Below, piece by piece: positions 1 to 64,000 of a DNA stretch of 64,000 nt (position 1 is its first letter; each line of letters starts with the position of its first letter). Position numbers and translations under genes: made by a program. The DNA comes from Lachnospiraceae bacterium (GTDB lineage: Bacteria > Bacillota > Clostridia > Lachnospirales > Lachnospiraceae), in the NCBI GenBank assembly GCA_017550535.1, contig JAFZOS010000065.1, positions 124,001 to 188,000 of the forward strand, read 5' to 3'. Below the pieces are notes generated by a model, which saw only the letters and a list, made by a program, of their open reading frames with translations, had not been told where the DNA came from and made no database searches.

Positions 1-320
1 AAATTAACGATACCCAGCAATACCGGATTAGCAAGTGCAGTTGAAAACTCCGAAAATGTGCAGGCTTCGGAATTGACGACCGCCACCTGTATATTCTTTC
101 TAAGGTACACGGGCAGATTTGTCGATAGCAATCTGCCGTAATGCTCAAATATGATCTCAAGAGTCCTTAAATGCTCCTTTGAAAACTTGGCCGGACGCCT
201 GAAATCGTAATTCTTGGTGCTTCGTTCTTCGCCGGAACCGATATCATCGGCATCAAGTTCACCCGAGCTTAACGCTTGAAGCAGACTGTCTATCTCATTT
301 TGGGAGAGTACCTCACCCAT
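1..320 (-). CDS. fliM: Flagellar motor switch protein FliM (N-terminal part, runs off left edge)
   Basis: Only the first 106 codons are present; the gene continues beyond base 1. The protein begins MGEVLSQNEIDSLLQAL, the conserved N-terminal peptide with which FliM captures phosphorylated CheY. It then reads NYDFRRPAKFSKEHLRTLE, the conserved opening of the FliM middle domain. FliM forms the C-ring with FliG and FliN/FliY at the cytoplasmic base of the flagellum and sets rotation direction. The ATG at 320 follows an AGGTGAG ribosome site 5 nt upstream. It lies 38 bp behind fliL, so it belongs to the same operon. Identification rests on motifs I can read directly. Confidence 0.95.
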   Translation of the reverse strand, partial: MGEVLSQNEIDSLLQALSSGELDADDIGSGEERSTKNYDFRRPAKFSKEHLRTLEIIFEHYGRLLSTNLPVYLRKNIQVAVVNSEACTFSEFSTALANPVLLGIVN

Positions 321-358
321 TAAGCTCACCTCACTCTTATATAGTCAAGCCTCGTACT

Positions 359-874
359 CTATTGGAACTTAAGATCCCTGAAATAGACCTCATATATGAA
401 CTTGGAGTCAAACATGGCCTGAACCTGCTTAAGGATCTCATCGGCTATAACCTGCTGATTGGCCAGGGCTTCTTCCTTTGTATAATTGCTGAATGTATTG
501 TTTATCACACTTTTTATCTTGCTCTCATTTGCCTCGACAAGCGGCTGCAGTTCGGAATACCTTTCGTCCTTTTTATCAATTGACATCGAAACCTGAGCTA
601 TTGCATAATGATCAGCGCCGTCTTCACCGTGCTTTAACGTTATCACCATCTCATCGGCAATATTATAGGTCTCGGTATCCAGGATTGATATTTCCTTTGC
701 TTCTTCATCTTCAACGGGAGCAGCAGTATTAAGGTTTAAGATGGATGCGATCTGATTTACCAGCGCTGTTGTCTTTTTATTTGCACTGACCGTTGATATC
801 ATCATTATACCGGTAAGCACCACATTCACTACCAGGAGTGCCAGTATTATCACCGATAACAGGTTCTTTTTCAT
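359..874 (-). CDS. fliL: Flagellar basal body-associated protein FliL
   Basis: A 171-aa protein with one N-terminal membrane segment (about residues 5-30), a short low-complexity linker and a FliL-type extracytoplasmic domain ending in EVYFRDLKFQ, close to the usual FliL C-terminus. FliL surrounds the MotA/MotB stator and tunes motor torque. It sits between motB and fliM, the usual Gram-positive order, 19 bp after motB. Length is normal for the family. Confidence 0.9.
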   Translation of the reverse strand: MKKNLLSVIILALLVVNVVLTGIMMISTVSANKKTTALVNQIASILNLNTAAPVEDEEAKEISILDTETYNIADEMVITLKHGEDGADHYAIAQVSMSIDKKDERYSELQPLVEANESKIKSVINNTFSNYTKEEALANQQVIADEILKQVQAMFDSKFIYEVYFRDLKFQ

Positions 875-893
875 TACCGAAAATCTCCAATCT

Positions 894-1691
894 TTAATAT
901 GTGCTGAGGGTATGATATATCTTGATCTCTACCCGTCTGTTCTTGGCCCTTCCCGTTTCTGTAGAATTGTCGGCTATCGGAACATATTCGCCCCGTCCTG
1001 TATGTTTAACCTTTGCAGGGTCAAGATTACTGTTTTCAACAAGATAATTGAACACCGAAAGTGCCCTCGCACTTGAAAGTTCGTTGTTGTCCGAATACCT
1101 GCTGTTGTGTATGGGGACATTATCCGTATGTCCTTCTATTTCTATAATACTTTTTCCGTATTTCCTCAGGATCACGCCGAGTTTTTCAAGAATAGGCAGT
1201 GAATCCGTTTTGATCTCTGCACTGCCGGAATCAAACAGGAGCGCACCGTTTAATGTAAGAGAAACATACTGGGAGGTAAAATCAACATCCACCATTCCGT
1301 CAAGGCTCTGTTCATTAAGTGCCTCCTCAACCAGTTCGCTTAATGACTCGGACTCCTGCAGCTGCTCCTCCTCTATCTCATCCCATTTATCCTTTTCTTC
1401 GGGATCGGATTCGGCCGCCTTACCCATTGATGTCATATACTCATCAAGTTCATTTAACTGGCTTACACCGTTTGATATAAGTATACCGTCGCCGATTGCC
1501 TGAGCACCTCCCGAAAAAACGCTGAAACTCTGGGTAAACGAAGCGGCGATCAGTTCAAATTTCTGTTTATCAACATCCGACATGGCGAACAGCATAACGA
1601 AAAAGCATAACAGCAGATTCATCAGGTCCGCAAAGGTGGATTGCCAAGCCGGCGCGCCTTTTGGCGGTTCTTCCGCCTTGCGTTTGGCCAT
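894..1691 (-). CDS. motB: Flagellar stator protein MotB
   Basis: A 265-aa protein. One N-terminal membrane helix follows a short cytoplasmic tail and carries the proton- or sodium-binding aspartate at residue 22 in WQSTFADLMNLLLCFFVM. The C-terminal OmpA-like peptidoglycan-binding domain contains IEGHTDNVPI and the NELSSARA helix. MotB anchors the stator to the cell wall. Its ATG overlaps the motA stop (TAATG), implying translational coupling that would help keep the two stator subunits in proportion. A 50-residue acidic, glutamate-rich linker joins plug and OmpA domains. Confidence 0.95.
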   Translation of the reverse strand: MAKRKAEEPPKGAPAWQSTFADLMNLLLCFFVMLFAMSDVDKQKFELIAASFTQSFSVFSGGAQAIGDGILISNGVSQLNELDEYMTSMGKAAESDPEEKDKWDEIEEEQLQESESLSELVEEALNEQSLDGMVDVDFTSQYVSLTLNGALLFDSGSAEIKTDSLPILEKLGVILRKYGKSIIEIEGHTDNVPIHNSRYSDNNELSSARALSVFNYLVENSNLDPAKVKHTGRGEYVPIADNSTETGRAKNRRVEIKIYHTLSTY

Positions 1692-2488
1692 TACTCTTCT
1701 CCCCCTTCTTCGCCCTTACCGATACTCCCCCTTACCTTCGGTGAAAGGAATGACTTAAGCTTTTCTTCTATTACCCTCGGGTTCTCGCCGGCCTGAATGG
1801 ACAGCAATCCCTCGACGATTATCTCCTTGACATGCATCTCCCCGTCATTTATCGACTTAAGCTTCGTTGCTATCGGGATGCACAGCCAGTTGGCAAGTAT
1901 CGATCCGTAAAACGTAGTAATAAGGGCAACTGCCATGTTCGGTCCGAGCGAACTGACGTCGTCCATATGATAAAGCATCATAACAAGTCCCAAAAGGGTA
2001 CCGATCATTCCCCATGCAGGACCCATCGATCCCAGGTTTTCCCAAAATCCTATATTAGAGCGGTGCCTGCCGTCAATACTTACAAGTTCCGTCTCCATAA
2101 TACCCCTTACCAGATCGGGATCGGTTCCGTCAACGATAAGCATTATTCCCTTCTGAAGAAATGTATCATCAAGCTCGCCCGCTGCTTCCTCCAATGAAAG
2201 TAGCCCTTCCTTACGCGCAACATTCGAAAGATCTATGATCTTCTGAATGACGTTCCCCGCGTCAAGGGATGGCACCTTAAAGGCTATCTTGATACTTTTC
2301 AAGCCACCAAGGAAGTCGGCTATGCTGTAGCTTGTGAAAATTGCGGCGAAAGCTCCGCCGAAAGTTATCATCGCACTTGGTGCATCCAGGAAATAAGAGA
2401 TTCCCGCAAAGCCGTCCTTGCCAAGTCCGATCGATATGATTATGAAAGCAAAACCGGCAACAATACCGACCAGTGTAGCAATATCCAA
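1691..2488 (-). CDS. motA: Flagellar stator protein MotA
   Basis: A MotA/ExbB-type channel subunit of about 265 residues with four membrane helices and the conserved proline motif MGPAWGMIGTLLGL before helix 3. The frame is open to a GTG at 2497, but that codon has almost no space behind a ribosome site. The TTG at 2488 lies 5 nt after AGGTGG and gives the family-typical N-terminus (M/L)DIATLVGIV, so I prefer it. MotA pairs with the downstream MotB to form the ion-driven stator. A hairpin and a weak promoter separate motA from flgE, so the motA-motB-fliL-fliM part may be partly uncoupled from the upstream genes. Confidence 0.92.
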   Translation of the reverse strand: MDIATLVGIVAGFAFIIISIGLGKDGFAGISYFLDAPSAMITFGGAFAAIFTSYSIADFLGGLKSIKIAFKVPSLDAGNVIQKIIDLSNVARKEGLLSLEEAAGELDDTFLQKGIMLIVDGTDPDLVRGIMETELVSIDGRHRSNIGFWENLGSMGPAWGMIGTLLGLVMMLYHMDDVSSLGPNMAVALITTFYGSILANWLCIPIATKLKSINDGEMHVKEIIVEGLLSIQAGENPRVIEEKLKSFLSPKVRGSIGKGEEGGEE

Positions 2489-2561
2489 TACTCCCACCTA
2501 CCTAATGAGCATAATTAACCCTTTAAATGATTTTACCCGATTTTTCACTTCTTGTCTATTA

Positions 2562-2590
2562 AATTTAGAAAACTTTTACAATTCAGACAA
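2562..2590 (-). promoter_or_regulatory. Possible sigma-A promoter for motA-motB-fliL-fliM
   Basis: On the minus strand TTGTCT and TAAATT are separated by 17 bp, directly after the T-rich tail of the flgE hairpin. The start would be near 2555, leaving a leader of about 65 nt before motA. The -10 is poor and the region is AT-rich, so this is tentative. I see no sigma-28 pattern here. Confidence 0.3.
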
Positions 2591-2629
2591 CAATAAAACA
2601 GCAGTGGCAAGAGATATCCTCCTGCCACT
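2591..2629 (-). terminator. Hairpin terminator or attenuator between flgE and motA
   Basis: On the minus strand AGTGGCAGGAG pairs with CTCTTGCCACT (11 bp, one G-U) around a 5-nt GATAT loop, followed by GCTGTTTTATTG. The T-tract is short, so termination may be incomplete. This is where many Clostridia carry flbD; no flbD-like frame fits in the 147-bp gap. Confidence 0.65.
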
Positions 2630-2644
2630 ACCGTTCATATATGC

Positions 2645-4051
2645 TTATCTCTTAAGATTTGTCAGTTCTTCAAGCATTGTATCGGATACCGTGATTATAC
2701 GGCTGTTAGCCTGGAAGCCCCTCTGTGTCGTGATCATTTCGGTAAACTCCGCCGACAGGTCTACGTTTGACATTTCAAGTACACCGGTCTTAAAGGACCC
2801 CGATCCGTCTGCCGTAACGTCCTTTCCTATTCCGTCGAACTGTCCGGAGTTCATGGTCGTCTGATACAGGTTTTCACCCACTTTTTCAAGACCAGAAGGA
2901 TTGGAGAATGAAGCCACGGCTATCTGGCCTAAAAGCTTTGTGGTTCCGTTGTCATATGTAGCATAGATCTTACCGTCCTGCTGGACAGCCACGCCCGACA
3001 TATCGCCGACCTTACGTCCGCCGAAATTGCCGTTGTAATCACCGTATGCACCGTAGATCGTCGATGTACCGTTGTTGTCATACATTGTCGATGTATCGAA
3101 GGCTATCTCTATGGGTTCGGTCTTACCTTGCATTGTAGAATTCTGATGAGTAGCGGTGAACTTAAGCTTTTCCAGCTTGTCGGCTTCCGTATTTTTGTTC
3201 GCTGCATCAGCAGCACTTGTAGTGCTCATACCCAGGTATTCGCCTGTTTTTACATCGTATGCAAGATAGACTGTGTCCTGGCCATTGAGCTTGGCATAGT
3301 CAGCTATATTGTCTGTTTTGTTGGTCTTTATAGATTCGCCCGTGGCTGAGTCTATGATATCGGCAAGTTTGAACTCATAAACACCCGCCGTTCCCGAGTC
3401 TTTTACAGAAAACTTTGCAACATACGAATATCCCAGATCATCATAGAATGAAATGTTCACTGCCTGTCCGTTTGGTGAAGTGACAGCCGTTGAATTCTTA
3501 TCGATGATACCCGTAACATATGCCTGGGTTGTCTGCTCCGGTGAGGAAGTCATATTCTCGGGAGACATGATCTTAAGGGGAGTTACCGTATCCGGCTTAA
3601 TGGTACCGGGAACATCGGGATCCTCCTGCCATCCCATTACGTTAAAGCCGTTACTGGTCATGGCCAGGTTTCCCGCACCGTCAACATAGAAAGAACCGGC
3701 ACGTGTGAAATAATTGTTCGAACCGTCGTTTACTATAAAGAAACTTGTTCCTGATATCTGTATATCGAAAGGATTGCCTGTCGACTGCGAAGCACCCTGA
3801 GTCGTGATATTCGTGTTGATCGCACCTGTCGTAACACCGAGACCTATCTGCTTTGCGTTTATACCTGCGCGTCCCGTCTCCTGGTTTGCGCCCGATGCGT
3901 TTGATGTTGTCTGATACATAAGTTCCTGGAACGTAACGCTCTGTGACTTATATGCAACAGTATTAACGTTTGCTATATTGTTACCTATTACATCCATCTT
4001 GCCCTGGTGTGTCCTAAGACCTGCAACACCAGAAAAAAGTGACCTCATCAT
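2645..4051 (-). CDS. flgE: Flagellar hook protein FlgE
   Basis: A 468-aa hook protein. The N-terminus MMRSLFSGVAGLRTHQ, then VIGNNIANVNTVAYK, is the flagellar rod/hook signature. The C-terminus VDLSAEFTEMITTQRGF and the final leucine-rich helix are the matching D0 domain. The middle FlgE domains (TVTPLKIM, ISFYDDLG) are present. It is exported through the flagellar type III apparatus and polymerises into the hook on the FlgD scaffold. The start follows AAGGAGG. Confidence 0.95.
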   Translation of the reverse strand: MMRSLFSGVAGLRTHQGKMDVIGNNIANVNTVAYKSQSVTFQELMYQTTSNASGANQETGRAGINAKQIGLGVTTGAINTNITTQGASQSTGNPFDIQISGTSFFIVNDGSNNYFTRAGSFYVDGAGNLAMTSNGFNVMGWQEDPDVPGTIKPDTVTPLKIMSPENMTSSPEQTTQAYVTGIIDKNSTAVTSPNGQAVNISFYDDLGYSYVAKFSVKDSGTAGVYEFKLADIIDSATGESIKTNKTDNIADYAKLNGQDTVYLAYDVKTGEYLGMSTTSAADAANKNTEADKLEKLKFTATHQNSTMQGKTEPIEIAFDTSTMYDNNGTSTIYGAYGDYNGNFGGRKVGDMSGVAVQQDGKIYATYDNGTTKLLGQIAVASFSNPSGLEKVGENLYQTTMNSGQFDGIGKDVTADGSGSFKTGVLEMSNVDLSAEFTEMITTQRGFQANSRIITVSDTMLEELTNLKR

Positions 4052-4123
4052 AATCCATGTCCTCCTTTGTATGTATCCCTTCAGTCATTCCGGGATATCC
4101 AAGCCTCCCTAAGGTCCGGCTTA

Positions 4124-4495
4124 CTATACTATGACGGCTCCGTCAATGTTAGTGAATACGTTTTCCTTGATCTCCTGCTCGTTAAGGGCTGTGATCACCG
4201 TATTGTTCTTGACATTTACTATAAAAGCCATCTGATCCATAAGTACCAGTGATTCGTTGATTCCCTTCTCATTAGCCTTCTGCATCCCTGCACTCAACCT
4301 GTCTATCTGGCTGTCGGACAATTCAATATTCCTGTCCTGAAGCCTTGTTGACGCATGCTTTGAAAACTTAAGTTCATCGAATACGTCTGCAAATGACCTT
4401 CCGCTATCCGCTTTATCCTGTACTTTTACGGGCTGCTTTAAATAGCTTCCGGCCGCCTGCTCAATGGAAGGGAATGTTCCGTTTGTGATATTCAT
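4124..4495 (-). CDS. Flagellar operon protein, TIGR02530-like
   Basis: A 123-aa protein of the small conserved family found between flgD and flgE in Gram-positive flagellar operons (named flagellar operon protein, TIGR02530). Family features are KFSKHASTRLQDRNIELS, then a helix, then AFIVNVKNNTVITAL. It has no signal peptide or membrane segment. Its role is not settled; the position suggests hook assembly. It lies 72 bp upstream of flgE and 45 bp behind flgD. Confidence 0.85.
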   Translation of the reverse strand: MNITNGTFPSIEQAAGSYLKQPVKVQDKADSGRSFADVFDELKFSKHASTRLQDRNIELSDSQIDRLSAGMQKANEKGINESLVLMDQMAFIVNVKNNTVITALNEQEIKENVFTNIDGAVIV

Positions 4496-4540
4496 CGGTA
4501 TTCCTCCTTCGCAAGTTTATTCGGGCCGCTTCATCAAGCT

Positions 4541-5206
4541 TTACTCGGTTTCCGCGGATTCCTGTGCTGCCAGGATCTGTTTCATCTTTTCAACATACTG
4601 ATTGTATTTGTTGATCGTATCCTGACTTAAATATCCCCTCTGGTATGCGGACATATCGTTGTAAACATTTTGAAGGTTTTCGATAACATCCTTATACTCA
4701 CTCGTAAGATATGCAACCTGCGGCAATTTCCCGATGCTGTTTGCAAAATCATTTGCAAGGTTTACCGCGTTCATATACTCCCCGTCAACTACAGAATCAA
4801 GATCATCAATGCTGTACTTGCTTCCGTTTATCGTAAGATATGCCTTGGTGCCTTCCATGGATACGAAATCCACCTTGCCCTGAACGTATACCGGCTCGCC
4901 TGATGCACCTGTTGTCTTCATTATGACTTCCTTGCCGACAAGACTTGTCGCACGCTGGAGATCCATATTGGAAGACAGGTTCTGCATCGCTTCAAGCTCC
5001 GAAAACTGTGCATACTGTGCAACATATTCGGTGTTCGATGTCGGTTCCATCGGATCCTGATACTTCATCTGGGCAACCAGAAGCTGGAGGAATGAATCCT
5101 TATCCATCGTAGAGCCCGATGACTGCTGCGACTTTCCGTTTGCTGCATTCGATGAAGTCGTCTGCTGTACCAATTCTCCGTTAACTACGGATGCTGCCAA
5201 ACTCAT
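4541..5206 (-). CDS. flgD: Flagellar hook cap/scaffolding protein FlgD
   Basis: A 221-aa protein. The N-terminus contains MDKDSFLQLLVAQMKYQDPM followed by EPTSNTEYVAQYAQFSELEA, the FlgD N-terminal signature. A small beta domain with GKEVIMKT follows, then a helical tail. FlgD caps the growing hook and allows FlgE subunits to fold in. The tail (NKYNQYVEKMKQILAAQE) is longer than in the shortest homologues. It is placed between fliK and the TIGR02530-like gene, as expected. Confidence 0.93.
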   Translation of the reverse strand: MSLAASVVNGELVQQTTSSNAANGKSQQSSGSTMDKDSFLQLLVAQMKYQDPMEPTSNTEYVAQYAQFSELEAMQNLSSNMDLQRATSLVGKEVIMKTTGASGEPVYVQGKVDFVSMEGTKAYLTINGSKYSIDDLDSVVDGEYMNAVNLANDFANSIGKLPQVAYLTSEYKDVIENLQNVYNDMSAYQRGYLSQDTINKYNQYVEKMKQILAAQESAETE

Positions 5207-5232
5207 TCTATCACTCCTTTCTTAATAATGAT

Positions 5233-6681
5233 CTACGCTTTATAATCGACGCTTGTTCCGTTGGCATCCATTATCTTCGCCGCCAACTGTTCTTCTTCCG
5301 TTAAGTCCTCAAATCCTTCTTCGTCCAGTTCGTTTAAGTTTAACCTGCGCCTTGCCGTCCTGCCTATCCGTCCGCTGTCCTTATCCTGCCTGTCACCCGC
5401 ATCACTCCCGCTGTCGCCGCTTAAACTCCTGTCGAGATCATATCCTGCTACGGAAACTTCGATCGCTTCTACCTTCTGGCCCTGTTCTTCAAATGTTTCA
5501 AGAAGCTTAACCATCTGACTCTCAAGAGCTGCCTTTACAGTCTCGTTCTGTACGAGAAGATTTGCCGTGATGACTCCGTTACTGGAAGCTATCTGGAGAT
5601 TGACCGTACCCAGGCTTGCCGGATGGAGCTGAAGTTCCATTGAGGAAGAATCCACTCCGATGTCGACCTTGATATGATCGGTAACCTGCCTTAAGATGTT
5701 CTCCGTGTCGGCATATGAAAGCGGTATCGGTGCCGGTGTTTCGGATACTGCCTGAGTGCCTGATGCATCTCCTGCAAACTGCTGACCCGGCATTGCGTCC
5801 TGCATTCCGTCTTCCTGCTTTCTGTCGGTCATCATCTGTGTGACTTTCCGTTCCATCGATGCACGCTCAACAGATACCTGCTCGGGCCTTACCTGTGCTC
5901 CCTGATCATCGGTCCTGTTAATCTCAACCCTTACCGCTTTGTCGTCCTTCCCGGTGTCCGGCATGTCATCATCTTCTTTAACCGGTGCTTTAACAGTGTC
6001 CGGTATTTTGGGGGTATCCTTTAACTCGGGCATTACTTCTTCCGGAGCCTGTCCCATCTCATGCATCTTTTCGATAATGCCGCTTATCTGTTCCTGAGTT
6101 ATATCGAATTCCTCGGATATCTCGGTCACCGCATCCTGTATCATATCTGTTATGTTATTGATACTTGTGAGAAGCCCTTCGTTCGTTAAAAGAGCCATTG
6201 GATCTTGTTCACCGGATATTTCAAGGACCAGATCCTTTATAACATCCGTGTCAAGTAGATCTGTCGGAATGAGTCCCAGTTCAGCCATTGCAAGCTCTAA
6301 TTCCTCATCGGTGATGTTAAGCTCTTCCTTTATGGCTTCCCTGATCTTATCTGCCTTTTCTTCGATAGCCTTTCCTGCTTTGGTATTTTCTTCCACAGGC
6401 TGTGCTTCGTTGTCTTTTTCCTTGCTTTTGCCTGATACTTCCTTTTGATCAAGCCTTTTAAGTTCGGTATTGTCAGGTTTTCTTATACGCTTTCCGGTAT
6501 CATCGGCCTGTTTAACGGCATCCGATCCGGCATCAGCCTGACTGCCTGCGCCTGTCCTTGCCGCCGCATCGCTCATAGCCTTTGCAAATATCTCGCCTGT
6601 CTGCTGAGCTTTTCCTGCAGCGTCGACTCCCATGTTAGAAGGGAAATAGGACATAACGTCACTTATCGGTGCTGTTCCCAT
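5233..6681 (-). CDS. fliK: Flagellar hook-length control protein FliK
   Basis: A 482-aa protein with a long, charged, low-complexity N-terminal ruler region and a compact C-terminal Flg_hook domain. Diagnostic residues are LQLHPASLGTVNLQI and TVKAALESQM in the last third. FliK is secreted during hook growth, measures hook length and switches the export gate through FlhB. The N-terminal region is rich in Asp, Glu and Lys, which produces serine-rich false frames on the other strand. It lies 26 bp upstream of flgD. Confidence 0.93.
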   Translation of the reverse strand: MGTAPISDVMSYFPSNMGVDAAGKAQQTGEIFAKAMSDAAARTGAGSQADAGSDAVKQADDTGKRIRKPDNTELKRLDQKEVSGKSKEKDNEAQPVEENTKAGKAIEEKADKIREAIKEELNITDEELELAMAELGLIPTDLLDTDVIKDLVLEISGEQDPMALLTNEGLLTSINNITDMIQDAVTEISEEFDITQEQISGIIEKMHEMGQAPEEVMPELKDTPKIPDTVKAPVKEDDDMPDTGKDDKAVRVEINRTDDQGAQVRPEQVSVERASMERKVTQMMTDRKQEDGMQDAMPGQQFAGDASGTQAVSETPAPIPLSYADTENILRQVTDHIKVDIGVDSSSMELQLHPASLGTVNLQIASSNGVITANLLVQNETVKAALESQMVKLLETFEEQGQKVEAIEVSVAGYDLDRSLSGDSGSDAGDRQDKDSGRIGRTARRRLNLNELDEEGFEDLTEEEQLAAKIMDANGTSVDYKA

Positions 6682-6778
6682 ATTTTCCTCCTTTCCTTAA
6701 CAGCCGGGGCTGCTACTGACAGTTTTTTACCTGCCAATATGTATATCGGCCCTGGGTGCCGAAATGTTTAGCATAAAT

Positions 6779-7657
6779 TTACCTGTCCGGATCCATTATC
6801 TTTGTAAGCGAAGATGCGATGTCAGGATCCATTACATTAAGTATCTTCGCCCGGCTCGATGCATCCATCTTTCCGAGTATCTTGGCAACCAGATCAAGAT
6901 TGCCCGACATCTCCTCAAATACCTTGGCTGCGCTTTTCGGTTTCATTTCGGTATATGCTTTTACATAATCCGAAAGTTCCTGATCCTCGGCCATCTGTTT
7001 AACTACCTGTTTATAAAGATATTCCGCATTCTCAGGATCTATCTTTTCGTAGTAGGATTTATAGTTTTCGATATCAGGCGCCTGATCGGCAAATACCACT
7101 TCTTCGTAAAACTCGGTCTTAAGCTTTTGGAACTCAACCTGTGAATCCTCAAAGGTCTTTAGCCGGTTTATCTCTTCCTTAAGGTTATTTATCTCCTCAT
7201 CCGTGTTTGCCGCTTCGCCTGCTTTTATCTTTGCCTCAAGCTCCTCATTTTCCGCCCTTAGGCGCTCAATCTCGGCCATCGCCTCGTTAAGGTCTTTAAA
7301 CTCCCTTTCATTTTCAACATAAACATCCTTATCGGGAAGTATCTTATTGATCACGGGAACATTCTTAAAGATCGGAGTCATGATACCCGATCCGAATCCG
7401 CCCACATCAAGCTTTATGAGCAGGCACAGTATCGCAAGCCAGATGATCACGATAAACAGCGTAATAAGAGCCATAGAAACGGACCCCTCGTCTTCATCCT
7501 CCTCGGCATCCAGATACAGGGTTCCCGAATCAGTCACGGCAGCATCAAAGCCGCCTTCTTTTTCACGCTTTTTCAACTCTTTTTTTTCGGCCTTTTCCCT
7601 CTTCTTGCGTTCTTTGGCGCTCTCGGCCTCTACTACGCCTTCATCTTCCTTAGCCAT
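6779..7657 (-). CDS. MotE-like flagellar operon protein (MgtE N-terminal domain)
   Basis: A 292-aa protein. A highly charged cytoplasmic N-terminus (KERKKREKAEKK) leads to one membrane helix at about 62-85, then a coiled coil (about 120-175), then a C-terminal domain with YTEMKPKSAAKVFEEMSGN and ILGKMDASSRAKILNVMDP. That repeat is typical of the MgtE_N/MotE family, which chaperones MotC-type stators in some bacteria and is encoded beside fliJ in Firmicutes (ylxF in B. subtilis). Its partner here is probably the motor or the export machinery. A 97-bp gap separates it from fliK. Confidence 0.82.
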   Translation of the reverse strand: MAKEDEGVVEAESAKERKKREKAEKKELKKREKEGGFDAAVTDSGTLYLDAEEDEDEGSVSMALITLFIVIIWLAILCLLIKLDVGGFGSGIMTPIFKNVPVINKILPDKDVYVENEREFKDLNEAMAEIERLRAENEELEAKIKAGEAANTDEEINNLKEEINRLKTFEDSQVEFQKLKTEFYEEVVFADQAPDIENYKSYYEKIDPENAEYLYKQVVKQMAEDQELSDYVKAYTEMKPKSAAKVFEEMSGNLDLVAKILGKMDASSRAKILNVMDPDIASSLTKIMDPDR

Positions 7658-7692
7658 TATCTCACTCCTTAATTATGAACCGACACACCCCG

Positions 7693-8130
7693 TTATGATC
7701 CGTGCCGGTAGCTGACCAGTTCGTCTATCTCCTTACTCTCGGCCGCAGCCACTTCAAGCTTAAACTCTTCAAAAGCATTTTCCTTGAGCTTTTCGTGTGT
7801 TTTTCGTTCCTTTATTGCCTCCTGCAGTTTTTCACGGGCCACCTCAACCTTCCTTCCGGCCCTTCGTACGTTTTCTTCCTGAAGTCCTATATGATACTTC
7901 ATTATTTCCACTGCATCAGCTGCTTCACTTATTTCCTTAAGATCAAGCCTGTCAGAATACAACTGTGCAAGATGTGCCTCATACCCCTGCCTTCGTTCTT
8001 TTAGGACCCTCAGCTTATCTTCCTCTTCGGCAAGCTCGGCATTTGCCACAGCATATTCGTTTTTGGCCTGGGTTTCCAGCTTTAGCTTTATATCCAGGAT
8101 ATTCTGCATTTTATAGAAGAATTTTGCCAT
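7693..8130 (-). CDS. fliJ: Flagellar export chaperone FliJ
   Basis: A 145-aa, almost wholly helical coiled-coil protein beginning MAKFFYKMQNILDIKLKLE, the usual FliJ opening. FliJ is the central stalk that contacts the FliI ATPase ring and the FlhA gate. The gene follows fliI by 15 bp and precedes the motE-like gene, the normal order. Sequence similarity in this family is weak, so length, coiled coil and position carry the call. Confidence 0.88.
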   Translation of the reverse strand: MAKFFYKMQNILDIKLKLETQAKNEYAVANAELAEEEDKLRVLKERRQGYEAHLAQLYSDRLDLKEISEAADAVEIMKYHIGLQEENVRRAGRKVEVAREKLQEAIKERKTHEKLKENAFEEFKLEVAAAESKEIDELVSYRHGS

Positions 8131-8145
8131 GCCTTATTGCCTTTC

Positions 8146-9444
8146 CTAGAATATCTCCTGGAGCATCCTTATCTCCTCATCAAAAGAAAACTTGGCATCC
8201 ACATCCTGGCACAGATACTCATTAACACTGTCTATCTTCTCTATTGCATAATCAATACCCGGATTTGCACCGGATTTGTATGCTCCTATGTTTATAAGGT
8301 CCTCTGCTTCGTTGTAAGTTGCAAGCACATTCTTAAGCTTTCCGGCGAGTGCTTTATGCTCCTTGGTCGCGATCTGGCTCATGCACCTTGATATACTCTG
8401 CAGTATGTCTATCGCAGGATAATGATTCTTATGTGCCAGTTTTCTGTTAAGCATTATGTGACCGTCGAGGATTCCGCGGGCAGTATCCGTGATAGGTTCA
8501 TTAAAGTCATCGCCATCCACAAGTACTGTATATAACCCGGTAATAGAGCCCTTATCTGAATTGCCGGCCCTTTCAAGAAGCTTGGGCATCTCAGCATAAA
8601 CACTCGGCGGGTAGCCCCTTGTCACGGGCGGTTCACCGCTCGCAAGACCTATCTCGCGCTGTGCCATAGAAAAACGTGTCAGCGAATCCATCATAAGCAG
8701 CACATCCTTGCCCTGATCCCTGAAGTATTCGGCGATCGCCGTAGCTGTGAGGGCCGCCTTTTTGCGCATAAGTGCGGGTTTATCGGATGTAGCAACAACG
8801 ACGATCGAACGGCGCATTCCTTCCTCGCCCATATCACGCTCAATGAACTCCCTCACCTCACGTCCGCGCTCTCCTATAAGTGCTATCACGTTTATATCTG
8901 CCTTTGTATTCCTTGCGAACATACCGAGCAGTGTACTCTTTCCAACACCCGAGCCTGCGAATATCCCAATACGCTGTCCTTTTCCGATCGTCATAATGCC
9001 GTCTACAGCCTTTACTCCAAGCGGAAGCGGAGTATCGATTATTATCCTGTCCATGGGATCGGGAGGCATTGCTTCCACCGGATACGTAATTGCGGTTTTT
9101 ATGACAGAGCCGTCAGTGGGACGTCCGAGTCCGTCCAGGCACTGACCAAGCATTTCATCACCCACGCTTACGGAAAGAGGATAGCCCAGATTTTCAACAA
9201 TACAGCCGAATCCGATTCCTTCGGTACTGTCACAGGGCATAAGAAGTGTTCTGTTATCCCTGAAACCTACGACCTCTGCCAGCACATAATTCTCGCCTTC
9301 TTCATCGATACTTATCCTGCAAAGATCATTAAGGCTCGCATCCGGCCCCAGGGATTCTATGGTAAGCCCGACTACATTGACCACCTTGCCGAGCCTCTTG
9401 TAAAAGGTTTTTTCCTTAAGCTTCTGGTATTTATCGATATTCAA
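8146..9444 (-). CDS. fliI: Flagellum-specific ATP synthase FliI
   Basis: A 432-aa F1-beta-like ATPase of the type III export system. The Walker A loop is GIFAGSGVGKSTLLGM, and LIGERGREVREF and LLMMDSLTRFSMAQREI are the family's Walker B region signatures. GEPPVTRGYPPSVYAEMPKLLERAG is also present in the expected place. It powers unfolding and delivery of flagellar substrates, held by FliH and stimulated by FliJ, both encoded next to it. Length is normal. Confidence 0.97.
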   Translation of the reverse strand: MNIDKYQKLKEKTFYKRLGKVVNVVGLTIESLGPDASLNDLCRISIDEEGENYVLAEVVGFRDNRTLLMPCDSTEGIGFGCIVENLGYPLSVSVGDEMLGQCLDGLGRPTDGSVIKTAITYPVEAMPPDPMDRIIIDTPLPLGVKAVDGIMTIGKGQRIGIFAGSGVGKSTLLGMFARNTKADINVIALIGERGREVREFIERDMGEEGMRRSIVVVATSDKPALMRKKAALTATAIAEYFRDQGKDVLLMMDSLTRFSMAQREIGLASGEPPVTRGYPPSVYAEMPKLLERAGNSDKGSITGLYTVLVDGDDFNEPITDTARGILDGHIMLNRKLAHKNHYPAIDILQSISRCMSQIATKEHKALAGKLKNVLATYNEAEDLINIGAYKSGANPGIDYAIEKIDSVNEYLCQDVDAKFSFDEEIRMLQEIF

Positions 9445-9465
9445 CCTTACCGCTCCTTATGGCTG

Positions 9466-10356
9466 TCAACCCTTCTGATAAGACAAAAGCATGAGCTCCT
9501 TCTTAAGCAGCTCAAGCTCCGTTCCTATACCACAGTCATATATTCCGCCCTCAGCCTCTACAAAGCATTCGGACTGACGCAGGGTAAGATCTTCTATCAC
9601 TTCAACGGTGTCGGTACTGCCAAGTCCGTCAGTGAGCTGATCTTTCCTGTCATTTATATATTCAAAATCATTCTTGGAAACATGTACTATGAAGTTTTTT
9701 CCGCCTTCGACATTACGTACCGTATCATGAAGCAGGTTTAGCATGATCTCGCGGTTGGAAGACAAAGATACATGAAAAATATGCTCATAAATATCTGTTA
9801 TGGCATCAACAAGGAGCGGCTCCATTTCCTCAAGTTTCTTATCATACTCATGAAGCCTGGCATTTTCCCGCTCTTCCATCTCCTCTGTTTTTTCCTCGAT
9901 ATACTTCTGTGCTTCCTCCCGTCCCTGCTTAAGGCCTTCATCATAGCCTTCGTTCCTGGCTTCCTGCCGTATCGAATCAGCTTCCTGCCTTGCACCTTCC
10001 GTTATCTGCTCAGCTTCATTCCTTGCACTGTTAAGTATTTCTTCGGCCTGACTGCTTATTTCGTCAAGCGATATAACATCCTGATGCGGACTGTCTTCCG
10101 GTACTTCATAACCTTCGCCGTCGCTTATCACACTTTCTTCATGATCTCTTGAAGGATTATCCTCAAGCAGCATTTCCAGCTGCTCTGCATTTAATCCTTC
10201 GCTGAATTCCTCGAATTTTACCTCTTCTATCTTCTCGGGCGTTTCCGCCGCCTCGCTGCTCAGTTTCTGGAGTTTAACGGCTATCAGATCATTTGAATCG
10301 ATAACCCTCGTTTCATCCTTTTTGATAACATAATTCGACTTTAAAAGATTAGACAA
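9466..10356 (-). CDS. fliH: Flagellar assembly protein FliH
   Basis: A 296-aa protein: an acidic, disordered N-terminal part, a long coiled coil (about 110-190; EARNEGYDEGLKQGREEAQ resembles the glycine-spaced helix of FliH) and a C-terminal V-ATPase subunit E-like domain. FliH is the stator of the FliI ATPase and links it to the C-ring. Its start overlaps fliG by 8 bp and it is followed by fliI at 21 bp. Confidence 0.88.
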   Translation of the reverse strand: MSNLLKSNYVIKKDETRVIDSNDLIAVKLQKLSSEAAETPEKIEEVKFEEFSEGLNAEQLEMLLEDNPSRDHEESVISDGEGYEVPEDSPHQDVISLDEISSQAEEILNSARNEAEQITEGARQEADSIRQEARNEGYDEGLKQGREEAQKYIEEKTEEMEERENARLHEYDKKLEEMEPLLVDAITDIYEHIFHVSLSSNREIMLNLLHDTVRNVEGGKNFIVHVSKNDFEYINDRKDQLTDGLGSTDTVEVIEDLTLRQSECFVEAEGGIYDCGIGTELELLKKELMLLSYQKG

Positions 10357-11365
10357 TTATCTCATCACCTCCGCCCCTGGAGATAACGATCTCAGCCGAA
10401 TCTTCAAGCCGCCTTATTACGTTTACTATCTTCTGCTGGGCCTCCTCGACATCCTTCATACGTACCGGACCCATGAATTCCATATCTTCCTTGATCATTA
10501 CGGCCAGACGCTTACTCAGGTTATTGAATATAGCATTCTGAACCTCTTCGTTTGCGCTCTTTAATGCGATCGCGAGGTCTCCGTTATCAACATCACGCAG
10601 CACACGCTGTATCGCCCTGTCATCAAGCAGCAGTATATCCTCGAATACGAACATCTTCTTTCGGATCTCGTCTGCAAGTTCGGGCTCGTCGATCTCGAGG
10701 GTTTCCATGATGTGCTTCTCGGTACTCCTGTCTACTGTATTTAAGATCTCAACAACCGAATCGACACCGCCGATAACCGTATAATCCTGATTTACAAGCG
10801 ATGACAGCTTTGTCTCCAATATTCGTTCCACCTCCTTGACAACGTCGGGCGATGTACGATCCATAAGAGCTATACGCTTTGCCACATCCGCCTGTCGGTC
10901 GGGCGGAAGAGCCGAAACGATAAGCGCTGCCTGCGAAGCATTCAGATAAGACAATATAAGAGCGATCGTCTGCGGATGCTCATCCTGAATAAAGTTAAGA
11001 AGCTGAGATGCTTCTGTCTTTCGTATGAATTCAAACGGCTTAACCTGTAGCGATGCCGTAAGCTTGCCGATAACATCGTTTGCCCGCTGCTCTCCCAATG
11101 CCTTCTCGAGCAGTTCCTTGGCATAACCGATACCGCCTTCCGCAATATACTGCTGTGCAAGGCAGACCTGATAGAATTCCTCCATCACCTGCTCCTTGAC
11201 CTGCGGCGTAACACTTCTTGTGTTTGCTATCTCGAGTGTCAGATCCTCTATCTCTTCTTCCTTTAAGTGCTGGAATATCATAGCCGAACGCTCAGGTCCG
11301 AGTGTTATCAGCAATATTGCACCCTTCTGTACTCCCGACAGCGCGTTGTCGTTATGCGATGCCAT
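10349..11365 (-). CDS. fliG: Flagellar motor switch protein FliG
   Basis: A 338-aa protein with the three FliG armadillo-like domains. Readable signatures are QKGAILLITLGPERSA at the N-terminus, EHPQTIALILSYL (EHPQ motif) in the middle and a C-terminal torque helix region with VLRDVDNGDLAIALK. FliG binds FliF and converts stator force into rotation. The N-terminus abuts fliF (3-bp gap), consistent with tight co-expression. Confidence 0.96.
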   Translation of the reverse strand: MASHNDNALSGVQKGAILLITLGPERSAMIFQHLKEEEIEDLTLEIANTRSVTPQVKEQVMEEFYQVCLAQQYIAEGGIGYAKELLEKALGEQRANDVIGKLTASLQVKPFEFIRKTEASQLLNFIQDEHPQTIALILSYLNASQAALIVSALPPDRQADVAKRIALMDRTSPDVVKEVERILETKLSSLVNQDYTVIGGVDSVVEILNTVDRSTEKHIMETLEIDEPELADEIRKKMFVFEDILLLDDRAIQRVLRDVDNGDLAIALKSANEEVQNAIFNNLSKRLAVMIKEDMEFMGPVRMKDVEEAQQKIVNVIRRLEDSAEIVISRGGGDEIIV

Positions 11366-11368
11366 GTT

Positions 11369-12985
11369 TTACCCCCAATCTCCGTTGAGCCAGTTCCTTA
11401 AAAGTGCCGCCGCCGCGTCCGGATTGTCGTCAACAAACCTTTCAACTGCCAGCCTGACCTCGGACTTGGTCTCAAGTTCTATATCATCAAGCATCGGCTG
11501 CTGCTCCTGCGTGGTCTGGAGCAGATCCTCAACCGACAGTTCCTCTTCTTTCTCGATAACCGGTTTCTCCCTTTTAAGGCTCGAGAATACAACAACCGCC
11601 AGCAACGCAAGGATTATCACAATAAGTGCTATCTGAGCTATGTCGGAAGCGCTCATGCCGCCGGTTTCGTCAGCCTGAAAAATCGGAACATCATAAGCTA
11701 TTATAGATATGTTGTTTGACGGAATTCCCGTAGCGTTTGCAACCAGGGATATCATCTCGGGATCAACTTCCTTCTTGACCATATCACTGTTGCCCGCTAT
11801 GAACTCATCAAAGGATATTCCGTCCAAAGCTCCCTGTTTTTTCAGTTCACTCTCTTTATAAATCACATAATGTGATGCTGTGATCGCGATCGATGAATTG
11901 TTATACTGGATCACACCGCCCGGAGTTACCTTATCGGTAATCTTCTCACCCGGAAGATAATCCCTTGTTTCTTCAGTCACGCTGTAATTTGAATTACCTC
12001 CGTTCTCCATCACATAAGTTGTTTCCTCATTGTTGGTATCCGTACCCGGAACGCCGGCCGTACCTCCGGTTCCCTCGGCTTCGTATGTATTCTCATGCGA
12101 AATGACATTGGTGCCGTTCTCATCCGCCTGAGTGTATGTGTGATCGGTTTCCTTGAGCGTGGAAAAATCAAAAACCAGATTGGTAGCTACCTTAACATCC
12201 TCGTAAAGGTTGGAACCCAGAAGCACCTGTGTTACTTCCTGCTTCACAAGACGTTCCGCTTCTGTCTTTAAGGCTATCTGATTGGATGTGTTAAGAGTTC
12301 CCGAGCCGTCCGCAGCCTCGTCCGCACCGGAAAACAGTAGATTCCCATTGGAATCAAGTATCGTAATGTTATCTGTAGTCTTATTTCCGAGTGCCGTTGC
12401 TATATTCTTTGCAAAATTCTCGGCAACACCGGCTCCGAGCTCTTCGTTCAAGTCGAGCATAACGCTCGCGAATGACTCTTCCTCCTTGGAAAGGAGAGTA
12501 CCGTCATTCTGCGGTATATTGAGAGTCACATAAGCCTTGTTTACCGCGGCCTGGGCTTCCATTATCTGCGCCAGATGCTCTTCCTGGTACAGTTTATACC
12601 GTTTCTGTTTATCTGATTCCGTAGCGGAAAAACCGCCTCCGAGTGCGGTTTCAATACTGTAACTGTCGGCAGGTATGCTGTTGGCACCAAGAAGAAGCGT
12701 TGCCGAGGCAACATTCTCCTTAAGCACGGAAATGATAAGGCCGTCATCCGTAACCTTGTGTGAGATGCCCTGTCCGTCCAGAAGATCTATGATCTCGGAT
12801 GCCTGCTTGGTTGATTCGCAGGTTATAAGAACCTCATACTGCGGCCTTGTCAATATGGTAGCAAGTATGGCAAGCGCTACCACAACTCCCGCGGCAACGC
12901 TTATTATTATCGTCTTTTGCTTGGTGGTAAATTTATTCCACCATTCCAGGATCCTTTGCGGTATTTCCTTTAACCTGTCCAGCAT
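11369..12985 (-). CDS. fliF: Flagellar MS-ring protein FliF
   Basis: A 538-aa membrane protein with an N-terminal membrane helix (about 26-46), YscJ/FliF ring-building domains (NIPQNDGTLLSKEEESFASV, then the C-terminal RBM3 part), a Gly/Thr-rich loop and a second membrane helix (about 443-466). The last residues form the FliG-binding peptide (RWFVDDNPD-like AVERFVDDNPDAAAALLRNW). FliF is the first piece assembled in the basal body. Length is normal. Confidence 0.96.
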   Translation of the reverse strand: MLDRLKEIPQRILEWWNKFTTKQKTIIISVAAGVVVALAILATILTRPQYEVLITCESTKQASEIIDLLDGQGISHKVTDDGLIISVLKENVASATLLLGANSIPADSYSIETALGGGFSATESDKQKRYKLYQEEHLAQIMEAQAAVNKAYVTLNIPQNDGTLLSKEEESFASVMLDLNEELGAGVAENFAKNIATALGNKTTDNITILDSNGNLLFSGADEAADGSGTLNTSNQIALKTEAERLVKQEVTQVLLGSNLYEDVKVATNLVFDFSTLKETDHTYTQADENGTNVISHENTYEAEGTGGTAGVPGTDTNNEETTYVMENGGNSNYSVTEETRDYLPGEKITDKVTPGGVIQYNNSSIAITASHYVIYKESELKKQGALDGISFDEFIAGNSDMVKKEVDPEMISLVANATGIPSNNISIIAYDVPIFQADETGGMSASDIAQIALIVIILALLAVVVFSSLKREKPVIEKEEELSVEDLLQTTQEQQPMLDDIELETKSEVRLAVERFVDDNPDAAAALLRNWLNGDWG

Positions 12986-13033
12986 ATCAACATCTCCCTG
13001 TTAAACCGGAACCATACTACCCTGTATGGCACA

Positions 13034-13351
13034 TCAGATCTGTATCTGCATTATCTCCTTGTATGCCTCGATAAACTTATCCCTGAGTGCGACTGTATAG
13101 CTTAATGCCGTTGATGCCTTTGCTGCCGCGATACTCAGGTCATGCGTATTTTCGGATATCCCAAGGGCGAACTTTATCTCTTCTTCTTCCTGCTTGTTAA
13201 GGAGTGAATTGGTTTCGCCTATATTGCTGAGCGCCGACTTGAACAGCGTATCAAAACTCTGATCATCGGTTTCGCCGGTCCTCGTCGAAGCCTGTGCCGC
13301 TTTGTTTGCGATCACCGGCGAACTTACATTAAGTAATGATGTTATATCCAT
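13034..13351 (-). CDS. fliE: Flagellar hook-basal body complex protein FliE
   Basis: A 105-aa protein whose C-terminal half (THDLSIAAAKASTALSYTVAL, then RDKFIEAYKEIMQIQI) is the characteristic FliE helix pair. FliE joins the MS ring to the FlgB/FlgC rod and is the first export substrate. It is 19 bp behind flgC and 48 bp ahead of fliF. Confidence 0.94.
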   Translation of the reverse strand: MDITSLLNVSSPVIANKAAQASTRTGETDDQSFDTLFKSALSNIGETNSLLNKQEEEEIKFALGISENTHDLSIAAAKASTALSYTVALRDKFIEAYKEIMQIQI

Positions 13352-13370
13352 ATCCCGTTACACCCCCTTA

Positions 13371-13820
13371 TCATGACTGACCGATATTCAAGCCTTTCAT
13401 AGCCATCGATTTACTCGCTGTAAACGCAGTCGCATTGGCTTCATAGGCCCTCGTTGAATCGATCATGTTAGTCATCTCTGTAACGATATCAACATTTGGA
13501 TACCAGACATATCCGTCCTCATCCGCATCGGGATGCGAGGGATCGTATACCCTCTTCATTTCTGATGTATTATCCTCAAACACGCGGCTGACCTTAACCC
13601 CGTCACCGATGTCCATTCCCCGGCTCCTTGCAAAGATCGTGCCGAAAGTAGTAGGATCGTTTGTCTTTTCGGTAAAAGTCACTATCTTACGCTTATAAGG
13701 GGTTCCATCTTCCGTCCTTGTGGTATTTGCGTTGGCTACGTTCTGGGATATTATATCCATCCTGTAGCGCTGTGCCGTCATACCGGATGCATTTACACCA
13801 AATGATTTAAATATGCTCAT
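13371..13820 (-). CDS. flgC: Flagellar basal-body rod protein FlgC
   Basis: A 149-aa proximal rod protein. The N-terminus MSIFKSFGVNASGMTAQR and MDIISQNVANANTTRTEDG are the rod signature, and the C-terminus TEMTNMIDSTRAYEANATAF is the matching D0 helix. Length and order (flgB-flgC-fliE) are standard. Confidence 0.96.
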   Translation of the reverse strand: MSIFKSFGVNASGMTAQRYRMDIISQNVANANTTRTEDGTPYKRKIVTFTEKTNDPTTFGTIFARSRGMDIGDGVKVSRVFEDNTSEMKRVYDPSHPDADEDGYVWYPNVDIVTEMTNMIDSTRAYEANATAFTASKSMAMKGLNIGQS

Positions 13821-13836
13821 GCCTGCCCCTCCTTTC

Positions 13837-14235
13837 CTACTTGATCACGGATTTAATGTTTTTAAATTCCTGATCTATGCTCTGTATCAGTGCATTGTAT
13901 TTGATCTCATTCGAGGCCAGTTCAACGTTTTCGGTGTCTATGTCGACGTTGTTTCCGTCCAGCCTGTATGAGAAGCCCGGATGATCAATATATTTACGGG
14001 GTTCGATCCTTGACAGCCGGCCTTCATTCAAGGCTTCCACCTTTTTATCAAGGCTGACATACTTAGTAGACCTGAGGGCATGCCTTAACTCCGTTTCAAA
14101 AGAAACATCCTCACGTTTATATCCCGGAGTATCAACATTCGCAATGTTATTGGATATGGCATCATTGCGCATCCATGCCGCATCAGCTGCTTTTTCAAGC
14201 ACATTGACGTAATTATATACACCCGTATTAATCAT
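13837..14235 (-). CDS. flgB: Flagellar basal-body rod protein FlgB
   Basis: First gene of the flagellar operon, about 132 residues. AISNNIANVDTPGYKRED is the rod signature and the C-terminal helix contains NALIQSIDQEFKNIKSVIK. The frame is open to a GTG at 14244, but the ATG at 14235 sits 4 nt after AGGTGAG and gives the family-like MINTGVYNYVNVLEKAAD, so I use it. A promoter lies immediately upstream, leaving a very short leader of about 15 nt. Confidence 0.94.
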   Translation of the reverse strand: MINTGVYNYVNVLEKAADAAWMRNDAISNNIANVDTPGYKREDVSFETELRHALRSTKYVSLDKKVEALNEGRLSRIEPRKYIDHPGFSYRLDGNNVDIDTENVELASNEIKYNALIQSIDQEFKNIKSVIK

Positions 14236-14257
14236 TATACTCACCTACCCTTTCTCT

Positions 14258-14285
14258 ATTATAAATAAATTCATCGAAAACACAA
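14258..14285 (-). promoter_or_regulatory. Promoter of the flagellar (flgB) operon
   Basis: On the minus strand TTGTGT and a perfect TATAAT are separated by 16 bp, between the codY terminator and flgB. This looks like a sigma-A promoter; I do not find a sigma-28 pattern (TAAA-GCCGATAA). I found no good CodY box within 60 bp of it. Confidence 0.65.
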
Positions 14286-14334
14286 GCTGTTTTTGCATTT
14301 TTCCACCATATATTGTGTTGATTTCATAAAAATC

Positions 14335-14384
14335 AGATAAAAAAACACAAACGGACCGACATATGAGCAAATCCGTTTGTGTTT
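14335..14384 (-). terminator. Rho-independent terminator of codY
   Basis: On the minus strand AAACACAAACGGA pairs with TCCGTTTGTGTTT (13 bp) around a 16-nt loop, followed by a run of T ending TTTTTTTATC. It lies 30 bp after the codY stop and separates codY from the flagellar promoter. Confidence 0.9.
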
Positions 14385-14413
14385 CCCTACAAATCCTTTT
14401 ATAAGGTGTTACT

Positions 14414-15193
14414 CTATTTTTTCTTCTTAAGTTCCTCTATCTCATCAAATATTACCGAATTGAGCACTTTGATATAAGTACCCTTCATTCCCGATGACCT
14501 TGATTCTATCACGCCGGCGCTTTCAAACTTACGTAAAGCATTTACGATGACGGAACGGGTTATTCCGACACGGTCGGCTATCTTGCTTGCCACGAGTATG
14601 CCTTCGTTTCCGTCCAGTTCATCAAAAATATGTATGATAGCTTCCATCTCCGAAAACGACAGTGTGCCTATGGCCGACTTTACAACCTGGAGCTTCCTGT
14701 TTTCCTCGGCGCTTTCCTCATTGACTGCCCTGAGCATTTCAAGCCCCACAACAGTAGAACCATACTCACACAATATTATATCGTCAATTGTGTACTGTTC
14801 CTTAACCTTATAGATAAATAAAGTTCCCAGCCTTTCGCCCGCGATATCAATGGGTGTAACGATAGCCTGATATTTATTGCTCTCGGAAACCTCAAAGCCA
14901 AGGGTCTCAAGGTTAACATCCTCCTTTGTTGACAACACTCCCAGGAGCCGTTCGTTAAGCATATGGTCTATTATACCGCCCACTTCATACTTGAGCAGTC
15001 CCTCTATCTCACCTATATCTTCCCTGGCGCCTGTTCCGAGTATCTTTCCTTTTTTGCTGATAACAAGCACATTGGACTCAAGTATGTCCTTAAGGACATC
15101 ACAGATATCGTTAAATACCACCTTGCTGGAGCTGTTATTATGCAACAGCTTCTGTATCATCCTGGTTTTATCAAGCAATTGAACGCTGCTCAT
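14414..15193 (-). CDS. codY: Global nutrient-responsive transcription regulator CodY
   Basis: A 259-aa protein, the same length as B. subtilis CodY. The N-terminal GAF-type domain (LLDKTRMIQKLL at the start) senses branched-chain amino acids. The C-terminal winged helix carries VASKIADRVGITRSVIVNAL and the wing GTYIKVLN. CodY with GTP and isoleucine represses genes for amino-acid supply and motility in Firmicutes. The frame is open 14 codons further upstream, but ATG 15193 has GGAGG 6 nt before it and gives the normal N-terminus. It stands alone between its own promoter and terminator, just before the flagellar operon. Confidence 0.97.
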   Translation of the reverse strand: MSSVQLLDKTRMIQKLLHNNSSSKVVFNDICDVLKDILESNVLVISKKGKILGTGAREDIGEIEGLLKYEVGGIIDHMLNERLLGVLSTKEDVNLETLGFEVSESNKYQAIVTPIDIAGERLGTLFIYKVKEQYTIDDIILCEYGSTVVGLEMLRAVNEESAEENRKLQVVKSAIGTLSFSEMEAIIHIFDELDGNEGILVASKIADRVGITRSVIVNALRKFESAGVIESRSSGMKGTYIKVLNSVIFDEIEELKKKK

Positions 15194-15255
15194 GCAATAC
15201 CTCCGGGATCCAAATTCAGATTTGGATTTGTTCATGCAAATATTTCAACAATTAA

Positions 15256-15284
15256 ATCATAGCATAAACAAGCGTGATAATCAA
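15256..15284 (-). promoter_or_regulatory. codY: codY promoter with extended -10
   Basis: On the minus strand TTGATT and TATGAT are separated by 17 bp, with TG one base before the -10 (TGCTATGAT). The -35 lies in the loop, and the spacer in the 3' arm, of the hairpin that terminates topA. The leader would be about 55 nt. Confidence 0.65.
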
Positions 15285-15302
15285 TGATCATCACGCTTGT
15301 TT
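15266..15302 (-). terminator. Hairpin behind topA, overlapping the codY promoter
   Basis: A perfect 13-bp inverted repeat, AAACAAGCGTGAT and ATCACGCTTGTTT, with an 11-nt loop. On the minus strand it lies 84 bp after the topA stop. The T-tract is weak (TTTATGCTATG), so it may terminate only partly or act as a protein-binding dyad. Confidence 0.6.
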
Positions 15303-15306
15303 GTTG

Positions 15307-15343
15307 AATATTTTCAAAATTTCGGTCCAATTTTCTAACTATT
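15307..15343 (-). promoter_or_regulatory. Two possible CodY boxes upstream of codY
   Basis: The plus-strand 15-mers at 15307-15321 (AATATTTTCAAAATT) and 15329-15343 (AATTTTCTAACTATT) each match the CodY box AATTTTCWGAAAATT at 12 of 15 positions. Their starts are 22 bp apart, about two helix turns, and they lie 23-59 bp upstream of the -35. CodY autoregulation is known in other Firmicutes. The region is AT-rich, so chance matches are possible. Confidence 0.35.
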
Positions 15344-15385
15344 TGGATCGACATTTAAAATTTACAGCCATTTCATGTCCGCCCG

Positions 15386-17470
15386 TCAACTATCCTTTTC
15401 ACGGGACGGCTTATTGACTATATTACCGCAATCCGGATTTGTACACATCAGCTTCGGACCCTTTTCAACCATAAGGCCGCCGCATTTTGCGCAGGGAGTA
15501 GCAACAGGCTTCTGCCATGACATGAATTCACACTCGGCTCCGCTCTCGCATCCGTAGAACCTTCGTCCCTTTTTGGTTTTGCGTACTACAATGTCCTTGC
15601 CGCACTTTGGACACTTTATCCCTATCTTTTCAAGATACGGCTTTGTATTCCTGCACTCGGGAAATCCCGGACATGCCAGAAACTTACCATGCGGTCCGTA
15701 TTTAAGCACCATGTTCCTGCCGCAAAGGTCACATACTTCATCGGTAACCTCATCCGCGATATCAACCTTTTCAAGTTCTTTTTCCGCCTCGTTGACCGCA
15801 GTGTCCAAGTCGGGATAAAAATTCCTGATAATGGTCTTCCAATCGACCTTACCCTCTTCCACATTATCGAGGAGCATCTCAAGATTAGCCGTAAAATCCT
15901 TATCAACAATACCCGGGAAAGCTCCTACCATCATCTGGTTTACAACTTCACCGAGCTCGGTGACATAGAGGTTCCTTCCTTCTTTTGTGATATATCTCCT
16001 TGCAAGGATAGTTGTTATCGTCGGCGCATAAGTACTCGGCCTTCCGATTCCGAGCTCCTCCATGGCCTTTACAAGCGAAGCTTCGGTAAAATGCGCGGGG
16101 GGCTGGGTAAAATGCTGCCTGCTGTCGAAATCCGCGGCTTTAAGCACCGCTCCTTCCTTTATACCATCGGGAAGACTGCCGGAATTATCCTCCTTGTCCT
16201 CATCGGTACTGTATACCCTCATAAATCCGTCAAAGACCATCTTAGATGCCGATGCACCGAACCTGCTGCCTGCCGCATCTATCCTTACATTTACCGTCTC
16301 ATAACGAGCCGGACTCATCATGCTTGCCGCAAAACGCTTCCATATGAGCGAATACAGGCGGTACTGATCTCTCGAAAGTGATGCTTTTATCGCTTCCGGC
16401 GTTCTGTTTATATCGGTAGGCCTTATAGCCTCATGAGCATCCTGGATCTTTTTATTATCCTTTTTTTCGGTCCTGTCTTCCGTAGTATAATCAGCGCCGT
16501 AATTCTCCTCAATATATTTTCTTGCTCCGTTATATGCCTCTAAAGCAACACGGGTTGAATCCGTACGAAGATATGTTATGACACCGACCGTACCGTCGTC
16601 CTTTATATCCACGCCTTCATACAGCTGCTGGGCTATACGCATGGTCTTCTGTGTCGAAAAATTAAGGACCTTGCTCGCCTCCTGCTGCAGAGTGGATGTA
16701 GTAAACGGCAGGGGCTGCTTCCTTATCCTTTCGCCCCTTTTAACATCAGTAACCCTGAATTCGGCATTTTTAACATTGGCAAGCACTTTATCAAGGGCCT
16801 CTTTTGACGGTATCTCATTGCCCTCATCACTGCCGCCCATATAATGAGCTTTTACGGTATTTTTATCCTTCCCTGCCTTGAGGACCGCATCCAGTGTCCA
16901 GTATTCCCTCGGTATAAAAGCATTTATCTCGTCTTCTCTCTCGCATATTATGCGAAGAGCGACCGACTGAACCCTTCCGGCGCTTAATCCTCTCTTTACC
17001 TTTGCCCAAAGCAGGGGAGATATACGATAGCCCACCATGCGGTCAAGTATTCGCCTTGCCTGCTGGGCATTAACAAGGTTCATGTCTATCTCCCTTGCAT
17101 TCTTAAAGGATTCCTTTATTGCGCCCTTTGTTATCTCGTTAAATGTGATCCTGTACACCTTTTTCCCTTCAAGCTTAAGCGCATAATAAAGATGCCAGGA
17201 TATTGCCTCTCCTTCACGGTCAGGGTCAGTCGCAAGATATATCTTATCTGCCTTTTTGACTTCCTTCTTAAGCGCAGCCACCAGGTCGCCCTTACCGCGT
17301 ATGGTAATATATTTCGGCTCATAATCATTCGCCGTATCGACACCAAGGCTGCTCTTGGGAAGATCCCTCACATGACCGTTACTGGCCATTACTTCATAGC
17401 TTGATCCAAGAAACTTCTTTATCGTCTTAACCTTGGCCGGTGATTCCACGATAACAAGATTTTTACTCAT
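15386..17470 (-). CDS. topA: DNA topoisomerase I
   Basis: A 694-aa type IA topoisomerase that relaxes negative supercoils. The Toprim domain starts MSKNLVIVESPAKVKTIKKF and has TDPDREGEAISWHL. The catalytic tyrosine lies in VGVITYLRTDSTRV. The C-terminus carries three four-cysteine zinc ribbons, beginning CDLCGRNMVLKYG, CPKCGKDIVVRK and CAKCGGLMVEKG. It is the last gene of comM-dprA-topA, 102 bp behind dprA. Confidence 0.97.
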   Translation of the reverse strand: MSKNLVIVESPAKVKTIKKFLGSSYEVMASNGHVRDLPKSSLGVDTANDYEPKYITIRGKGDLVAALKKEVKKADKIYLATDPDREGEAISWHLYYALKLEGKKVYRITFNEITKGAIKESFKNAREIDMNLVNAQQARRILDRMVGYRISPLLWAKVKRGLSAGRVQSVALRIICEREDEINAFIPREYWTLDAVLKAGKDKNTVKAHYMGGSDEGNEIPSKEALDKVLANVKNAEFRVTDVKRGERIRKQPLPFTTSTLQQEASKVLNFSTQKTMRIAQQLYEGVDIKDDGTVGVITYLRTDSTRVALEAYNGARKYIEENYGADYTTEDRTEKKDNKKIQDAHEAIRPTDINRTPEAIKASLSRDQYRLYSLIWKRFAASMMSPARYETVNVRIDAAGSRFGASASKMVFDGFMRVYSTDEDKEDNSGSLPDGIKEGAVLKAADFDSRQHFTQPPAHFTEASLVKAMEELGIGRPSTYAPTITTILARRYITKEGRNLYVTELGEVVNQMMVGAFPGIVDKDFTANLEMLLDNVEEGKVDWKTIIRNFYPDLDTAVNEAEKELEKVDIADEVTDEVCDLCGRNMVLKYGPHGKFLACPGFPECRNTKPYLEKIGIKCPKCGKDIVVRKTKKGRRFYGCESGAECEFMSWQKPVATPCAKCGGLMVEKGPKLMCTNPDCGNIVNKPSREKDS

Positions 17471-17572
17471 GTTTACTCCGTATTACTTAACTTAACCAAT
17501 GCGGCACCAATGCCCGTATACTCGCAACAAGGCATACCTTAACACAAAAATTATCCATTTTCAAGGGGCAAT

Positions 17573-18676
17573 TCACACGACCCTTATTTCCTTTGCCCTG
17601 ACATAATACCCTGTAGATGCCTCGCCTGCCAGGCCTTTTATACACAACTCGACCAACGCGCAGATCGCATTTCTAAGCTCCATTCCCGTAGCGTCCGATA
17701 TCTCACCCACACTCTTCGCATAAGGCTCAAGAGTCATATATACCTTCCGCTCATCGTCCGGCAGTTCCATGGTGGGCAGCCTGTATTTAATGCCCGCCCC
17801 ATCGTATCCGCTGCCAAGCAGGCTTAATACATCACCTGCACAGGTCACCGGAACCGCTCCCTGCTTCCAAAGCTTTATGCAGCCGGTACTTAACGGATCC
17901 GTTATCCTCCCGGGGACAACAGCAACTTCCCTTCCCTGTTCAAGAGCCATGTCAACCGTTATCATGGTACCGCTCACCTCCCTGGCCTCAACCACGATAA
18001 GGACATCGGAAAGAGCACTTATTATCCTGTTCCTTGCCGGAAACAGGTTTCCCTGCGGTTTTGTATATATACCGTATTCGGATAATATTCCACCCTGCTC
18101 CTTCAGCCTGTCATACAGCTTTCTGTTTGACCGGGGATAACATATATTGACACCGCAGCCAAGAACACCGAAAGAATCACCTCCCGCCTCCAGTGCGGCA
18201 GACTGGCTTAATCCGTCTATGCCGTATGCCATACCGCTTACTACCTGCACACCCAGAGAAGCCAGTTCGCTGCCAAAATTCCGTGCGGTCATACGTCCGT
18301 ATTCCGAACAGTTACGTGAACCGACTATCGCAACAGACGGCTTATCATCGTCAGGAAGCCTTCCGATCGAAAATATCGCGAACGGATGACCCGAAACCTC
18401 CTTAAGCCGTCTCGGATACCTTTCGTCATACCATGGGATAAAACCGATCCCCATTGAAAGGAATTTTTCATACTCCCTGTCGATATCCCAGTCCTTTCGT
18501 TTTGAAATTATATCATCGGCATAGCTTTCACTGATACCTTCTATACTTTGAAGCTCTTCTTTTCCGGCTTCATACAGCCTTCTTGTACTCCCTGCTTCCT
18601 CCGCAACAGCTTTCAGGCGGCAGGGATAAGCCCGGGGCATTGCCGCCCACCAGTACTCATATTTCATTTCTTCCAT
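17573..18676 (-). CDS. dprA: DNA-processing protein DprA (Smf)
   Basis: A 367-aa protein. A helix-hairpin-helix-like N-terminal part (SIEGISESYADDII) is followed by the Rossmann-like DprA core with VAIVGSRNCSEYGRM and VVSGMAYGIDGLSQ, then a C-terminal winged-helix-like domain. DprA loads RecA on incoming single-stranded DNA in transformation and is widespread in bacteria not known to transform. It starts with GGAGG 8 nt before ATG, 12 bp behind comM. Confidence 0.95.
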   Translation of the reverse strand: MEEMKYEYWWAAMPRAYPCRLKAVAEEAGSTRRLYEAGKEELQSIEGISESYADDIISKRKDWDIDREYEKFLSMGIGFIPWYDERYPRRLKEVSGHPFAIFSIGRLPDDDKPSVAIVGSRNCSEYGRMTARNFGSELASLGVQVVSGMAYGIDGLSQSAALEAGGDSFGVLGCGVNICYPRSNRKLYDRLKEQGGILSEYGIYTKPQGNLFPARNRIISALSDVLIVVEAREVSGTMITVDMALEQGREVAVVPGRITDPLSTGCIKLWKQGAVPVTCAGDVLSLLGSGYDGAGIKYRLPTMELPDDERKVYMTLEPYAKSVGEISDATGMELRNAICALVELCIKGLAGEASTGYYVRAKEIRVV

Positions 18677-18688
18677 TATAAATACCTC

Positions 18689-20212
18689 CTAACCCATTAT
18701 GTATGAATTATTAAGCTGCATTGCCTCCGCCAGGTGTTCTCGCCTTATCGCCTTTAATCCGTCAATATCAGCTATCGTCCTGGCCACCTTTAATATCTTT
18801 GAATACCCGCGCGCCGAAACGTCAAGCTTTTCAAGTGCACCTGCAAACCATTCTTTTACCTTGGGTTCGAGAGCACAGTATTTATGTATCTCATCAGAGT
18901 TCATCTGGGAATTAAACAGTATCTTTCCCCCCGAAAACCTGTCCCTTTGGATCTCCTGTGTCCTTATTACCCGTTTTCTTACCTGCGCCGAGGATTCTGA
19001 CATTTCGGTACTCAACATATCGTCATAGCCAAGCTTCATAACATCAACACAAATATCCATTCTGTCAAGGAGAGGACGGCTTAACCGGTTTAAATACCGC
19101 CGCCTTGAAGGTTCCGTGCATGTACACTTTGACAGATCGGGATAAGCACCGCACGGACATGGGTTCATTGCACCTACAAGCATGAAATCCGCAGGATATA
19201 CATACGTTCCGAAATTCCTGGCTATCGTGATCTTTCTGTCTTCAAGCGGCTGCCGCAAAACCTCCAGCGTATACCGCGAAAATTCGGGCATCTCATCCAG
19301 GAACAGCACTCCCCTGTGCGATAATGATATACTGCCGGGCCTGGGATAAGTGCCTCCTCCGGTCATCGCTATATCGGTCACTGTATGGTGAGGACTTACA
19401 AACGGCCTTTCTTTCATAAGATTTCTGTCATCTTTTAATAATCCCGCGACAGAGTATATACTTGATACTTCCAAAGCCTCCTCGTCGGACAGCGGCGGCA
19501 GTATAGTCGGTATGCACTTCGCAAGCATGGATTTCCCCGCGCCCGGCGCTCCGACCATCAGCATATTATGCATTCCGCATGCCGCTATCTCAAGCCCTCT
19601 TCTGGCAGCTGCCTGCCCCCTTACATACTTAAGATCGCATCCGGCGTTATTATCACTCGCTTCCACAGCATTGCCATCCCGGGTATACGGTCTTATGGGA
19701 ACCGTTCCTTTTAAATGATCTGCCGCCTCTTTAAGGTTTGAAACGGGAATTATCTCAACGCCGTTTACCATAGCCCCCTCAGCCGCATTAGCTGCCGGTA
19801 CTATACATCTTTTTATGCCTGTCTTTCTTCCGCAGATCACCATCGGAAGCACTCCGTTAATGCGTCCCACATCTCCGTTAAGCTTAAGTTCGCCTATGAT
19901 CATTGTTTCATTAAGCTTTTCCCTGTCTATTTCGCCCATTGCGGCAAGTATTGCCACTGCCATTGGAAGATCATACCCTGTGCCCTGCTTTCTTACGTTT
20001 CCGGGCGACAGATTTAAGGTTATCCTCTTTACCGGAAAATCATATCCGGTATTTTTAAGGGCGGTCCTTACCCTTTCCCTTGCTTCCTTAACTTCACCGG
20101 ACAGATAACCTACAAGTTCAAACATAGGCATACCATCGGATATGTCAGCCTCCACATTAACGCAAAAGCCTTCGATTCCGCGTATGCCGAAAGATAATAC
20201 ACTACTGAACAT
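18689..20212 (-). CDS. comM: YifB/ComM family AAA+ Mg-chelatase-like ATPase
   Basis: A 507-aa protein. The N-terminal Lon-S5-like domain (KRITLNLSPGNVRKQGTGYD) is followed by an AAA+ Mg-chelatase core with Walker A MVGAPGAGKSMLAK and GVLFLDEMPEFSR, a four-cysteine insert (MNPCPCGAYPDLSKCTC) and a C-terminal helical lid. In Gram-negative competent bacteria ComM is a branch-migration helicase that helps integrate transforming DNA. Its neighbour dprA supports a DNA-uptake or recombination role. First gene of comM-dprA-topA. Confidence 0.93.
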   Translation of the reverse strand: MFSSVLSFGIRGIEGFCVNVEADISDGMPMFELVGYLSGEVKEARERVRTALKNTGYDFPVKRITLNLSPGNVRKQGTGYDLPMAVAILAAMGEIDREKLNETMIIGELKLNGDVGRINGVLPMVICGRKTGIKRCIVPAANAAEGAMVNGVEIIPVSNLKEAADHLKGTVPIRPYTRDGNAVEASDNNAGCDLKYVRGQAAARRGLEIAACGMHNMLMVGAPGAGKSMLAKCIPTILPPLSDEEALEVSSIYSVAGLLKDDRNLMKERPFVSPHHTVTDIAMTGGGTYPRPGSISLSHRGVLFLDEMPEFSRYTLEVLRQPLEDRKITIARNFGTYVYPADFMLVGAMNPCPCGAYPDLSKCTCTEPSRRRYLNRLSRPLLDRMDICVDVMKLGYDDMLSTEMSESSAQVRKRVIRTQEIQRDRFSGGKILFNSQMNSDEIHKYCALEPKVKEWFAGALEKLDVSARGYSKILKVARTIADIDGLKAIRREHLAEAMQLNNSYIMG

Positions 20213-20245
20213 CTTTCCTCCATATTTATTTTTTTATTTCAGGAA

Positions 20246-20276
20246 ATTAAAAAAGACATAACCCCTTTACGGGTTA
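20246..20276 (-). terminator. Terminator-like hairpin in the comM leader
   Basis: On the minus strand TAACCC and GGGTTA form a stem around GTAAAG, followed by TGTCTTTTTTAATTT. It lies downstream of the consensus promoter at 20300-20328, so it should end transcripts of the HD-GYP-like gene and also sit inside the comM leader as a possible attenuator. Confidence 0.6.
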
Positions 20277-20299
20277 CCCTGTGATGATTGTGCGTAGTT

Positions 20300-20328
20300 A
20301 TGATAATACAAGTATTGCAAAATGTCAA
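20300..20328 (-). promoter_or_regulatory. Promoter of comM-dprA-topA
   Basis: On the minus strand a perfect TTGACA and TATCAT are separated by 17 bp, only 17 bp after the stop of the HD-GYP-like gene. Transcription would start near 20293 and run through the hairpin at 20259-20276 before reaching comM. Confidence 0.7.
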
Positions 20329-20344
20329 AGCTATATTACCGGAT

Positions 20345-21451
20345 TTATACCGATGCTTCGTTTTTCATCCTGTCTATCGATTCTTTATCCATTACATAGC
20401 GGGAATCCAGTGTTTTCATAGTATCAACTACTTCGAGTCCCTCATATACGCTGGTCCTTGCAAGATCGATGATCACATTTCCGGAAAACATAAGGACCAT
20501 GGGTTTTAACAGATTATCGGGGTTCGTGGCAAGGACAAGAGCTTTCTCGCCGTTTGACAATTCCACGCTTGTTCCTTCGCCAAGAAAACTTACACACTTG
20601 ACGAGTGCCTTTACAACATCCTTATCAAACCAGTCCGGATTGGACATAAGGAATTTAAGGGCACTTATATAGCTCATCGGTTCATGCTGCAGGCTCATAG
20701 CGGTAAGCTTATCGAACATATCGGCGACCACAAGTACTTTGGCTGTTTTTACCATCTTAACACCGTCCTGCTCCTCACCGTTCTCAAATGCCCCGATATG
20801 CTTACATGCCTGGAGCATTGTACGTTTTATTGACGGCTGAGACATGAAGCATCCCTCGATTATATCCGCTCCGTGCAGCTCCTGGATCCGCATTTCATGG
20901 CGTTCTTCTTCGGTAAGTTCCTCCTGCGCCATCAGGGTTGCCGGGATATTAAGCTTGCCCACATCATGAACCAGCCCCGCCAGAATGGCATCCTTCTGTT
21001 CATCCAGAAAAAGGCCCATGTTTCGGGAAAGAAGAGCACACAAAAGTGCTACATTTGACGAATGCTTGACAACATAATCCTCTGCCCCCCTTAAGTTCTG
21101 GATGAAATTAACGGGCAGGTTCATCCTGCCGCATTCCGAAACGTACGAATCGGCAAGATGACGGATCTTGGAACTCTTACCCGTCTTTATCATCTCCGTC
21201 AGTTCATCCATAAGCCTGAATTCCGATACCGTTAGGAATTTTTCAAGTGCAATATCTTCCTGAGACATAGGAGGAAGGGGTTCCGCAGGCTCAAGTACAT
21301 AAACGCCCATCAATCCGAAATTGCGTACAGAGCCGATACTCTGGCCTGTGAGCTTACTGTCCCGCTCATACAGGAGCACGCCCTTTTTGTTGTAAATCGG
21401 CTTTGCGAGACGCATGCCGTCCTTTAAATCCTCGGTCTTAACAAACTTCAT
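20345..21451 (-). CDS. HD-GYP-like phosphohydrolase domain protein (degenerate GYP motif)
   Basis: A 368-aa soluble protein. The N-terminal domain (about 1-75: MKFVKTEDLKDGMRLAKPIY, GVLLYERD) is the small DUF3391-like module often preceding HD-GYP. The HD core follows (about 125-280) with KHSSNVALL and GLVHDVGKLNIP. The family's HHExxDGxGYP segment is replaced by ACKHIGAFENGEEQDGV, so one HHE residue and the GYP triplet are missing while the HD pair and later aspartate (VVADMFDKLTA) remain. It may bind or slowly hydrolyse cyclic-di-GMP, or act as a regulator. It lies 19 bp behind the GGDEF/EAL gene, suggesting a cyclic-di-GMP pair. Confidence 0.75.
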   Translation of the reverse strand: MKFVKTEDLKDGMRLAKPIYNKKGVLLYERDSKLTGQSIGSVRNFGLMGVYVLEPAEPLPPMSQEDIALEKFLTVSEFRLMDELTEMIKTGKSSKIRHLADSYVSECGRMNLPVNFIQNLRGAEDYVVKHSSNVALLCALLSRNMGLFLDEQKDAILAGLVHDVGKLNIPATLMAQEELTEEERHEMRIQELHGADIIEGCFMSQPSIKRTMLQACKHIGAFENGEEQDGVKMVKTAKVLVVADMFDKLTAMSLQHEPMSYISALKFLMSNPDWFDKDVVKALVKCVSFLGEGTSVELSNGEKALVLATNPDNLLKPMVLMFSGNVIIDLARTSVYEGLEVVDTMKTLDSRYVMDKESIDRMKNEASV

Positions 21452-21470
21452 CTTTTGTCTCCCCTGTCAT

Positions 21471-24400
21471 TTACATGTATTCTTTGATAAATTTCTCAAA
21501 ATCCTCAACAGGAATAGGCTTTGAATAGTAATACCCCTGCGCCATGTCACAGTCTATCGATCTTAAGAATTCAAGCTGTTCCACGGTCTCTACTCCTTCG
21601 GCGATAACATCAAGTCCTATCATCTTTGCCATCCTTACGGATGATTCAACGATTATCTTACCCCTCTCCGTTGACATGATCTCGTCCAAAAAGAACCTGT
21701 CGATCTTCATGGTATCTATCGGAGCCTTTCTAAGCATATTCAGTGATGAATATCCGGAACCGAAATCATCCATCAGTATCCTGAATCCCCTGCTCTTAAG
21801 CTCTCCCATCTCTTCGAACAGCTCGGTTACGTCCTCGAGGAACAGGTTCTCGGTTATCTCGATCTCAAGGTACCTGCTGTCGAAACCGTATTTATCAACA
21901 AGACCCGTCAATATCTTTACTATATCCGTTTGTCCCACATGTCTCCTGGATACATTTACCGATATAGGAAGCATTATATCCCGTTTCTGAAGATCAACGA
22001 TATATTTGCAGGCTTCCTCCCACATGAACAGATCCAGCCTTGTAATGAACCCGTTATCTTCGAACAGCGAAAGGAAATTGGCCGGAACAAGTATTCCCTT
22101 TACCGGATGCTTCCAGCGTACAAGTGCCTCCGCACCGCATATCTTACCGGTCTTAAGATCGATCTGCGGCTGCAGGAACATGACAAACTCGTTGTTTGCA
22201 AGCGCCTGCTCCATCTGATTCTCAATATCGGCCTGTTCACGCATCTTTAGACGGATCACGTCATCATAAACCGCATAATTACTCAATGCGCTTCCCTTAA
22301 CCTGCTTCTTTACCGCCCTGGCTCTGTCGCACATGAGCCTGACGGGTATATCGATATCAACGATCTTATATATCCCGTATACCAGCGATAATGTTGCAGG
22401 CATATCCGGAACATTCTTTATAGCCTTGCTAAGTTCCGTCATAAAATCAATGATATCCTGCTCACTTTCATACTCAAACAAAAGGCTGAACATATCTGCC
22501 TGGTATCGGCAGGCAGGCAGCTCCCTCGGTAGAAGATGCCGGATCTGTCCGCCAAGTTCCTTAAGGCATTTGTTTCCGGAATCAATACCGCAGCGGTCAT
22601 TTATCAGCCTGAACTTATCGATATCAACCGCTATGATCGCAAGCTTTTTATCATCGTTAAGATGAATATAGCTGTCGGCCTTGCGGTAGAATGAATCGGC
22701 ATTCAGCAGACCCGTGAGAGAGTCATAATCAGCGCGGTATTCCATCTCACCCTTGATCCGCATTTCCGCATCCACATTCTGAAACGTTGCAAGATATCGT
22801 ACAGGCACATTATTGAGTCCGTGCAGAGGCTGTATGATGATCGTATACCATACCGGAACTTTGTTTTTGTTGTAAAGCCTTACGGTTGCTTTATGGGTAT
22901 TACCCGTTTTCCTGATCTTTTCTATGAACTCCCTGAAAAAGAGAGCATCGTCTTCATAGGGCTTGAGCATATCGATCACAGCCCACGTACCCTTTAAGCT
23001 TTTCTTGTCAATATCAAAAATCTCATCAAACATGGGACAGATATAGAATGTATCATCGGTCACATAGTACTCGTATACGAGGATTCCCGTCATCTCGTTT
23101 ACATTCTCATGTCTCTCATTGCTGAGCGCCATCTCCTTTAAGATATCGCTCTTCTGCTTCATGATCTCATATTTGACCTTGGTCTCGATGTTCTCAAGGC
23201 GATGTTTCATATATTCATTGACATTTAAAAATATTATAAGAGCCCTGCCCTCATCGGGACCCTGCAGAACGGAATACAGGTTATACCATTCGTACTCCCC
23301 TTCGATATTAAGGAGCCTCACCTCACGACACAGCATCTGTGTTCCCAACTGCCTTGCCTGCTTAAGGTATTTGGGATCCGTCGCCTCATTAAATGCTCCC
23401 TTATCCTCGGCGCAGATGACATTACAGGCGAAATATTCCCTAAGTGTCTGATAGTTCTTAATCCGCCTGTCCATGATGCTCTTTATGTTTTCTTCCTTTA
23501 TCCTGATGCAGCTGTTTTTATATATGTCAACATCCCATATGATATCCTGCATCGAGATAACCGCAGCACGTGCACGGTTTTTGCTTTCGTTTATCCTCTC
23601 TTCCTGCTTTTCGACATTTTCCTTTATCGAAGCGATGAGATATATGTTCCTTCCGTTCCTTAAGCTTATCCTTGTAGTCCTTGACTGGACCGAGCAGCGC
23701 AGTGTCGGTGAATAGATCTCGGAATCATATGACGATTCATCCTTGCCCATGCGCCTTATCGGACAATCGGGACACGGTTCTTTATACCCCTTGCCCTGCT
23801 CATAGCACAATCCCGTCCGCTCACACTGAAGCCTGTCGCTAAGCATCTCGTTCTGATAAAGTATATGATAATCCTCGTCGACTGCATAAGCCCAGCTGCA
23901 CATCGGATCAAGGATATTGGTCACAAGTTCCATCTCCCTGGTGGAAAGGATGGGATCTGCCTTCTTGTCAGCCCTCTCCATATTGTCATTGTACATGACA
24001 TAAGTGTCCTTGCCCGCATTCTTGGCATCCTTAAGGGCAGCAAGCGCATGTTCCAAAAGGATATCCACCGAAGAATCACCCTTCTTAAGAGCGCTTATAC
24101 CGACAGACACGGTAACTACCTTGTCAAGCTCGCCCCATACTTCCTTGACCGTTTTGCACACATAAACAGCCCGTTCTTCCAAAATAGCCGTACTGCGGAT
24201 ACCCTTCATAAGTACGGCAAACCTGTCATTTCCGACACGGCCTATGATATCCGAGCCCCTGAACGTACGCTTTATTATCCTCGCAAGTTCGACCAATACT
24301 CCGTCAGCACTTACGCCGCTGTTCATTTCCTTCCACTCATCAAAATCATCTATATCTATAAGCATGAGATTCGGGATCGTTCCCTTGCCCATTGAGCTTA

Positions 24401-24872
24401 AGTATTCACCGGCGAAACTCATAAATGCCTCACGGTTTAATACATGCGTAAGATTATCCTTATTCTTCTCAGCCTCCTCGCTCCTGCTCTTTGTCTCATC
24501 ATCTATGTACGTCATGGTTCCGTAAAGTACATCCGAAGCCTGCGTCTCATCATCGGGATCCATCAAACGTCCCTTTAGCTGATACCAGAAATACTCCCCC
24601 TTTATATCGAGGAACCTGATATACTCCATTTTAACCTTGCCTTCTTCCGGCGGGTTCGTAAAGAAAGCTATAGCCTTACTGGCATCGTCATCGTGCACCC
24701 TTCCGCGAATGCTTATATTTCCGGCAAACGATGAAACTTCACGCGGAATAGAGATATACCTGTCAACATTATCGGAAAACCTGATAGTATCATTTTTGAT
24801 ATCATATTCAAAAATGATTATATCATTTATATCCATTGCATTCTGTATCAGATCGTCATTGAATCTACTCAT
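21471..24872 (-). CDS. Multi-PAS protein with two degenerate GGDEF domains and an EAL phosphodiesterase domain
   Basis: A 1133-aa cytoplasmic protein. Order: PAS (about 10-130), GGDEF (about 140-300; signature RVGNDRF), PAS with a cysteine cluster (about 315-425), two more PAS-like domains (about 435-700), a second GGDEF (about 705-865; signature YQADMF), and EAL (about 870-1133). Both GGDEF motifs are broken. The EAL domain keeps QPQIDLKTGKICGAEALVRW, the ITENLFLED acid, DDFGSGYSSLNML and IAEGVETVEQL, so I expect a cyclic-di-GMP phosphodiesterase whose GGDEF domains only bind nucleotide or dimerise. The second PAS contains C-CYEQ-CPDCP cysteines that could hold a metal. It has its own promoter embedded in the hemW terminator. 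Confidence 0.88.
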   Translation of the reverse strand: MSRFNDDLIQNAMDINDIIIFEYDIKNDTIRFSDNVDRYISIPREVSSFAGNISIRGRVHDDDASKAIAFFTNPPEEGKVKMEYIRFLDIKGEYFWYQLKGRLMDPDDETQASDVLYGTMTYIDDETKSRSEEAEKNKDNLTHVLNREAFMSFAGEYLSSMGKGTIPNLMLIDIDDFDEWKEMNSGVSADGVLVELARIIKRTFRGSDIIGRVGNDRFAVLMKGIRSTAILEERAVYVCKTVKEVWGELDKVVTVSVGISALKKGDSSVDILLEHALAALKDAKNAGKDTYVMYNDNMERADKKADPILSTREMELVTNILDPMCSWAYAVDEDYHILYQNEMLSDRLQCERTGLCYEQGKGYKEPCPDCPIRRMGKDESSYDSEIYSPTLRCSVQSRTTRISLRNGRNIYLIASIKENVEKQEERINESKNRARAAVISMQDIIWDVDIYKNSCIRIKEENIKSIMDRRIKNYQTLREYFACNVICAEDKGAFNEATDPKYLKQARQLGTQMLCREVRLLNIEGEYEWYNLYSVLQGPDEGRALIIFLNVNEYMKHRLENIETKVKYEIMKQKSDILKEMALSNERHENVNEMTGILVYEYYVTDDTFYICPMFDEIFDIDKKSLKGTWAVIDMLKPYEDDALFFREFIEKIRKTGNTHKATVRLYNKNKVPVWYTIIIQPLHGLNNVPVRYLATFQNVDAEMRIKGEMEYRADYDSLTGLLNADSFYRKADSYIHLNDDKKLAIIAVDIDKFRLINDRCGIDSGNKCLKELGGQIRHLLPRELPACRYQADMFSLLFEYESEQDIIDFMTELSKAIKNVPDMPATLSLVYGIYKIVDIDIPVRLMCDRARAVKKQVKGSALSNYAVYDDVIRLKMREQADIENQMEQALANNEFVMFLQPQIDLKTGKICGAEALVRWKHPVKGILVPANFLSLFEDNGFITRLDLFMWEEACKYIVDLQKRDIMLPISVNVSRRHVGQTDIVKILTGLVDKYGFDSRYLEIEITENLFLEDVTELFEEMGELKSRGFRILMDDFGSGYSSLNMLRKAPIDTMKIDRFFLDEIMSTERGKIIVESSVRMAKMIGLDVIAEGVETVEQLEFLRSIDCDMAQGYYYSKPIPVEDFEKFIKEYM

Positions 24873-24925
24873 TGGAATACCTCCGCCTTCCGGCGTACTG
24901 CATCAGGGCCTGAAAACACATGATA

Positions 24926-24954
24926 ATTATACAAAAAAAAACAGTCTATAACAA
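24926..24954 (-). promoter_or_regulatory. Promoter of the GGDEF/EAL gene
   Basis: On the minus strand TTGTTA and a perfect TATAAT are separated by 17 bp. The -35 lies in the loop of the hemW terminator and the T-tract of that terminator is the spacer. It leaves a leader of about 45 nt ending in GGCGGAGG before the ATG. Confidence 0.6.
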
Positions 24955-24960
24955 CTGTTT
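24933..24960 (-). terminator. Terminator of the purB-purA-VanZ-lepA-hemW operon
   Basis: On the minus strand AAACAGT pairs with ACTGTTT around an 8-nt loop, followed by nine consecutive T. It lies 14 bp after the hemW stop. Confidence 0.85.
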
Positions 24961-24973
24961 AGATGTGATAAAG

Positions 24974-26119
24974 TCACAAAAAACGGCTAAAAACATAATT
25001 TCCGTAATCAACGCCCTTCTCCGTCAGCCTTATCCTTCCTCCGTCACGCAATAAAAGCCCTTCCGTAACAAGACGCGACAGTTCCCGGCCGTATATTTCA
25101 TCTATTTCTTTTTCAAATTCCTTCCCGAATTCTTCTTCCGACACTCCCTCGCTAAGCCTGAGTCCCAAAAACATATGCTCTGCCATCCTGTCCCTTTCAC
25201 TTAAGCTTATGTTTTCCTCAAACAGATCACGCGATAGGGGATGTTTAAGATAATCGCACATATTCACTGTGTTCTTATATCTTGTATTATCCACGAGGGA
25301 TGATGCCCCCAGCCCGAACCCCAGATAATCATTACGTTTCCAGTACGCGCTGTTATGCCTGCTCTCATAACCGGGAAGTGAAAAATTCGATATTTCATAT
25401 CTTTTATACCCATGCTCTTTAAGATACGAAACCGTAAAATGATACATTTCCCGTTCTTTTTCTTCACCCGGAAGTCCATCCGTCCCGGCATATCTTTTGT
25501 AAAACGGTGTTCCCTCTTCAAGTATAAGGCTGTATGCGGAAATGTGCGTGCAGGAAAGATCCGTCACCGCTTTCAGCGTATTTTCAAGCGAATCGAGTGT
25601 CTGCCCCGGAAGTGCCGTCATTATATCCACGTTTATATTGTCAAAGCCCGCTTTCTTCGCCGCATCAAAAGCCTTGAAAAAAGCCTCCGCATCATGTATA
25701 CGGCCAAGTGTGCGCAGTTCATCATCATTTACCGACTGAAGCCCGATGCTGAGCCTGTTAATACCGCACTCCCTGTAACTTTTAAGCGAATCGGGACTGA
25801 CAGTACCCGGATTCGCTTCCATAGTTATCTCAACGTCTTTGCCATACGCATATGCGAATTGCCTCCGGATACAGTCTGTTATCATGCTAACGCTGTCAGC
25901 AGAAAGGAGACTTGGTGTTCCGCCGCCTATATATATGCTGCTTAACCCGTACCTGTCACCGACACAATTAAACTTGCCTGCATATCCTTTTATCTCGCAA
26001 AGAAGGGCATAAATATAATCATCCATGCCCTCGTTACCTACGGGCATGGACAAAAAATCGCAGTAATCACATTTTCGTACACAAAACGGAATGTGTACAT
26101 AGATACCAAGCGGCTTCAT
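24974..26119 (-). CDS. hemW: Radical SAM heme chaperone HemW
   Basis: A 381-aa radical SAM protein beginning MKPLGIYVHIPFCVRKCDYCDF, with the CxxxCxxC cluster and the following HemW-typical cysteine context. SIYIGGGTPSLLS is the SAM-binding glycine motif, and a HemN C-terminal winged domain (LSEGVSEEEFGKEF) closes the protein. It resembles HemW/YggW heme-trafficking proteins rather than coproporphyrinogen dehydrogenase HemN because it is shorter at the N-terminus. It is coupled to lepA upstream (21-bp gap), an arrangement seen in other bacteria. Confidence 0.92.
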   Translation of the reverse strand: MKPLGIYVHIPFCVRKCDYCDFLSMPVGNEGMDDYIYALLCEIKGYAGKFNCVGDRYGLSSIYIGGGTPSLLSADSVSMITDCIRRQFAYAYGKDVEITMEANPGTVSPDSLKSYRECGINRLSIGLQSVNDDELRTLGRIHDAEAFFKAFDAAKKAGFDNINVDIMTALPGQTLDSLENTLKAVTDLSCTHISAYSLILEEGTPFYKRYAGTDGLPGEEKEREMYHFTVSYLKEHGYKRYEISNFSLPGYESRHNSAYWKRNDYLGFGLGASSLVDNTRYKNTVNMCDYLKHPLSRDLFEENISLSERDRMAEHMFLGLRLSEGVSEEEFGKEFEKEIDEIYGRELSRLVTEGLLLRDGGRIRLTEKGVDYGNYVFSRFL

Positions 26120-26140
26120 GATAAACAGACCTTTTACCTT

Positions 26141-27949
26141 TTATTTGTCCTCATCAAGCTTGAGCACGCTCATAAAGGCTTTCTGCGGTATCTCGACATT
26201 GCCGATCTGCCTCATCCTCTTCTTGCCTTCCTTTTGCTTCTCAAGCAGCTTCTTCTTACGGGTTATATCTCCGCCGTAGCACTTGGCAAGTACATCCTTT
26301 CGCATAGCCTTTACAGTCTCACGGGCAATTATCTTGCTCCCTATGGCCGCCTGTATAGGGATCTCAAACAGGTGCCTTGGGATCTCATCCTTCAATCGTT
26401 CGCACATTCTCCGCCCGCGATCGTAAGCACTCTCCGCATGGACTATGAAGCTTAAAGCATCAACCTCCTCCTTGTTTATAAGGATATCCAGCTTAACAAG
26501 GTCTGATTTTTCATATCCTTTCATCTCGTAATCAAATGAAGCATAACCGCGAGATCGTGACTTAAGAGCATCAAAGAAATCATAGATTATCTCATTAAGC
26601 GGAAGTTCATACTTAAGGAGTGCCCTGGTCTCCTCCATGTATTCCATGCTCACATAGCGCCCCCGCCTTTCCTGACACAGCTCCATTATCGGACCTACAA
26701 AATCCTTGGTCACCATTATCTCCGCATCCACTATCGGCTCCTCCATATAATCTATCTCGGAGGGATCCGGCAGGTTTGTCGGGTTTGTAAGATCTATGAC
26801 ATCACCGTTTAATTTATGCACTTTATATATTACACTGGGAGCCGTCGTTACAAGATCAAGATTGTACTCCCTCTCAAGCCTCTCCTGTACAACCTCAAGA
26901 TGGAGCAGGCCCAGAAAACCGCATCTGAACCCAAAACCCAATGCGACCGATGTCTCGGGTTCGTAATTCAGCGAAGCGTCATTAAGCTGAAGTTTCTCAA
27001 GTGCATCCCGAAGGTCCGGATATTTTGCACCGTCGGCAGGATACATTCCGCAGTACACCATCGAGAGCACCTTCTTGTATCCGGGAAGTGCCTTTTCACA
27101 TGGCCTTGAAGCATCTGTTATCGTATCGCCGACTGCCGTATCCCTTACGTTCTTAATGCTTGCCGTTATATATCCGACCATTCCGGCACTTAGTTCTTCA
27201 CACGGAATGAACTGACCCGCGCCGAAATAACCCACTTCAACGACTTCCGCCGTTGCCCCGGTTGCCATCATCTTTATCGGGGTACCTTTTGTTACCCGTC
27301 CGTCCATAAGACGAACAAAAGCGATCGCACCTTTGTAAGAATCATACAGAGAATCAAATATAAGTGCCTTAAGGGGTTTGCCCGGATCTCCTTTGGGTGC
27401 AGGTATCTTTTTTACTATCTGCTCGAGGACCTCATCTATACCTATTCCGTTCTTCGCGGATATCCTGGGCGCATCCTGCGCCTCGATACCTATAACATCT
27501 TCTATCTCGTTTACAACCCGGTCGGGCTCCGCACTTGGCAGATCTATCTTGTTTATAACGGGGAATACATCCAGGTCATGATCCAGGGCAAGATATACAT
27601 TTGCCAGTGTCTGAGCTTCGATGCCCTGGGCGGCATCAACCACAAGTATCGCGCCGTCACAAGCTGCCAGGCTTCTGGATACTTCGTAGTTAAAATCAAC
27701 ATGCCCCGGCGTATCGATAAGATTAAAGATATACTCATTACCGTCCTTTGCCTTGTAAACCGTCCGGACTGCCTGCGATTTTATTGTTATGCCGCGCTCA
27801 CGCTCAAGATCCATATTATCAAGCACCTGGGCCTGCATCTCACGGCTCGTAAGAAGCCCGGTGCTTTCAATGATCCGGTCCGCCAGCGTTGACTTGCCAT
27901 GATCTATATGCGCTATTATACAGAAATTCCTTATCCGTCCCTGATCCAT
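26141..27949 (-). CDS. lepA: Elongation factor 4 (LepA), back-translocating GTPase
   Basis: A 602-aa translational GTPase. G1 is [15 protein letters not shown]3 DTPGHVDF, G4 NKIDLP, with EF4-specific C-terminal sequences ([32 protein letters not shown], then [17 protein letters not shown]). LepA acts on stalled or mispositioned ribosomes and in 30S biogenesis. Length and all domains are normal. Confidence 0.98.
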
Positions 27950-27960
27950 AAAAGCTCCTT

Positions 27961-29073
27961 CTACTGTACCGGCACTCCTGCCTTTCCGTGTTTATGGCCG
28001 TGATAGTGCCCCGCTATCTTAAGCAAAACAAATATCACGATAAGGATGATCGCGCTCCCGAAGCAGTCAAGCGCCACATCCTTTAAAGAACCGCTCCTCC
28101 CGTCAATGCGATACTGGTTAAACTCATCAATAACAGCAATGATAAAGGAAAATACAAAAGTTATGATGCGCGCGGTCCTGCCCTTTAGCTTTCTGCAGTA
28201 CAGGAATACAAAAGTAAATAACGTAAGCAGGGCAAATTCAGTGATATGCGCGCCCTTCCTGACTGCCCCTTCATATACCGGAACCGATTCCTCAATCTTC
28301 TGCGCCGTCCATTTTAAGTTAAGCAGCTTGTTAACAATATATAACAGCTTTTCGGTAACAAAGCTTGAAAGTTCGGCTGACTTAAGGGCATCATCATTCC
28401 CAAAGCCCAGGATCATAAGTACAAGTAATACTATAGGCAGAAGCTGGATCAAAAACAGCGTTATCCTGTTAAGTTGCTGCTCATGCCTGCTCAACGGTAT
28501 CTGCGTTTCATGCTTTACGGCTATATAGCTGTGATATGCTATCCAGAAAACCATATACCCTAAGAATGCACCAAGTGTATTAAGCAATATATCATCGATC
28601 TCAAAGTATCCTCTCGCAGTAAGCAGCTGGCTTATTTCTATCAGCATACTTGAGATAAATGCCGCCAGCACAAGGTTCCACCATTTTTTGAAAAACCTTG
28701 CGGTCAAAGGTACCAAAAGCCCGAAAGGGATGAAGAGAAGTACGTTTTCCAGGGCAAATGCAGACATGGAGCCTCCCATGTCAAAGGTTCCGAATATCTC
28801 CAGATTCACCTTATTTACCCTGCTGCCGGCTTCCCGTCCGGACAGCGTAAGTGACACCAGATAGGAAAGATATACGCACAGTGTGCTGAACACGAAGACG
28901 GATAATACCATCTGCCACAGCTTAAGGCATTTCTTTCCCCTGACTTTCTTTATTATATTGGCTGTCAAAATATATATCACGTATATAAGGACTGCCCGGC
29001 TCGCAAAGGTCAAGGCCTGTTCATCGAAGCTACGGAGGGCAGTCCAGATATCATTCAACGCTCTTAACAACAT
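27961..29073 (-). CDS. Membrane protein with two VanZ-like domains
   Basis: A 370-aa multi-pass membrane protein. Two copies of the VanZ fold are visible. The first spans about 20-180 with [15 protein letters not shown] and [20 protein letters not shown]. The second spans about 200-355 with [11 protein letters not shown] and [18 protein letters not shown]. VanZ-family proteins influence glycopeptide or lipoglycopeptide susceptibility in some bacteria, but their chemistry is unknown. The C-terminus is His/Lys-rich (HYHGHKHGK). It is embedded between purA and lepA with 11- and 38-bp gaps, so it is co-transcribed with housekeeping genes. Confidence 0.82.
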
Positions 29074-29111
29074 TCTGCAGTCCTCAGATCGTCAAACCAT
29101 AAGGGCATTGT

Positions 29112-30389
29112 TTACCTGTATATTATATCGTCCCTCGAAGGACCGTTGCTCACCATGGTTATCGGAAAGCCGATCTTTTCTTCTATGAACTCGATATAAT
29201 TCCTGCAATTTTCAGGCAGGTCTTCATACTTCTTAATACCCCTTATATCACACTTCCAGCCCGGCAGTACGGTAAGCACGGGCTTTGCCTTCTCAAGAAG
29301 TCCCGTTGTAGGAAAATCAGTCGTAACCTTTCCGTCTATCTCATATCCCGTACATACAGGAATCTCATCAAGGTAACCCAGCACATCAAGAACGGTAAAT
29401 GCCACATCCGTTGTGCCCTGTATACGGCATCCGTATTTACTTGCCACACAGTCAAACCAGCCCATTCGCCTCGGACGTCCTGTCGTAGCACCGTATTCAC
29501 CGCCGTCACCGCCGCGTTTTCTTAATTCATCTGCCTCATCTCCGAATATTTCGGATACGAATGCCCCTGCTCCTACTGCTGAGGAATACGCCTTGCATAC
29601 GGTGATTATCTTTTTGATCTCATAGGGCGGTATTCCGGCTCCGATCGCACCATACGCTGCAAGAGTGGATGACGAAGTCACCATCGGATATATACCGTGA
29701 TCGGGATCCTTGAGCGAACCAAGCTGTCCCTCAAGCAGGATATTCTTACCCTCTTTTACGGCATTCCACAAAAACAGGGATGTATCGCAAACATAAGGTT
29801 TTACCATATCCCTGTATTCCATCATTGTTTCAAACAGCTTATCTTCATCTATGACCGGTTTATCATAAAGATACTTAAGCGTAACGTTCTTTATCTCACA
29901 TACCCTTGCTATCTTTTCCCTGAGCGCCGTTTCATCTTCAAACAGTTCGCTTACCTGAAAACCGATCTTGGCATATTTATCCGAATAGAAAGGGGCTATA
30001 CCGGACTTTGTCGAACCAAAAGACTTTCCGGCAAGCCTTGCTTCTTCATATGTGTCAAAATCAACATGATACGGCATAACAACCTGGGCACGGTCCGAAA
30101 TAAGGAGTTTCGGCATCGGTACACCCTTCGATGTGATATCCTGTATCTCTTTAAAAAGAAGAGGTATATTAAGCGCAACACCGTTTCCTATTATGCTTGT
30201 CACATTTTCGCAGAACACTCCGGACGGAAGTGTGTGCAGCGCAAATTTGCCATATTTGTTCACTATCGTGTGTCCGGCATTTGCTCCTCCCTGAAAGCGA
30301 ACAACGATATCCGCATCCTGAGCGAGCATATCCGTCATCTTGCCCTTACCTTCATCTCCCCAGTTAGCACCTACTATAGCCTTAACCAT
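29112..30389 (-). CDS. purA: Adenylosuccinate synthetase
   Basis: A 425-aa enzyme joining IMP and aspartate with GTP in AMP synthesis. The N-terminus GANWGDEGKGKMTD contains the catalytic aspartate and P-loop, and GGANAGHTIV follows. TTGRPRRMGWFD and the C-terminal GTP-binding NGPSRDD are also present. It lies 22 bp behind purB, the next enzyme of the same branch. Confidence 0.97.
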   Translation of the reverse strand: MVKAIVGANWGDEGKGKMTDMLAQDADIVVRFQGGANAGHTIVNKYGKFALHTLPSGVFCENVTSIIGNGVALNIPLLFKEIQDITSKGVPMPKLLISDRAQVVMPYHVDFDTYEEARLAGKSFGSTKSGIAPFYSDKYAKIGFQVSELFEDETALREKIARVCEIKNVTLKYLYDKPVIDEDKLFETMMEYRDMVKPYVCDTSLFLWNAVKEGKNILLEGQLGSLKDPDHGIYPMVTSSSTLAAYGAIGAGIPPYEIKKIITVCKAYSSAVGAGAFVSEIFGDEADELRKRGGDGGEYGATTGRPRRMGWFDCVASKYGCRIQGTTDVAFTVLDVLGYLDEIPVCTGYEIDGKVTTDFPTTGLLEKAKPVLTVLPGWKCDIRGIKKYEDLPENCRNYIEFIEEKIGFPITMVSNGPSRDDIIYR

Positions 30390-30411
30390 CCTGTTATCCT
30401 CCTGTCTTATA

Positions 30412-31842
30412 TCAAACGTTTATCTCCGCATGCATGCCCAGAAGATCCTTATTGGCATCCAGCATGGGATTTATCACTTCCTTAAGATAAACTTCAACCT
30501 GATACGGTGCGCGTCCCACATATCTCTTGGGATCCATTGTCTTTAACAGTTCATCATACGACATGTTAAACGCAGGATCATCTGATATCCTTTTCAGAAG
30601 ATCATTCTGTTTTCCCTCCTGCTTAACATTCTTCGCAGCTTCCATTGACAGTTCCCTTATACGCTCATGCAGTTCCTGCCTGTCACCACCGGCCTTGACT
30701 GCATCCATCATGATATTCTCGGTTGCCATAAACGGAAGCTCATTCCTCAAATGAGCGTCGATCACCTTTTCATATACAACCAGACCGTCAACTACATTAA
30801 GGCACAGGTCAAGCACTCCGTCAATCGCCAGAAATGCTTCGGGTATCGAAAGCCTTTTATTGGCAGAATCATCAAGCGTCCTCTCAAACCATTGAGTCGC
30901 TGAGGTGATCGCAGGATTAAGTGCATCTATCATCACATATCTGCTAAGTGATGCTATCCTCTCACTTCTCATCGGATTACGCTTATATGCCATCGCGGAC
31001 GAACCTATCTGATCCTTTTCAAACGGCTCCTCCACTTCCTTAAGATGCTGAAGCAGCCTGATATCATTCGAAAATTTATGGGCGCTTGCAGCAATACCGG
31101 CCAGTACATTGGCAACCCTTGTATCTACCTTCCTTGAATATGTCTGTCCGGATACGGGATAATATTTCTCAAACCCCATCTTCTTTGCTATCATGGGATC
31201 TATCTTATCGATCTTTTCATTATCCCCGTCAAAAAGCTCAAGAAAGCTTGCCTGAGTCCCTGTCGTTCCCTTTGAACCAAGAAGCTTTAATGTCGACAGA
31301 ACAAAATCAAGATCTTCAAGATCAAGCATGAATTCATTCATCCAAAGGGTTGCACGCTTGCCCACCGTTGTGGGCTGAGCAGGCTGAAAATGAGTAAACG
31401 CCAGTGTCGGCAGTGCCTTATATCTGTCAGCGAACTTCGACAGCTTGAAAACAACGTTTATCAGTTTCTTCCTGATCAACAGGAGTGCCTCCCGCATTAC
31501 GATAATATCGGTATTATCACCCACATAACAGGAGGTTGCACCAAGATGGATGATGCCCTTTGCATTCGGACACTGGACTCCGTAGGCATACACATGACTC
31601 ATTACATCATGCCTTACCTGTTTTTCCCTTTCTTTTGCAACATCATAATTAATGTCTTCCGCATGAGCCTTGAGTTCATCTATCTGCTCCTGCGTGATGT
31701 TAAGCCCCAGTTCCTTCTCCGCCTCGGCAAGCGCTATCCACAGGCGCCTCCACGTTTTAAATTTCATATCGGGCGAAAAGATATACTGCATCTCCTTACT
31801 TGCATATCTTTCAGAGAGCGGACTTACGTATCTGTCGGTCAT
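30412..31842 (-). CDS. purB: Adenylosuccinate lyase
   Basis: A 476-aa fumarase/aspartase-superfamily enzyme releasing fumarate in two steps of purine synthesis. Signatures are GATSCYVGDNTD, THFQPAQPTTVGKR with the catalytic histidine region, and the flexible loop GSSAMAYKRNPMRSE. The N-terminus RYVSPLSERYASKEM is typical of the longer clostridial and eukaryotic-like PurB. It is first in the operon running to hemW. I did not find a convincing promoter in the 100 bp upstream. Confidence 0.97.
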   Translation of the reverse strand: MTDRYVSPLSERYASKEMQYIFSPDMKFKTWRRLWIALAEAEKELGLNITQEQIDELKAHAEDINYDVAKEREKQVRHDVMSHVYAYGVQCPNAKGIIHLGATSCYVGDNTDIIVMREALLLIRKKLINVVFKLSKFADRYKALPTLAFTHFQPAQPTTVGKRATLWMNEFMLDLEDLDFVLSTLKLLGSKGTTGTQASFLELFDGDNEKIDKIDPMIAKKMGFEKYYPVSGQTYSRKVDTRVANVLAGIAASAHKFSNDIRLLQHLKEVEEPFEKDQIGSSAMAYKRNPMRSERIASLSRYVMIDALNPAITSATQWFERTLDDSANKRLSIPEAFLAIDGVLDLCLNVVDGLVVYEKVIDAHLRNELPFMATENIMMDAVKAGGDRQELHERIRELSMEAAKNVKQEGKQNDLLKRISDDPAFNMSYDELLKTMDPKRYVGRAPYQVEVYLKEVINPMLDANKDLLGMHAEINV

Positions 31843-31882
31843 TATCCCTTTCCTTTCATTAATTCAGCCGGCGCCTGCCGAC

Positions 31883-31911
31883 TTGATAAGTTGATATTTT
31901 TGATATATAAT
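31883..31911 (+). promoter_or_regulatory. Promoter of the PilZ gene
   Basis: TTGATA and a perfect TATAAT separated by 17 bp on the plus strand, in the gap divergent from purB. Start of transcription would be near 31918, giving a leader of about 24 nt. Confidence 0.75.
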
Positions 31912-31941
31912 TTGCCTACAGTAAAACCGCGAGGAACGCTC

Positions 31942-32298
31942 ATGCAGGAAAAACGCAAGGAAAAAAGAATACCGATCGACATCAAACTGTCGGTATCGGA
32001 CCTGTATCCCGAGGACGTTACCGGAATGATCGAGGTATCATCCCCGATAGAAGTAACCGATATCTCACCAAAAGGCATCGGGTTCCTGTGCGATGCAGTT
32101 CTCCCGGTAGGTTTTATATTTATTGCCAATATCGAGCTGGACAAAGCACTGCCCCAGATAATAACGGATGTTCGTATCATAAGGAGTCAGGCGGTAGAAA
32201 ACGGGCTTTATCGTTACGGCAGTGAATTCGTATCCATATCACCCCGTGTTGCCAAGATGCTTGATGACTTTGAATCAGGTGGAAAGTCTTCCATATAA
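31942..32298 (+). CDS. PilZ domain cyclic-di-GMP receptor protein
   Basis: A 118-aa single-domain protein. It carries both halves of the cyclic-di-GMP site: RKEKR (RxxxR) near the N-terminus and DISPKGIGF (D/NxSxxG) about 40 residues later. The rest is the PilZ beta-barrel and a C-terminal helix (RVAKMLDDFE). The frame is open far upstream through purB, but the ATG at 31942 follows GAGG and matches the domain start. Genes for cyclases and an EAL protein elsewhere in the window make a working receptor plausible. Its output partner is unknown. Confidence 0.88.
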   Translation: MQEKRKEKRIPIDIKLSVSDLYPEDVTGMIEVSSPIEVTDISPKGIGFLCDAVLPVGFIFIANIELDKALPQIITDVRIIRSQAVENGLYRYGSEFVSISPRVAKMLDDFESGGKSSI

Positions 32299-32342
32299 GC
32301 CCATTTACCAAGCATTGATGGTATCATGTTTCCCGTTATAAA

Positions 32343-33572
32343 TCAAGGATTCTCTTCGTATTCACTGACTATAGCAAGTATCTCACCGCTGAACCTGGGA
32401 TACTCCCTGACTATGCCTTCTATCTCATTCTTTGAAAGCTCAAGGCTTAAGTTGTTGAAATCAATTCCCTTTTTGATCTTCTTGCGCTGGATGATGAGCC
32501 CCCGCCTCATTTCCCGCATTTCATCGTCATCCGTCAGCAGGTCCGGCTTAAAAATAAACATCGCGGGATCGTTAAGCCTGTAATTCTTAAGTTCGTCAGC
32601 CAGTTCCTTTCGAGCCTTCTCAAGCTTTGCGGCGACCTCCTCCGAATGATTCCTTGCTTTCTTTTCCTCAAGATACTTCTCCCACATATAGCTTAACTCG
32701 TAGGAGTTGTTAACCTTGTATTTTGAATAATAAAAATCAATAAGATTGGTGGCATTTACATACTTTATCTTTACACTGTTCTGAAGGTTTATCGCCCTGT
32801 TTATCTTTCGTTCGGCACTAAGCTGTGCATCCTGGGCATTCTTGTAGCTTACAAACACACCGGTCATCGCTATGCCAAGGAGGGCAAGAACTATATAATA
32901 ACCGATCCTCACATCAAATTTAAGTGTTATCCTGAGGGCAAAGAGCAGAGCCATTGCAAGTGCCGAGACAAAAATGCATATAAACAGCAGTGCCTTTGCA
33001 TTTGCGGCTTTTTCCTTTTCCTCCTTCCTCTGATATGCAAGCGCCCCCTTCTCACCCTCAAGAAGGTTTAAGTCCCGCTTGACGGTCATCTGGTATTCCT
33101 CTTCCTTGCGCAGCTTCTTTAAGATATCGGGAACCTCGTCCTCAATCCTTTCCATATCACGGTACTGTGATTCTGTTATCTTGGAAAGGGGACGGACATA
33201 CTGCTTTTCATCCTCTTCTATCTTTTCGATCCTCTTTGCAAGGCGTTCAAGCTCGCTGTATCTTGTTAAGGGAAGCGAGCATATCTCATCTATATCAGCA
33301 AGCTGCTGGGTCACCCGCTCATACTCTTTTTTCTGCCCCTCCATATCATCGGAAGCGGCCTTCATCTGCTCACACTTATCCCTTATATACAGCTCGCGTT
33401 CCCTGTAATCAAGGATATTGATGTCAGCCAGCCTTACCGGGGCGCGTTTTAAACCCTCGGTTATCTCCTCAGCGTCCGCATTATCAGGCTGCATGCCGAT
33501 ACCGAAATCCAGCTCGTCATCGTCATCATCCAAAAAACCAAGTTTTTCAAGAATAAAGTCAAATATACGCAC
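32343..33572 (-). CDS. Coiled-coil protein with two central membrane helices, unknown function
   Basis: A 409-aa protein I do not recognise. An acidic N-terminus (FLDDDDDELDFG) is followed by a long coiled coil (about 60-190), two adjacent membrane helices (about 195-248: LLFICIFVSALAMALLF and YYIVLALLGIAMTGVFV), a second coiled coil (about 250-330) and a basic and acidic C-terminus (LIIQRKKIKKGIDF). The hairpin topology puts both coiled coils on the same, probably cytoplasmic, side. Start is GTG behind GGGAG. It is the last gene of a four-gene operon and may be the membrane anchor of that system. Confidence 0.8.
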   Translation of the reverse strand: MRIFDFILEKLGFLDDDDDELDFGIGMQPDNADAEEITEGLKRAPVRLADINILDYRERELYIRDKCEQMKAASDDMEGQKKEYERVTQQLADIDEICSLPLTRYSELERLAKRIEKIEEDEKQYVRPLSKITESQYRDMERIEDEVPDILKKLRKEEEYQMTVKRDLNLLEGEKGALAYQRKEEKEKAANAKALLFICIFVSALAMALLFALRITLKFDVRIGYYIVLALLGIAMTGVFVSYKNAQDAQLSAERKINRAINLQNSVKIKYVNATNLIDFYYSKYKVNNSYELSYMWEKYLEEKKARNHSEEVAAKLEKARKELADELKNYRLNDPAMFIFKPDLLTDDDEMREMRRGLIIQRKKIKKGIDFNNLSLELSKNEIEGIVREYPRFSGEILAIVSEYEENP

Positions 33573-33589
33573 GTTTGTCTCCCGGCTTA

Positions 33590-34426
33590 TCAGGTCAGGC
33601 TCATCCTGTATTCACGCTTCCACATATCGAGCGTTGCATCAAGTGCCTCATAATACCTTCCCACCATACCGCTCTCTTTAAGGCCTTTGAGTTCCGCCAG
33701 CTGCCTTGCATACTTATTAGCGGAACCAATATAATCATCCCTTGTTTCAAGAATGGCTTCCGCCGCGCTTATCACACGCTCGGAATAACCGCACCGCAGT
33801 ATCATCCTGTCGTATTTCTCTTTAGTCATGTAAAGGTTACAGCTCACAATATGCATTATAAGGCTCTCATCATCCATATTAAGCCGATATGCCTCCATGT
33901 AATAATCGGCGGCCTTTTCATAAAGAAGGAGCTTGGCATATGCCGTTCCCATATTATGGAGCACTGCTGCATAGAGTATCGGCTCCGCATCCACGTCTAT
34001 CTTCTTTAATGTTCCCGCATATTCGTCAATAGCCCTTGCAAACTTACGGGCTTTAAGCAGGTTATCACCCCTGCTCTTATGCTTTCTTGCAGGACTAAGG
34101 CCCGCACTCTCAACGAGGATCTGCCTGATATTGCGCATTTCATCGGCATCACAGTAACCTATCTCCTCAAGGATAGCCATGACAAAATCACTCAGATTTC
34201 CCTTGTCGCGCAGTATCACCCTTAATCTGTCCGCCAGTTCCGTAAGTTCGAGCTGCTTATCCAGAAAATCACACAGCCGCTCATCCATAAAGTCATGATC
34301 CAGGGTATGTGCATTCTGCGCTATAAGGTAACACAGCTCTTCACCCGAGTATATGTTTATTCCTAGGCCGACTACGTTATACGGCCTTTCCGTCGTGCTC
34401 ATATGGCACAATATAAGATTCGTCAT
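33590..34426 (-). CDS. TPR-repeat protein, unknown function
   Basis: A 278-aa soluble protein. The N-terminal about 110 residues (YNVVGLGINIYSGEELCYLI) match no domain I know. The C-terminal part carries two tetratricopeptide-like helix pairs, visible in NLLKARKFARAIDEYAGTL and NMGTAYAKLLLYEKAADYYM. TPR domains bind peptide tails, including those of Hsp70 chaperones, and the gene directly upstream (10-bp gap) encodes an Hsp70-like protein, so a co-chaperone or adaptor role is my inference. The ATG follows GAGGA. Confidence 0.8.
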   Translation of the reverse strand: MTNLILCHMSTTERPYNVVGLGINIYSGEELCYLIAQNAHTLDHDFMDERLCDFLDKQLELTELADRLRVILRDKGNLSDFVMAILEEIGYCDADEMRNIRQILVESAGLSPARKHKSRGDNLLKARKFARAIDEYAGTLKKIDVDAEPILYAAVLHNMGTAYAKLLLYEKAADYYMEAYRLNMDDESLIMHIVSCNLYMTKEKYDRMILRCGYSERVISAAEAILETRDDYIGSANKYARQLAELKGLKESGMVGRYYEALDATLDMWKREYRMSLT

Positions 34427-34436
34427 ATATGATTCC

Positions 34437-35816
34437 TCATACTATCCGTACTTCTTTTTCCCATTTAAGAGAAGATGAGGGAAATATCTCTCCGAAGCCC
34501 ATGTCCTCTATCCTTATCTTAAGAGTGTCCCCTGAAGTGAAGCTGACCCGCATCTTAAGCCTTGTTGTCTTTTCGGGACGGTTGGGCAGTCCGTCAAGGT
34601 TGACCGTTATATTCCTTACTTCCTTACCGTCAAGCGGCGTCACAAGCATATCCACCTTGCTGCCCTGTGTAAGAAGGAATTCCACTACCGTGCTTATATC
34701 AAACCAGTTCTCACCACCGTCGGCCAGTGCAATGTACTCCTCCTTATCCTTACGCTTCATGTTCATGCCAAGATTGAACTGGAGCTTATCCTTGCCAAGA
34801 AATATGTATTTACTGTTCAGTTCCGTAGGCTTTAACTTGTCCATTCCATAGTAGCATGCGCCTTTTGAATACATATTCTTTCCCTGGAACACACGTCGGC
34901 CCATGCACAGAAATCCTATCGTTTTCTTGCACCATTCACCCTCAAAACCATCACCGAGAAGATATGCCGACCTTATAGGCCTCGACATAAGAAAATCATG
35001 GAGCAGTTCCTGCAGCGCCTCATCCATCCTGTCTATTTCTTCGCCGGCCGTTTCCGCTATGGCGCCTTCCTCTTCCGATCCGTCCTTATCACCGGTAATG
35101 TCATTATTTTCATCAACGGCTTCTTCCTCATCGTCATATTTTTCATCCAAAACCCTTCCGGGCTCCGGAACCATTACGTTATCAAAGGTATATTCATCTA
35201 TAACACCGACTATGGGAGTAGTCCTGTGGTTCATCTTAAGATGATAGCAGGTCATGTTCTTTCCGTTATGATCAAACACTGCACTTTCCGTCTCCCAAAG
35301 CTCGGCCTGCTGATGGATCATGTAATAATATACGCTTTCGCTGTAGCTTTGAAACATGATCCTCTCGCGCTCTACCGGTATGGCTGCCGAAACCCTCTCT
35401 AGCACCTTGATCATATCCCTGTCAAGAGAAGGTACGGTAAAAATGAAGTTCTCGATCTGTTCCATTGGAACATAGACCGACAGAAGGTTTAGCGACTTCC
35501 TTACAAACAGGATCAAAAGGTCCAGTCCCTCAAATGATTCTCCGTCTATCATTATCGAGCTTTCGTTTACTGCCATGCTTAAAAGCTTTCCCGCCTCGGC
35601 TTCCCCCTCGTTTAAGATAAGCCTCTTGGCTTCCGTGCCGAAACTCCATTGGTTGACCTTCCGGCGCTTGCATAACAGGGTAGGAATGCCCAGCCTCTCG
35701 TTTTCACCATCCGAAACCAGAGTTTTGGGGGCATCGTTATCCAATTCAAAATAGCTGATCTGTGTAAGGGTATCATTAAGATCATACCCGACCACATATC
35801 TTGTACCGGTATCCAT
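34437..35816 (-). CDS. Hsp70-like (ASKHA fold) protein of unknown function, DUF5716-like
   Basis: A 459-aa protein. The opening VVGYDLNDTLTQISYFEL aligns with the Hsp70 phosphate-1 motif (GIDLGTT), NERLGIPTLL with the Hsp70 TPS strand, NQWSFGTEAKR with VGxxAK, ENFIFTVPSLDRDM with the VITVPAYF segment, and SAYLLGDGFEGEW with the LVGG adenosine motif. The phosphate-2 motif DLGGGT is replaced by FDHNGKNMTCYHL, and an acidic insert of about 50 residues interrupts the second lobe. The last 100 residues resemble the Hsp70 substrate-binding beta domain (GKEVRNITVNLDGLP). I believe databases hold this as DUF5716; I cannot confirm that here. Whether it hydrolyses ATP is doubtful. Confidence 0.75.
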   Translation of the reverse strand: MDTGTRYVVGYDLNDTLTQISYFELDNDAPKTLVSDGENERLGIPTLLCKRRKVNQWSFGTEAKRLILNEGEAEAGKLLSMAVNESSIMIDGESFEGLDLLILFVRKSLNLLSVYVPMEQIENFIFTVPSLDRDMIKVLERVSAAIPVERERIMFQSYSESVYYYMIHQQAELWETESAVFDHNGKNMTCYHLKMNHRTTPIVGVIDEYTFDNVMVPEPGRVLDEKYDDEEEAVDENNDITGDKDGSEEEGAIAETAGEEIDRMDEALQELLHDFLMSRPIRSAYLLGDGFEGEWCKKTIGFLCMGRRVFQGKNMYSKGACYYGMDKLKPTELNSKYIFLGKDKLQFNLGMNMKRKDKEEYIALADGGENWFDISTVVEFLLTQGSKVDMLVTPLDGKEVRNITVNLDGLPNRPEKTTRLKMRVSFTSGDTLKIRIEDMGFGEIFPSSSLKWEKEVRIV

Positions 35817-35830
35817 CCGCCTTTATCCTT

Positions 35831-38800
35831 TCACAGAAATGAAAATGCCCTTTCGGTAAAGCATTCATCCCGTACATATTCTTCCATAAGCTGCATAAGC
35901 GTGTCATCATCCTGAAGTGTTTTGGATACTACCATATCGTTTAGCAGGGCGTAGCGCGACTCCCTTCCGTCAGCCACCACATCCGAGATGGAAACTGCAT
36001 CCGAGAATGTAAGCTCCTCGTGTCCGTCCTTTTCCTCGGTTATGTAATACTGCAGGTTCTCTCCGAAGAACAGTATGAAATCCCTTGAAAAGATCCCACC
36101 ATACATATTCCGCATTTCTTCGGTATGGTAATTATCATCTTCTTCCTCGTCCTCGATAATATAATGCAGAAGAACCCGCACATCGGGACGCGTCCTGTAT
36201 TCTATGATCGTCTTGTCATCATATACAGCTATCTCCGGCATGATATTCACAAACTCCCTGAAGAAAACAAAGTATATGTTCTCCTGGAGGAATTCCTTAA
36301 GGAAGTCGGCAAGCATCACGCCGATACGGTCATCATACTCCTTTTCATCCTCCGCATAATACTTAAGCAGAGCAAGCTTACAGGCATCGTTAAGGTCCTC
36401 ACCCCGCCTGTAATTCTTGACAAGATGCTCAAATACCCTCTTATCAAGCATCCTCTCTTTGATGAAATAGTCATATGCACAGTATGAAAGATAAGCAAGC
36501 TCAACCTTGGTGCTCGAACCCTGCTTAACATACTCCTCGAAAAGCTCCTCCTTCTCGCCGATCGTAGTCCTTGTCAGAAGCATCTGTATGATAAGCTTTT
36601 CCATCAGCTTATCGCAGTCAACATCAAACTGCCTTGCCGCCTTCCAAAGATTGCGGAGTTCCTTGGTGAGGCCATTGAAGTTTTCAACAAGGTACTGCAG
36701 CGTAAGTACGTCATACTTGCCGTTTATGAAAGCATGGTACGCCACCTTGACGAGCATAACGTCATACAGCTCCTCCTTTCGGCCTATCATATGTGAACAT
36801 ATCTTGACCACGGTCTTTACGGGTACCTTCTCGGCTCCGTATACCGTCAGGAGGTCATAAGCCTCATCATACATGCCCCTTATTACAAAATATCCGACCA
36901 GTTCAGCCCTGTCCTTGGCGCTTAATATCCTGGGATCTATACCGATAAGGAACTCATCAAGTGTTGAGAATTCATTGTTATCATAGTAATGCCTTAAGAG
37001 TTCCATCCTAACGTCACGCTTGAAGCTTTCCTTTATCTCTATGGAATCAACAAGGTTACGGCAGAAATCAACGTTTTCGGAATCAACAGTTACATAGTGG
37101 CGGCGGCCGCTGCAAAGATACAGATTAAACCCGGCATTTTCCATTACATAATTCTTGATATACGGAACATATACCGTCTCATCCATGAGCCGGTCCGCTT
37201 TATCGGGCGGCAATATCCTTCTCCTGCCATTTCCGTCCTCGGTAAATATCATATGATTGGCACTGTAAATATCAGGATAGGCGTGGTGTCCCGAAACGGG
37301 ATACAGCCTCTCGCCTTCGAATTCATCCTGGATAACGCATATCCTAATAACATCCGGATCATCAATCGTTACATCATAGGTGAACAGCAGTTTTACAAAC
37401 GAATTGACAATGCCGGGATCGATATCGTACGGGATTATCACCTGCTCATAAAGATATGCCAGATCGGCATTAATATGCCCCTTTGTCACCTGCTCCATTG
37501 CAAATGCCTTCATTGCGGGTTCATACTCCTCACACAGCCGCTGGATCTCAAACCTGTGACGGAGCATATTGGCATACAGATAAGCAAGGTGTATATGATC
37601 AAGATGATTCCTGAATCCAAAGTACATTATGACCGACTTCGGTAGAAGTTCTTCCCGGTCAAGCGGTATAGAGAGCATATAGTATTCATATAGCTTTGTT
37701 ATCCTAAGCTCCATCTGAACACCCATGCTGTACCACTCAAAGTACTTCTCGTCGGTCATGCCTTCTTTTATGAGCATCGAACATATAGCGCTTACAACAT
37801 CCGGATCTTCGTTTATCCTGTAAATCTTAATAAGGAGGTTTAAAAGATGCTCGGAAAACTCCTTGGTGCGCGCGCATATATATAAGACCTGCTTGCACAG
37901 CTCATTGTTCATAAGCCCGTTCTTGGCAGCCCATAACAGTATCTGTATCTCAAATTCGGTAAGCCTGTTAAGCGTCACAGGATTATTCACATAGTACTGA
38001 TATGCTTCCACATATATGATAGGACTCCTGCATCCGTTCCTGTACTGTTCCTCAATGAGTTCGATCTTCTGGGAATGATTGTTTGACAGCTCCTCATCAA
38101 GATAAAGCAGGGTCCAGAGTATCCTGTAATCATCCCTGTTCTGCTTATACAGTTCCTCAACCTCGGCAGCGACTTCATTTATATATGATTCATCCCTTAA
38201 ATACAGTGTTGTAAGATACAGGTAATAACTGTACATCGTAGGGTCTTTCTGCTGTATCTTAAGGTCGTTTGCAACATGATCGATTATCCACTTGGCCTCA
38301 TTAAAGCGCTGAGATACGAGCAGAAGCTGAGCCTGGAAAAGCCGGGATTCCGGATTTTTATCATCGAGCACATTAAGGCGCTCAACTATCTTAAGTGAAT
38401 CCCTTACCCATGTATTCACATTAATATGCTTGGTGCGGAATGCAATGTAGCATCGCATGAGCCGCATCGTAAGGTTTCTCTTTTCCCGCCTCTCGATCCT
38501 GAGTCCTTCATTGCTCATCCTCTTTGAAGCGATTATGGTGACTATCAGCTTCTGATGCGGGCTGTCAAATATGAGGCGTCCGAAGTTCCTTCCTTCATGG
38601 AGCTTATCTTCCTCAACAAAAAAAACAAACCTGTGGACATTGCCGAGAAAATCGTTTGAATTTAGTTTATCCTTTTCAATGCGCAGAAATGCGCAATCCG
38701 TAGATGCGGATAAGTCCACATATCCCCATGTTGACTTGCGTACAGGCAGTTCACACCTTAAGGATTCGGATATATTTGAGAATTCATGTATGGTCTTGTC

Positions 38801-39397
38801 AACGCTGTAAAGTACGGGTTGTTTTTTATTTATCGATATAAGGAACTCGTCCACACTTTCCTCGTTACCCGGAATGTTGCAGAACCCACGGTATTTTGTA
38901 AGATGGACCTTCTCATTTCCTTCAAATACCTGCGGAAACTCACGCGAATAGAAAAGAGATACCGCTTCCTCCCAGCTTAATTGTGCCTGATTTGTGAAAT
39001 GGAACAGATTTTTGACGTTCCCCATGGAACTCTTGACAATGCTTCGGACTATTGAAAAAGCAAAAGGGATATAGTATTCGCCTTTGTTGGAAACGATCTG
39101 GACATCTCCCTTTATGGTATCTCCCGGCTCGAGTCCGGTAGAGTCAAACAGAAAGGCTACGTCTATGCTCTTGGCATCAAAACTGTCAATGCGGCATACG
39201 AGGCGCATGCTTGAGGTGTAAACGTTTCCCGAAGCGGGAAGATCATCCAGACTCTCGATAGTAAAAGACCCTTCATAGATTTCGCCCACGGTGAGTACTT
39301 CTTCAATTCTTGACACAGAAAAAGAGAGCTTCCCGTTGTCATAATCGAAAAACCCGTTAAGGAGCTTGTCTACAATCTCATGCAAGAGTCTCACCAC
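35831..39397 (-). CDS. Large helical-repeat protein of unknown function, DUF5717-like
   Basis: A 1188-aa protein without signal peptide or membrane segments. Residues about 20-300 look like tandem beta-sandwich domains (VGEIYEGSFTIES, PGDTIKGDVQIVSNKGEYY) with HFTNQAQLSWEEAVSLFYS between them. Residues about 310-690 and 800-1060 are helix pairs resembling an alpha-solenoid (AQLLLVSQRFNEAKWIIDHV; SAKDRAELVGYFVIRGMYDEAYDLL). The C-terminus is acidic. I believe this is the family called DUF5717. It is first in an operon with the Hsp70-like, TPR and coiled-coil membrane proteins. The start is uncertain: GTG 39397 has a weak ribosome site, and a TTG at 39385 follows GGTGAG. Confidence 0.78.
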   Translation of the reverse strand: MVRLLHEIVDKLLNGFFDYDNGKLSFSVSRIEEVLTVGEIYEGSFTIESLDDLPASGNVYTSSMRLVCRIDSFDAKSIDVAFLFDSTGLEPGDTIKGDVQIVSNKGEYYIPFAFSIVRSIVKSSMGNVKNLFHFTNQAQLSWEEAVSLFYSREFPQVFEGNEKVHLTKYRGFCNIPGNEESVDEFLISINKKQPVLYSVDKTIHEFSNISESLRCELPVRKSTWGYVDLSASTDCAFLRIEKDKLNSNDFLGNVHRFVFFVEEDKLHEGRNFGRLIFDSPHQKLIVTIIASKRMSNEGLRIERREKRNLTMRLMRCYIAFRTKHINVNTWVRDSLKIVERLNVLDDKNPESRLFQAQLLLVSQRFNEAKWIIDHVANDLKIQQKDPTMYSYYLYLTTLYLRDESYINEVAAEVEELYKQNRDDYRILWTLLYLDEELSNNHSQKIELIEEQYRNGCRSPIIYVEAYQYYVNNPVTLNRLTEFEIQILLWAAKNGLMNNELCKQVLYICARTKEFSEHLLNLLIKIYRINEDPDVVSAICSMLIKEGMTDEKYFEWYSMGVQMELRITKLYEYYMLSIPLDREELLPKSVIMYFGFRNHLDHIHLAYLYANMLRHRFEIQRLCEEYEPAMKAFAMEQVTKGHINADLAYLYEQVIIPYDIDPGIVNSFVKLLFTYDVTIDDPDVIRICVIQDEFEGERLYPVSGHHAYPDIYSANHMIFTEDGNGRRRILPPDKADRLMDETVYVPYIKNYVMENAGFNLYLCSGRRHYVTVDSENVDFCRNLVDSIEIKESFKRDVRMELLRHYYDNNEFSTLDEFLIGIDPRILSAKDRAELVGYFVIRGMYDEAYDLLTVYGAEKVPVKTVVKICSHMIGRKEELYDVMLVKVAYHAFINGKYDVLTLQYLVENFNGLTKELRNLWKAARQFDVDCDKLMEKLIIQMLLTRTTIGEKEELFEEYVKQGSSTKVELAYLSYCAYDYFIKERMLDKRVFEHLVKNYRRGEDLNDACKLALLKYYAEDEKEYDDRIGVMLADFLKEFLQENIYFVFFREFVNIMPEIAVYDDKTIIEYRTRPDVRVLLHYIIEDEEEDDNYHTEEMRNMYGGIFSRDFILFFGENLQYYITEEKDGHEELTFSDAVSISDVVADGRESRYALLNDMVVSKTLQDDDTLMQLMEEYVRDECFTERAFSFL

Positions 39398-39404
39398 ACT
39401 TTAC

Positions 39405-39433
39405 TTGACTTTATATACAGGATTAAGTATAAC
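39405..39433 (+). promoter_or_regulatory. Promoter of the HisC/CobD-like gene
   Basis: TTGACT and TATAAC separated by 17 bp on the plus strand. Its -10 occupies nearly the same bases as the -10 of the opposing promoter at 39426-39455. Confidence 0.65.
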
Positions 39434-39455
39434 ATAACTGCAACTTGGTTAGCAA
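39426..39455 (-). promoter_or_regulatory. Promoter of the 39397-32343 operon
   Basis: On the minus strand TTGCTA and TATACT are separated by 18 bp (or TTATAC with 17 bp). The start would be near 39420, leaving a leader of about 22 nt. The -10 (39426-39431) overlaps the -10 of the divergent promoter. Confidence 0.5.
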
Positions 39456-39477
39456 TTATAAATGAGGTAAACAAGGC

Positions 39478-40575
39478 ATGATACAGCACTCGGATCATTT
39501 CCACGGAAGCGACCTTGAAAAGATCGAAAAAATATATGGCATACCCAGGGAAAAGATAGTCAGCTTTTCGGCAAACGTAAATCCCCTCGGACTGTCCGGG
39601 CGCTTAAAAACAGAACTCGCGGAGCATCTTGACGTGATCACAGGGTATCCTGACCGCGAATATATATCGCTGCGCCGTGCGATAGCAGACTACTGCCACA
39701 GCGAACCGGAGCACGTGATCGTTGGTAACGGTTCGACCGAACTTATCTCACTGTTTATACAGATAGCTCATCCGGGAAAAGCCCTTATCGTGGGACCCAC
39801 ATATTCCGAGTATGAACGGGAAGTATCGCTCGGCGGCGGAACATCCCTTTATTTTCCGCTTAAGGAAAAGGATGACTTTGCGCTTGATTATGATAAGCTT
39901 ATAGGTCAGCTTAACGAAAGCATAGATCTGCTTATCATGTGCAACCCCAACAATCCGACATCAACCTGCATAAGCCGTCAGACCATGCGCAGCATTCTGG
40001 ATGTATGCAAGGTAAATGACATATTTGTAATGGTCGATGAAACTTACATCGAATTTACCGAGGATTACGATAATGTAAACTGCGTACCGCTGACACAGTA
40101 CTATAACAATATCATCATCCTGCGCGGTATCTCAAAGTTTTTTGCGGCTCCGGGCTTAAGGCTCGGATATGCCCTTACAGGCAATGCTGATCTTATAAAG
40201 GCAATAAACCTGCGTAAGAATCCATGGACCATCAACTCTCTTGCCGAAGAGGCCGGACGTATCATGTTCTCCGACACGGATTATATAGACAGGACAAAGG
40301 AGCTTATAGCAAAGGAGCGCTCAAGGGTGACCGGCATCCTGTCTGAAATGGGAACGGTCAGGGTTTACCGACCATCGGCCAACTTCGTACTTTCAAGGAT
40401 ACTTAAAGATGATTTAAATGCCGACATCCTGTTTGATGCCTGCATCAGGGAAGGAATGATGATCCGCAACTGCTGTACCTTTCCATTCCTTGACAACAAG
40501 TATTTCCGTATCTGCTTTATGTCTCCCGAAATGAACGATAAGCTCCTAGCAGTGATACAAAAAACACTTGGATAA
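39478..40575 (+). CDS. Fold-type I PLP aminotransferase, HisC/CobD-like
   Basis: A 365-aa pyridoxal-phosphate enzyme. The N-terminus HGSDLEKIEKIYGI then SFSANVNPLGL is the CobD/HisC-type opening. MCNPNNPTS is the substrate-loop motif and RGISKFFAAPGLRLGY contains the PLP-binding lysine. The family includes histidinol-phosphate aminotransferase (HisC) and threonine-phosphate decarboxylase (CobD). The HGxD and SANxNPLG elements lean to CobD, but no cobalamin or histidine genes are adjacent, so the substrate is open. It stands alone, divergent from the unknown operon and convergent with iorB. Confidence 0.85.
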   Translation: MIQHSDHFHGSDLEKIEKIYGIPREKIVSFSANVNPLGLSGRLKTELAEHLDVITGYPDREYISLRRAIADYCHSEPEHVIVGNGSTELISLFIQIAHPGKALIVGPTYSEYEREVSLGGGTSLYFPLKEKDDFALDYDKLIGQLNESIDLLIMCNPNNPTSTCISRQTMRSILDVCKVNDIFVMVDETYIEFTEDYDNVNCVPLTQYYNNIIILRGISKFFAAPGLRLGYALTGNADLIKAINLRKNPWTINSLAEEAGRIMFSDTDYIDRTKELIAKERSRVTGILSEMGTVRVYRPSANFVLSRILKDDLNADILFDACIREGMMIRNCCTFPFLDNKYFRICFMSPEMNDKLLAVIQKTLG

Positions 40576-40587
40576 GATATACGTAAT

Positions 40588-40616
40588 AAAAGATGCAGCC
40601 TCAGGCTGCATCTTCT
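40588..40616. terminator. Bidirectional terminator between the aminotransferase and iorB
   Basis: AAGATGCAGCC and GGCTGCATCTT form a perfect 11-bp stem around a 3-nt loop, with T-rich flanks on both strands (TTTTATT on minus, CTTCTTT on plus). On the minus strand the 5' arm is the last four iorB codons and the loop is exactly its TGA stop. Confidence 0.85.
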
Positions 40617-41185
40617 TTAAGTTCATATCCGGCTTCAAATGCCTTCTTGTTTATATCGATGAATTTCGGTTTCACTGTCTTTTCTATAACATCAAACCAT
40701 TCATCCTTTGCAAAATCCATATGCCTTGCGGCGACGCCGAGGACTACGACGTTGAAAACCTTGGGATTTCCGAGCTTTAAAGCCTCGCTCATGGCATCGA
40801 CTCCTATCACCCTGTATTCCTTCTTAAGGTCATCAATGATCCCTTCGGGATATTCAGCTGCTCCGATAACTACCGGCATCGGATCTATACGCTGCGTATT
40901 GACTATGATCACACCGTCCTTTTTCAGGAAATGTGCATAACGCAGTGCTTCTAACTGTTCAAAAGCGATAAGCACATCAGCCTGCCCCTCCTCAACAATA
41001 GGCTCTGCTACATTATCCCCGTATCTTACAAAGGTTACCACAGAGCCTCCTCGCTGGGCCATTCCGTGTACCTCGGACATCTTAACGTCATAACCCGCAC
41101 TGAGCATGATACCGCCTAAGATCCGGCTTGTAAGAAGGGTTCCCTGTCCTCCGACCCCGACTATCATGATATTCCTTGTTTCCAT
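40601..41185 (-). CDS. iorB: Indolepyruvate ferredoxin oxidoreductase, beta subunit
   Basis: A 194-aa gamma-type domain subunit of the 2-oxoacid:ferredoxin oxidoreductase family. Signatures are NIMIVGVGGQGTLLTSRILG at the N-terminus, EVHGMAQRGGSVVTFVRYG and a KDGVIIVNTQRIDP core. With IorA it oxidises aryl pyruvates to aryl-acetyl-CoA, reducing ferredoxin, in anaerobic amino-acid fermentation. It is coupled to iorA (9-bp gap). Confidence 0.95.
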   Translation of the reverse strand: METRNIMIVGVGGQGTLLTSRILGGIMLSAGYDVKMSEVHGMAQRGGSVVTFVRYGDNVAEPIVEEGQADVLIAFEQLEALRYAHFLKKDGVIIVNTQRIDPMPVVIGAAEYPEGIIDDLKKEYRVIGVDAMSEALKLGNPKVFNVVVLGVAARHMDFAKDEWFDVIEKTVKPKFIDINKKAFEAGYELKEDAA

Positions 41186-41194
41186 CTGCCCCTC

Positions 41195-42946
41195 CTATAC
41201 AGCCACATCTTCTATGGCACCGAACTTACACTGACTCTTACACAGTCCGCATCCGTTACACATATTTGTGTCTATCTTCGTTGTTCCGTCAGCAAGCTTT
41301 GTTACCGCAGGACATCCGGGTTTTAAGCACATACCGCACTTTTTGCACTTCTTAGGATCCACGCTGCACACATGGGTGACAGGCGTCCTGTTAAGCAGCA
41401 CGCACGGGGTCTTTGTTATGATCACGGACACTTCGTCCCTTGCAAGTTCCTGCTTTATGAGTTTTTCAAGCCCTTCAACATCAAATACGTTTATCTCAAA
41501 TACGTTCTTTACTCCGAGGGCACTGCACAGCTTCATTATGTTGATAGCGGGTACCTCATCACCCTGCAGTGTCTTTCCTGTTGCGGCATGATCCTGATGC
41601 CCCGTCATTCCCGTTGTTGAATTGTCAAGGATGAGCACGGTGCCCGTTCCCTGATTGTATACCATGTTCATCAGCGAATTGACGCCCGTATGCATGAAGG
41701 TCGAATCGCCGATGACGGCAACCCAGTCCTTTATGAACTCCCTACCCTTTGCTTTTTCCATTCCGTGAAGGGTTGATATGCTCGAGCCCATGCATACAGT
41801 GGTATCTATGACCCCAAGCGGCGGAACCGCACCGAGCGTATAACAGCCTATATCACCTGCCGCATGTACCTTAAGCTTGTTAAGTACCGTAAAGACACTC
41901 CTGTGGGGACATCCCGGACAGAGTATCGGCGGCCTTCCGGGAACCTTCGCTTCTTCTTTTATATCCGGTTCCTCATTAAGTACCGCGCGCCTTAACATGT
42001 TTGCACTGTACTCGCCCTGGATAGTTAATATCTCCTTGCCGACAGCATTAATGCCCCATGACTTAACCTGAGTTTCTATAAGCGGATCAAGCTCCTCGAC
42101 TATGTAGAGCTTATCGACCTTCTTTGCAAAATCCTCGATAAGCCTGCGCGGAAGCGGATTTACAAGCCCAAGCTTTAACACCGAGGCATTCGGTAATGCT
42201 TCCTTTACATACTGATAAGGGATACCGCTCGTGATCACGCCTATAGATGTGTCATTCATTTCAACCCTGTTTATTGAAAAATCACAGGAATCCTCAATGA
42301 GACGTTTTTCCCTTTCCTCGACCGCAAGATGCCTTAGCTTCGCATTTCCGGGCATCATAACGTTCTTTGCTATATTGCGCTCATATGGCTTGTCTTCTAT
42401 GTTCAGCCTGTCTTCAAGTGTAACAAGTCCCTGTGAGTGAGACAGCCTGGTAGTGGTCCTGAGTATCACGGGCGTATCATATTTCTCACTCAAATCATAG
42501 GCAAACTTAATGAAATCCTTAGCTTCCTGAGAATCAGACGGCTCGATGACCGGAACCTGCGCCGCACGGGCAACCATCCTTGAATCCTGCTCATTCTGCG
42601 AACTGTACAGTCCGGGATCGTCGGCGGCCACAAGTACAAGCCCGCCCGTAACTCCTATATAGGACATTGAATACAGCGGGTCTGCCGCGACATTTACTCC
42701 GACGTGCTTCATAGACACCAAAGAACGCACTCCGGCGAAAGATGCACCGATAGCAACCTCCATGGCCACCTTTTCATTCGGAGACCACTCACAATACAGC
42801 TCATCCTTATATTTTACTATGTTCTCACTTATCTCTGTGCTCGGAGTTCCGGGATATGCCGCCGACACCTTGACGCCGGCCTCATATGCGCCGCGGGCTA
42901 TCGCTTCGTTTCCGAGCATCATCACTCTTTTTTCTTCCATGTTCAT
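41195..42946 (-). CDS. iorA: Indolepyruvate ferredoxin oxidoreductase, alpha subunit
   Basis: A 583-aa subunit. The N-terminal pyrimidine-type domain (GNEAIARGAYEAGV, AAYPGTPSTEI) is followed by the TPP-binding domain (CPGCPHRSVF, GDSTFMHTGVNSLMN) and a C-terminal two-cluster ferredoxin domain with CKKCGMCLKPGCP and CNGCGLCKSQCKFG. It is 9 bp downstream of ilvE, so an aminotransferase and an oxidoreductase for the resulting oxoacid are co-expressed. MN-M double start; either is possible. Confidence 0.96.
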   Translation of the reverse strand: MNMEEKRVMMLGNEAIARGAYEAGVKVSAAYPGTPSTEISENIVKYKDELYCEWSPNEKVAMEVAIGASFAGVRSLVSMKHVGVNVAADPLYSMSYIGVTGGLVLVAADDPGLYSSQNEQDSRMVARAAQVPVIEPSDSQEAKDFIKFAYDLSEKYDTPVILRTTTRLSHSQGLVTLEDRLNIEDKPYERNIAKNVMMPGNAKLRHLAVEEREKRLIEDSCDFSINRVEMNDTSIGVITSGIPYQYVKEALPNASVLKLGLVNPLPRRLIEDFAKKVDKLYIVEELDPLIETQVKSWGINAVGKEILTIQGEYSANMLRRAVLNEEPDIKEEAKVPGRPPILCPGCPHRSVFTVLNKLKVHAAGDIGCYTLGAVPPLGVIDTTVCMGSSISTLHGMEKAKGREFIKDWVAVIGDSTFMHTGVNSLMNMVYNQGTGTVLILDNSTTGMTGHQDHAATGKTLQGDEVPAINIMKLCSALGVKNVFEINVFDVEGLEKLIKQELARDEVSVIITKTPCVLLNRTPVTHVCSVDPKKCKKCGMCLKPGCPAVTKLADGTTKIDTNMCNGCGLCKSQCKFGAIEDVAV

Positions 42947-42955
42947 GTTTCCCTG

Positions 42956-43990
42956 TTATTCTGTAACCTTTATCTCTCTTATCCAGCCCTGAGGTGCTTC
43001 AATCGTACCCATCTGGATACCGGTGAGTGTATCATACAGTTTCTTCGTTACCGGTCCCATTTCATTCATGCCCGAAGGGAAACATATCTCCTTGCCGTGG
43101 TCATTTATCTTTCCTACCGGAGAGATCACAGCTGCGGTACCGCAGAGTCCGCACTCGGCGAAATCCTTAACCTCGTCAAACAGCACTTCACGTTCCTCAA
43201 CTTCAAGTCCCAGATATTCCTTTGCCACTACCATCAGTGAGCGACGGGTGATGGACGGAAGTATGCTGCCCGATTTGGGTGTTACGAACTTATTATCCTT
43301 TGTTATGAACATAAAATTGGCACCACCGGTTTCCTCAACCTTTGTACGGGTAGCGGCATCAAGATACATGTTCTCATCAAAGCCCTGCTCATGCGCTTCA
43401 ACGATCGCATGAAGGCTCATTGCATAATTGAGTCCCGCCTTTATATGACCCGTTCCGTGCGGTGCTGCGCGGTCATAATCACATACCCTTATGGATATAG
43501 GCTTGGCGCCGCCCTTGAAATACGGTCCGACAGGAGTTGCAAAAAGCCTGAACTGATACTCTTCAGCCGGCTTTACGCCGATAACGGGCGAACTTGCAAA
43601 CATATATGGACGCAGGTACATTGTCGCACCGGAACCGTATGGCGGAACATATGCCGCATTGCCGGCAACAACCTTATCAACCGCATCAAGGAACCTTTCC
43701 TTTGGAAATACAGGCATTTCCAGCCTCTTGCAGGTATCGATCATCCTCTCGGCATTTAAGTCAGGCCTGAATGTGACTATTTTCCCGTCCTTTGTTGTAT
43801 AAGCCTTAAGTCCTTCAAAACAGGTCTGCGCATACTGAAGCGTTCCCGCGCACTCACTTATCGTCACGGTGCTGTCTGCGGTAAGGACACCTTCATCCCA
43901 TTTTCCACCCTTAAAATCCGAAACATACCTTACATCGGTAGGTATGTATCCAAACCCCAGATTGCTCCAGTCAATATTCTTCTTTTCCAT
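42956..43990 (-). CDS. ilvE: Branched-chain amino acid aminotransferase
   Basis: A 344-aa fold-type IV PLP enzyme of the longer BCAT2-like type. FEGLKAYTTKDGKIVTFRPDLNAERM, split here as FEGLKAY and the RPDLNAERM arginine motif, and GLNYAMSLHAIVEA (containing the lysine region of the family) identify it. It interconverts leucine, isoleucine, valine and their 2-oxoacids. Leading gene of ilvE-iorA-iorB, with GGAG before ATG and a good promoter. No CodY box is evident in its leader. Confidence 0.93.
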   Translation of the reverse strand: MEKKNIDWSNLGFGYIPTDVRYVSDFKGGKWDEGVLTADSTVTISECAGTLQYAQTCFEGLKAYTTKDGKIVTFRPDLNAERMIDTCKRLEMPVFPKERFLDAVDKVVAGNAAYVPPYGSGATMYLRPYMFASSPVIGVKPAEEYQFRLFATPVGPYFKGGAKPISIRVCDYDRAAPHGTGHIKAGLNYAMSLHAIVEAHEQGFDENMYLDAATRTKVEETGGANFMFITKDNKFVTPKSGSILPSITRRSLMVVAKEYLGLEVEEREVLFDEVKDFAECGLCGTAAVISPVGKINDHGKEICFPSGMNEMGPVTKKLYDTLTGIQMGTIEAPQGWIREIKVTE

Positions 43991-44035
43991 TTGACACCAT
44001 CTCCTTTAGAACACAGATTAAAACGCTATTAAATA

Positions 44036-44064
44036 AATATATACGAAATTACCCGTTCATGCAA
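44036..44064 (-). promoter_or_regulatory. Promoter of ilvE-iorA-iorB
   Basis: On the minus strand TTGCAT and TATATT separated by 17 bp; leader about 40 nt. The neighbouring divergent promoter at 44080-44108 serves the diguanylate cyclase. Confidence 0.6.
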
Positions 44065-44079
44065 GGGTGCTAATAATAA

Positions 44080-44108
44080 TTTACAATATACAGGCATTAT
44101 GCTATACT
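44080..44108 (+). promoter_or_regulatory. Promoter of the diguanylate cyclase gene, extended -10
   Basis: TTTACA and TATACT are separated by 17 bp, with TG one base ahead of the -10 (TGCTATACT). Leader of about 45 nt. Confidence 0.65.
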
Positions 44109-44161
44109 TGTTCTGTATATAGTATTTAAGGCACATTATAAATTCGGCGGATGGTAAAGCC

Positions 44162-45247
44162 ATGAATCTTATTCATAAAATGAAGGACATATTGTTCAAG
44201 GATGTCTCGACCGAAAATGAGTCGAAAGATCTGTCTGTCCTTATGCGCATTTTATGTATAATAAACGTTCTCTTCAATATCGTACTGACTGTCTTTTACC
44301 TTGCATTCCTGTCAAGCCGTCTGTTCCAGTGGTCTATAGCTTTTATAGTGATATTCGGCCTCATCTTCTGGATGACATACTGGGACAGGACAAACGGAGC
44401 ACTTTATGTATATACTTCGGCAATGATAATGTCCATGCTGATTTATTCATTTGCGCTGGGGCCTACGGTCGGATTCCAGTTTTCGCTGTATTCACTGGTA
44501 CTGCTCTTCTATTATAAAACAGATGAAAACCCGATATTCAAAGGGATCGCGGCAGTCATCATTTCGATATCCGTTATCGCGATCTGGTTCTATCTTGTCT
44601 ATATTGACAAGGTTGTTGAATTTACTAAACTGCAGAATATCATACTTCTGCTCAACTGCACCATTTATCTGTCCTGTACATTTGCCACGGTTGCATATTT
44701 TTACTATCTTAAGTTCGCATCCAGCGAGCATAAGATCATCAAATACGCCAAAAAACTCGAAAAGCTTGCCACAATGGATCCCCTTACACAGCTCACCAAC
44801 AGAAGGGGTATGATGAACCACCTCGAGGCATTCGTGGCGGATTCGGCCAGCCATTCCCAGTTATCATTGGCAATAAGCGATATTGACTTTTTCAAAAAGG
44901 TAAATGATACATACGGACATGACGCCGGCGATTACGTACTGATCGAGCTCGGCAAAACCTTTAAGGAATTTATGAAGGATAAAGGCTGGATCGCAAGGTG
45001 GGGCGGCGAGGAGTTTCTGTTTGCCTTTGAAAACAATAACGGCGATTACGCATTTGAACAGCTGGATAAGCTCAAATACTCGATCGAAAAGAAGCAGTTC
45101 ACATATAAGGATTACACATTCAACCTGACCATGACTTTCGGCCTTGAAGAATACGACAGTTCCATCGGCATCACCGAAACCATAAAGAGTGCCGATAACA
45201 AGCTGTATCAGGGCAAGGAATCAGGCAGGAACAAGATAGTATACTGA
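44162..45247 (+). CDS. Membrane-bound GGDEF diguanylate cyclase
   Basis: A 361-aa protein with about six predicted membrane helices in residues 28-182, a short coiled segment (SSEHKIIKYAKKLEKLATMD) and a C-terminal GGDEF domain (about 200-361). The domain keeps DPLTQLTNRRGM, SDIDFFKKVNDTYGHDAGD and the active-site RWGGEEF. No RxxD inhibitory site precedes the motif. It should make cyclic-di-GMP. The membrane part matches no sensor family I can name. The ribosome site (GGATGG) is mediocre. Confidence 0.9.
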   Translation: MNLIHKMKDILFKDVSTENESKDLSVLMRILCIINVLFNIVLTVFYLAFLSSRLFQWSIAFIVIFGLIFWMTYWDRTNGALYVYTSAMIMSMLIYSFALGPTVGFQFSLYSLVLLFYYKTDENPIFKGIAAVIISISVIAIWFYLVYIDKVVEFTKLQNIILLLNCTIYLSCTFATVAYFYYLKFASSEHKIIKYAKKLEKLATMDPLTQLTNRRGMMNHLEAFVADSASHSQLSLAISDIDFFKKVNDTYGHDAGDYVLIELGKTFKEFMKDKGWIARWGGEEFLFAFENNNGDYAFEQLDKLKYSIEKKQFTYKDYTFNLTMTFGLEEYDSSIGITETIKSADNKLYQGKESGRNKIVY

Positions 45248-45276
45248 TAAGCTAAACAGCAACCGGTATGCTTATC
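45246..45276. other. Weak dyad at the convergent ends of the GGDEF gene and thyA
   Basis: GATAAGC and GCTTATC form a 7-bp stem around a 17-nt loop spanning both stop regions, which are only 4 bp apart. There is no T-tract, so it is at best a poor shared terminator. Confidence 0.25.
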
Positions 45277-46097
45277 TGCTCACCAAATCTGTATCCATCC
45301 ACCCTTACATCATCCTTTGTAAAGTCATAGAAATCCTTTATTTCGGGGTTTATCCAAAACTCTGGAGCGTCATACACCGGCCTTTCGATGAGTTCCTTTA
45401 CAAGTTCGACATGTCTGTCATAAATATGGGCATCAGCTATCACATGGACAAATTCCCCAACATTCATGTCACACACCTGCGCCAGCATATGTACAAGCAC
45501 TGCATACTGAACTACATTCCAGTTATTTGCCGTTAACACATCCTGGGAACGCTGGTTTAGTATTGCATTAAGTGTAAGCCTGTCCTCTCCCTTTTCCTGT
45601 GTCACGTTAAAGGTCATGCTGTATGCACAGGGATACAGCATCATCTCATGCAGATCCTGATGAACATAAATGTTTGTCATTATCCTTCGGCTGAAAGGAT
45701 TGTTCTTAAGGTCATATATCACACGGTCCACCTGATCCATCATGCCTTCCCTGTACTCATGCTTTACACCAAGCTGATATCCGTAAGCCTTGCCGATAGT
45801 TCCGTTTTCATCGGCCCAGGCATCCCAGATATGGGAGCTCAACTCACTTACCCGGTTACTCTTCTTCTGCCAGATCCACAAAAGTTCATCGGTCGCACTC
45901 TTAAGCGCCGTCTTGCGGAGTGTGATTATAGGAAATTCCCTGCGCAGATCATAACGGTTAACTACACCGAACCGCTTTATCGTATATGCATATGAACCAT
46001 CCTCCCACTTGGGCCTTACCTTTTCACCTTCCGTGCTGCATCCGTTCTCAAGTATATCCCTGCACATCTCAATAAACACTTTGTCAGCGTAACTCAT
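45252..46097 (-). CDS. thyA: Thymidylate synthase
   Basis: About 281 residues. It has the folate-dependent ThyA core with REFPIITLRKTALKSA near the N-terminus, the nucleophile cysteine in MMLYPCAYSMTF, and LTLNAILNQRSQD and ADAHIYDRHVE further on. It makes dTMP from dUMP with methylene-tetrahydrofolate. The frame is open 16 codons further, but ATG 46097 has AAGGA 7 nt upstream and a normal N-terminus. It is the last gene of amidase-nuclease-thyA, 66 bp behind the nuclease gene. Confidence 0.95.
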   Translation of the reverse strand: MSYADKVFIEMCRDILENGCSTEGEKVRPKWEDGSYAYTIKRFGVVNRYDLRREFPIITLRKTALKSATDELLWIWQKKSNRVSELSSHIWDAWADENGTIGKAYGYQLGVKHEYREGMMDQVDRVIYDLKNNPFSRRIMTNIYVHQDLHEMMLYPCAYSMTFNVTQEKGEDRLTLNAILNQRSQDVLTANNWNVVQYAVLVHMLAQVCDMNVGEFVHVIADAHIYDRHVELVKELIERPVYDAPEFWINPEIKDFYDFTKDDVRVDGYRFGEQISIPVAV

Positions 46098-46163
46098 TAT
46101 ATCTATCCTTTCTTTTTCATTTCTTCCGCTGCCGGACCACCGCAAACGGCTTGCTTTATGGCT

Positions 46164-47765
46164 TTACCTGTCCCATTTGTCGCACAGTGAATTGATCTGA
46201 TCCGCAAACTTCGCAAGATCCTTATTCGCACCGCCTTCATTATGCTGTATGACGGTAAGCAGGCGCTGTCCTGCCGCAACCAGCCTTTCGAATACAGAGC
46301 TGAGTACTTTCTTCTTTTTGGGTGCTATCCTTATGCCTGTTGCTTCGTATTCAAATGCATCGGCAGTCATATCATAGCAGGTTCCCGAATACGGAGCATA
46401 TGTATCAAACGAGTATTCATCCTTTAAATATGACGCAAAATCATCACATACCTGATCCTGCCCGTGTACAATGAACACCTTCTTAGGGTCGTTCTTAAAG
46501 CCGCGCATCCATGCTGTAAGTCCTGCTTTGTCGGCATGTCCCGAAAGGCCGGCCAGTTTAACTATCTCGGCCCTTACATCAACCGTTTCACCAAAAAGCC
46601 TGACTTCCTTCGCGCCGTCAACTATTGCACGTCCAAGGGTCCCCACTGCCTGATATCCCACAAACAATACCGTACATTCGGGACGCCACAGATTATGTTT
46701 CAGGTGATGCCTGACGCGGCCGGCCTCGCACATACCCGAAGCCGAAAGGATCACCTTGGGTTTCTCGTCAAAATTGATCGCCTTTGACTCATCACTGGTA
46801 ATGGACAGATTAAGCCCGGCAAAACTTATGGGATTTATCCCTTTGTTTACCAGTTCCATTGCCTCTTCGTCAAAGCAGTCATATATGTTCTTATTGAACA
46901 CTCCTGTGGCTTCCACGGCCAGCGGGCTGTCCATATACACTTCAAAATCATTGTGACCTTCTACCAGCTGTTCCTCTTTTATCTGGCGGAGAAAATACAG
47001 CATCTCCTGGGTACGTCCTACCGCAAACGACGGGATCACAACATTTCCTCCCCTGTCGAAGGTCCTCTTTAATATACGGGAAAGCTCGGACACATAATCA
47101 AGCCTGCCCCTGTCATGAAGCCTGTCACCGTAGGTGGATTCGATAATAACATAATCCGCCTCGTCAACAGTCTCCGGATCTTTGATCAGAGGTTGGTTTA
47201 TATTTCCGACATCACCCGAAAATACAAGTTTCCTGCTGACATCTCCTTCAGTAAGCCACACCTCGATCGCTGCCGAACCCAGAAGATGCCCGACATCGGT
47301 AAACCTTATCTTTATATCATCGCTCACCTTGACAATCGCACCGTATTTACAGGGAACGAGACATTTTATCGCCCCATCGGCATCCTGCATATTATACAAA
47401 GGAACGTATTCCTCAACATCACGACCCCTCTTGGCCTTACGATTATGCCATTCCGCTTCAAACATCTGTATATGAGCACTGTCTCTGAGCATTATACTGC
47501 AAAGATCACAGGTTGCATCGGTTGCATATATCTGACCCCTGAAGCCCCTTGCATACAACAGCGGCAGAAGACCCGAGTGATCGATATGTGCATGTGTCAG
47601 AAAAACGTGATCTATCATGGAAGCATCGACCGGCAGTTCAACGTTTTCATATATGTTGATCCCCTGCTCCATGCCGTAATCAACCAGTATATGCTTCCCG
47701 CACGCCTCAATAAAATGACAGCTTCCCGTAACTTCATGAGCGGCCCCCACAAATGTAAGCTTCAT
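46164..47765 (-). CDS. Metallo-beta-lactamase/beta-CASP ribonuclease
   Basis: A 533-aa protein. The metal site is FLTHAHIDHSGLLP (HxHxDH) with GHLLGSAAIEVWL and FSGDVGN. The beta-CASP domain follows with VVIPSFAVGRTQEML, ILSASGMCEAGRVRHHL and a late histidine in LAGLSGHADKAGL; then a zinc-dependent RMMBL-type end. It resembles the archaeal CPSF/YSH1-type RNA processing family found in many bacteria rather than RNase J. Probable endo/exoribonuclease. It lies 12 bp behind the amidase. Confidence 0.9.
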   Translation of the reverse strand: MKLTFVGAAHEVTGSCHFIEACGKHILVDYGMEQGINIYENVELPVDASMIDHVFLTHAHIDHSGLLPLLYARGFRGQIYATDATCDLCSIMLRDSAHIQMFEAEWHNRKAKRGRDVEEYVPLYNMQDADGAIKCLVPCKYGAIVKVSDDIKIRFTDVGHLLGSAAIEVWLTEGDVSRKLVFSGDVGNINQPLIKDPETVDEADYVIIESTYGDRLHDRGRLDYVSELSRILKRTFDRGGNVVIPSFAVGRTQEMLYFLRQIKEEQLVEGHNDFEVYMDSPLAVEATGVFNKNIYDCFDEEAMELVNKGINPISFAGLNLSITSDESKAINFDEKPKVILSASGMCEAGRVRHHLKHNLWRPECTVLFVGYQAVGTLGRAIVDGAKEVRLFGETVDVRAEIVKLAGLSGHADKAGLTAWMRGFKNDPKKVFIVHGQDQVCDDFASYLKDEYSFDTYAPYSGTCYDMTADAFEYEATGIRIAPKKKKVLSSVFERLVAAGQRLLTVIQHNEGGANKDLAKFADQINSLCDKWDR

Positions 47766-47777
47766 ACCTGACCTCCT

Positions 47778-49142
47778 TTAAAATCCTTCCCTGTCCCTTA
47801 TATATCTTATTATCCTCTTTCGCAGCGCATATATTACGACGCACAAAAGCACCACGGAAAGTATTATGAACACCGTCACCAGGGCAGTGACCCGCTTCCT
47901 TTTCTTTGTTTCACTTACCTTTCCGTCTTTTCCTCCGCGGCCTCCGAGCAGGATTGAAAAATCGCCCACCTGCTCCCGCTCCTTAGCCTTTTCGCTTGCA
48001 ATACGTTTTTTTTCAGCCTCGGCTTCTGCCTTTTTTCTGGCTTCCTCGGCCTCCTTTGCGGCCTCTTTTTCAAGAAGCCTGTCCCTTTCGTCGATAAGCT
48101 CCTGCATATCGACATCCACGGAAAGGCTGTCGGAATATAGCTCGTATATGTTATACACCCTTGCTGTGACCTTGCCCTTATAGCCTGTAGGCACAGTGAA
48201 AGTACCTGTCATAACATTCTTTCCGGGCTCCCACAGCATAAGATCCGCATAATCGCCCGGCGGGATCTCGACAGGCTCACCGAGGGCCAGACCGTAATAC
48301 ATAAGCCTTCCGTCCGGATCCGTTGCCTTGATCTCATAGCTTATCTCGCTTGTTTCTATGTCAAGATCGGTGATCTTAAGAGTCACATCCTCCGGTTCGG
48401 TCACATCCGGTTCCGCATGTCCTTCAGGTTCCACTGCATAAAACGAAGGCAGGACGTTCTCAAGGACACTGTCCTTGCTAAGTCCATAGTAATCGGCAAT
48501 ACCTGCAGCATCCAGCCTTCCCATAGTTTCCCAATCCGCTTCGGTTCCCAGCCGTACAAAATCGAAATGATTATCAAGATATCCGTGTTCGATTATTATA
48601 ACGGGAAGGCCTATCTCCCTTCCCCTTCTGATAACACCGTAATAATCATCCCCGTTTTTACCGATACGTACCTTGACTCCCTTTTCAACCAGGCCGTAAT
48701 CGGTCCAGCGTTTCATAATACACTGACCCAGAGCATTCCCGGTCATATAACAGGTTCCGAATGCCGATGTGAATATCTCGGAGCCGTAAAAGAGATGATC
48801 GGCAGATGCGTTATAATGGCAGCTTATCATAACGTCGGCTCCCATTAAGCTTGCATAGTTTACCCTGTCGGCGAGTGACAGCTTTATATCATCATCCCTG
48901 GTAAGATATACTTCGACATTATTATACTCCAAAAGCTCCTGTTTCATCGCCATCGAAGTTATCAGATCGATATCTTTCTCTGCAAGACCATTTTTGTAAA
49001 CAGCACCGTTTTCAGTATCATCGTCACCCGTCCCCCCATGTCCGGGATCGATAACGATCACTACCTTATCCGATGCCTGTACCCTGTGTGCGGATACCAG
49101 ACAGCAAAGTATGAAAATAAGGGGAAAGACAAGCCTTTTCAT
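47778..49142 (-). CDS. N-acetylmuramoyl-L-alanine amidase (Amidase_3), membrane-anchored
   Basis: A 454-aa protein: signal peptide (1-23), zinc amidase domain (about 25-225; VVIVIDPGHGGTGDD, SCHYNAS and the IIIEHGYLDN glutamate are the catalytic elements), a beta domain (about 250-345), then a Glu/Ala/Lys-rich helical stretch (about 345-395) and a C-terminal membrane helix (about 420-442) with basic end. The enzyme would cleave peptide stems in peptidoglycan from the cell surface. The ATG lacks a Shine-Dalgarno, and a -10-like TAAAAT lies 6 nt before it, suggesting leaderless translation. Confidence 0.9.
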   Translation of the reverse strand: MKRLVFPLIFILCCLVSAHRVQASDKVVIVIDPGHGGTGDDDTENGAVYKNGLAEKDIDLITSMAMKQELLEYNNVEVYLTRDDDIKLSLADRVNYASLMGADVMISCHYNASADHLFYGSEIFTSAFGTCYMTGNALGQCIMKRWTDYGLVEKGVKVRIGKNGDDYYGVIRRGREIGLPVIIIEHGYLDNHFDFVRLGTEADWETMGRLDAAGIADYYGLSKDSVLENVLPSFYAVEPEGHAEPDVTEPEDVTLKITDLDIETSEISYEIKATDPDGRLMYYGLALGEPVEIPPGDYADLMLWEPGKNVMTGTFTVPTGYKGKVTARVYNIYELYSDSLSVDVDMQELIDERDRLLEKEAAKEAEEARKKAEAEAEKKRIASEKAKEREQVGDFSILLGGRGGKDGKVSETKKRKRVTALVTVFIILSVVLLCVVIYALRKRIIRYIRDREGF

Positions 49143-49164
49143 GAATATATTTTATCATTTCATC

Positions 49165-49189
49165 CCCAAAAAATAAACCCCGATCGGGT
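49165..49189 (-). terminator. Possible second terminator before the amidase
   Basis: On the minus strand ACCC and GGGT pair around GATCG, followed by TTATTTTTT. The stem is short. It would back up the stronger terminator at 49222-49267. Confidence 0.4.
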
Positions 49190-49221
49190 CATCTCCACTA
49201 AGCACGCTGAGTGATTTACAC

Positions 49222-49267
49222 AAAAATGAGAGCGGATGCAACTTGTTTTGTCTGCATCCGCCCTCAT
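49222..49267 (-). terminator. Terminator of the structured RNA
   Basis: On the minus strand ATGAGGGCGGATGCA pairs with TGCATCCGCTCTCAT (15 bp with one G-U) around a 12-nt loop, followed by TTTTTG. It is the strongest hairpin I found in the window. Confidence 0.92.
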
Positions 49268-49569
49268 TCAGTCACGTCAGTTCCCAATGGACTGCACCTC
49301 ACTTTTCCGTTTCAAATACTATCACGGGGTCGACTTATTTATATAAATTTTTAAGTGCTCTCTGCACTCGATAATTATCCGACTCCCTATTCAGTTTTCC
49401 CGACTCATGCTTCGATACCCGGACCTGTAACGTACATACCCTTCCTAATGTACTTGTGCTTTACATCGCCTGTCCTGTTCTAATATCGTGTCCCTAAGAC
49501 CACTGCCTGAGTCCCGACACCCGCATCGCGTATTCGAAACTTATGATCAAATACTCTTCTTCAATTCAC
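49222..49569 (-). ncRNA. Putative structured non-coding RNA of about 350 nt, family unknown
   Basis: No minus-strand reading frame of useful length exists here, yet a promoter with perfect -35 and -10 hexamers and a strong terminator bracket about 350 nt. I can fold a hairpin at 49530-49554 (GTATTTG with CGAATAC). Five nested helices follow: 49508-49513 with 49402-49407; 49484-49488 with 49413-49417; 49472-49475 with 49421-49424; 49461-49465 with 49426-49430; 49448-49453 with 49432-49437. The last closes the loop UAGGAAGGGU. A further hairpin lies at 49354-49368. I find no RNase P core (GAGGAAAGTCC), no tmRNA end and no 6S-type closing helix. The family is unknown to me. Confidence 0.75.
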
Positions 49570-49575
49570 AACTTG

Positions 49576-49604
49576 ATTATAATCCGGCTTATGTGAATTG
49601 TCAA
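49576..49604 (-). promoter_or_regulatory. Consensus promoter of the structured RNA
   Basis: On the minus strand a perfect TTGACA and a perfect TATAAT are separated by 17 bp. Directly upstream lie AAAAAA, TTTTTT and AAAAAA tracts at roughly helical spacing, resembling an UP element. This is the best promoter in the window and indicates high expression. Confidence 0.88.
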
Positions 49605-49741
49605 TACTTTTTTCTAAAAAATCCTGCATTTTTTATTTATTTTATACAGCTGGCGCGAATTATTAGTATATATATTCACAAAACATTGAATTGTTTATAC
49701 ATTTCGTTTTGTTTATGAATTTAAAACTATACTTTGACCCT
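49605..49741. other. AT-rich spacer between the DUF4358-like gene and the RNA promoter
   Basis: No reading frame. It holds A/T tracts next to the promoter and an AT-rich dyad (ACAAAAC and GTTTTGT, 7 bp, 21 nt apart) near 49681-49715 that could weakly end the DUF4358-like transcript. I see nothing else. Confidence 0.5.
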
Positions 49742-50203
49742 CTATTTTGCGTAGGACCGTATAATATCCCCTGCTTTGTCAGGCTCATCACTTACAGACA
49801 GGATAACGCACTTGCCTGATCTCTTAACAATGGCGGTATTAAGCTTCTCAAGCTCAGCCGGAACGTAATCCTTAAAGCTTTCCTTCTGCTCCTCAACACG
49901 CCGTTTAAGAATTTCTTCAACCTTGCCCGCATCCGCATCAGACGCACATTTTATTACTACGATCTCCTCGGCGGTAGCACCGCTGCTCTCATAAAAATAT
50001 GCTTCATTGATTTCGGCGTCTCCAAAGCTGTAAAACATTCCCGCCGTATCGAGATCAATTGACGCAAGATCATCATTATATGTTACCTGATTCCTTAATG
50101 CATCCGCCAAAGCCTTAGCATCCACATCAGCACTGCCCTTGCACCCGGCAGTCATCAAAAGCATTACCGCAACCATCAAAATACATACTGTTTTTTTTCT
50201 CAT
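49742..50203 (-). CDS. DUF4358-like small lipoprotein
   Basis: A 153-aa protein with a lipoprotein signal peptide (MRKKTVCILMVAVMLLMTAGC, cut as LMTAGC at the lipid-bearing cysteine 21). The mature domain (ALADALRNQVTYND, FYESSGATAEEIVVIKC, VEEQKESFKDYVPAEL) matches the DUF4358 family, which sits with DHHW and SGNH proteins in many Lachnospiraceae. Function unknown. Last gene of the cluster, 20 bp behind the SGNH gene. Confidence 0.82.
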   Translation of the reverse strand: MRKKTVCILMVAVMLLMTAGCKGSADVDAKALADALRNQVTYNDDLASIDLDTAGMFYSFGDAEINEAYFYESSGATAEEIVVIKCASDADAGKVEEILKRRVEEQKESFKDYVPAELEKLNTAIVKRSGKCVILSVSDEPDKAGDIIRSYAK

Positions 50204-50223
50204 AATATCCCCTCCCGGATCAT

Positions 50224-51345
50224 TTATTCAACAACTACCGCATGCGACATAAGGTACTGCTTCCATATATCCATATACTGCGCCTTAAGATGAATACCGT
50301 CAGCTGCCATTTCGGCCGGCAGGCTTCCGTCGGCTCCCGCAAGCGCCGAACCCACATCCAGATAATATGCCCTCTGCTCCATGGCAAGCTGCTTAAGTGA
50401 TTCGTTCCTTGCGTTAACATTTGTATTGTTATGCACCTTGTCCGACTGCGACTTGGCAGCGGTCACAGGCAGTAATCCGTGAATATATATGATCGCCCTG
50501 GGTTGGCAGCCCCTCAGCCATGTGATAAGTTCCTTATACCTGCTCAGGAATATATTGTCATTACCGCCCATCTCATTGAGTCCCACCTTGATATATATCT
50601 TGGTGAAGCTGTCATAAGGCATCGCCTGCGTGATGGGAACCTTGCCTTCGTCTGTAGTCACCACGTCCATGGAATCATATTTATACAGTTGAAAACCGGT
50701 TGCCGCATAGAACGTCCCGGGCATCCCGGAATACATGCCGAATCCCTGAAGCCTTGAATCTCCTATAAACAATGCATCTTCAAAATAGGATTCATCCACT
50801 TCACTGAACGGTATCGGATAATTGACATTCGGATCTACATAAACATTGATCTTAGGCCCATTCATCATCGAAGCATCATCTTCCGAACCGGCATCTTCAA
50901 CAACATCGATACCCGATTCCGAATTATCCTGCGATGACATATCGGAAATATCGCCATTTGATGAGTCAGCATCGTCGGAAGGCACCTCGTTCACAACACT
51001 GAGTCCTTCGTCATCCTGTCCCTCCTCTGGCTGTCCGGTGCCGTTTTCCGCTTCGGCAACCGCTTCGCCGCCGGAAGCTATCCGGTCAAGCTCCTCCTGA
51101 GTTTGGGCATACACATAACTTCCGTTCAAAACAGCAATAAGATCACGCGATGACTTGCCGGTATCCCAAAGCGCGATCATCGCACCCGCCATAACAGCAA
51201 GAAACAACGTACACAGAACGACCAAAACCACGGAAACCGCCCTCACCGCACGCCTGCGCTCGATCAGTGCAAGTTCCTCGTCTGTCATCCCGCCCTGTGC
51301 CGAAGACGGACTCAATATATTAAACAACGGGTTATTATTGTCCAA
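50224..51345 (-). CDS. Membrane-anchored SGNH/GDSL hydrolase-like protein
   Basis: A 373-aa protein with an N-terminal membrane helix (about 34-58), an acidic Ser/Asp/Gly-rich linker (about 95-165) and an SGNH domain. Active-site elements are FIGDSRLQGFGMYSG (Ser), a GLNEMGGND block III (Asn) and ADGIHLKAQ (Asp-His). Likely an extracellular esterase or deacetylase acting on a cell-surface polymer. Start is TTG with GAGGGG upstream. It has its own promoter 50 bp upstream. Confidence 0.85.
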   Translation of the reverse strand: MDNNNPLFNILSPSSAQGGMTDEELALIERRRAVRAVSVVLVVLCTLFLAVMAGAMIALWDTGKSSRDLIAVLNGSYVYAQTQEELDRIASGGEAVAEAENGTGQPEEGQDDEGLSVVNEVPSDDADSSNGDISDMSSQDNSESGIDVVEDAGSEDDASMMNGPKINVYVDPNVNYPIPFSEVDESYFEDALFIGDSRLQGFGMYSGMPGTFYAATGFQLYKYDSMDVVTTDEGKVPITQAMPYDSFTKIYIKVGLNEMGGNDNIFLSRYKELITWLRGCQPRAIIYIHGLLPVTAAKSQSDKVHNNTNVNARNESLKQLAMEQRAYYLDVGSALAGADGSLPAEMAADGIHLKAQYMDIWKQYLMSHAVVVE

Positions 51346-51394
51346 AGCTTATCCCCTCATCATCCGATTTTTATAAGATCAGATACGCATCTTC

Positions 51395-51423
51395 AATATA
51401 TCAATAAACGCCTTTACTTGCAA
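51395..51423 (-). promoter_or_regulatory. Promoter of the SGNH-DUF4358 pair
   Basis: On the minus strand TTGCAA and TATATT are separated by 17 bp. The -35 lies in the loop of a weak hairpin (ACGC with GCGT, then TTTATT) just after the DHHW stop. Confidence 0.6.
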
Positions 51424-51434
51424 GCGTCATATTG

Positions 51435-52562
51435 TCACCCCGTAAGACGGTAAAAGTGATTATCTTCGTTAAAATGCATAAAATTATACAAAAGCAGAAC
51501 ATCCGCCCCGGAGTGTTCACCGAGCAGACCCTTTACTGAATCTGCATAGTATCTTAGATCTACCACTGTTATCCTATCATAATCATATGTCAAAAACGGG
51601 ATGAGACAGTTGGAATACGAATCCTTAAACAGGATAAGCTCATCCCGCTTATCCCGTCCGTCATCTTCAGACTCGATAATGCTTATCCCCTCGTTGCCGT
51701 GCATGAACATGGCATATTTATCATATATCTTAAGTTTTTCAAGATCATACAACGAATCATAAGCCGTGCCTCCGGCCTCAAAATGACGTACCGGAATATC
51801 ATAATAAGTAAGTATATCCGGCATGGCGCCCATACCTTTGTACTTTGAATAATATGTCCCGCAAAATCCTGAAACCTCTTCGCCTTTTGAAGAAAGGTCG
51901 TTAAGAGTCACCGGATCAAGGCCCATATCCTCACACAATCCAAGGTATCCGTAATATGCGCCCCGGGTTGTCCAATGATGATCCGTGCGGTAATAGATAT
52001 ATTCATCACTGTGTTCAGTAAGAATGCCGTACAAATCAACCGTGCTCACGTTATCGTTATCCTCAAGGCCTGCGTACAGATCATTTATATATGCCTCCTG
52101 GGATATGCCCGGAAAGCCCGCAGGTACACGGTCCTTAAGTATTTCGTACGAGTTGGGGACGATGCATACATGTATATCACGACCGGCCTGTCCGGTAAAA
52201 GCTTCTATTGCCGCCTTATTCTTATCAAGCTGTTCTCCCGTGCTTACAAGCTTCTCAAAGAGATATCCGTCCCGTCCGAGAACTATGCCGTTATTCTCAT
52301 TCTTAAGCATCACTCCGCCCGTAAATGCCTTAAGCTTTATAAGAATATCCCTGAGAGGAAGCTGTTCCTTTGTATAAAGTTCAAACTGTTCCATGAAGCT
52401 TCCGTCCGCGAGCGCCCGTATCGAAAAAGCGGGACGCTTTGCAAGATACCTGTTCTCACTTTCCGAAAACTCTCCGTCCCCGCCGAAAATATATCCTATA
52501 AACCCCGCAAGTATAAGAGCAGTCATTATAAGTGTGAACGGATGATGACGCAATGTTTTCAT
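51435..52562 (-). CDS. DHHW family membrane protein (AlgX/AlgJ-like)
   Basis: About 375 residues: one N-terminal membrane helix (HPFTLIMTALILAGFIGYIF) and an extracellular SGNH-like domain with the family motif YRTDHHWTTRGAYYGY. FKDSYSNCLIPFL near the C-terminus supplies the serine (DSYS). Related AlgX/AlgJ/DltD proteins take part in O-acetylation of exopolysaccharide. The frame opens at TTG 52595 inside the upstream gene; ATG 52562, 4 bp after the upstream stop, gives the expected short cytoplasmic lead. Confidence 0.85.
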   Translation of the reverse strand: MKTLRHHPFTLIMTALILAGFIGYIFGGDGEFSESENRYLAKRPAFSIRALADGSFMEQFELYTKEQLPLRDILIKLKAFTGGVMLKNENNGIVLGRDGYLFEKLVSTGEQLDKNKAAIEAFTGQAGRDIHVCIVPNSYEILKDRVPAGFPGISQEAYINDLYAGLEDNDNVSTVDLYGILTEHSDEYIYYRTDHHWTTRGAYYGYLGLCEDMGLDPVTLNDLSSKGEEVSGFCGTYYSKYKGMGAMPDILTYYDIPVRHFEAGGTAYDSLYDLEKLKIYDKYAMFMHGNEGISIIESEDDGRDKRDELILFKDSYSNCLIPFLTYDYDRITVVDLRYYADSVKGLLGEHSGADVLLLYNFMHFNEDNHFYRLTG

Positions 52563-52566
52563 ATCC

Positions 52567-53352
52567 TTATTCCAATCCATATCCGTGTTTTTCAAAGAAA
52601 TCTTCCAATGTCTTAATAAGATCTTTTCGCGTAGTGGATTTTAAGATATATCCCTGCGGTTTAAGTCCCATGACCCTTGCAATGCTTTCCTTTGTCCCTA
52701 TACCGGTAAGGAACATGACCGGAATTGAAGAAGTATCCGGATGGCTCCTTAACATCTCAAGTATCTTCGGTCCGTCAACCACAGGCATTTCATAATCAAG
52801 CAATATAAGATCGACGCTGTTCTTTGCCAGCCATGATATTCCCTGCATGCCGTCAGATACCATTTCCATATGGAAATTATCCTTGAGCCATTCACCGATC
52901 ATGCTTGCATATAAAGGATCGTCATCGATGATGAGTATCTTTCTCCTTTCCTTATCGGCATTCATCCTGTCTGTTTCCTTTTTGATCTCCTTAGCCAGTA
53001 CCTGAAGATCCACAGGCCTTGTAAGCCACTCATGATTCTGAAGAGCGGGAACTGTTTTGAAAAACAATTCTTTGCTGTTGTCCGATCCGATAAAGATAAG
53101 CCGGCGCTTTCTGTCACTCATCATATCGCAGATAAGTAACAGGACCTTTATTTTTTCGGCATCACCCAATATCGAATCCTGAAGATAAACAATATAAGCG
53201 TCGGTACAATCCAGTGTTGCGTTGATCGCACTTATATCATCCTCCACCAGCTGTACTTTAAATCCCTTATCCAGCAGCCCCTTTTCCATAGATTTAACGA
53301 CTACGCTGAATTGATACATCACTATTGCGACGTTTATTCCGTTTTCGCCCAT
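52567..53352 (-). CDS. Response regulator with pseudo-receiver plus receiver domain
   Basis: A 261-aa protein. The C-terminal half (about 138-258) is a full receiver domain with ILIIDDDPLYASM (acid pair), phospho-acceptor LILLDYEMPVVDG, VMFLTGIG and a C-terminal lysine in YILKSTTR. The N-terminal half (about 5-120) has a receiver-like fold but no phosphorylatable aspartate in the expected strand (DAYIVYLQDSILGD). There is no output domain, so it probably works by protein contact within the adjoining phosphorelay. It lies 34 bp behind the DegV hybrid kinase. Confidence 0.88.
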   Translation of the reverse strand: MGENGINVAIVMYQFSVVVKSMEKGLLDKGFKVQLVEDDISAINATLDCTDAYIVYLQDSILGDAEKIKVLLLICDMMSDRKRRLIFIGSDNSKELFFKTVPALQNHEWLTRPVDLQVLAKEIKKETDRMNADKERRKILIIDDDPLYASMIGEWLKDNFHMEMVSDGMQGISWLAKNSVDLILLDYEMPVVDGPKILEMLRSHPDTSSIPVMFLTGIGTKESIARVMGLKPQGYILKSTTRKDLIKTLEDFFEKHGYGLE

Positions 53353-53386
53353 TTGTATACCTCCTGTATGTTTTTATCCTTTATAC

Positions 53387-56300
53387 TTAAGCCTTATGTT
53401 CTTTAAGTAATCCGATTATCGTTTCAAATCCGTTACCGTCTGCGGCATTTATTATTTCATCCCACATTTTTCCGTATTTATCCGGGATACTGTAATCATC
53501 AAGTTCCGCAAGTACGTTCTTTATCCGTTCGGAATCCTTCTCCCCTGCAGCATCATTAAGCTCATCAATTGCCATTAAGATAAGTTCCTCATCCGCTTCG
53601 GGTTTGCCGGCCGGCTTTGCAGGAATGTCTGTATCCGGCGGCTCCGCAAACAGGTTCGCAAGTTTGATCCTGTATTCCCTGTACCGTTCCATCATTGCTT
53701 CATGATTCTCATTTATGTATCCTGTATCCTGCGACTTTCCGGCATCCTCGAGCTTAGCCGCTTCTTCGGACAGTCCGAGCGCTCCGATAAGCTTTGCGGA
53801 GCTTTTTAGGGCATGAACCTTTATAGTATAATCATTCCAGTCACCGTTCTTAAAATACGTATCGATCTCATCGGCTTTTTCGGGTATCGCATCATAGAAC
53901 ATCTTAAGTACCGTACGGAATGCTTCCTCTGAACCGCTGTTTTCTATCGCCACACTGCCGTCGATACCCTCCAGTTCATCATACCACTCACGTATCGCCG
54001 GTTTTGTTTTGATAACTTCCTCATCGGATATATGATCCTCTTGTGCATCGCCGTCATCATAATGCACATCATTCGGAAGCAGCGAACCGAGATTATATGA
54101 CCTTTGCCCCTTTTGCATATACAGTAATCCGAATGTACCGGGCCCGCTGTTCGTGGTTATGACGGAAGAAGCCTGCTGAAAGATTATATGTTCAAAATCA
54201 CACCTTTTCCGTATCTGTTTCTCGATCCATATAAGCTCTTCCTCCGGGATCGCGACATATGTTACAAACAGTATATCTGGATCCGGGTTCGCCGACAATG
54301 GAAGCGACTTTTTTATGTACCCTTCATAACAGTGCCTTATTGAACCCATCCACAGACCGCCGATACTGTATTTATCATTTTTGTACCTGAGAGCAGGGCG
54401 CAATTCCATCGAACTGGCAATACGATGGATCCGTTGTCCTACAAGCCCCTTTCTTGCCATGTATTCCGTTGTGCCCATTATAAAGCCCGAATGCATTCGT
54501 TTCTTAACATTTTCAAGCTCAGCCACTATCCTTTCTACCGGAACATTCTGCTGTGCAAGTTTATATCCGACAAGCAGCAGAAGTGCCAGACTGCTCGACA
54601 TACATTCCGAATTTATCACCGTTACGTTACCGAATGACCTTGCCGCCATCATGGCACGCTCATAGTCCTCACTCATGCTGGTCGTAAGTGCGATATAGAT
54701 CACATGATGTGCCTTCCTTAAAAGACGCCCGAAAAACTCCTCATAAGCCGCCACTTCCGGAGCCACACCTTTAGCATCACGTCCGGAATCCATATAGCGT
54801 ACGGTCTCATCGGCACTCATCTCAACATTATCCCTGAACATTCCCTCATCGGTAACAATTGTATGATACAGGATGTCGATACCCATACGTTTCCTGAGCG
54901 TCTCGGGAATATCACACAGACTGCTCGATGTAAACACAACCGGCTGTTTTCTGCTGTATCCCCTCGCAGTACTGACTTCCTCGGAATTCATCTGAACAGT
55001 CTTGTTCAGTATCAGTTTATCCTGAGGGATGAATTTTATAAGCATTTCCTCAAGCTCGCTTCCCGATACCGGCTTTACCAGATATCCGTCAAAACCGCTC
55101 GCATTATACAGTTCCCTGTTCTGTGAACCGGCATTGGCAGTAAGAACCACTGCGGGCACATCAACATTAAGCCCGCCCGTCTGGCTTCGTATATTCTTAA
55201 GGCATTCTACACCGTCCATGCCGGGCATCAGATGATCCATCAGGATCACATCATAGTGTTTCTCAAGTGTACGCCCGAGCGCTTCAGTCCCGCTTTTTGC
55301 CGTATCCACGGTCAGCCGGGTATCAGTCAATAGTTTCCTCTCCACTTCAAGGTTCATCTCATTATCATCAACTATGAGTATCCTTGCATCGGAAGCGGTG
55401 AACATATGCTCATATCTGTGATGGGTTTCTCCCTGACTGCTTATGTTTATATTTCCCAGCATCCTTGAATCCGATATTTCCTGAACAAGACTTACCGTAA
55501 ATGTCGAGCCCTGTCCGTAAGCGCTGTTCACACTGATGTCGCCTCCCATCAGATCCACCAGCTGTTTTACTATCGACAATCCAAGCCCGGTTCCTTCGAT
55601 ATTCCTGTTTTTTTCCTGATCCACCCGCTTAAAGACATTAAACAGATCCGGAAGCATTTCCTGTTTTATGCCTATTCCCGTATCTGATACCGATATAAGA
55701 AGACGGACCTTTCCTTCATCCGCATCCTCCGCTTCTATATGCAGCCCCACCGAACCCTTCTTGGTATACTTTACGGCATTGTTTAAAAGGTTGATGATTA
55801 TCTGCTTTATCCGCACCTCATCGCCGAACAGCACGGAAGGTACATGGGGATCGATATCCACATCAAATGACAGCCCCTTCTCATTGGCGCGGAGCCATAT
55901 CATGTTCACTATCTCGGACATCATGTCTCCCACCTTATAATCGACCGGAACTATATCCATACTGCCGGCTTCTATCTTTGAAAAATCAAGCAGATCGTTT
56001 ATAAGGGACAATAGCAGCCTGCCGGCTCCCTGAATGTTTGAAGCATCTCTTTTTATCTCATCGGATGCATCATCCTGCCTTAATATAACTTCGTTAAGAC
56101 CCAGGATGGAGTTTATCGGCGTTCTTATCTCATGGCTCATGCTTGAAAAAAACCTGTTCTGCGAACGATTCAGTTCCTCGGCTCTGTCAGCTTCCGCACG
56201 CGCACGCTTACTCTCTTCATTAAATATAGTCTTCTGGTACATAAGCATAACGAAGGTACATATACCGACCAGCAGAACCGATACGATTGCATCGACGAAA

Positions 56301-56770
56301 CTCATTTTATATGTATGCGGATATATCCATTCGGTGTGTTTGTATGCCGCGTAATATTCAAACCCGGCAAGGAACGTAAGGCATGCCATCATTAACACCC
56401 TCAGCGCGCCGGAAAGCAGCATACCGATGAGCATATATCCGAATATAATCCAATATATTCCGCCGCCCTTTACACCGCCGCCGTAGAAAAACGTGATGGG
56501 CAGAATGAAAAAAACAAGTGCGCACACAAGAATCAGGCTGCCCAGACGTACTTTCCTAAAACGTACCGACAGATATGTGCTTAAGGGTATCGCCAGTATC
56601 GTAACGATAAGTGTGATTATCTCGGTACGGCTCTCCTTTCCGATAATATCAAATATCACGGCAATTAACAGGGCCAGATCTCCAATGACGGAGAACATGA
56701 CGAGCGTCCTCTCCTCATAGCTGCGGGCAGGATCAAAAAGACCTTTTATCAGCTTCTTATACAGCTTCAT
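53387..56770 (-). CDS. Hybrid histidine kinase: membrane region-HisKA-HATPase-REC-DegV-Hpt
   Basis: A 1127-aa protein. Order: about six membrane helices (20-180); HisKA with SSMSHEIRTPINS (His about 213); HATPase with IIINLLNNAVKYTKKGS and EGTGLGLSIVKQLVDLMGG; receiver (about 465-590, VILMDHLMPGMDG); a DegV-type fatty-acid-binding domain (about 625-885: GIDILYHTIVTDEGMFRD, IALTTSMSEDYERAM, ITTNSGPGTFGL); Hpt with YTIKVHALKSSAKLIGA; and a helical tail shared with neighbouring kinases. Its SD, GGAGG, lies inside the end of the upstream gene (1-bp gap). A DegV domain between receiver and Hpt is unusual. Confidence 0.88.
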   Translation of the reverse strand: MKLYKKLIKGLFDPARSYEERTLVMFSVIGDLALLIAVIFDIIGKESRTEIITLIVTILAIPLSTYLSVRFRKVRLGSLILVCALVFFILPITFFYGGGVKGGGIYWIIFGYMLIGMLLSGALRVLMMACLTFLAGFEYYAAYKHTEWIYPHTYKMSFVDAIVSVLLVGICTFVMLMYQKTIFNEESKRARAEADRAEELNRSQNRFFSSMSHEIRTPINSILGLNEVILRQDDASDEIKRDASNIQGAGRLLLSLINDLLDFSKIEAGSMDIVPVDYKVGDMMSEIVNMIWLRANEKGLSFDVDIDPHVPSVLFGDEVRIKQIIINLLNNAVKYTKKGSVGLHIEAEDADEGKVRLLISVSDTGIGIKQEMLPDLFNVFKRVDQEKNRNIEGTGLGLSIVKQLVDLMGGDISVNSAYGQGSTFTVSLVQEISDSRMLGNINISSQGETHHRYEHMFTASDARILIVDDNEMNLEVERKLLTDTRLTVDTAKSGTEALGRTLEKHYDVILMDHLMPGMDGVECLKNIRSQTGGLNVDVPAVVLTANAGSQNRELYNASGFDGYLVKPVSGSELEEMLIKFIPQDKLILNKTVQMNSEEVSTARGYSRKQPVVFTSSSLCDIPETLRKRMGIDILYHTIVTDEGMFRDNVEMSADETVRYMDSGRDAKGVAPEVAAYEEFFGRLLRKAHHVIYIALTTSMSEDYERAMMAARSFGNVTVINSECMSSSLALLLLVGYKLAQQNVPVERIVAELENVKKRMHSGFIMGTTEYMARKGLVGQRIHRIASSMELRPALRYKNDKYSIGGLWMGSIRHCYEGYIKKSLPLSANPDPDILFVTYVAIPEEELIWIEKQIRKRCDFEHIIFQQASSVITTNSGPGTFGLLYMQKGQRSYNLGSLLPNDVHYDDGDAQEDHISDEEVIKTKPAIREWYDELEGIDGSVAIENSGSEEAFRTVLKMFYDAIPEKADEIDTYFKNGDWNDYTIKVHALKSSAKLIGALGLSEEAAKLEDAGKSQDTGYINENHEAMMERYREYRIKLANLFAEPPDTDIPAKPAGKPEADEELILMAIDELNDAAGEKDSERIKNVLAELDDYSIPDKYGKMWDEIINAADGNGFETIIGLLKEHKA

Positions 56771-56771
56771 G

Positions 56772-58823
56772 TCATGTCCCTCCCTTCATAAGAACCATTT
56801 TATCCGGGAGAACCCTTTTCATAACCCGTTCAAATTCACTTATATCTATAGGCTTTGCAACAAATCCGTCAAAGCCTTCACTCAAAAACATCTCCCTTGC
56901 TCCGCTTACGGCATTGGCAGTAAGCGCGACCACAACTATACTCCTTCCGCTCTTCTTTGCTTCATCCTTTATGCGTTTCATGGCTTCTACACCGTCCATT
57001 TCAGGCATCATATGATCCATGAATACTATATCGTAGTTCTCTTTTACGAACTTATCTATCGCTTCCCTGCCGCTCATGGCTGTGTCGGTTATCATCTTAT
57101 ACTCATCCTTAAACATCCCGGATGCAACCACAAGGTTCATGGGTTCATCATCGACTATCAGGGCTTTCACATTTTCAAATACCGGCCTTCCTTCAATATC
57201 CGCATAAGCCTCATCTTCAGACAGACGCTCACCGTTAAGCAGCCTGACTACGGGAAAACCGTAAAGCGGTTTGGGCATTACGATAACCCGGCTTCCCGCC
57301 TCCGGCTTAAATCCCGGACGTGCCGATACCGCAACCACGATATCTCCGCAGCTTAATTCATCGAAAAATGCCTTTGCTTCATCATATTCTTCCTCACCCA
57401 TGAATATATGACTGACATCAAGCCTGTCAATAAGGCTTTTTATCTCGTTTATGCTTTCGGCCGAATAAAGAGTCCTGTGTATTCCCACTGCAAGGTTTGT
57501 TGCCATCTGCCTGTAAAATTCACGGACTGCGGGAACCTTGTATTTCGCAGACTTTACATGGAAGATCACATCGCCCTTTAAAGAAGAATCAGCCATCAGA
57601 CAGGGTGTCCTGTCGACCACCGACTGAGGTACGGTCATCCGGACGGTAGTTCCTATTCCCTTGTCGCTCTCTATCTTTATAAATCCGCCCATCTTATGCG
57701 CAAGACCGTATACAACGGGAAGCCCAAGGCCGATCCCTCCGGTACTCCTGTTGCGCTTCTTATTCGTCTGATACATTCCCGCTCCGATCATTGAAAGATC
57801 GCGCCTCTCCATACCTATACCTGTATCGGTAACCTCAATGCACAGGTTGGCACCATACCCCTGATCCATCGTAAATATCTTTATATATATGCCCCCCTGC
57901 CTTGTAAACTTGATAGAGTTTACAAGAAGATGCCTGAGTATCTTTTTTATCTTCCTTACATCGCCCTTCATCACCGTAGGGACAGCAGGATCCATATCTA
58001 TAACAAGTTCCAGATCGTCTGCCGCTTCATATCGTTTAAAATCAGCCACAACATCATTTATAAGGGAGGTGACCATGTAGTTTTCTTCCTCCAGTACAAG
58101 GCTTGAGCGCTTGACTTCGGTATAATCCTGTATGTCCTCGATCTGGTTTGACAAACGGAGTCCGGCATCCCTTATCGCACAAAGCTCTTTTCCCGTATCC
58201 TGCTTTAAAAGAAGCCTTGACATACCGTTTACTACATTTACCGGCGTTCTCAACTCATGTGATATGTTAGACAGAAAATCCTCCATATCGTTATCGTATG
58301 CTTTTATATCATCATCCCGGTTTTTAAGAGCTGTTTCCTTTTCCAACCTGTTTGTAACGGTCATCCTGCAGATATAGTAGATCGATATTACGATAACACA
58401 CTGCAGAATAAGCCTGGCTACCGTTATCGTATCAAAGGTCAGGCTTCCCGGCTTTATCACAAACATAAACTGTATTGCCATTATAAAAAAATACTCGGCC
58501 AGTATCAGTTTAAGAACATAAAGCCTGTCCATCAGAGAAAAAAGCGCCATCATCAGCGTTATGACCGAACACACATCATAAAAACTCGTCTCGTGAACGC
58601 CGTGAAACAATGCCGCAAACATGCCAAAAGCCAGATACAGGGTTTCCCTGCTCCGTTCCGTAAGGTACTGACCGATATGAAGTACCCACAGGCTTATGAT
58701 ACCCAATACCAGAAGCGGGTTTATCCAAAACTCCCATGCTTCAAATACGCTGTCTATGGTCAGCCCTATCGTGGCAATGGTTATCATTGTCAATATGAAA
58801 CGATGGATCTTGATCATGCTCAT
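56772..58823 (-). CDS. Hybrid histidine kinase: membrane region-HisKA-HATPase-pseudoREC-REC
   Basis: A 683-aa protein. About six membrane helices (8-155), a short linker, HisKA with SNISHELRTPVNV (His about 189), HATPase with LLVNSIKFTRQGG and GGIGLGLPVVYGL, a degenerate receiver-like region (about 425-545, no aspartate of the right pattern) and a normal receiver (about 555-675; VFMDHMMPEMDG, FDGFVAKPIDI). There is no Hpt domain. Membrane topology lacks an obvious ligand domain. It is co-transcribed with GGDEF and kinase neighbours (14-bp gap). Confidence 0.88.
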   Translation of the reverse strand: MSMIKIHRFILTMITIATIGLTIDSVFEAWEFWINPLLVLGIISLWVLHIGQYLTERSRETLYLAFGMFAALFHGVHETSFYDVCSVITLMMALFSLMDRLYVLKLILAEYFFIMAIQFMFVIKPGSLTFDTITVARLILQCVIVISIYYICRMTVTNRLEKETALKNRDDDIKAYDNDMEDFLSNISHELRTPVNVVNGMSRLLLKQDTGKELCAIRDAGLRLSNQIEDIQDYTEVKRSSLVLEEENYMVTSLINDVVADFKRYEAADDLELVIDMDPAVPTVMKGDVRKIKKILRHLLVNSIKFTRQGGIYIKIFTMDQGYGANLCIEVTDTGIGMERRDLSMIGAGMYQTNKKRNRSTGGIGLGLPVVYGLAHKMGGFIKIESDKGIGTTVRMTVPQSVVDRTPCLMADSSLKGDVIFHVKSAKYKVPAVREFYRQMATNLAVGIHRTLYSAESINEIKSLIDRLDVSHIFMGEEEYDEAKAFFDELSCGDIVVAVSARPGFKPEAGSRVIVMPKPLYGFPVVRLLNGERLSEDEAYADIEGRPVFENVKALIVDDEPMNLVVASGMFKDEYKMITDTAMSGREAIDKFVKENYDIVFMDHMMPEMDGVEAMKRIKDEAKKSGRSIVVVALTANAVSGAREMFLSEGFDGFVAKPIDISEFERVMKRVLPDKMVLMKGGT

Positions 58824-58837
58824 CCGCAGTTCCTTTC

Positions 58838-60184
58838 CTATAGTTCCCTGTCATCCCCGGCCGTTAATACTGCCGTTACGTAATCTATCCTTACCCTGTT
58901 AAGATAACCTGTTCTCTCCCATGCATTCATCACACGCTGTATGACCTTAGGCGTATCCTTCTGTGTCAACTGCGGCAGGACTGTAAAAAACTGGTTGGGT
59001 TTGCTCTGAAAGATAATGTCGCTCTTACGCAGCGAGTCTTTCAGAACATTGCCGAATTCCGCAACCATTTCCGAAAAGATCACACCCTTCTCATCAGCCG
59101 TCAGCGAAAACAGTATCCTGTTGGCGCCGCCGCGATAACGCTTTATAAACCTTATGATAAAACGATAATTCCAGGAAAATGCTTCCTGACCCAACAGCAT
59201 GGCACCTTTTCCCTTGCCGCGTTCTTCAACTATCTGTGTTACGCGCATCAGTTCGCCCTCAAGGTCATCCTGAACGCTGTCTTTTTCGGCACCGGGATCA
59301 TAAATCTCATATCCGTGCTTACCGTTTTGTTTTACCTTATACAACGCACTGTCCGCATACTGGAACAGTATCTGATAGTCATTTGTCTGTTCGGGCGCAA
59401 ACACGGCACCTACCGATATGCCGAGGGGAATGCCGTGATCCCTGCCCATAAGGACTTCAGCTTCCTTCATAAGCTGCTCATTTAATCGGACCGTAAGAGA
59501 AGCAACCGCTTCCTCATCGTCAACATCGGCGAAATATCCCATAAATTCATCGCCGCCTATCCTGCTTATGACATCCTCGGTTCTTATGTGGTACTTTACA
59601 ATATCGGAAAATGCGACCAGAACCCGGTCGCCCATATCGTGACCGTACAGATCATTCACCAGCTTGAAGCTGTCAAGATCAAAGATAAGAAGCGCTCCCG
59701 GGCGACGTTTCAAAAGCCTTGCGATCCTGTCCGTACCGCTTGACTTGTTAAGGAATCCGGTCAGTTTATCAACCGTAGCTTCCTCCGTGAGGCTCTCGAT
59801 CATCTTGCTGTTCATTATCGTATTGTTTATACGTTTTATAAGAATGTCTTTATCAAACGGTTTGCGTATATAGTCGGATGCCCCCGCTTTAAGTCCCCTG
59901 CGTTCGGTCTCACTGTTACTCTCTCCCGTCAAAAATATAACAGGTATCTGCGCTATTCCCGTCCGCTCCTCAAATTCCCTCAGAGCATGATATGTCTCAA
60001 AGCCATCCATTTCCGGCATAAGGATATCAAGCAGTATAAGATCGGGAGTGTTTTTCTCCATAAACCTCATAAGGTCCCTTCCGGAACGGAGACAGCTCAC
60101 GCGCATATTCTGCTCACCCAGCAGGTTTTTCGCATTTGTCAGACTTAGCGGTTCATCATCTACCACCGCGATCCAATAACTCAT
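58838..60184 (-). CDS. Response regulator diguanylate cyclase (REC-GGDEF) with C-terminal GGDEF-like extension
   Basis: A 448-aa protein. The receiver (1-125) has the phospho-acceptor in LILLDILMPEMDG. The GGDEF domain (about 140-300) has the active-site RIGGDEF and, five residues before GGDEF, the inhibitory-site motif RTED, so product inhibition is likely. The last 130 residues (NRILFSLTADEKG, LRKSDIIFQSKPNQFFTVLPQ) look like a second, degenerate GGDEF domain without a catalytic motif. It overlaps the upstream kinase by 4 bp (ATGA), so it is the likely output for that kinase, turning phosphorylation into cyclic-di-GMP. Confidence 0.92.
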   Translation of the reverse strand: MSYWIAVVDDEPLSLTNAKNLLGEQNMRVSCLRSGRDLMRFMEKNTPDLILLDILMPEMDGFETYHALREFEERTGIAQIPVIFLTGESNSETERRGLKAGASDYIRKPFDKDILIKRINNTIMNSKMIESLTEEATVDKLTGFLNKSSGTDRIARLLKRRPGALLIFDLDSFKLVNDLYGHDMGDRVLVAFSDIVKYHIRTEDVISRIGGDEFMGYFADVDDEEAVASLTVRLNEQLMKEAEVLMGRDHGIPLGISVGAVFAPEQTNDYQILFQYADSALYKVKQNGKHGYEIYDPGAEKDSVQDDLEGELMRVTQIVEERGKGKGAMLLGQEAFSWNYRFIIRFIKRYRGGANRILFSLTADEKGVIFSEMVAEFGNVLKDSLRKSDIIFQSKPNQFFTVLPQLTQKDTPKVIQRVMNAWERTGYLNRVRIDYVTAVLTAGDDREL

Positions 60185-63100
60185 TCTTTCTCTCCAAACT
60201 GATCTTTTTCTTTCGTCAGCAATCCGATTATCGTATCGTATTCATACCTGTCTGATGCAGCCCTAAGCTCATCATACAGTTCCTTCTCCTTATCCGGAAC
60301 AGAGTATTCCGCCATCTCCGCAAATATCCCGGCAAGCAGGTCACAATCCATCTCCTCGGCGGCCGTCTTTATCTGTGTATAGAATTCACTCATAAGATAT
60401 TCATCGGCTTCCGTTTTTACGGACTGCCTGTTTACTTCATCGCTGCCGGATTCCCGAACTTCTTCAAATACCGGTGACAACAGCTCCCCAAGCCTTCTTA
60501 ATCCGTCTATGAATCCATTGTGATGTTCGTTGATATAAGGAATATCTTCTGCCTTACCCGCATCCTCAAGTTTCTGTGCTTCTTCTCCGAATCCGGCTGC
60601 ACCTATTATCTTTGCCGAGCTCTTAAGCGCATGGACTTTGATCGTATAGTTACTGTAATCTTTATCTTCAAATAAACGGTTCAATTCCTCCGCTTTATCA
60701 TCGATGGATCTGTAAAACATCTCAAGAACGATCATATATGAGCTTTCGTCACCACTGTGCTTTATACCCTCGTTCACGTCAATGGGACTGCTCTCAAGAG
60801 GTGACAGCCTTCCGTGATCATCCTTTGTCTTTTCAGCCTCATTACTGTCTTCTTTTTTCTTTTCATTCACTCCCGATACCTTGTCTTCGGGAATATAGAA
60901 AAGCAGCATCTCCTCAAGCTTTTCGGGATCTATCGGTTTGGTAAGATAATCATCAAAGCCTGCTTCTATGTACTGTTCTCTTGCACCCGATATCGCATTT
61001 GCGGTCAGACACACGGCCGGAGTATCGGCATTCGGATTTGTCTGACTCTTCCTTATCTCATGCAGTGTTTCTATACCATCCTTACCGGGCATCATGTGGT
61101 CAAGGAATAAAATATCATACTTAACGTCACCCGAAAGCATTATGCCCTCATCACCGCTGTCTGCCGTATCGATCCTTACGCCCGTCTGCTTTATGAGGCT
61201 CTTAAATACCATAAGGTTCATCGGATTATCATCCACCATCAGGATCCTTGCATCGGGCGCCGTAAACTTTTCATGATACCTGTTTCTGCCGTCAATATGC
61301 TCCCTGTATGCTCCCTCATAGTCTCCCAGAAGTTCACGTCCCACAACCCGCTGCTTTAACGAAAAGCTGAATGTAGAGCCTTTGCCGTAAGTGCTGTTTA
61401 CCTTAAGCGTGGAACCCATAAGTTCGAGCAGACTCCTCGTGATGCTCATGCCGAGGCCGGTACCCTCAACATTACGGTTCCTCACTTCATCGATCCTCTC
61501 AAACTCCGAAAACAGCTTCTTTAAATCCTCTTCACGTATACCGATACCCGTATCCTTTACCGACACATTAAGCATTATGCTGTCGGGATCGTCATCTATC
61601 TTATCGTAACCTATACTGAACGTTATACTGCCCTTTTCAGTATACTTGACCGCATTCGTTAAGATGTTCGTTATGATCTGTTTTACCCTTATCTCGTCAC
61701 CGTTAAGCAGTTTGGGAATATTCCTGTCAAAGTCAAGGTTTAAGATAAGACCCTTCTCATCGGCACGTTTATATACCATATTCACCAGATCATTTATCAC
61801 CGAAGAAAGATCGTAATCCACCGGTATTATCTCTATCTTTCCCGCTTCTATCTTTGAAAAATCAAGTATATCGTTAATGATGCCAAGGAGTGTCGAACCT
61901 GCTGCCTTGATATTCTCGGAGTAGGTAAGGATCGCAGAGTCGTCACTCTCCCTAAGGATCATCTCATTCATGCCAAGCACCGCATTAATGGGCGTCCGGA
62001 TCTCATGAGACATATTGGAAAGGAATGCCGACTTTGCCTCGCTCGCCGCTATGGCCCGCTGCGACATATCGATAAGCTTCTCCCTTTCTTTTCTTTCCTT
62101 ATCGATATCCTCCGCCAGCCACAGGACATGCGATATCCTTCCTTCATCGGAACGTTTTGACACGATGAACCTTACACGCATCCATTTACCGTTCATTGTA
62201 AGAAACTCAAGCGCCAGCGTATCTATATCATGCATGCGTTCATCAAGTGTATCAAGATCGACGAAAGAGAGAGTATCTTCTTTCATCTTTTCATCCGTTA
62301 CGTTAGACATTACCTTCTTTATAGTGCTGCGCGCATTGTTATGTTCATCTCCGACAAGCGAATTGACGATACTATTCTCGGATTTTATCTCGCTGAAAGA
62401 ATCATCCGGCAGATCCACATCATAAACCGACATATAGATATTTGATATAGATGATATCTGTTTATTTAAATGTTCCGCTATCCTGCTCCGCTGATTTGAT
62501 TTGTTCATGATATGAGACAGCACAACAACGGCGGCGATAACGAGGATAATGGTGATCCACAGGAGCATATTAAGAGGGCGGAAAGTACTTGTCGCATTCT
62601 TGACGGAAAGACAGCACCAGTCATTCTCGATTTCGGCCATATAGGCTATATAGCGCGAGCCTGCATAATCAAATTCAAAGTAGCCCTTCTCGGTATTCCT
62701 TGCCTCGTCCACGAGGACTGCCCAAAATGTACCGCTTTCATCACTGTAGTTTTTTCCCACCTCGCTCCTGTCCGAATGGGCAACTACCATATTATGGCTG
62801 TCAAGTATGACCTCGTAGTCCGAGCTTCCGGACCGAACCGCTTCTTCCGTCAGCTCCTGTATCATGTCGAGCGTTATATCCATCGATACGACACTCTCGC
62901 CGTCTACAAGAGACTTGGCTATGGCCATCATTACATTTCCCGTCTGGGCATCCATATAAGGCTCTATCATTGTGATCTTGCCGTTGTTTCCGATCGCCTT
63001 TTTATACCAGGGACGTTCCGTCGCAACAAAGTCATCATCCGGAACCCACAGAACACCGTCAAGGAACTCGCCGTTGACGTATGCGTACAGACCGGTCGTG

Positions 63101-63447
63101 TTCTCAAAGACAGTACTGGTAACTGCCGTCGACTGACCGACGAGATAATCAAGTATCTCCGCATTGGAACGACCATCCTCAATCATACCGTCCATGGTAT
63201 ATGCCGTAAGCTTAATGGCATCGATACTCGTTGACAGATAATCGTTAAAACTGTCTGCCGTCTGCATCGCACTCACCTGGCCGTCCTTTATGATACCGGA
63301 CCTTTTTTCCGTATAGATCATATTATAATATGACAGTATTATGCCCACAAAAAACACAATAACGGTTCCTGTGATAATATAATTCTTTATCGCATCACGT
63401 CTTTCGGTTCCGATCTTAATCTGCAGCCTGTCAAATCCACTCATCAA
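60181..63447 (-). CDS. Hybrid histidine kinase: dCache-PAS-like-HisKA-HATPase-REC-Hpt
   Basis: A 1088-aa protein. A membrane helix (about 22-45), extracellular dCache sensor (about 46-285; DDDFVATERPWYKKAI and GNVMMAIAKSLV are typical), second membrane helix (about 293-315), a PAS-like region (about 330-450), HisKA with SNMSHEIRTPINAV (His 481), HATPase with ILTNAVKYTEKGS and EGTGLGMSITRSLLELMGS, receiver (about 735-860, ILFLDHMMPGKDG), Hpt with YTIKVHALKSSAKIIGA and the shared helical tail. The dCache domain probably reads a small extracellular molecule. Start and stop overlap neighbours by 4 bp on both sides. Confidence 0.92.
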   Translation of the reverse strand: MMSGFDRLQIKIGTERRDAIKNYIITGTVIVFFVGIILSYYNMIYTEKRSGIIKDGQVSAMQTADSFNDYLSTSIDAIKLTAYTMDGMIEDGRSNAEILDYLVGQSTAVTSTVFENTTGLYAYVNGEFLDGVLWVPDDDFVATERPWYKKAIGNNGKITMIEPYMDAQTGNVMMAIAKSLVDGESVVSMDITLDMIQELTEEAVRSGSSDYEVILDSHNMVVAHSDRSEVGKNYSDESGTFWAVLVDEARNTEKGYFEFDYAGSRYIAYMAEIENDWCCLSVKNATSTFRPLNMLLWITIILVIAAVVVLSHIMNKSNQRSRIAEHLNKQISSISNIYMSVYDVDLPDDSFSEIKSENSIVNSLVGDEHNNARSTIKKVMSNVTDEKMKEDTLSFVDLDTLDERMHDIDTLALEFLTMNGKWMRVRFIVSKRSDEGRISHVLWLAEDIDKERKEREKLIDMSQRAIAASEAKSAFLSNMSHEIRTPINAVLGMNEMILRESDDSAILTYSENIKAAGSTLLGIINDILDFSKIEAGKIEIIPVDYDLSSVINDLVNMVYKRADEKGLILNLDFDRNIPKLLNGDEIRVKQIITNILTNAVKYTEKGSITFSIGYDKIDDDPDSIMLNVSVKDTGIGIREEDLKKLFSEFERIDEVRNRNVEGTGLGMSITRSLLELMGSTLKVNSTYGKGSTFSFSLKQRVVGRELLGDYEGAYREHIDGRNRYHEKFTAPDARILMVDDNPMNLMVFKSLIKQTGVRIDTADSGDEGIMLSGDVKYDILFLDHMMPGKDGIETLHEIRKSQTNPNADTPAVCLTANAISGAREQYIEAGFDDYLTKPIDPEKLEEMLLFYIPEDKVSGVNEKKKEDSNEAEKTKDDHGRLSPLESSPIDVNEGIKHSGDESSYMIVLEMFYRSIDDKAEELNRLFEDKDYSNYTIKVHALKSSAKIIGAAGFGEEAQKLEDAGKAEDIPYINEHHNGFIDGLRRLGELLSPVFEEVRESGSDEVNRQSVKTEADEYLMSEFYTQIKTAAEEMDCDLLAGIFAEMAEYSVPDKEKELYDELRAASDRYEYDTIIGLLTKEKDQFGEKE

Positions 63448-64000
63448 AACTGCTTCCCTTCATATGCATCTAATATCGCAGCCGGATCACGTTTAATCGC
63501 AGCATCCTTAAGCATAAGGAAGAAATCCTCCCGGTCTTTCGGAATACTGTAGTCTTCCATTTCTTCAAATACCATATCAAGACTTTCAAAATCACCAAGC
63601 TCGGCCGCCGACTTTATCTGTTCAAAAACCATGCTCATAAGATACTCATCGGCTTCAGGTTTTCCGGAAGCTTCCTGTTCCCCGGCAGCTTCCTTTTTAT
63701 CCTCAAACAGGTCGGACAACGGCTCCTTCAAACCGGTGAATGACGTCATAAACGTTCCGTGATGTTCCCTGATGTAACCTGTATCTTCTGCCTTTCCGGC
63801 ATCCTCAAGCAGCTGAGCTTCCTCCGAAAGACGGACAGCCCCTATAAGACGGAGGGAACTCTTGGCCGCATGAACTTTTATCGTATAATCCTTTATGTCT
63901 CCTTCCTCAAGGAAGCGCTCGATCTCAGCCGATTTTTCATCTATTGAGCCAAGGAACATTTTAAGCAGCGGCAGATAATCCTCAAAGGAACCGCTGTTTG
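63444..64000 (-). CDS. C-terminal Hpt end of another hybrid kinase (runs off right edge)
   Basis: The frame continues past base 64000: the codons before the first internal ATG (63959) read NSGSFEDYLPLLK, the usual Hpt lead-in. The Hpt motif is YTIKVHAAKSSLRLIGA, and the last 80 residues are the tail shared with the two other Hpt kinases (KPEADEYLM, EEMEDYSIPKD). Only about 185 residues are visible. The stop overlaps the next kinase start by 4 bp (ATGA). It would be a hybrid kinase with receiver and Hpt, encoded upstream in the same operon. Confidence 0.85.
   Translation of the reverse strand, partial: NSGSFEDYLPLLKMFLGSIDEKSAEIERFLEEGDIKDYTIKVHAAKSSLRLIGAVRLSEEAQLLEDAGKAEDTGYIREHHGTFMTSFTGLKEPLSDLFEDKKEAAGEQEASGKPEADEYLMSMVFEQIKSAAELGDFESLDMVFEEMEDYSIPKDREDFFLMLKDAAIKRDPAAILDAYEGKQF

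Follow-up and report, generated by a model that had tools for sequence, protein, structure and literature searches.

The locus studied here raises the question of what a four-gene operon (positions 32343..39397, minus strand) does for the Lachnospiraceae bacterium that carries it. The sequence-only reading of the window (the whole analysed stretch of DNA, 64,000 nucleotides) had proposed a membrane-docked, chaperone-like assembly. The Hsp70 fold, the TPR partner and the membrane-embedded subunit of that proposal are retained in our analysis, but an ATP-cycling chaperone is not. The best overall explanation, to which we assign a probability of roughly 0.6, is a membrane-anchored, ATP-independent pseudo-Hsp70 adaptor or scaffold with a housekeeping role. 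It builds on computed results: the Hsp70 ancestry and fold of one subunit, its degeneration, a larger related cluster, the absence of one cluster Hsp70 (H1) from the Lachnospiraceae tested, the co-occurrence of the genes, and natural fusions.

Layout, conservation and neighbourhood of the operon

The open reading frames bear out four minus-strand genes, spaced 17, 10 and 14 bp apart, the distances given before. They encode proteins of 409 aa (32343..33572, start GTG), 278 aa (33590..34426), 459 aa (34437..35816) and 1188 aa (35831..39397, start GTG). The 459-aa protein matches PF18980 (DUF5716_C; E 2.1e-97, 326.1 bits against a gathering cut-off of 34.7), and the 1188-aa protein matches PF18984 (DUF5717_N; E 3.9e-290, 965.1 bits) and PF18983 (DUF5717; E 2.2e-102, 342.8 bits), both with a cut-off of 25. 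Given these matches, the four genes are not a product of chance. The two window proteins are members of Pfam families whose descriptions, as shown, name no function; the 278-aa and 409-aa proteins match no Pfam family above cut-off.

Of the 80 relatives kept, 72 conserve gene order and strand, and in the remaining 8 the operon is interrupted by a contig end. The four genes, whose separate occurrence had been named beforehand as counting against the proposal, are therefore kept together. DUF5716 was found in 147 of 150 sampled Lachnospiraceae genera, as a single copy in each. It was not found in three Lachnospiraceae genomes and one genus mate, and DUF5717_N is likewise absent from three of the four. 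A search of the phylum sample with query A3 (E 1e-30) returned two Lachnospiraceae of 299 and missed the known DUF5716 carriers G083 and G157, so that it says little about absence. Among viral contigs, none of the 8 pattern matches encoded a relative. The open-licence PMC literature yielded no description of such a gene set or of the larger cluster treated below, which does not show its absence from print, and one match for DUF5716/DUF5717, which is unrelated.

Upstream of the operon lies a divergent CobD/HisC-like aminotransferase gene (39478..40575, plus strand), which we regard as a conserved neighbour and not as a subunit; it holds this position in 11/29 Lachnospiraceae loci and 19/46 loci of other families. 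From the genus count and the conservation of this neighbour in several families, the operon is presumably a housekeeping one. A cobalamin link through the CobD-like gene was considered and set aside, since its conserved position more readily suggests an old shared locus. An Rfam scan of the window gave nothing at the gathering threshold, so no cobalamin riboswitch was found by this gene. The earlier claim of one promoter was not confirmed: a consensus scan picked up 14 promoter-like sites where shuffled sequence gave 15.0 +/- 3.7, and the weak sigma-70-like candidate upstream of the operon (39426..39455, minus strand) does not exceed the regional chance rate.

Other neighbours bear on a different explanation, a membrane signalling complex tied to cyclic-di-GMP in which assembly or disassembly of DUF5716/DUF5717 would control envelope or surface output. 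The window operon has a convergent PilZ gene (E 5.2e-5) as a neighbour, and PilZ homologues adjoin the operon in loci L033 and L035 and lie about 4.4 kb off in L031. In five loci of one other family a PAS-GGDEF-type gene comes 3-18 bp after the DUF5717 body (domains checked in two). A parallel is offered by Myxococcus StkA, an Hsp70-like exopolysaccharide regulator according to PMC4319316. Nonetheless, PilZ homologues were seen in 3 of the 29 census loci of Lachnospiraceae and the GGDEF gene was seen in 5/66 others, neither belongs to the conserved core, and we consider signalling of this kind unlikely.

Fold and degeneration of the DUF5716 protein

The 459-aa protein was modelled with AlphaFold2 (pLDDT 87.7, pTM 0.82), the input being the window copy plus 59 relatives drawn from L173-L252, with no bridging homologues. 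The model's top PDB match in Foldseek is DnaK (7kru_A, E 8.5e-19, TM 0.60), and the best 50 of 356 fold matches (E <= 0.001) are all Hsp70-family entries or complexes containing one. Entries 7n6g and 7sqc were counted among such complexes. The TM score is 0.57-0.60 to 7kru and 7krv, which we take to be DnaK in the domain-docked state, against 0.45 to ADP-bound 2kho.

Compared directly, Lachnospiraceae DUF5716 shows weak similarity to DnaK (best PDB E 0.0014). Bridging homologues link the two: the Lachnospiraceae proteins align with a distant DUF5716 set in HHalign (probability 100, E 2e-57, 424 columns, with no negative-control profile), and this distant set matches DnaK across NBD and SBD (E 1.5e-22). 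The tree groups DUF5716 with the cluster Hsp70 H3 at support 1.0. Judged by model and profiles, the protein belongs to the Hsp70 superfamily, with a predicted two-lobed actin-like NBD followed by SBD-beta. This bears out the Hsp70 alignment by motif put forward earlier, including its SBD-like C-terminus; the structure prediction, for which absence of an Hsp70 fold had been named as adverse, yielded both domains.

The ATP machinery of this domain has degenerated. Alignment (A1 for the first) and motif counts identify a degenerate phosphate-1 loop (residues 10-18, GYDLNDTLT; 35763..35789, minus strand) and a degenerate adenosine loop (residues 286-296, YLLGDGFEGEW; 34929..34961, minus strand). 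An acidic, low-confidence linker (residues ~218-262; 35031..35165, minus strand) takes the place of NBD subdomain IIB, with pLDDT 52-58 in the model blocks at residues 221-250, and the segment from phosphate-2 to adenosine motif has a median of 70 aa in Lachnospiraceae DUF5716; DnaK and the cluster Hsp70s have 142-181 aa there, with medians of 142-179. Phosphate-1 TT, the catalytic lysine and phosphate-2 GGT each occur in 0/26 Lachnospiraceae and 0/43 distant DUF5716 proteins, so the broken phosphate-2 loop first noticed in the window copy is common to all 26; adenosine GG also occurs in 0/26. Of the 29 census loci of Lachnospiraceae this count covers 26, with two fusions and a short ORF left out. 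All three of the former motifs are present in 48/48 H1, 42/42 H3 and 38/38 H4 proteins. Finally, the model stops at the SBD-beta strands and has no SBD-alpha lid. Since neither the phosphate-loop residues nor the catalytic lysine are left, most of subdomain IIB has been deleted and the model shows no lid, it is very improbable that DUF5716 cycles ATP as a chaperone; it may bind ATP without hydrolysis.

An active, ATP-driven Hsp70 chaperone with a TPR co-chaperone would fit the fold and the natural fusions to a TPR partner described below. It is hard to reconcile with four nucleotide motifs at 0/26 each, a subdomain IIB segment that is roughly halved and a missing lid, and a profile scan of the four operon proteins gave no GrpE-domain or J-domain match. 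We therefore hold it to be quite improbable.

A likeness can be drawn with yeast Ssz1 of the ribosome-associated complex, which according to PMC8476630 has an NBD and SBD-beta but no SBD-alpha, runs no hydrolysis cycle and serves as a fixed partner. DUF5716 likewise lacks the hydrolysis residues and is predicted to have no lid and a domain-docked shape, and its listed fold matches include entries of the ribosome-associated complex (6sr6, 7x3k and 5mb9). Differences are that Ssz1 retains ATP binding and has a J-protein as its partner, whereas in DUF5716 the phosphate-loop residues and subdomain IIB have been lost and the partner would be a TPR protein; DUF5716 is also bacterial and lies in an operon with DUF5717 and a membrane protein.

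Partner proteins and proposed arrangement

The TPR repeats claimed for the 278-aa protein are weak in the window copy (TPR_2, E 1.8e-4, below the Pfam cut-off), but a distant homologue matches at 2.7e-20. Its suggested role as partner of the 459-aa protein gains from seven natural DUF5716-TPR fusions (single ORFs) among the relatives, at four tree positions, which support a direct partnership.

For the 1188-aa protein the AlphaFold2 model (pLDDT 86.5, pTM 0.59) reproduces the N-terminal beta domains and helical repeats expected from the letters. We read its secondary structure as two N-terminal beta-sandwiches, an alpha-solenoid, a central beta domain, a second solenoid and a C-terminal beta domain. 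The 50 Foldseek matches listed comprise TPR/solenoid scaffolds, ciliary central-pair chains and an Ig module, with TM (query) <= 0.15, and no functional inference was drawn from them. The DUF5717 profile found nothing among PDB sequences at E 0.1, and neither did that of the 409-aa protein, a member of a conserved family (A10).

Hydropathy places two TM segments in this 409-aa protein (residues 195-213, 32934..32990; residues 223-241, 32850..32906; minus strand), in agreement with the membrane hairpin described earlier, and the coiled coils on either side were judged by eye. A homologue occurs in 11/66 loci of other families and a different membrane coiled-coil protein, 'M', in 20/66, but never both; either the anchor is exchangeable or its role has been misjudged. 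TM layout and coiled-coil tail suggested that 'M' is a MotA/ExbB/ZorA protein, which is unproven: its PADLOC ZorA matches begin past residue 180 and are mainly coiled coil, and its PDB profile matches, which fall on the coiled coil, include no chain named as MotA, ExbB or ZorA.

In the arrangement that we propose, the complex would sit at the cytoplasmic membrane on its inner side, anchored by the 409-aa hairpin protein through contacts with the other subunits. DUF5717, with its beta-sandwiches and TPR-like solenoid, would be the large scaffold in contact with the rest. DUF5716 would act as a fixed adaptor or peptide-holding module without an ATP cycle, bound directly by the TPR protein.

Relation to larger multi-Hsp70 clusters

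Other families of the order carry the DUF5716 and DUF5717 homologues within a cluster of up to nine genes: a two-piece DUF5717, an Hsp70, a coiled-coil protein with a terminal GrpE domain, the DUF5716 homologue, a second Hsp70, an Hsp70-vWA fusion and a TPR protein, to which some clusters add a coiled-coil membrane protein. The order B17-H1-GrpE-DUF5716-H3-H4 is held in 36/66 loci outside Lachnospiraceae. Per genome, H1 is present in 24/25 carriers outside Lachnospiraceae, 0/20 non-carriers of the order and 0/20 Lachnospiraceae. The class samples list no carrier from the order's other families and thus do not measure the larger cluster. The Hsp70-vWA search of a phylum sample (E 1e-140, 0/398) shows little, since no known carrier is listed there; at most two candidates were scored in the genomes shown.

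From these comparisons the window operon appears to be a reduced relative of the larger cluster, the small set being the derived state. One genome of another family (G051) has DUF5717 and DUF5716 but no H1, its H4 query gives just a DnaK-like match, and neither the TPR gene nor the 409-aa gene was observed next to the pair. It looks independently reduced, although in this 96%-complete draft the missing Hsp70s could be an assembly gap. Where the full cluster exists, the core would work with two dedicated active Hsp70s, the Hsp70-vWA fusion and the GrpE-domain exchange factor. Lachnospiraceae have no such dedicated Hsp70s or exchange factor, so their core would act free of ATP or borrow the general DnaK.

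With its intact-motif Hsp70s and GrpE domain the cluster resembles the DnaK-DnaJ-GrpE system. It differs in its giant scaffold, its membrane coiled-coil proteins, a GrpE domain joined to a long coiled coil, and multiple Hsp70 paralogues, of which one carries a vWA fusion. In the nine cluster proteins scanned (eight of L021, one of L022) no J-domain, GTPase or GAP1 was recognised; lacking a recognised J-domain protein, the set does not look like the standard Hsp70 triad.

The same scan weighs on the idea of a biological-conflict (anti-phage) system. The GAP1-N2 GTPase systems outlined in PMC7159879 have similar parts (HSP70, GrpE, a second HSP70, FNIII-type beta-sandwich with TPR, and vWA), and H3 and H4 match the PADLOC candidate defence family PDC-M61B (3.9e-11 and 2e-7). 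However, these matches cover the Hsp70 region and may reflect general Hsp70 similarity, the DO-GTPase and GAP1 are not among the nine proteins, and the four window proteins gave one PADLOC match, at E 0.3. Moreover, defence genes are patchy, whereas this operon is near-universal and single-copy with a conserved neighbour, a housekeeping-like distribution; a conflict role has little probability. CnuD of the CoCoNuT systems, as given in PMC11090510, is similar in its degenerate Hsp70-like NBD/SBD near TerY-type vWA and helical-repeat proteins. The window operon differs in that no McrB GTPase, nuclease or RNA-binding domain was matched in it. FtsA and MreB are actin-like proteins with the same superfamily fold as Hsp70, and the membrane coiled-coil partner would suit a filament or cytoskeletal anchor of their type, but with Hsp70-family entries or complexes as the best 50 of 356 fold matches, an SBD-beta, the nucleotide residues gone and Hsp70s as the nearest sequence relatives found, this is the least probable explanation of all.

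For the membrane-anchored pseudo-Hsp70 adaptor or scaffold, our guess at the process served, envelope or membrane-protein assembly, is a tentative one. At about even odds, we see here an undescribed class of machine: a membrane-anchored Ig/TPR-solenoid scaffold with a pseudo-Hsp70, ancestrally driven by Hsp70, Hsp70-vWA and GrpE, whose catalytic chaperones were lost in Lachnospiraceae while the dead core stayed near-universal, presumably as important housekeeping. Pfam families without a function, core in a dominant family of human and ruminant guts, thereby gain a fold and an origin, together with a physical partner. DUF5716 would be a clear bacterial counterpart to Ssz1, with enzyme activity lost and the subunit retained. 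The order offers a natural series, from the full multi-Hsp70 cluster to the pseudo-Hsp70 core alone, the latter apparently reached twice, and this series renders an ATP-free chaperone role directly testable.

Operon composition and distribution

The operon at 32343-39397 (minus strand) consists of four genes with intergenic gaps of 17, 10 and 14 bp, in agreement with the sequence-only reading. Pfam identifies the 1188-aa protein as DUF5717 and the 459-aa protein as DUF5716; for the 278-aa protein (weak TPR) and the 409-aa protein no Pfam family scores above its cut-off. NCBIfam gives no match at cut-off for any of the four, and a PADLOC search none better than E 0.3. Among the best 80 of 485 relatives returned by a scan of named genomes, 72 show all four genes with order and strand conserved, and a contig end interrupts the operon in the remaining 8.

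Within the genus, 36 of 37 genomes carry DUF5716, the window's own genome included (the sole exception is 78% complete); so do 147 of 150 sampled Lachnospiraceae genera, with a single match in each. Three of the four Lachnospiraceae genomes that lack it (three from the genus-level family sample and one genus mate) also lack DUF5717_N; in the fourth DUF5717 reaches a contig end. On the level of the class, the DUF5716 cut-off is passed by 20 of 393 genomes, all Lachnospiraceae, with one further weak match (2.7e-4) in another family. DUF5717_N is found in 13 of 293, again all Lachnospiraceae, with one weak match (8.3e-5) outside. The order sample yields DUF5717 in 133 of 245 genomes; of these, 72 are Lachnospiraceae and 61 belong to ten other families.

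In seven loci (L130, L146 and L255-L259) a single natural ORF joins DUF5716 to the TPR protein; judged by topology, these fusions occupy four positions on a 55-protein tree. In the DUF5717 model (pLDDT 86.5) two beta-sandwiches are followed by a long solenoid, and there are a middle and a C-terminal beta domain, with only loose fold likeness to TPR/solenoid scaffolds, ciliary central-pair chains and an Ig module. Hydropathy places two transmembrane segments 9 residues apart in the 409-aa protein, as expected for the membrane hairpin noticed earlier, and finds no hydrophobic segment over threshold in the other three proteins. The loop of the hairpin has fewer positive residues than its flanks, a distribution suggesting that both coiled-coil ends would be cytoplasmic.

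A larger Hsp70 cluster in other families

In other families of the order the DUF5716 and DUF5717 homologues belong to a longer operon, for which we use working labels (Pfam E-values are those of locus L021). N17 (~390 aa) corresponds to the N-terminal part of DUF5717 and B17 (~900 aa) to its body. H1 (~559 aa, 6.2e-78) and H3 (~546 aa, 1.6e-63) are Hsp70s, and H4 (~692 aa) is an Hsp70-vWA fusion (8.1e-92 and 7.1e-10). D16 (~520 aa) is the DUF5716 homologue (DUF5716_C 2.2e-33, HSP70 1.8e-14). Further members are a ~600-aa coiled coil with a GrpE domain at its end (7.1e-11), the TPR protein T (~387 aa) and C, a homologue of the 409-aa protein.

Our census comprises 95 fetched loci, 29 from Lachnospiraceae and 66 others (64 genomes). 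In 36 of these 66 the full series B17-H1-GrpE-D16-H3-H4 is present in that order. Many of the remainder are truncated at contig ends or occur in separate parts (mostly family f5), and in some incomplete loci members were missed by the profiles used. C occurs in 11 of the 66 and an alternative membrane coiled-coil protein, M, in 20, never together. M (a transmembrane segment, a loop, a transmembrane pair and a coiled coil) lies directly upstream of N17 in most placed cases, being upstream of DUF5717_N in L094, L105, L106, L110, L112, L116-L119, L165 and others; it matches ZorA weakly, mainly over the coiled coil. At L023 3205-6384 (genome G039) both H4 and T are broken into two ORFs each. The DUF5716 homologue of this genome scores best with the Lachnospiraceae profile, and its cluster is possibly a decaying intermediate. 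Genome G059 has an extra Hsp70-like open frame of 575 aa (C9, 30678-31967) outside the cluster, besides DnaK and the cluster Hsp70s.

Outside Lachnospiraceae, 24 of 25 tested DUF5717 carriers have H1, among them 14 of the 15 whose fetched locus showed none beside DUF5717; none of 20 order genomes lacking DUF5717 and none of 20 Lachnospiraceae have it. HSP70-profile matches in the window genome are only DnaK and two MreB-like proteins, as labelled from size and match. The sole carrier without H1 (G051, family f16) keeps N17-B17-D16, and the H4 profile gives a DnaK-like match only; this genome seems to have undergone a second reduction of its own, unless the draft assembly is incomplete there. 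From the protein tree, together with the split DUF5717 and full cluster elsewhere, we infer that the small operon is the derived state. Upstream of the operon and divergent from it, a CobD/HisC-like gene is the neighbour in 11 of the 29 Lachnospiraceae loci. Of the 46 other-family loci with 1.5 kb or more of upstream sequence, 19 have it too (17 at no more than 215 bp, one at 0.9 and one at 1.3 kb); a 20th match, a different aminotransferase, was excluded. This shared neighbour supports descent at one old chromosomal locus.

DUF5716 as a predicted pseudo-Hsp70

The Hsp70 likeness first read from motifs is borne out by an AlphaFold2 model from 60 sequences (pLDDT 87.7, pTM 0.82), whose best fold match is DnaK 7kru_A (E 8.5e-19, TM 0.60). 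All 50 fold matches listed are Hsp70-family entries or complexes containing one, among them entries of the ribosome-associated complex (Ssz1). Compared directly with DnaK (PDB), Lachnospiraceae DUF5716 reaches an E of only 0.0014; its profile aligns to D16 with probability 100 (E 2e-57), to H4 with 91.5 (8.5e-7) and more weakly to H1 with 82.1 (1e-5). D16 itself gives an E of 1.5e-22 against DnaK, spanning both domains. In a FastTree of 198 proteins with the window genome's DnaK as root, D16, DUF5716 and H3 group together (support 1.0), with Lachnospiraceae DUF5716 as a single clade (1.0) nested in D16; its long branches call for caution.

All H1 (48/48), H3 (42/42) and H4 (38/38) proteins retain phosphate-1 TT, the catalytic lysine and phosphate-2 GGT; each of these is found in 0/43 D16 and 0/26 Lachnospiraceae DUF5716; adenosine GG is seen in 36/43 D16 against 0/26. 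Counts concern ORFs within set length limits, hence 26 of the 29 Lachnospiraceae loci, with two fusions and a short ORF excluded. Between phosphate-2 and the adenosine loop, DnaK and the cluster Hsp70s have median segment lengths of 142-179 aa and D16 one of 142, against 70 (range 57-105) in Lachnospiraceae DUF5716, which indicates that subdomain IIB is largely deleted; in the window protein this segment is acidic, with pLDDT 52-58. On sequence and model, DUF5716 is thus a predicted pseudo-Hsp70. With the residues already lost in D16, the larger cluster too would have an inactive member, and this member is the one retained.

Neighbouring signalling genes and proposed function

A small PilZ-domain protein (31942-32298, plus strand, start approximate; match 5.2e-5 for 32056-32298) is convergent with the operon's 3' end; in L033 and L035 a homologue adjoins the operon, and in L031 one lies ~4.4 kb off. 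In five family f5 loci (L097 5881-7218 and L107 3905-5218, where domains were checked, and L102, L117 and L121) a PAS-GGDEF diguanylate cyclase gene comes after the DUF5717 body at a distance of 3-18 bp, making a c-di-GMP link possible. Elsewhere in the window, a 1133-aa protein with GGDEF, PAS and EAL domains is encoded at 21471-24872 (minus strand), and a dense signalling cluster spans 51435-63959 (minus strand). The latter includes a 1127-aa hybrid histidine kinase (53387-56770, minus strand) that unusually combines a DegV domain with HisKA, HATPase, receiver and Hpt domains in one chain, two further hybrid histidine kinases, response regulators (one with GGDEF), an Hpt protein and a DHHW/AlgX-like protein.

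DUF5716 and DUF5717 are already in Pfam, with function unassigned there. Searches of open-licence PMC literature gave no account of the operon or the larger cluster, nor of DUF5716 as an Hsp70-type protein, and by term search 'von Willebrand', 'tetratricopeptide' and 'Clostridi' are absent from the main text of a review on bacterial Hsp70 machines (PMC8215388). GAP1-N2 systems, in the sections consulted of PMC7159879, have a parts list in common with the larger cluster but are GTPase-centred. Against the housekeeping role that we favour stand the matches of H3 (3.9e-11) and H4 (2e-7), over the Hsp70 region, to the PADLOC candidate defence family PDC-M61B. The closest working analogue of DUF5716 is Ssz1, described in the sections consulted of PMC8476630 as without SBD-alpha, with little or no ATP hydrolysis and as itself acting within a chaperone triad as a fixed partner; DUF5716 is further degenerate, its nucleotide residues being lost. 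Most likely, the complex encoded by the window operon would serve as a membrane-anchored, ATP-independent adaptor or scaffold.
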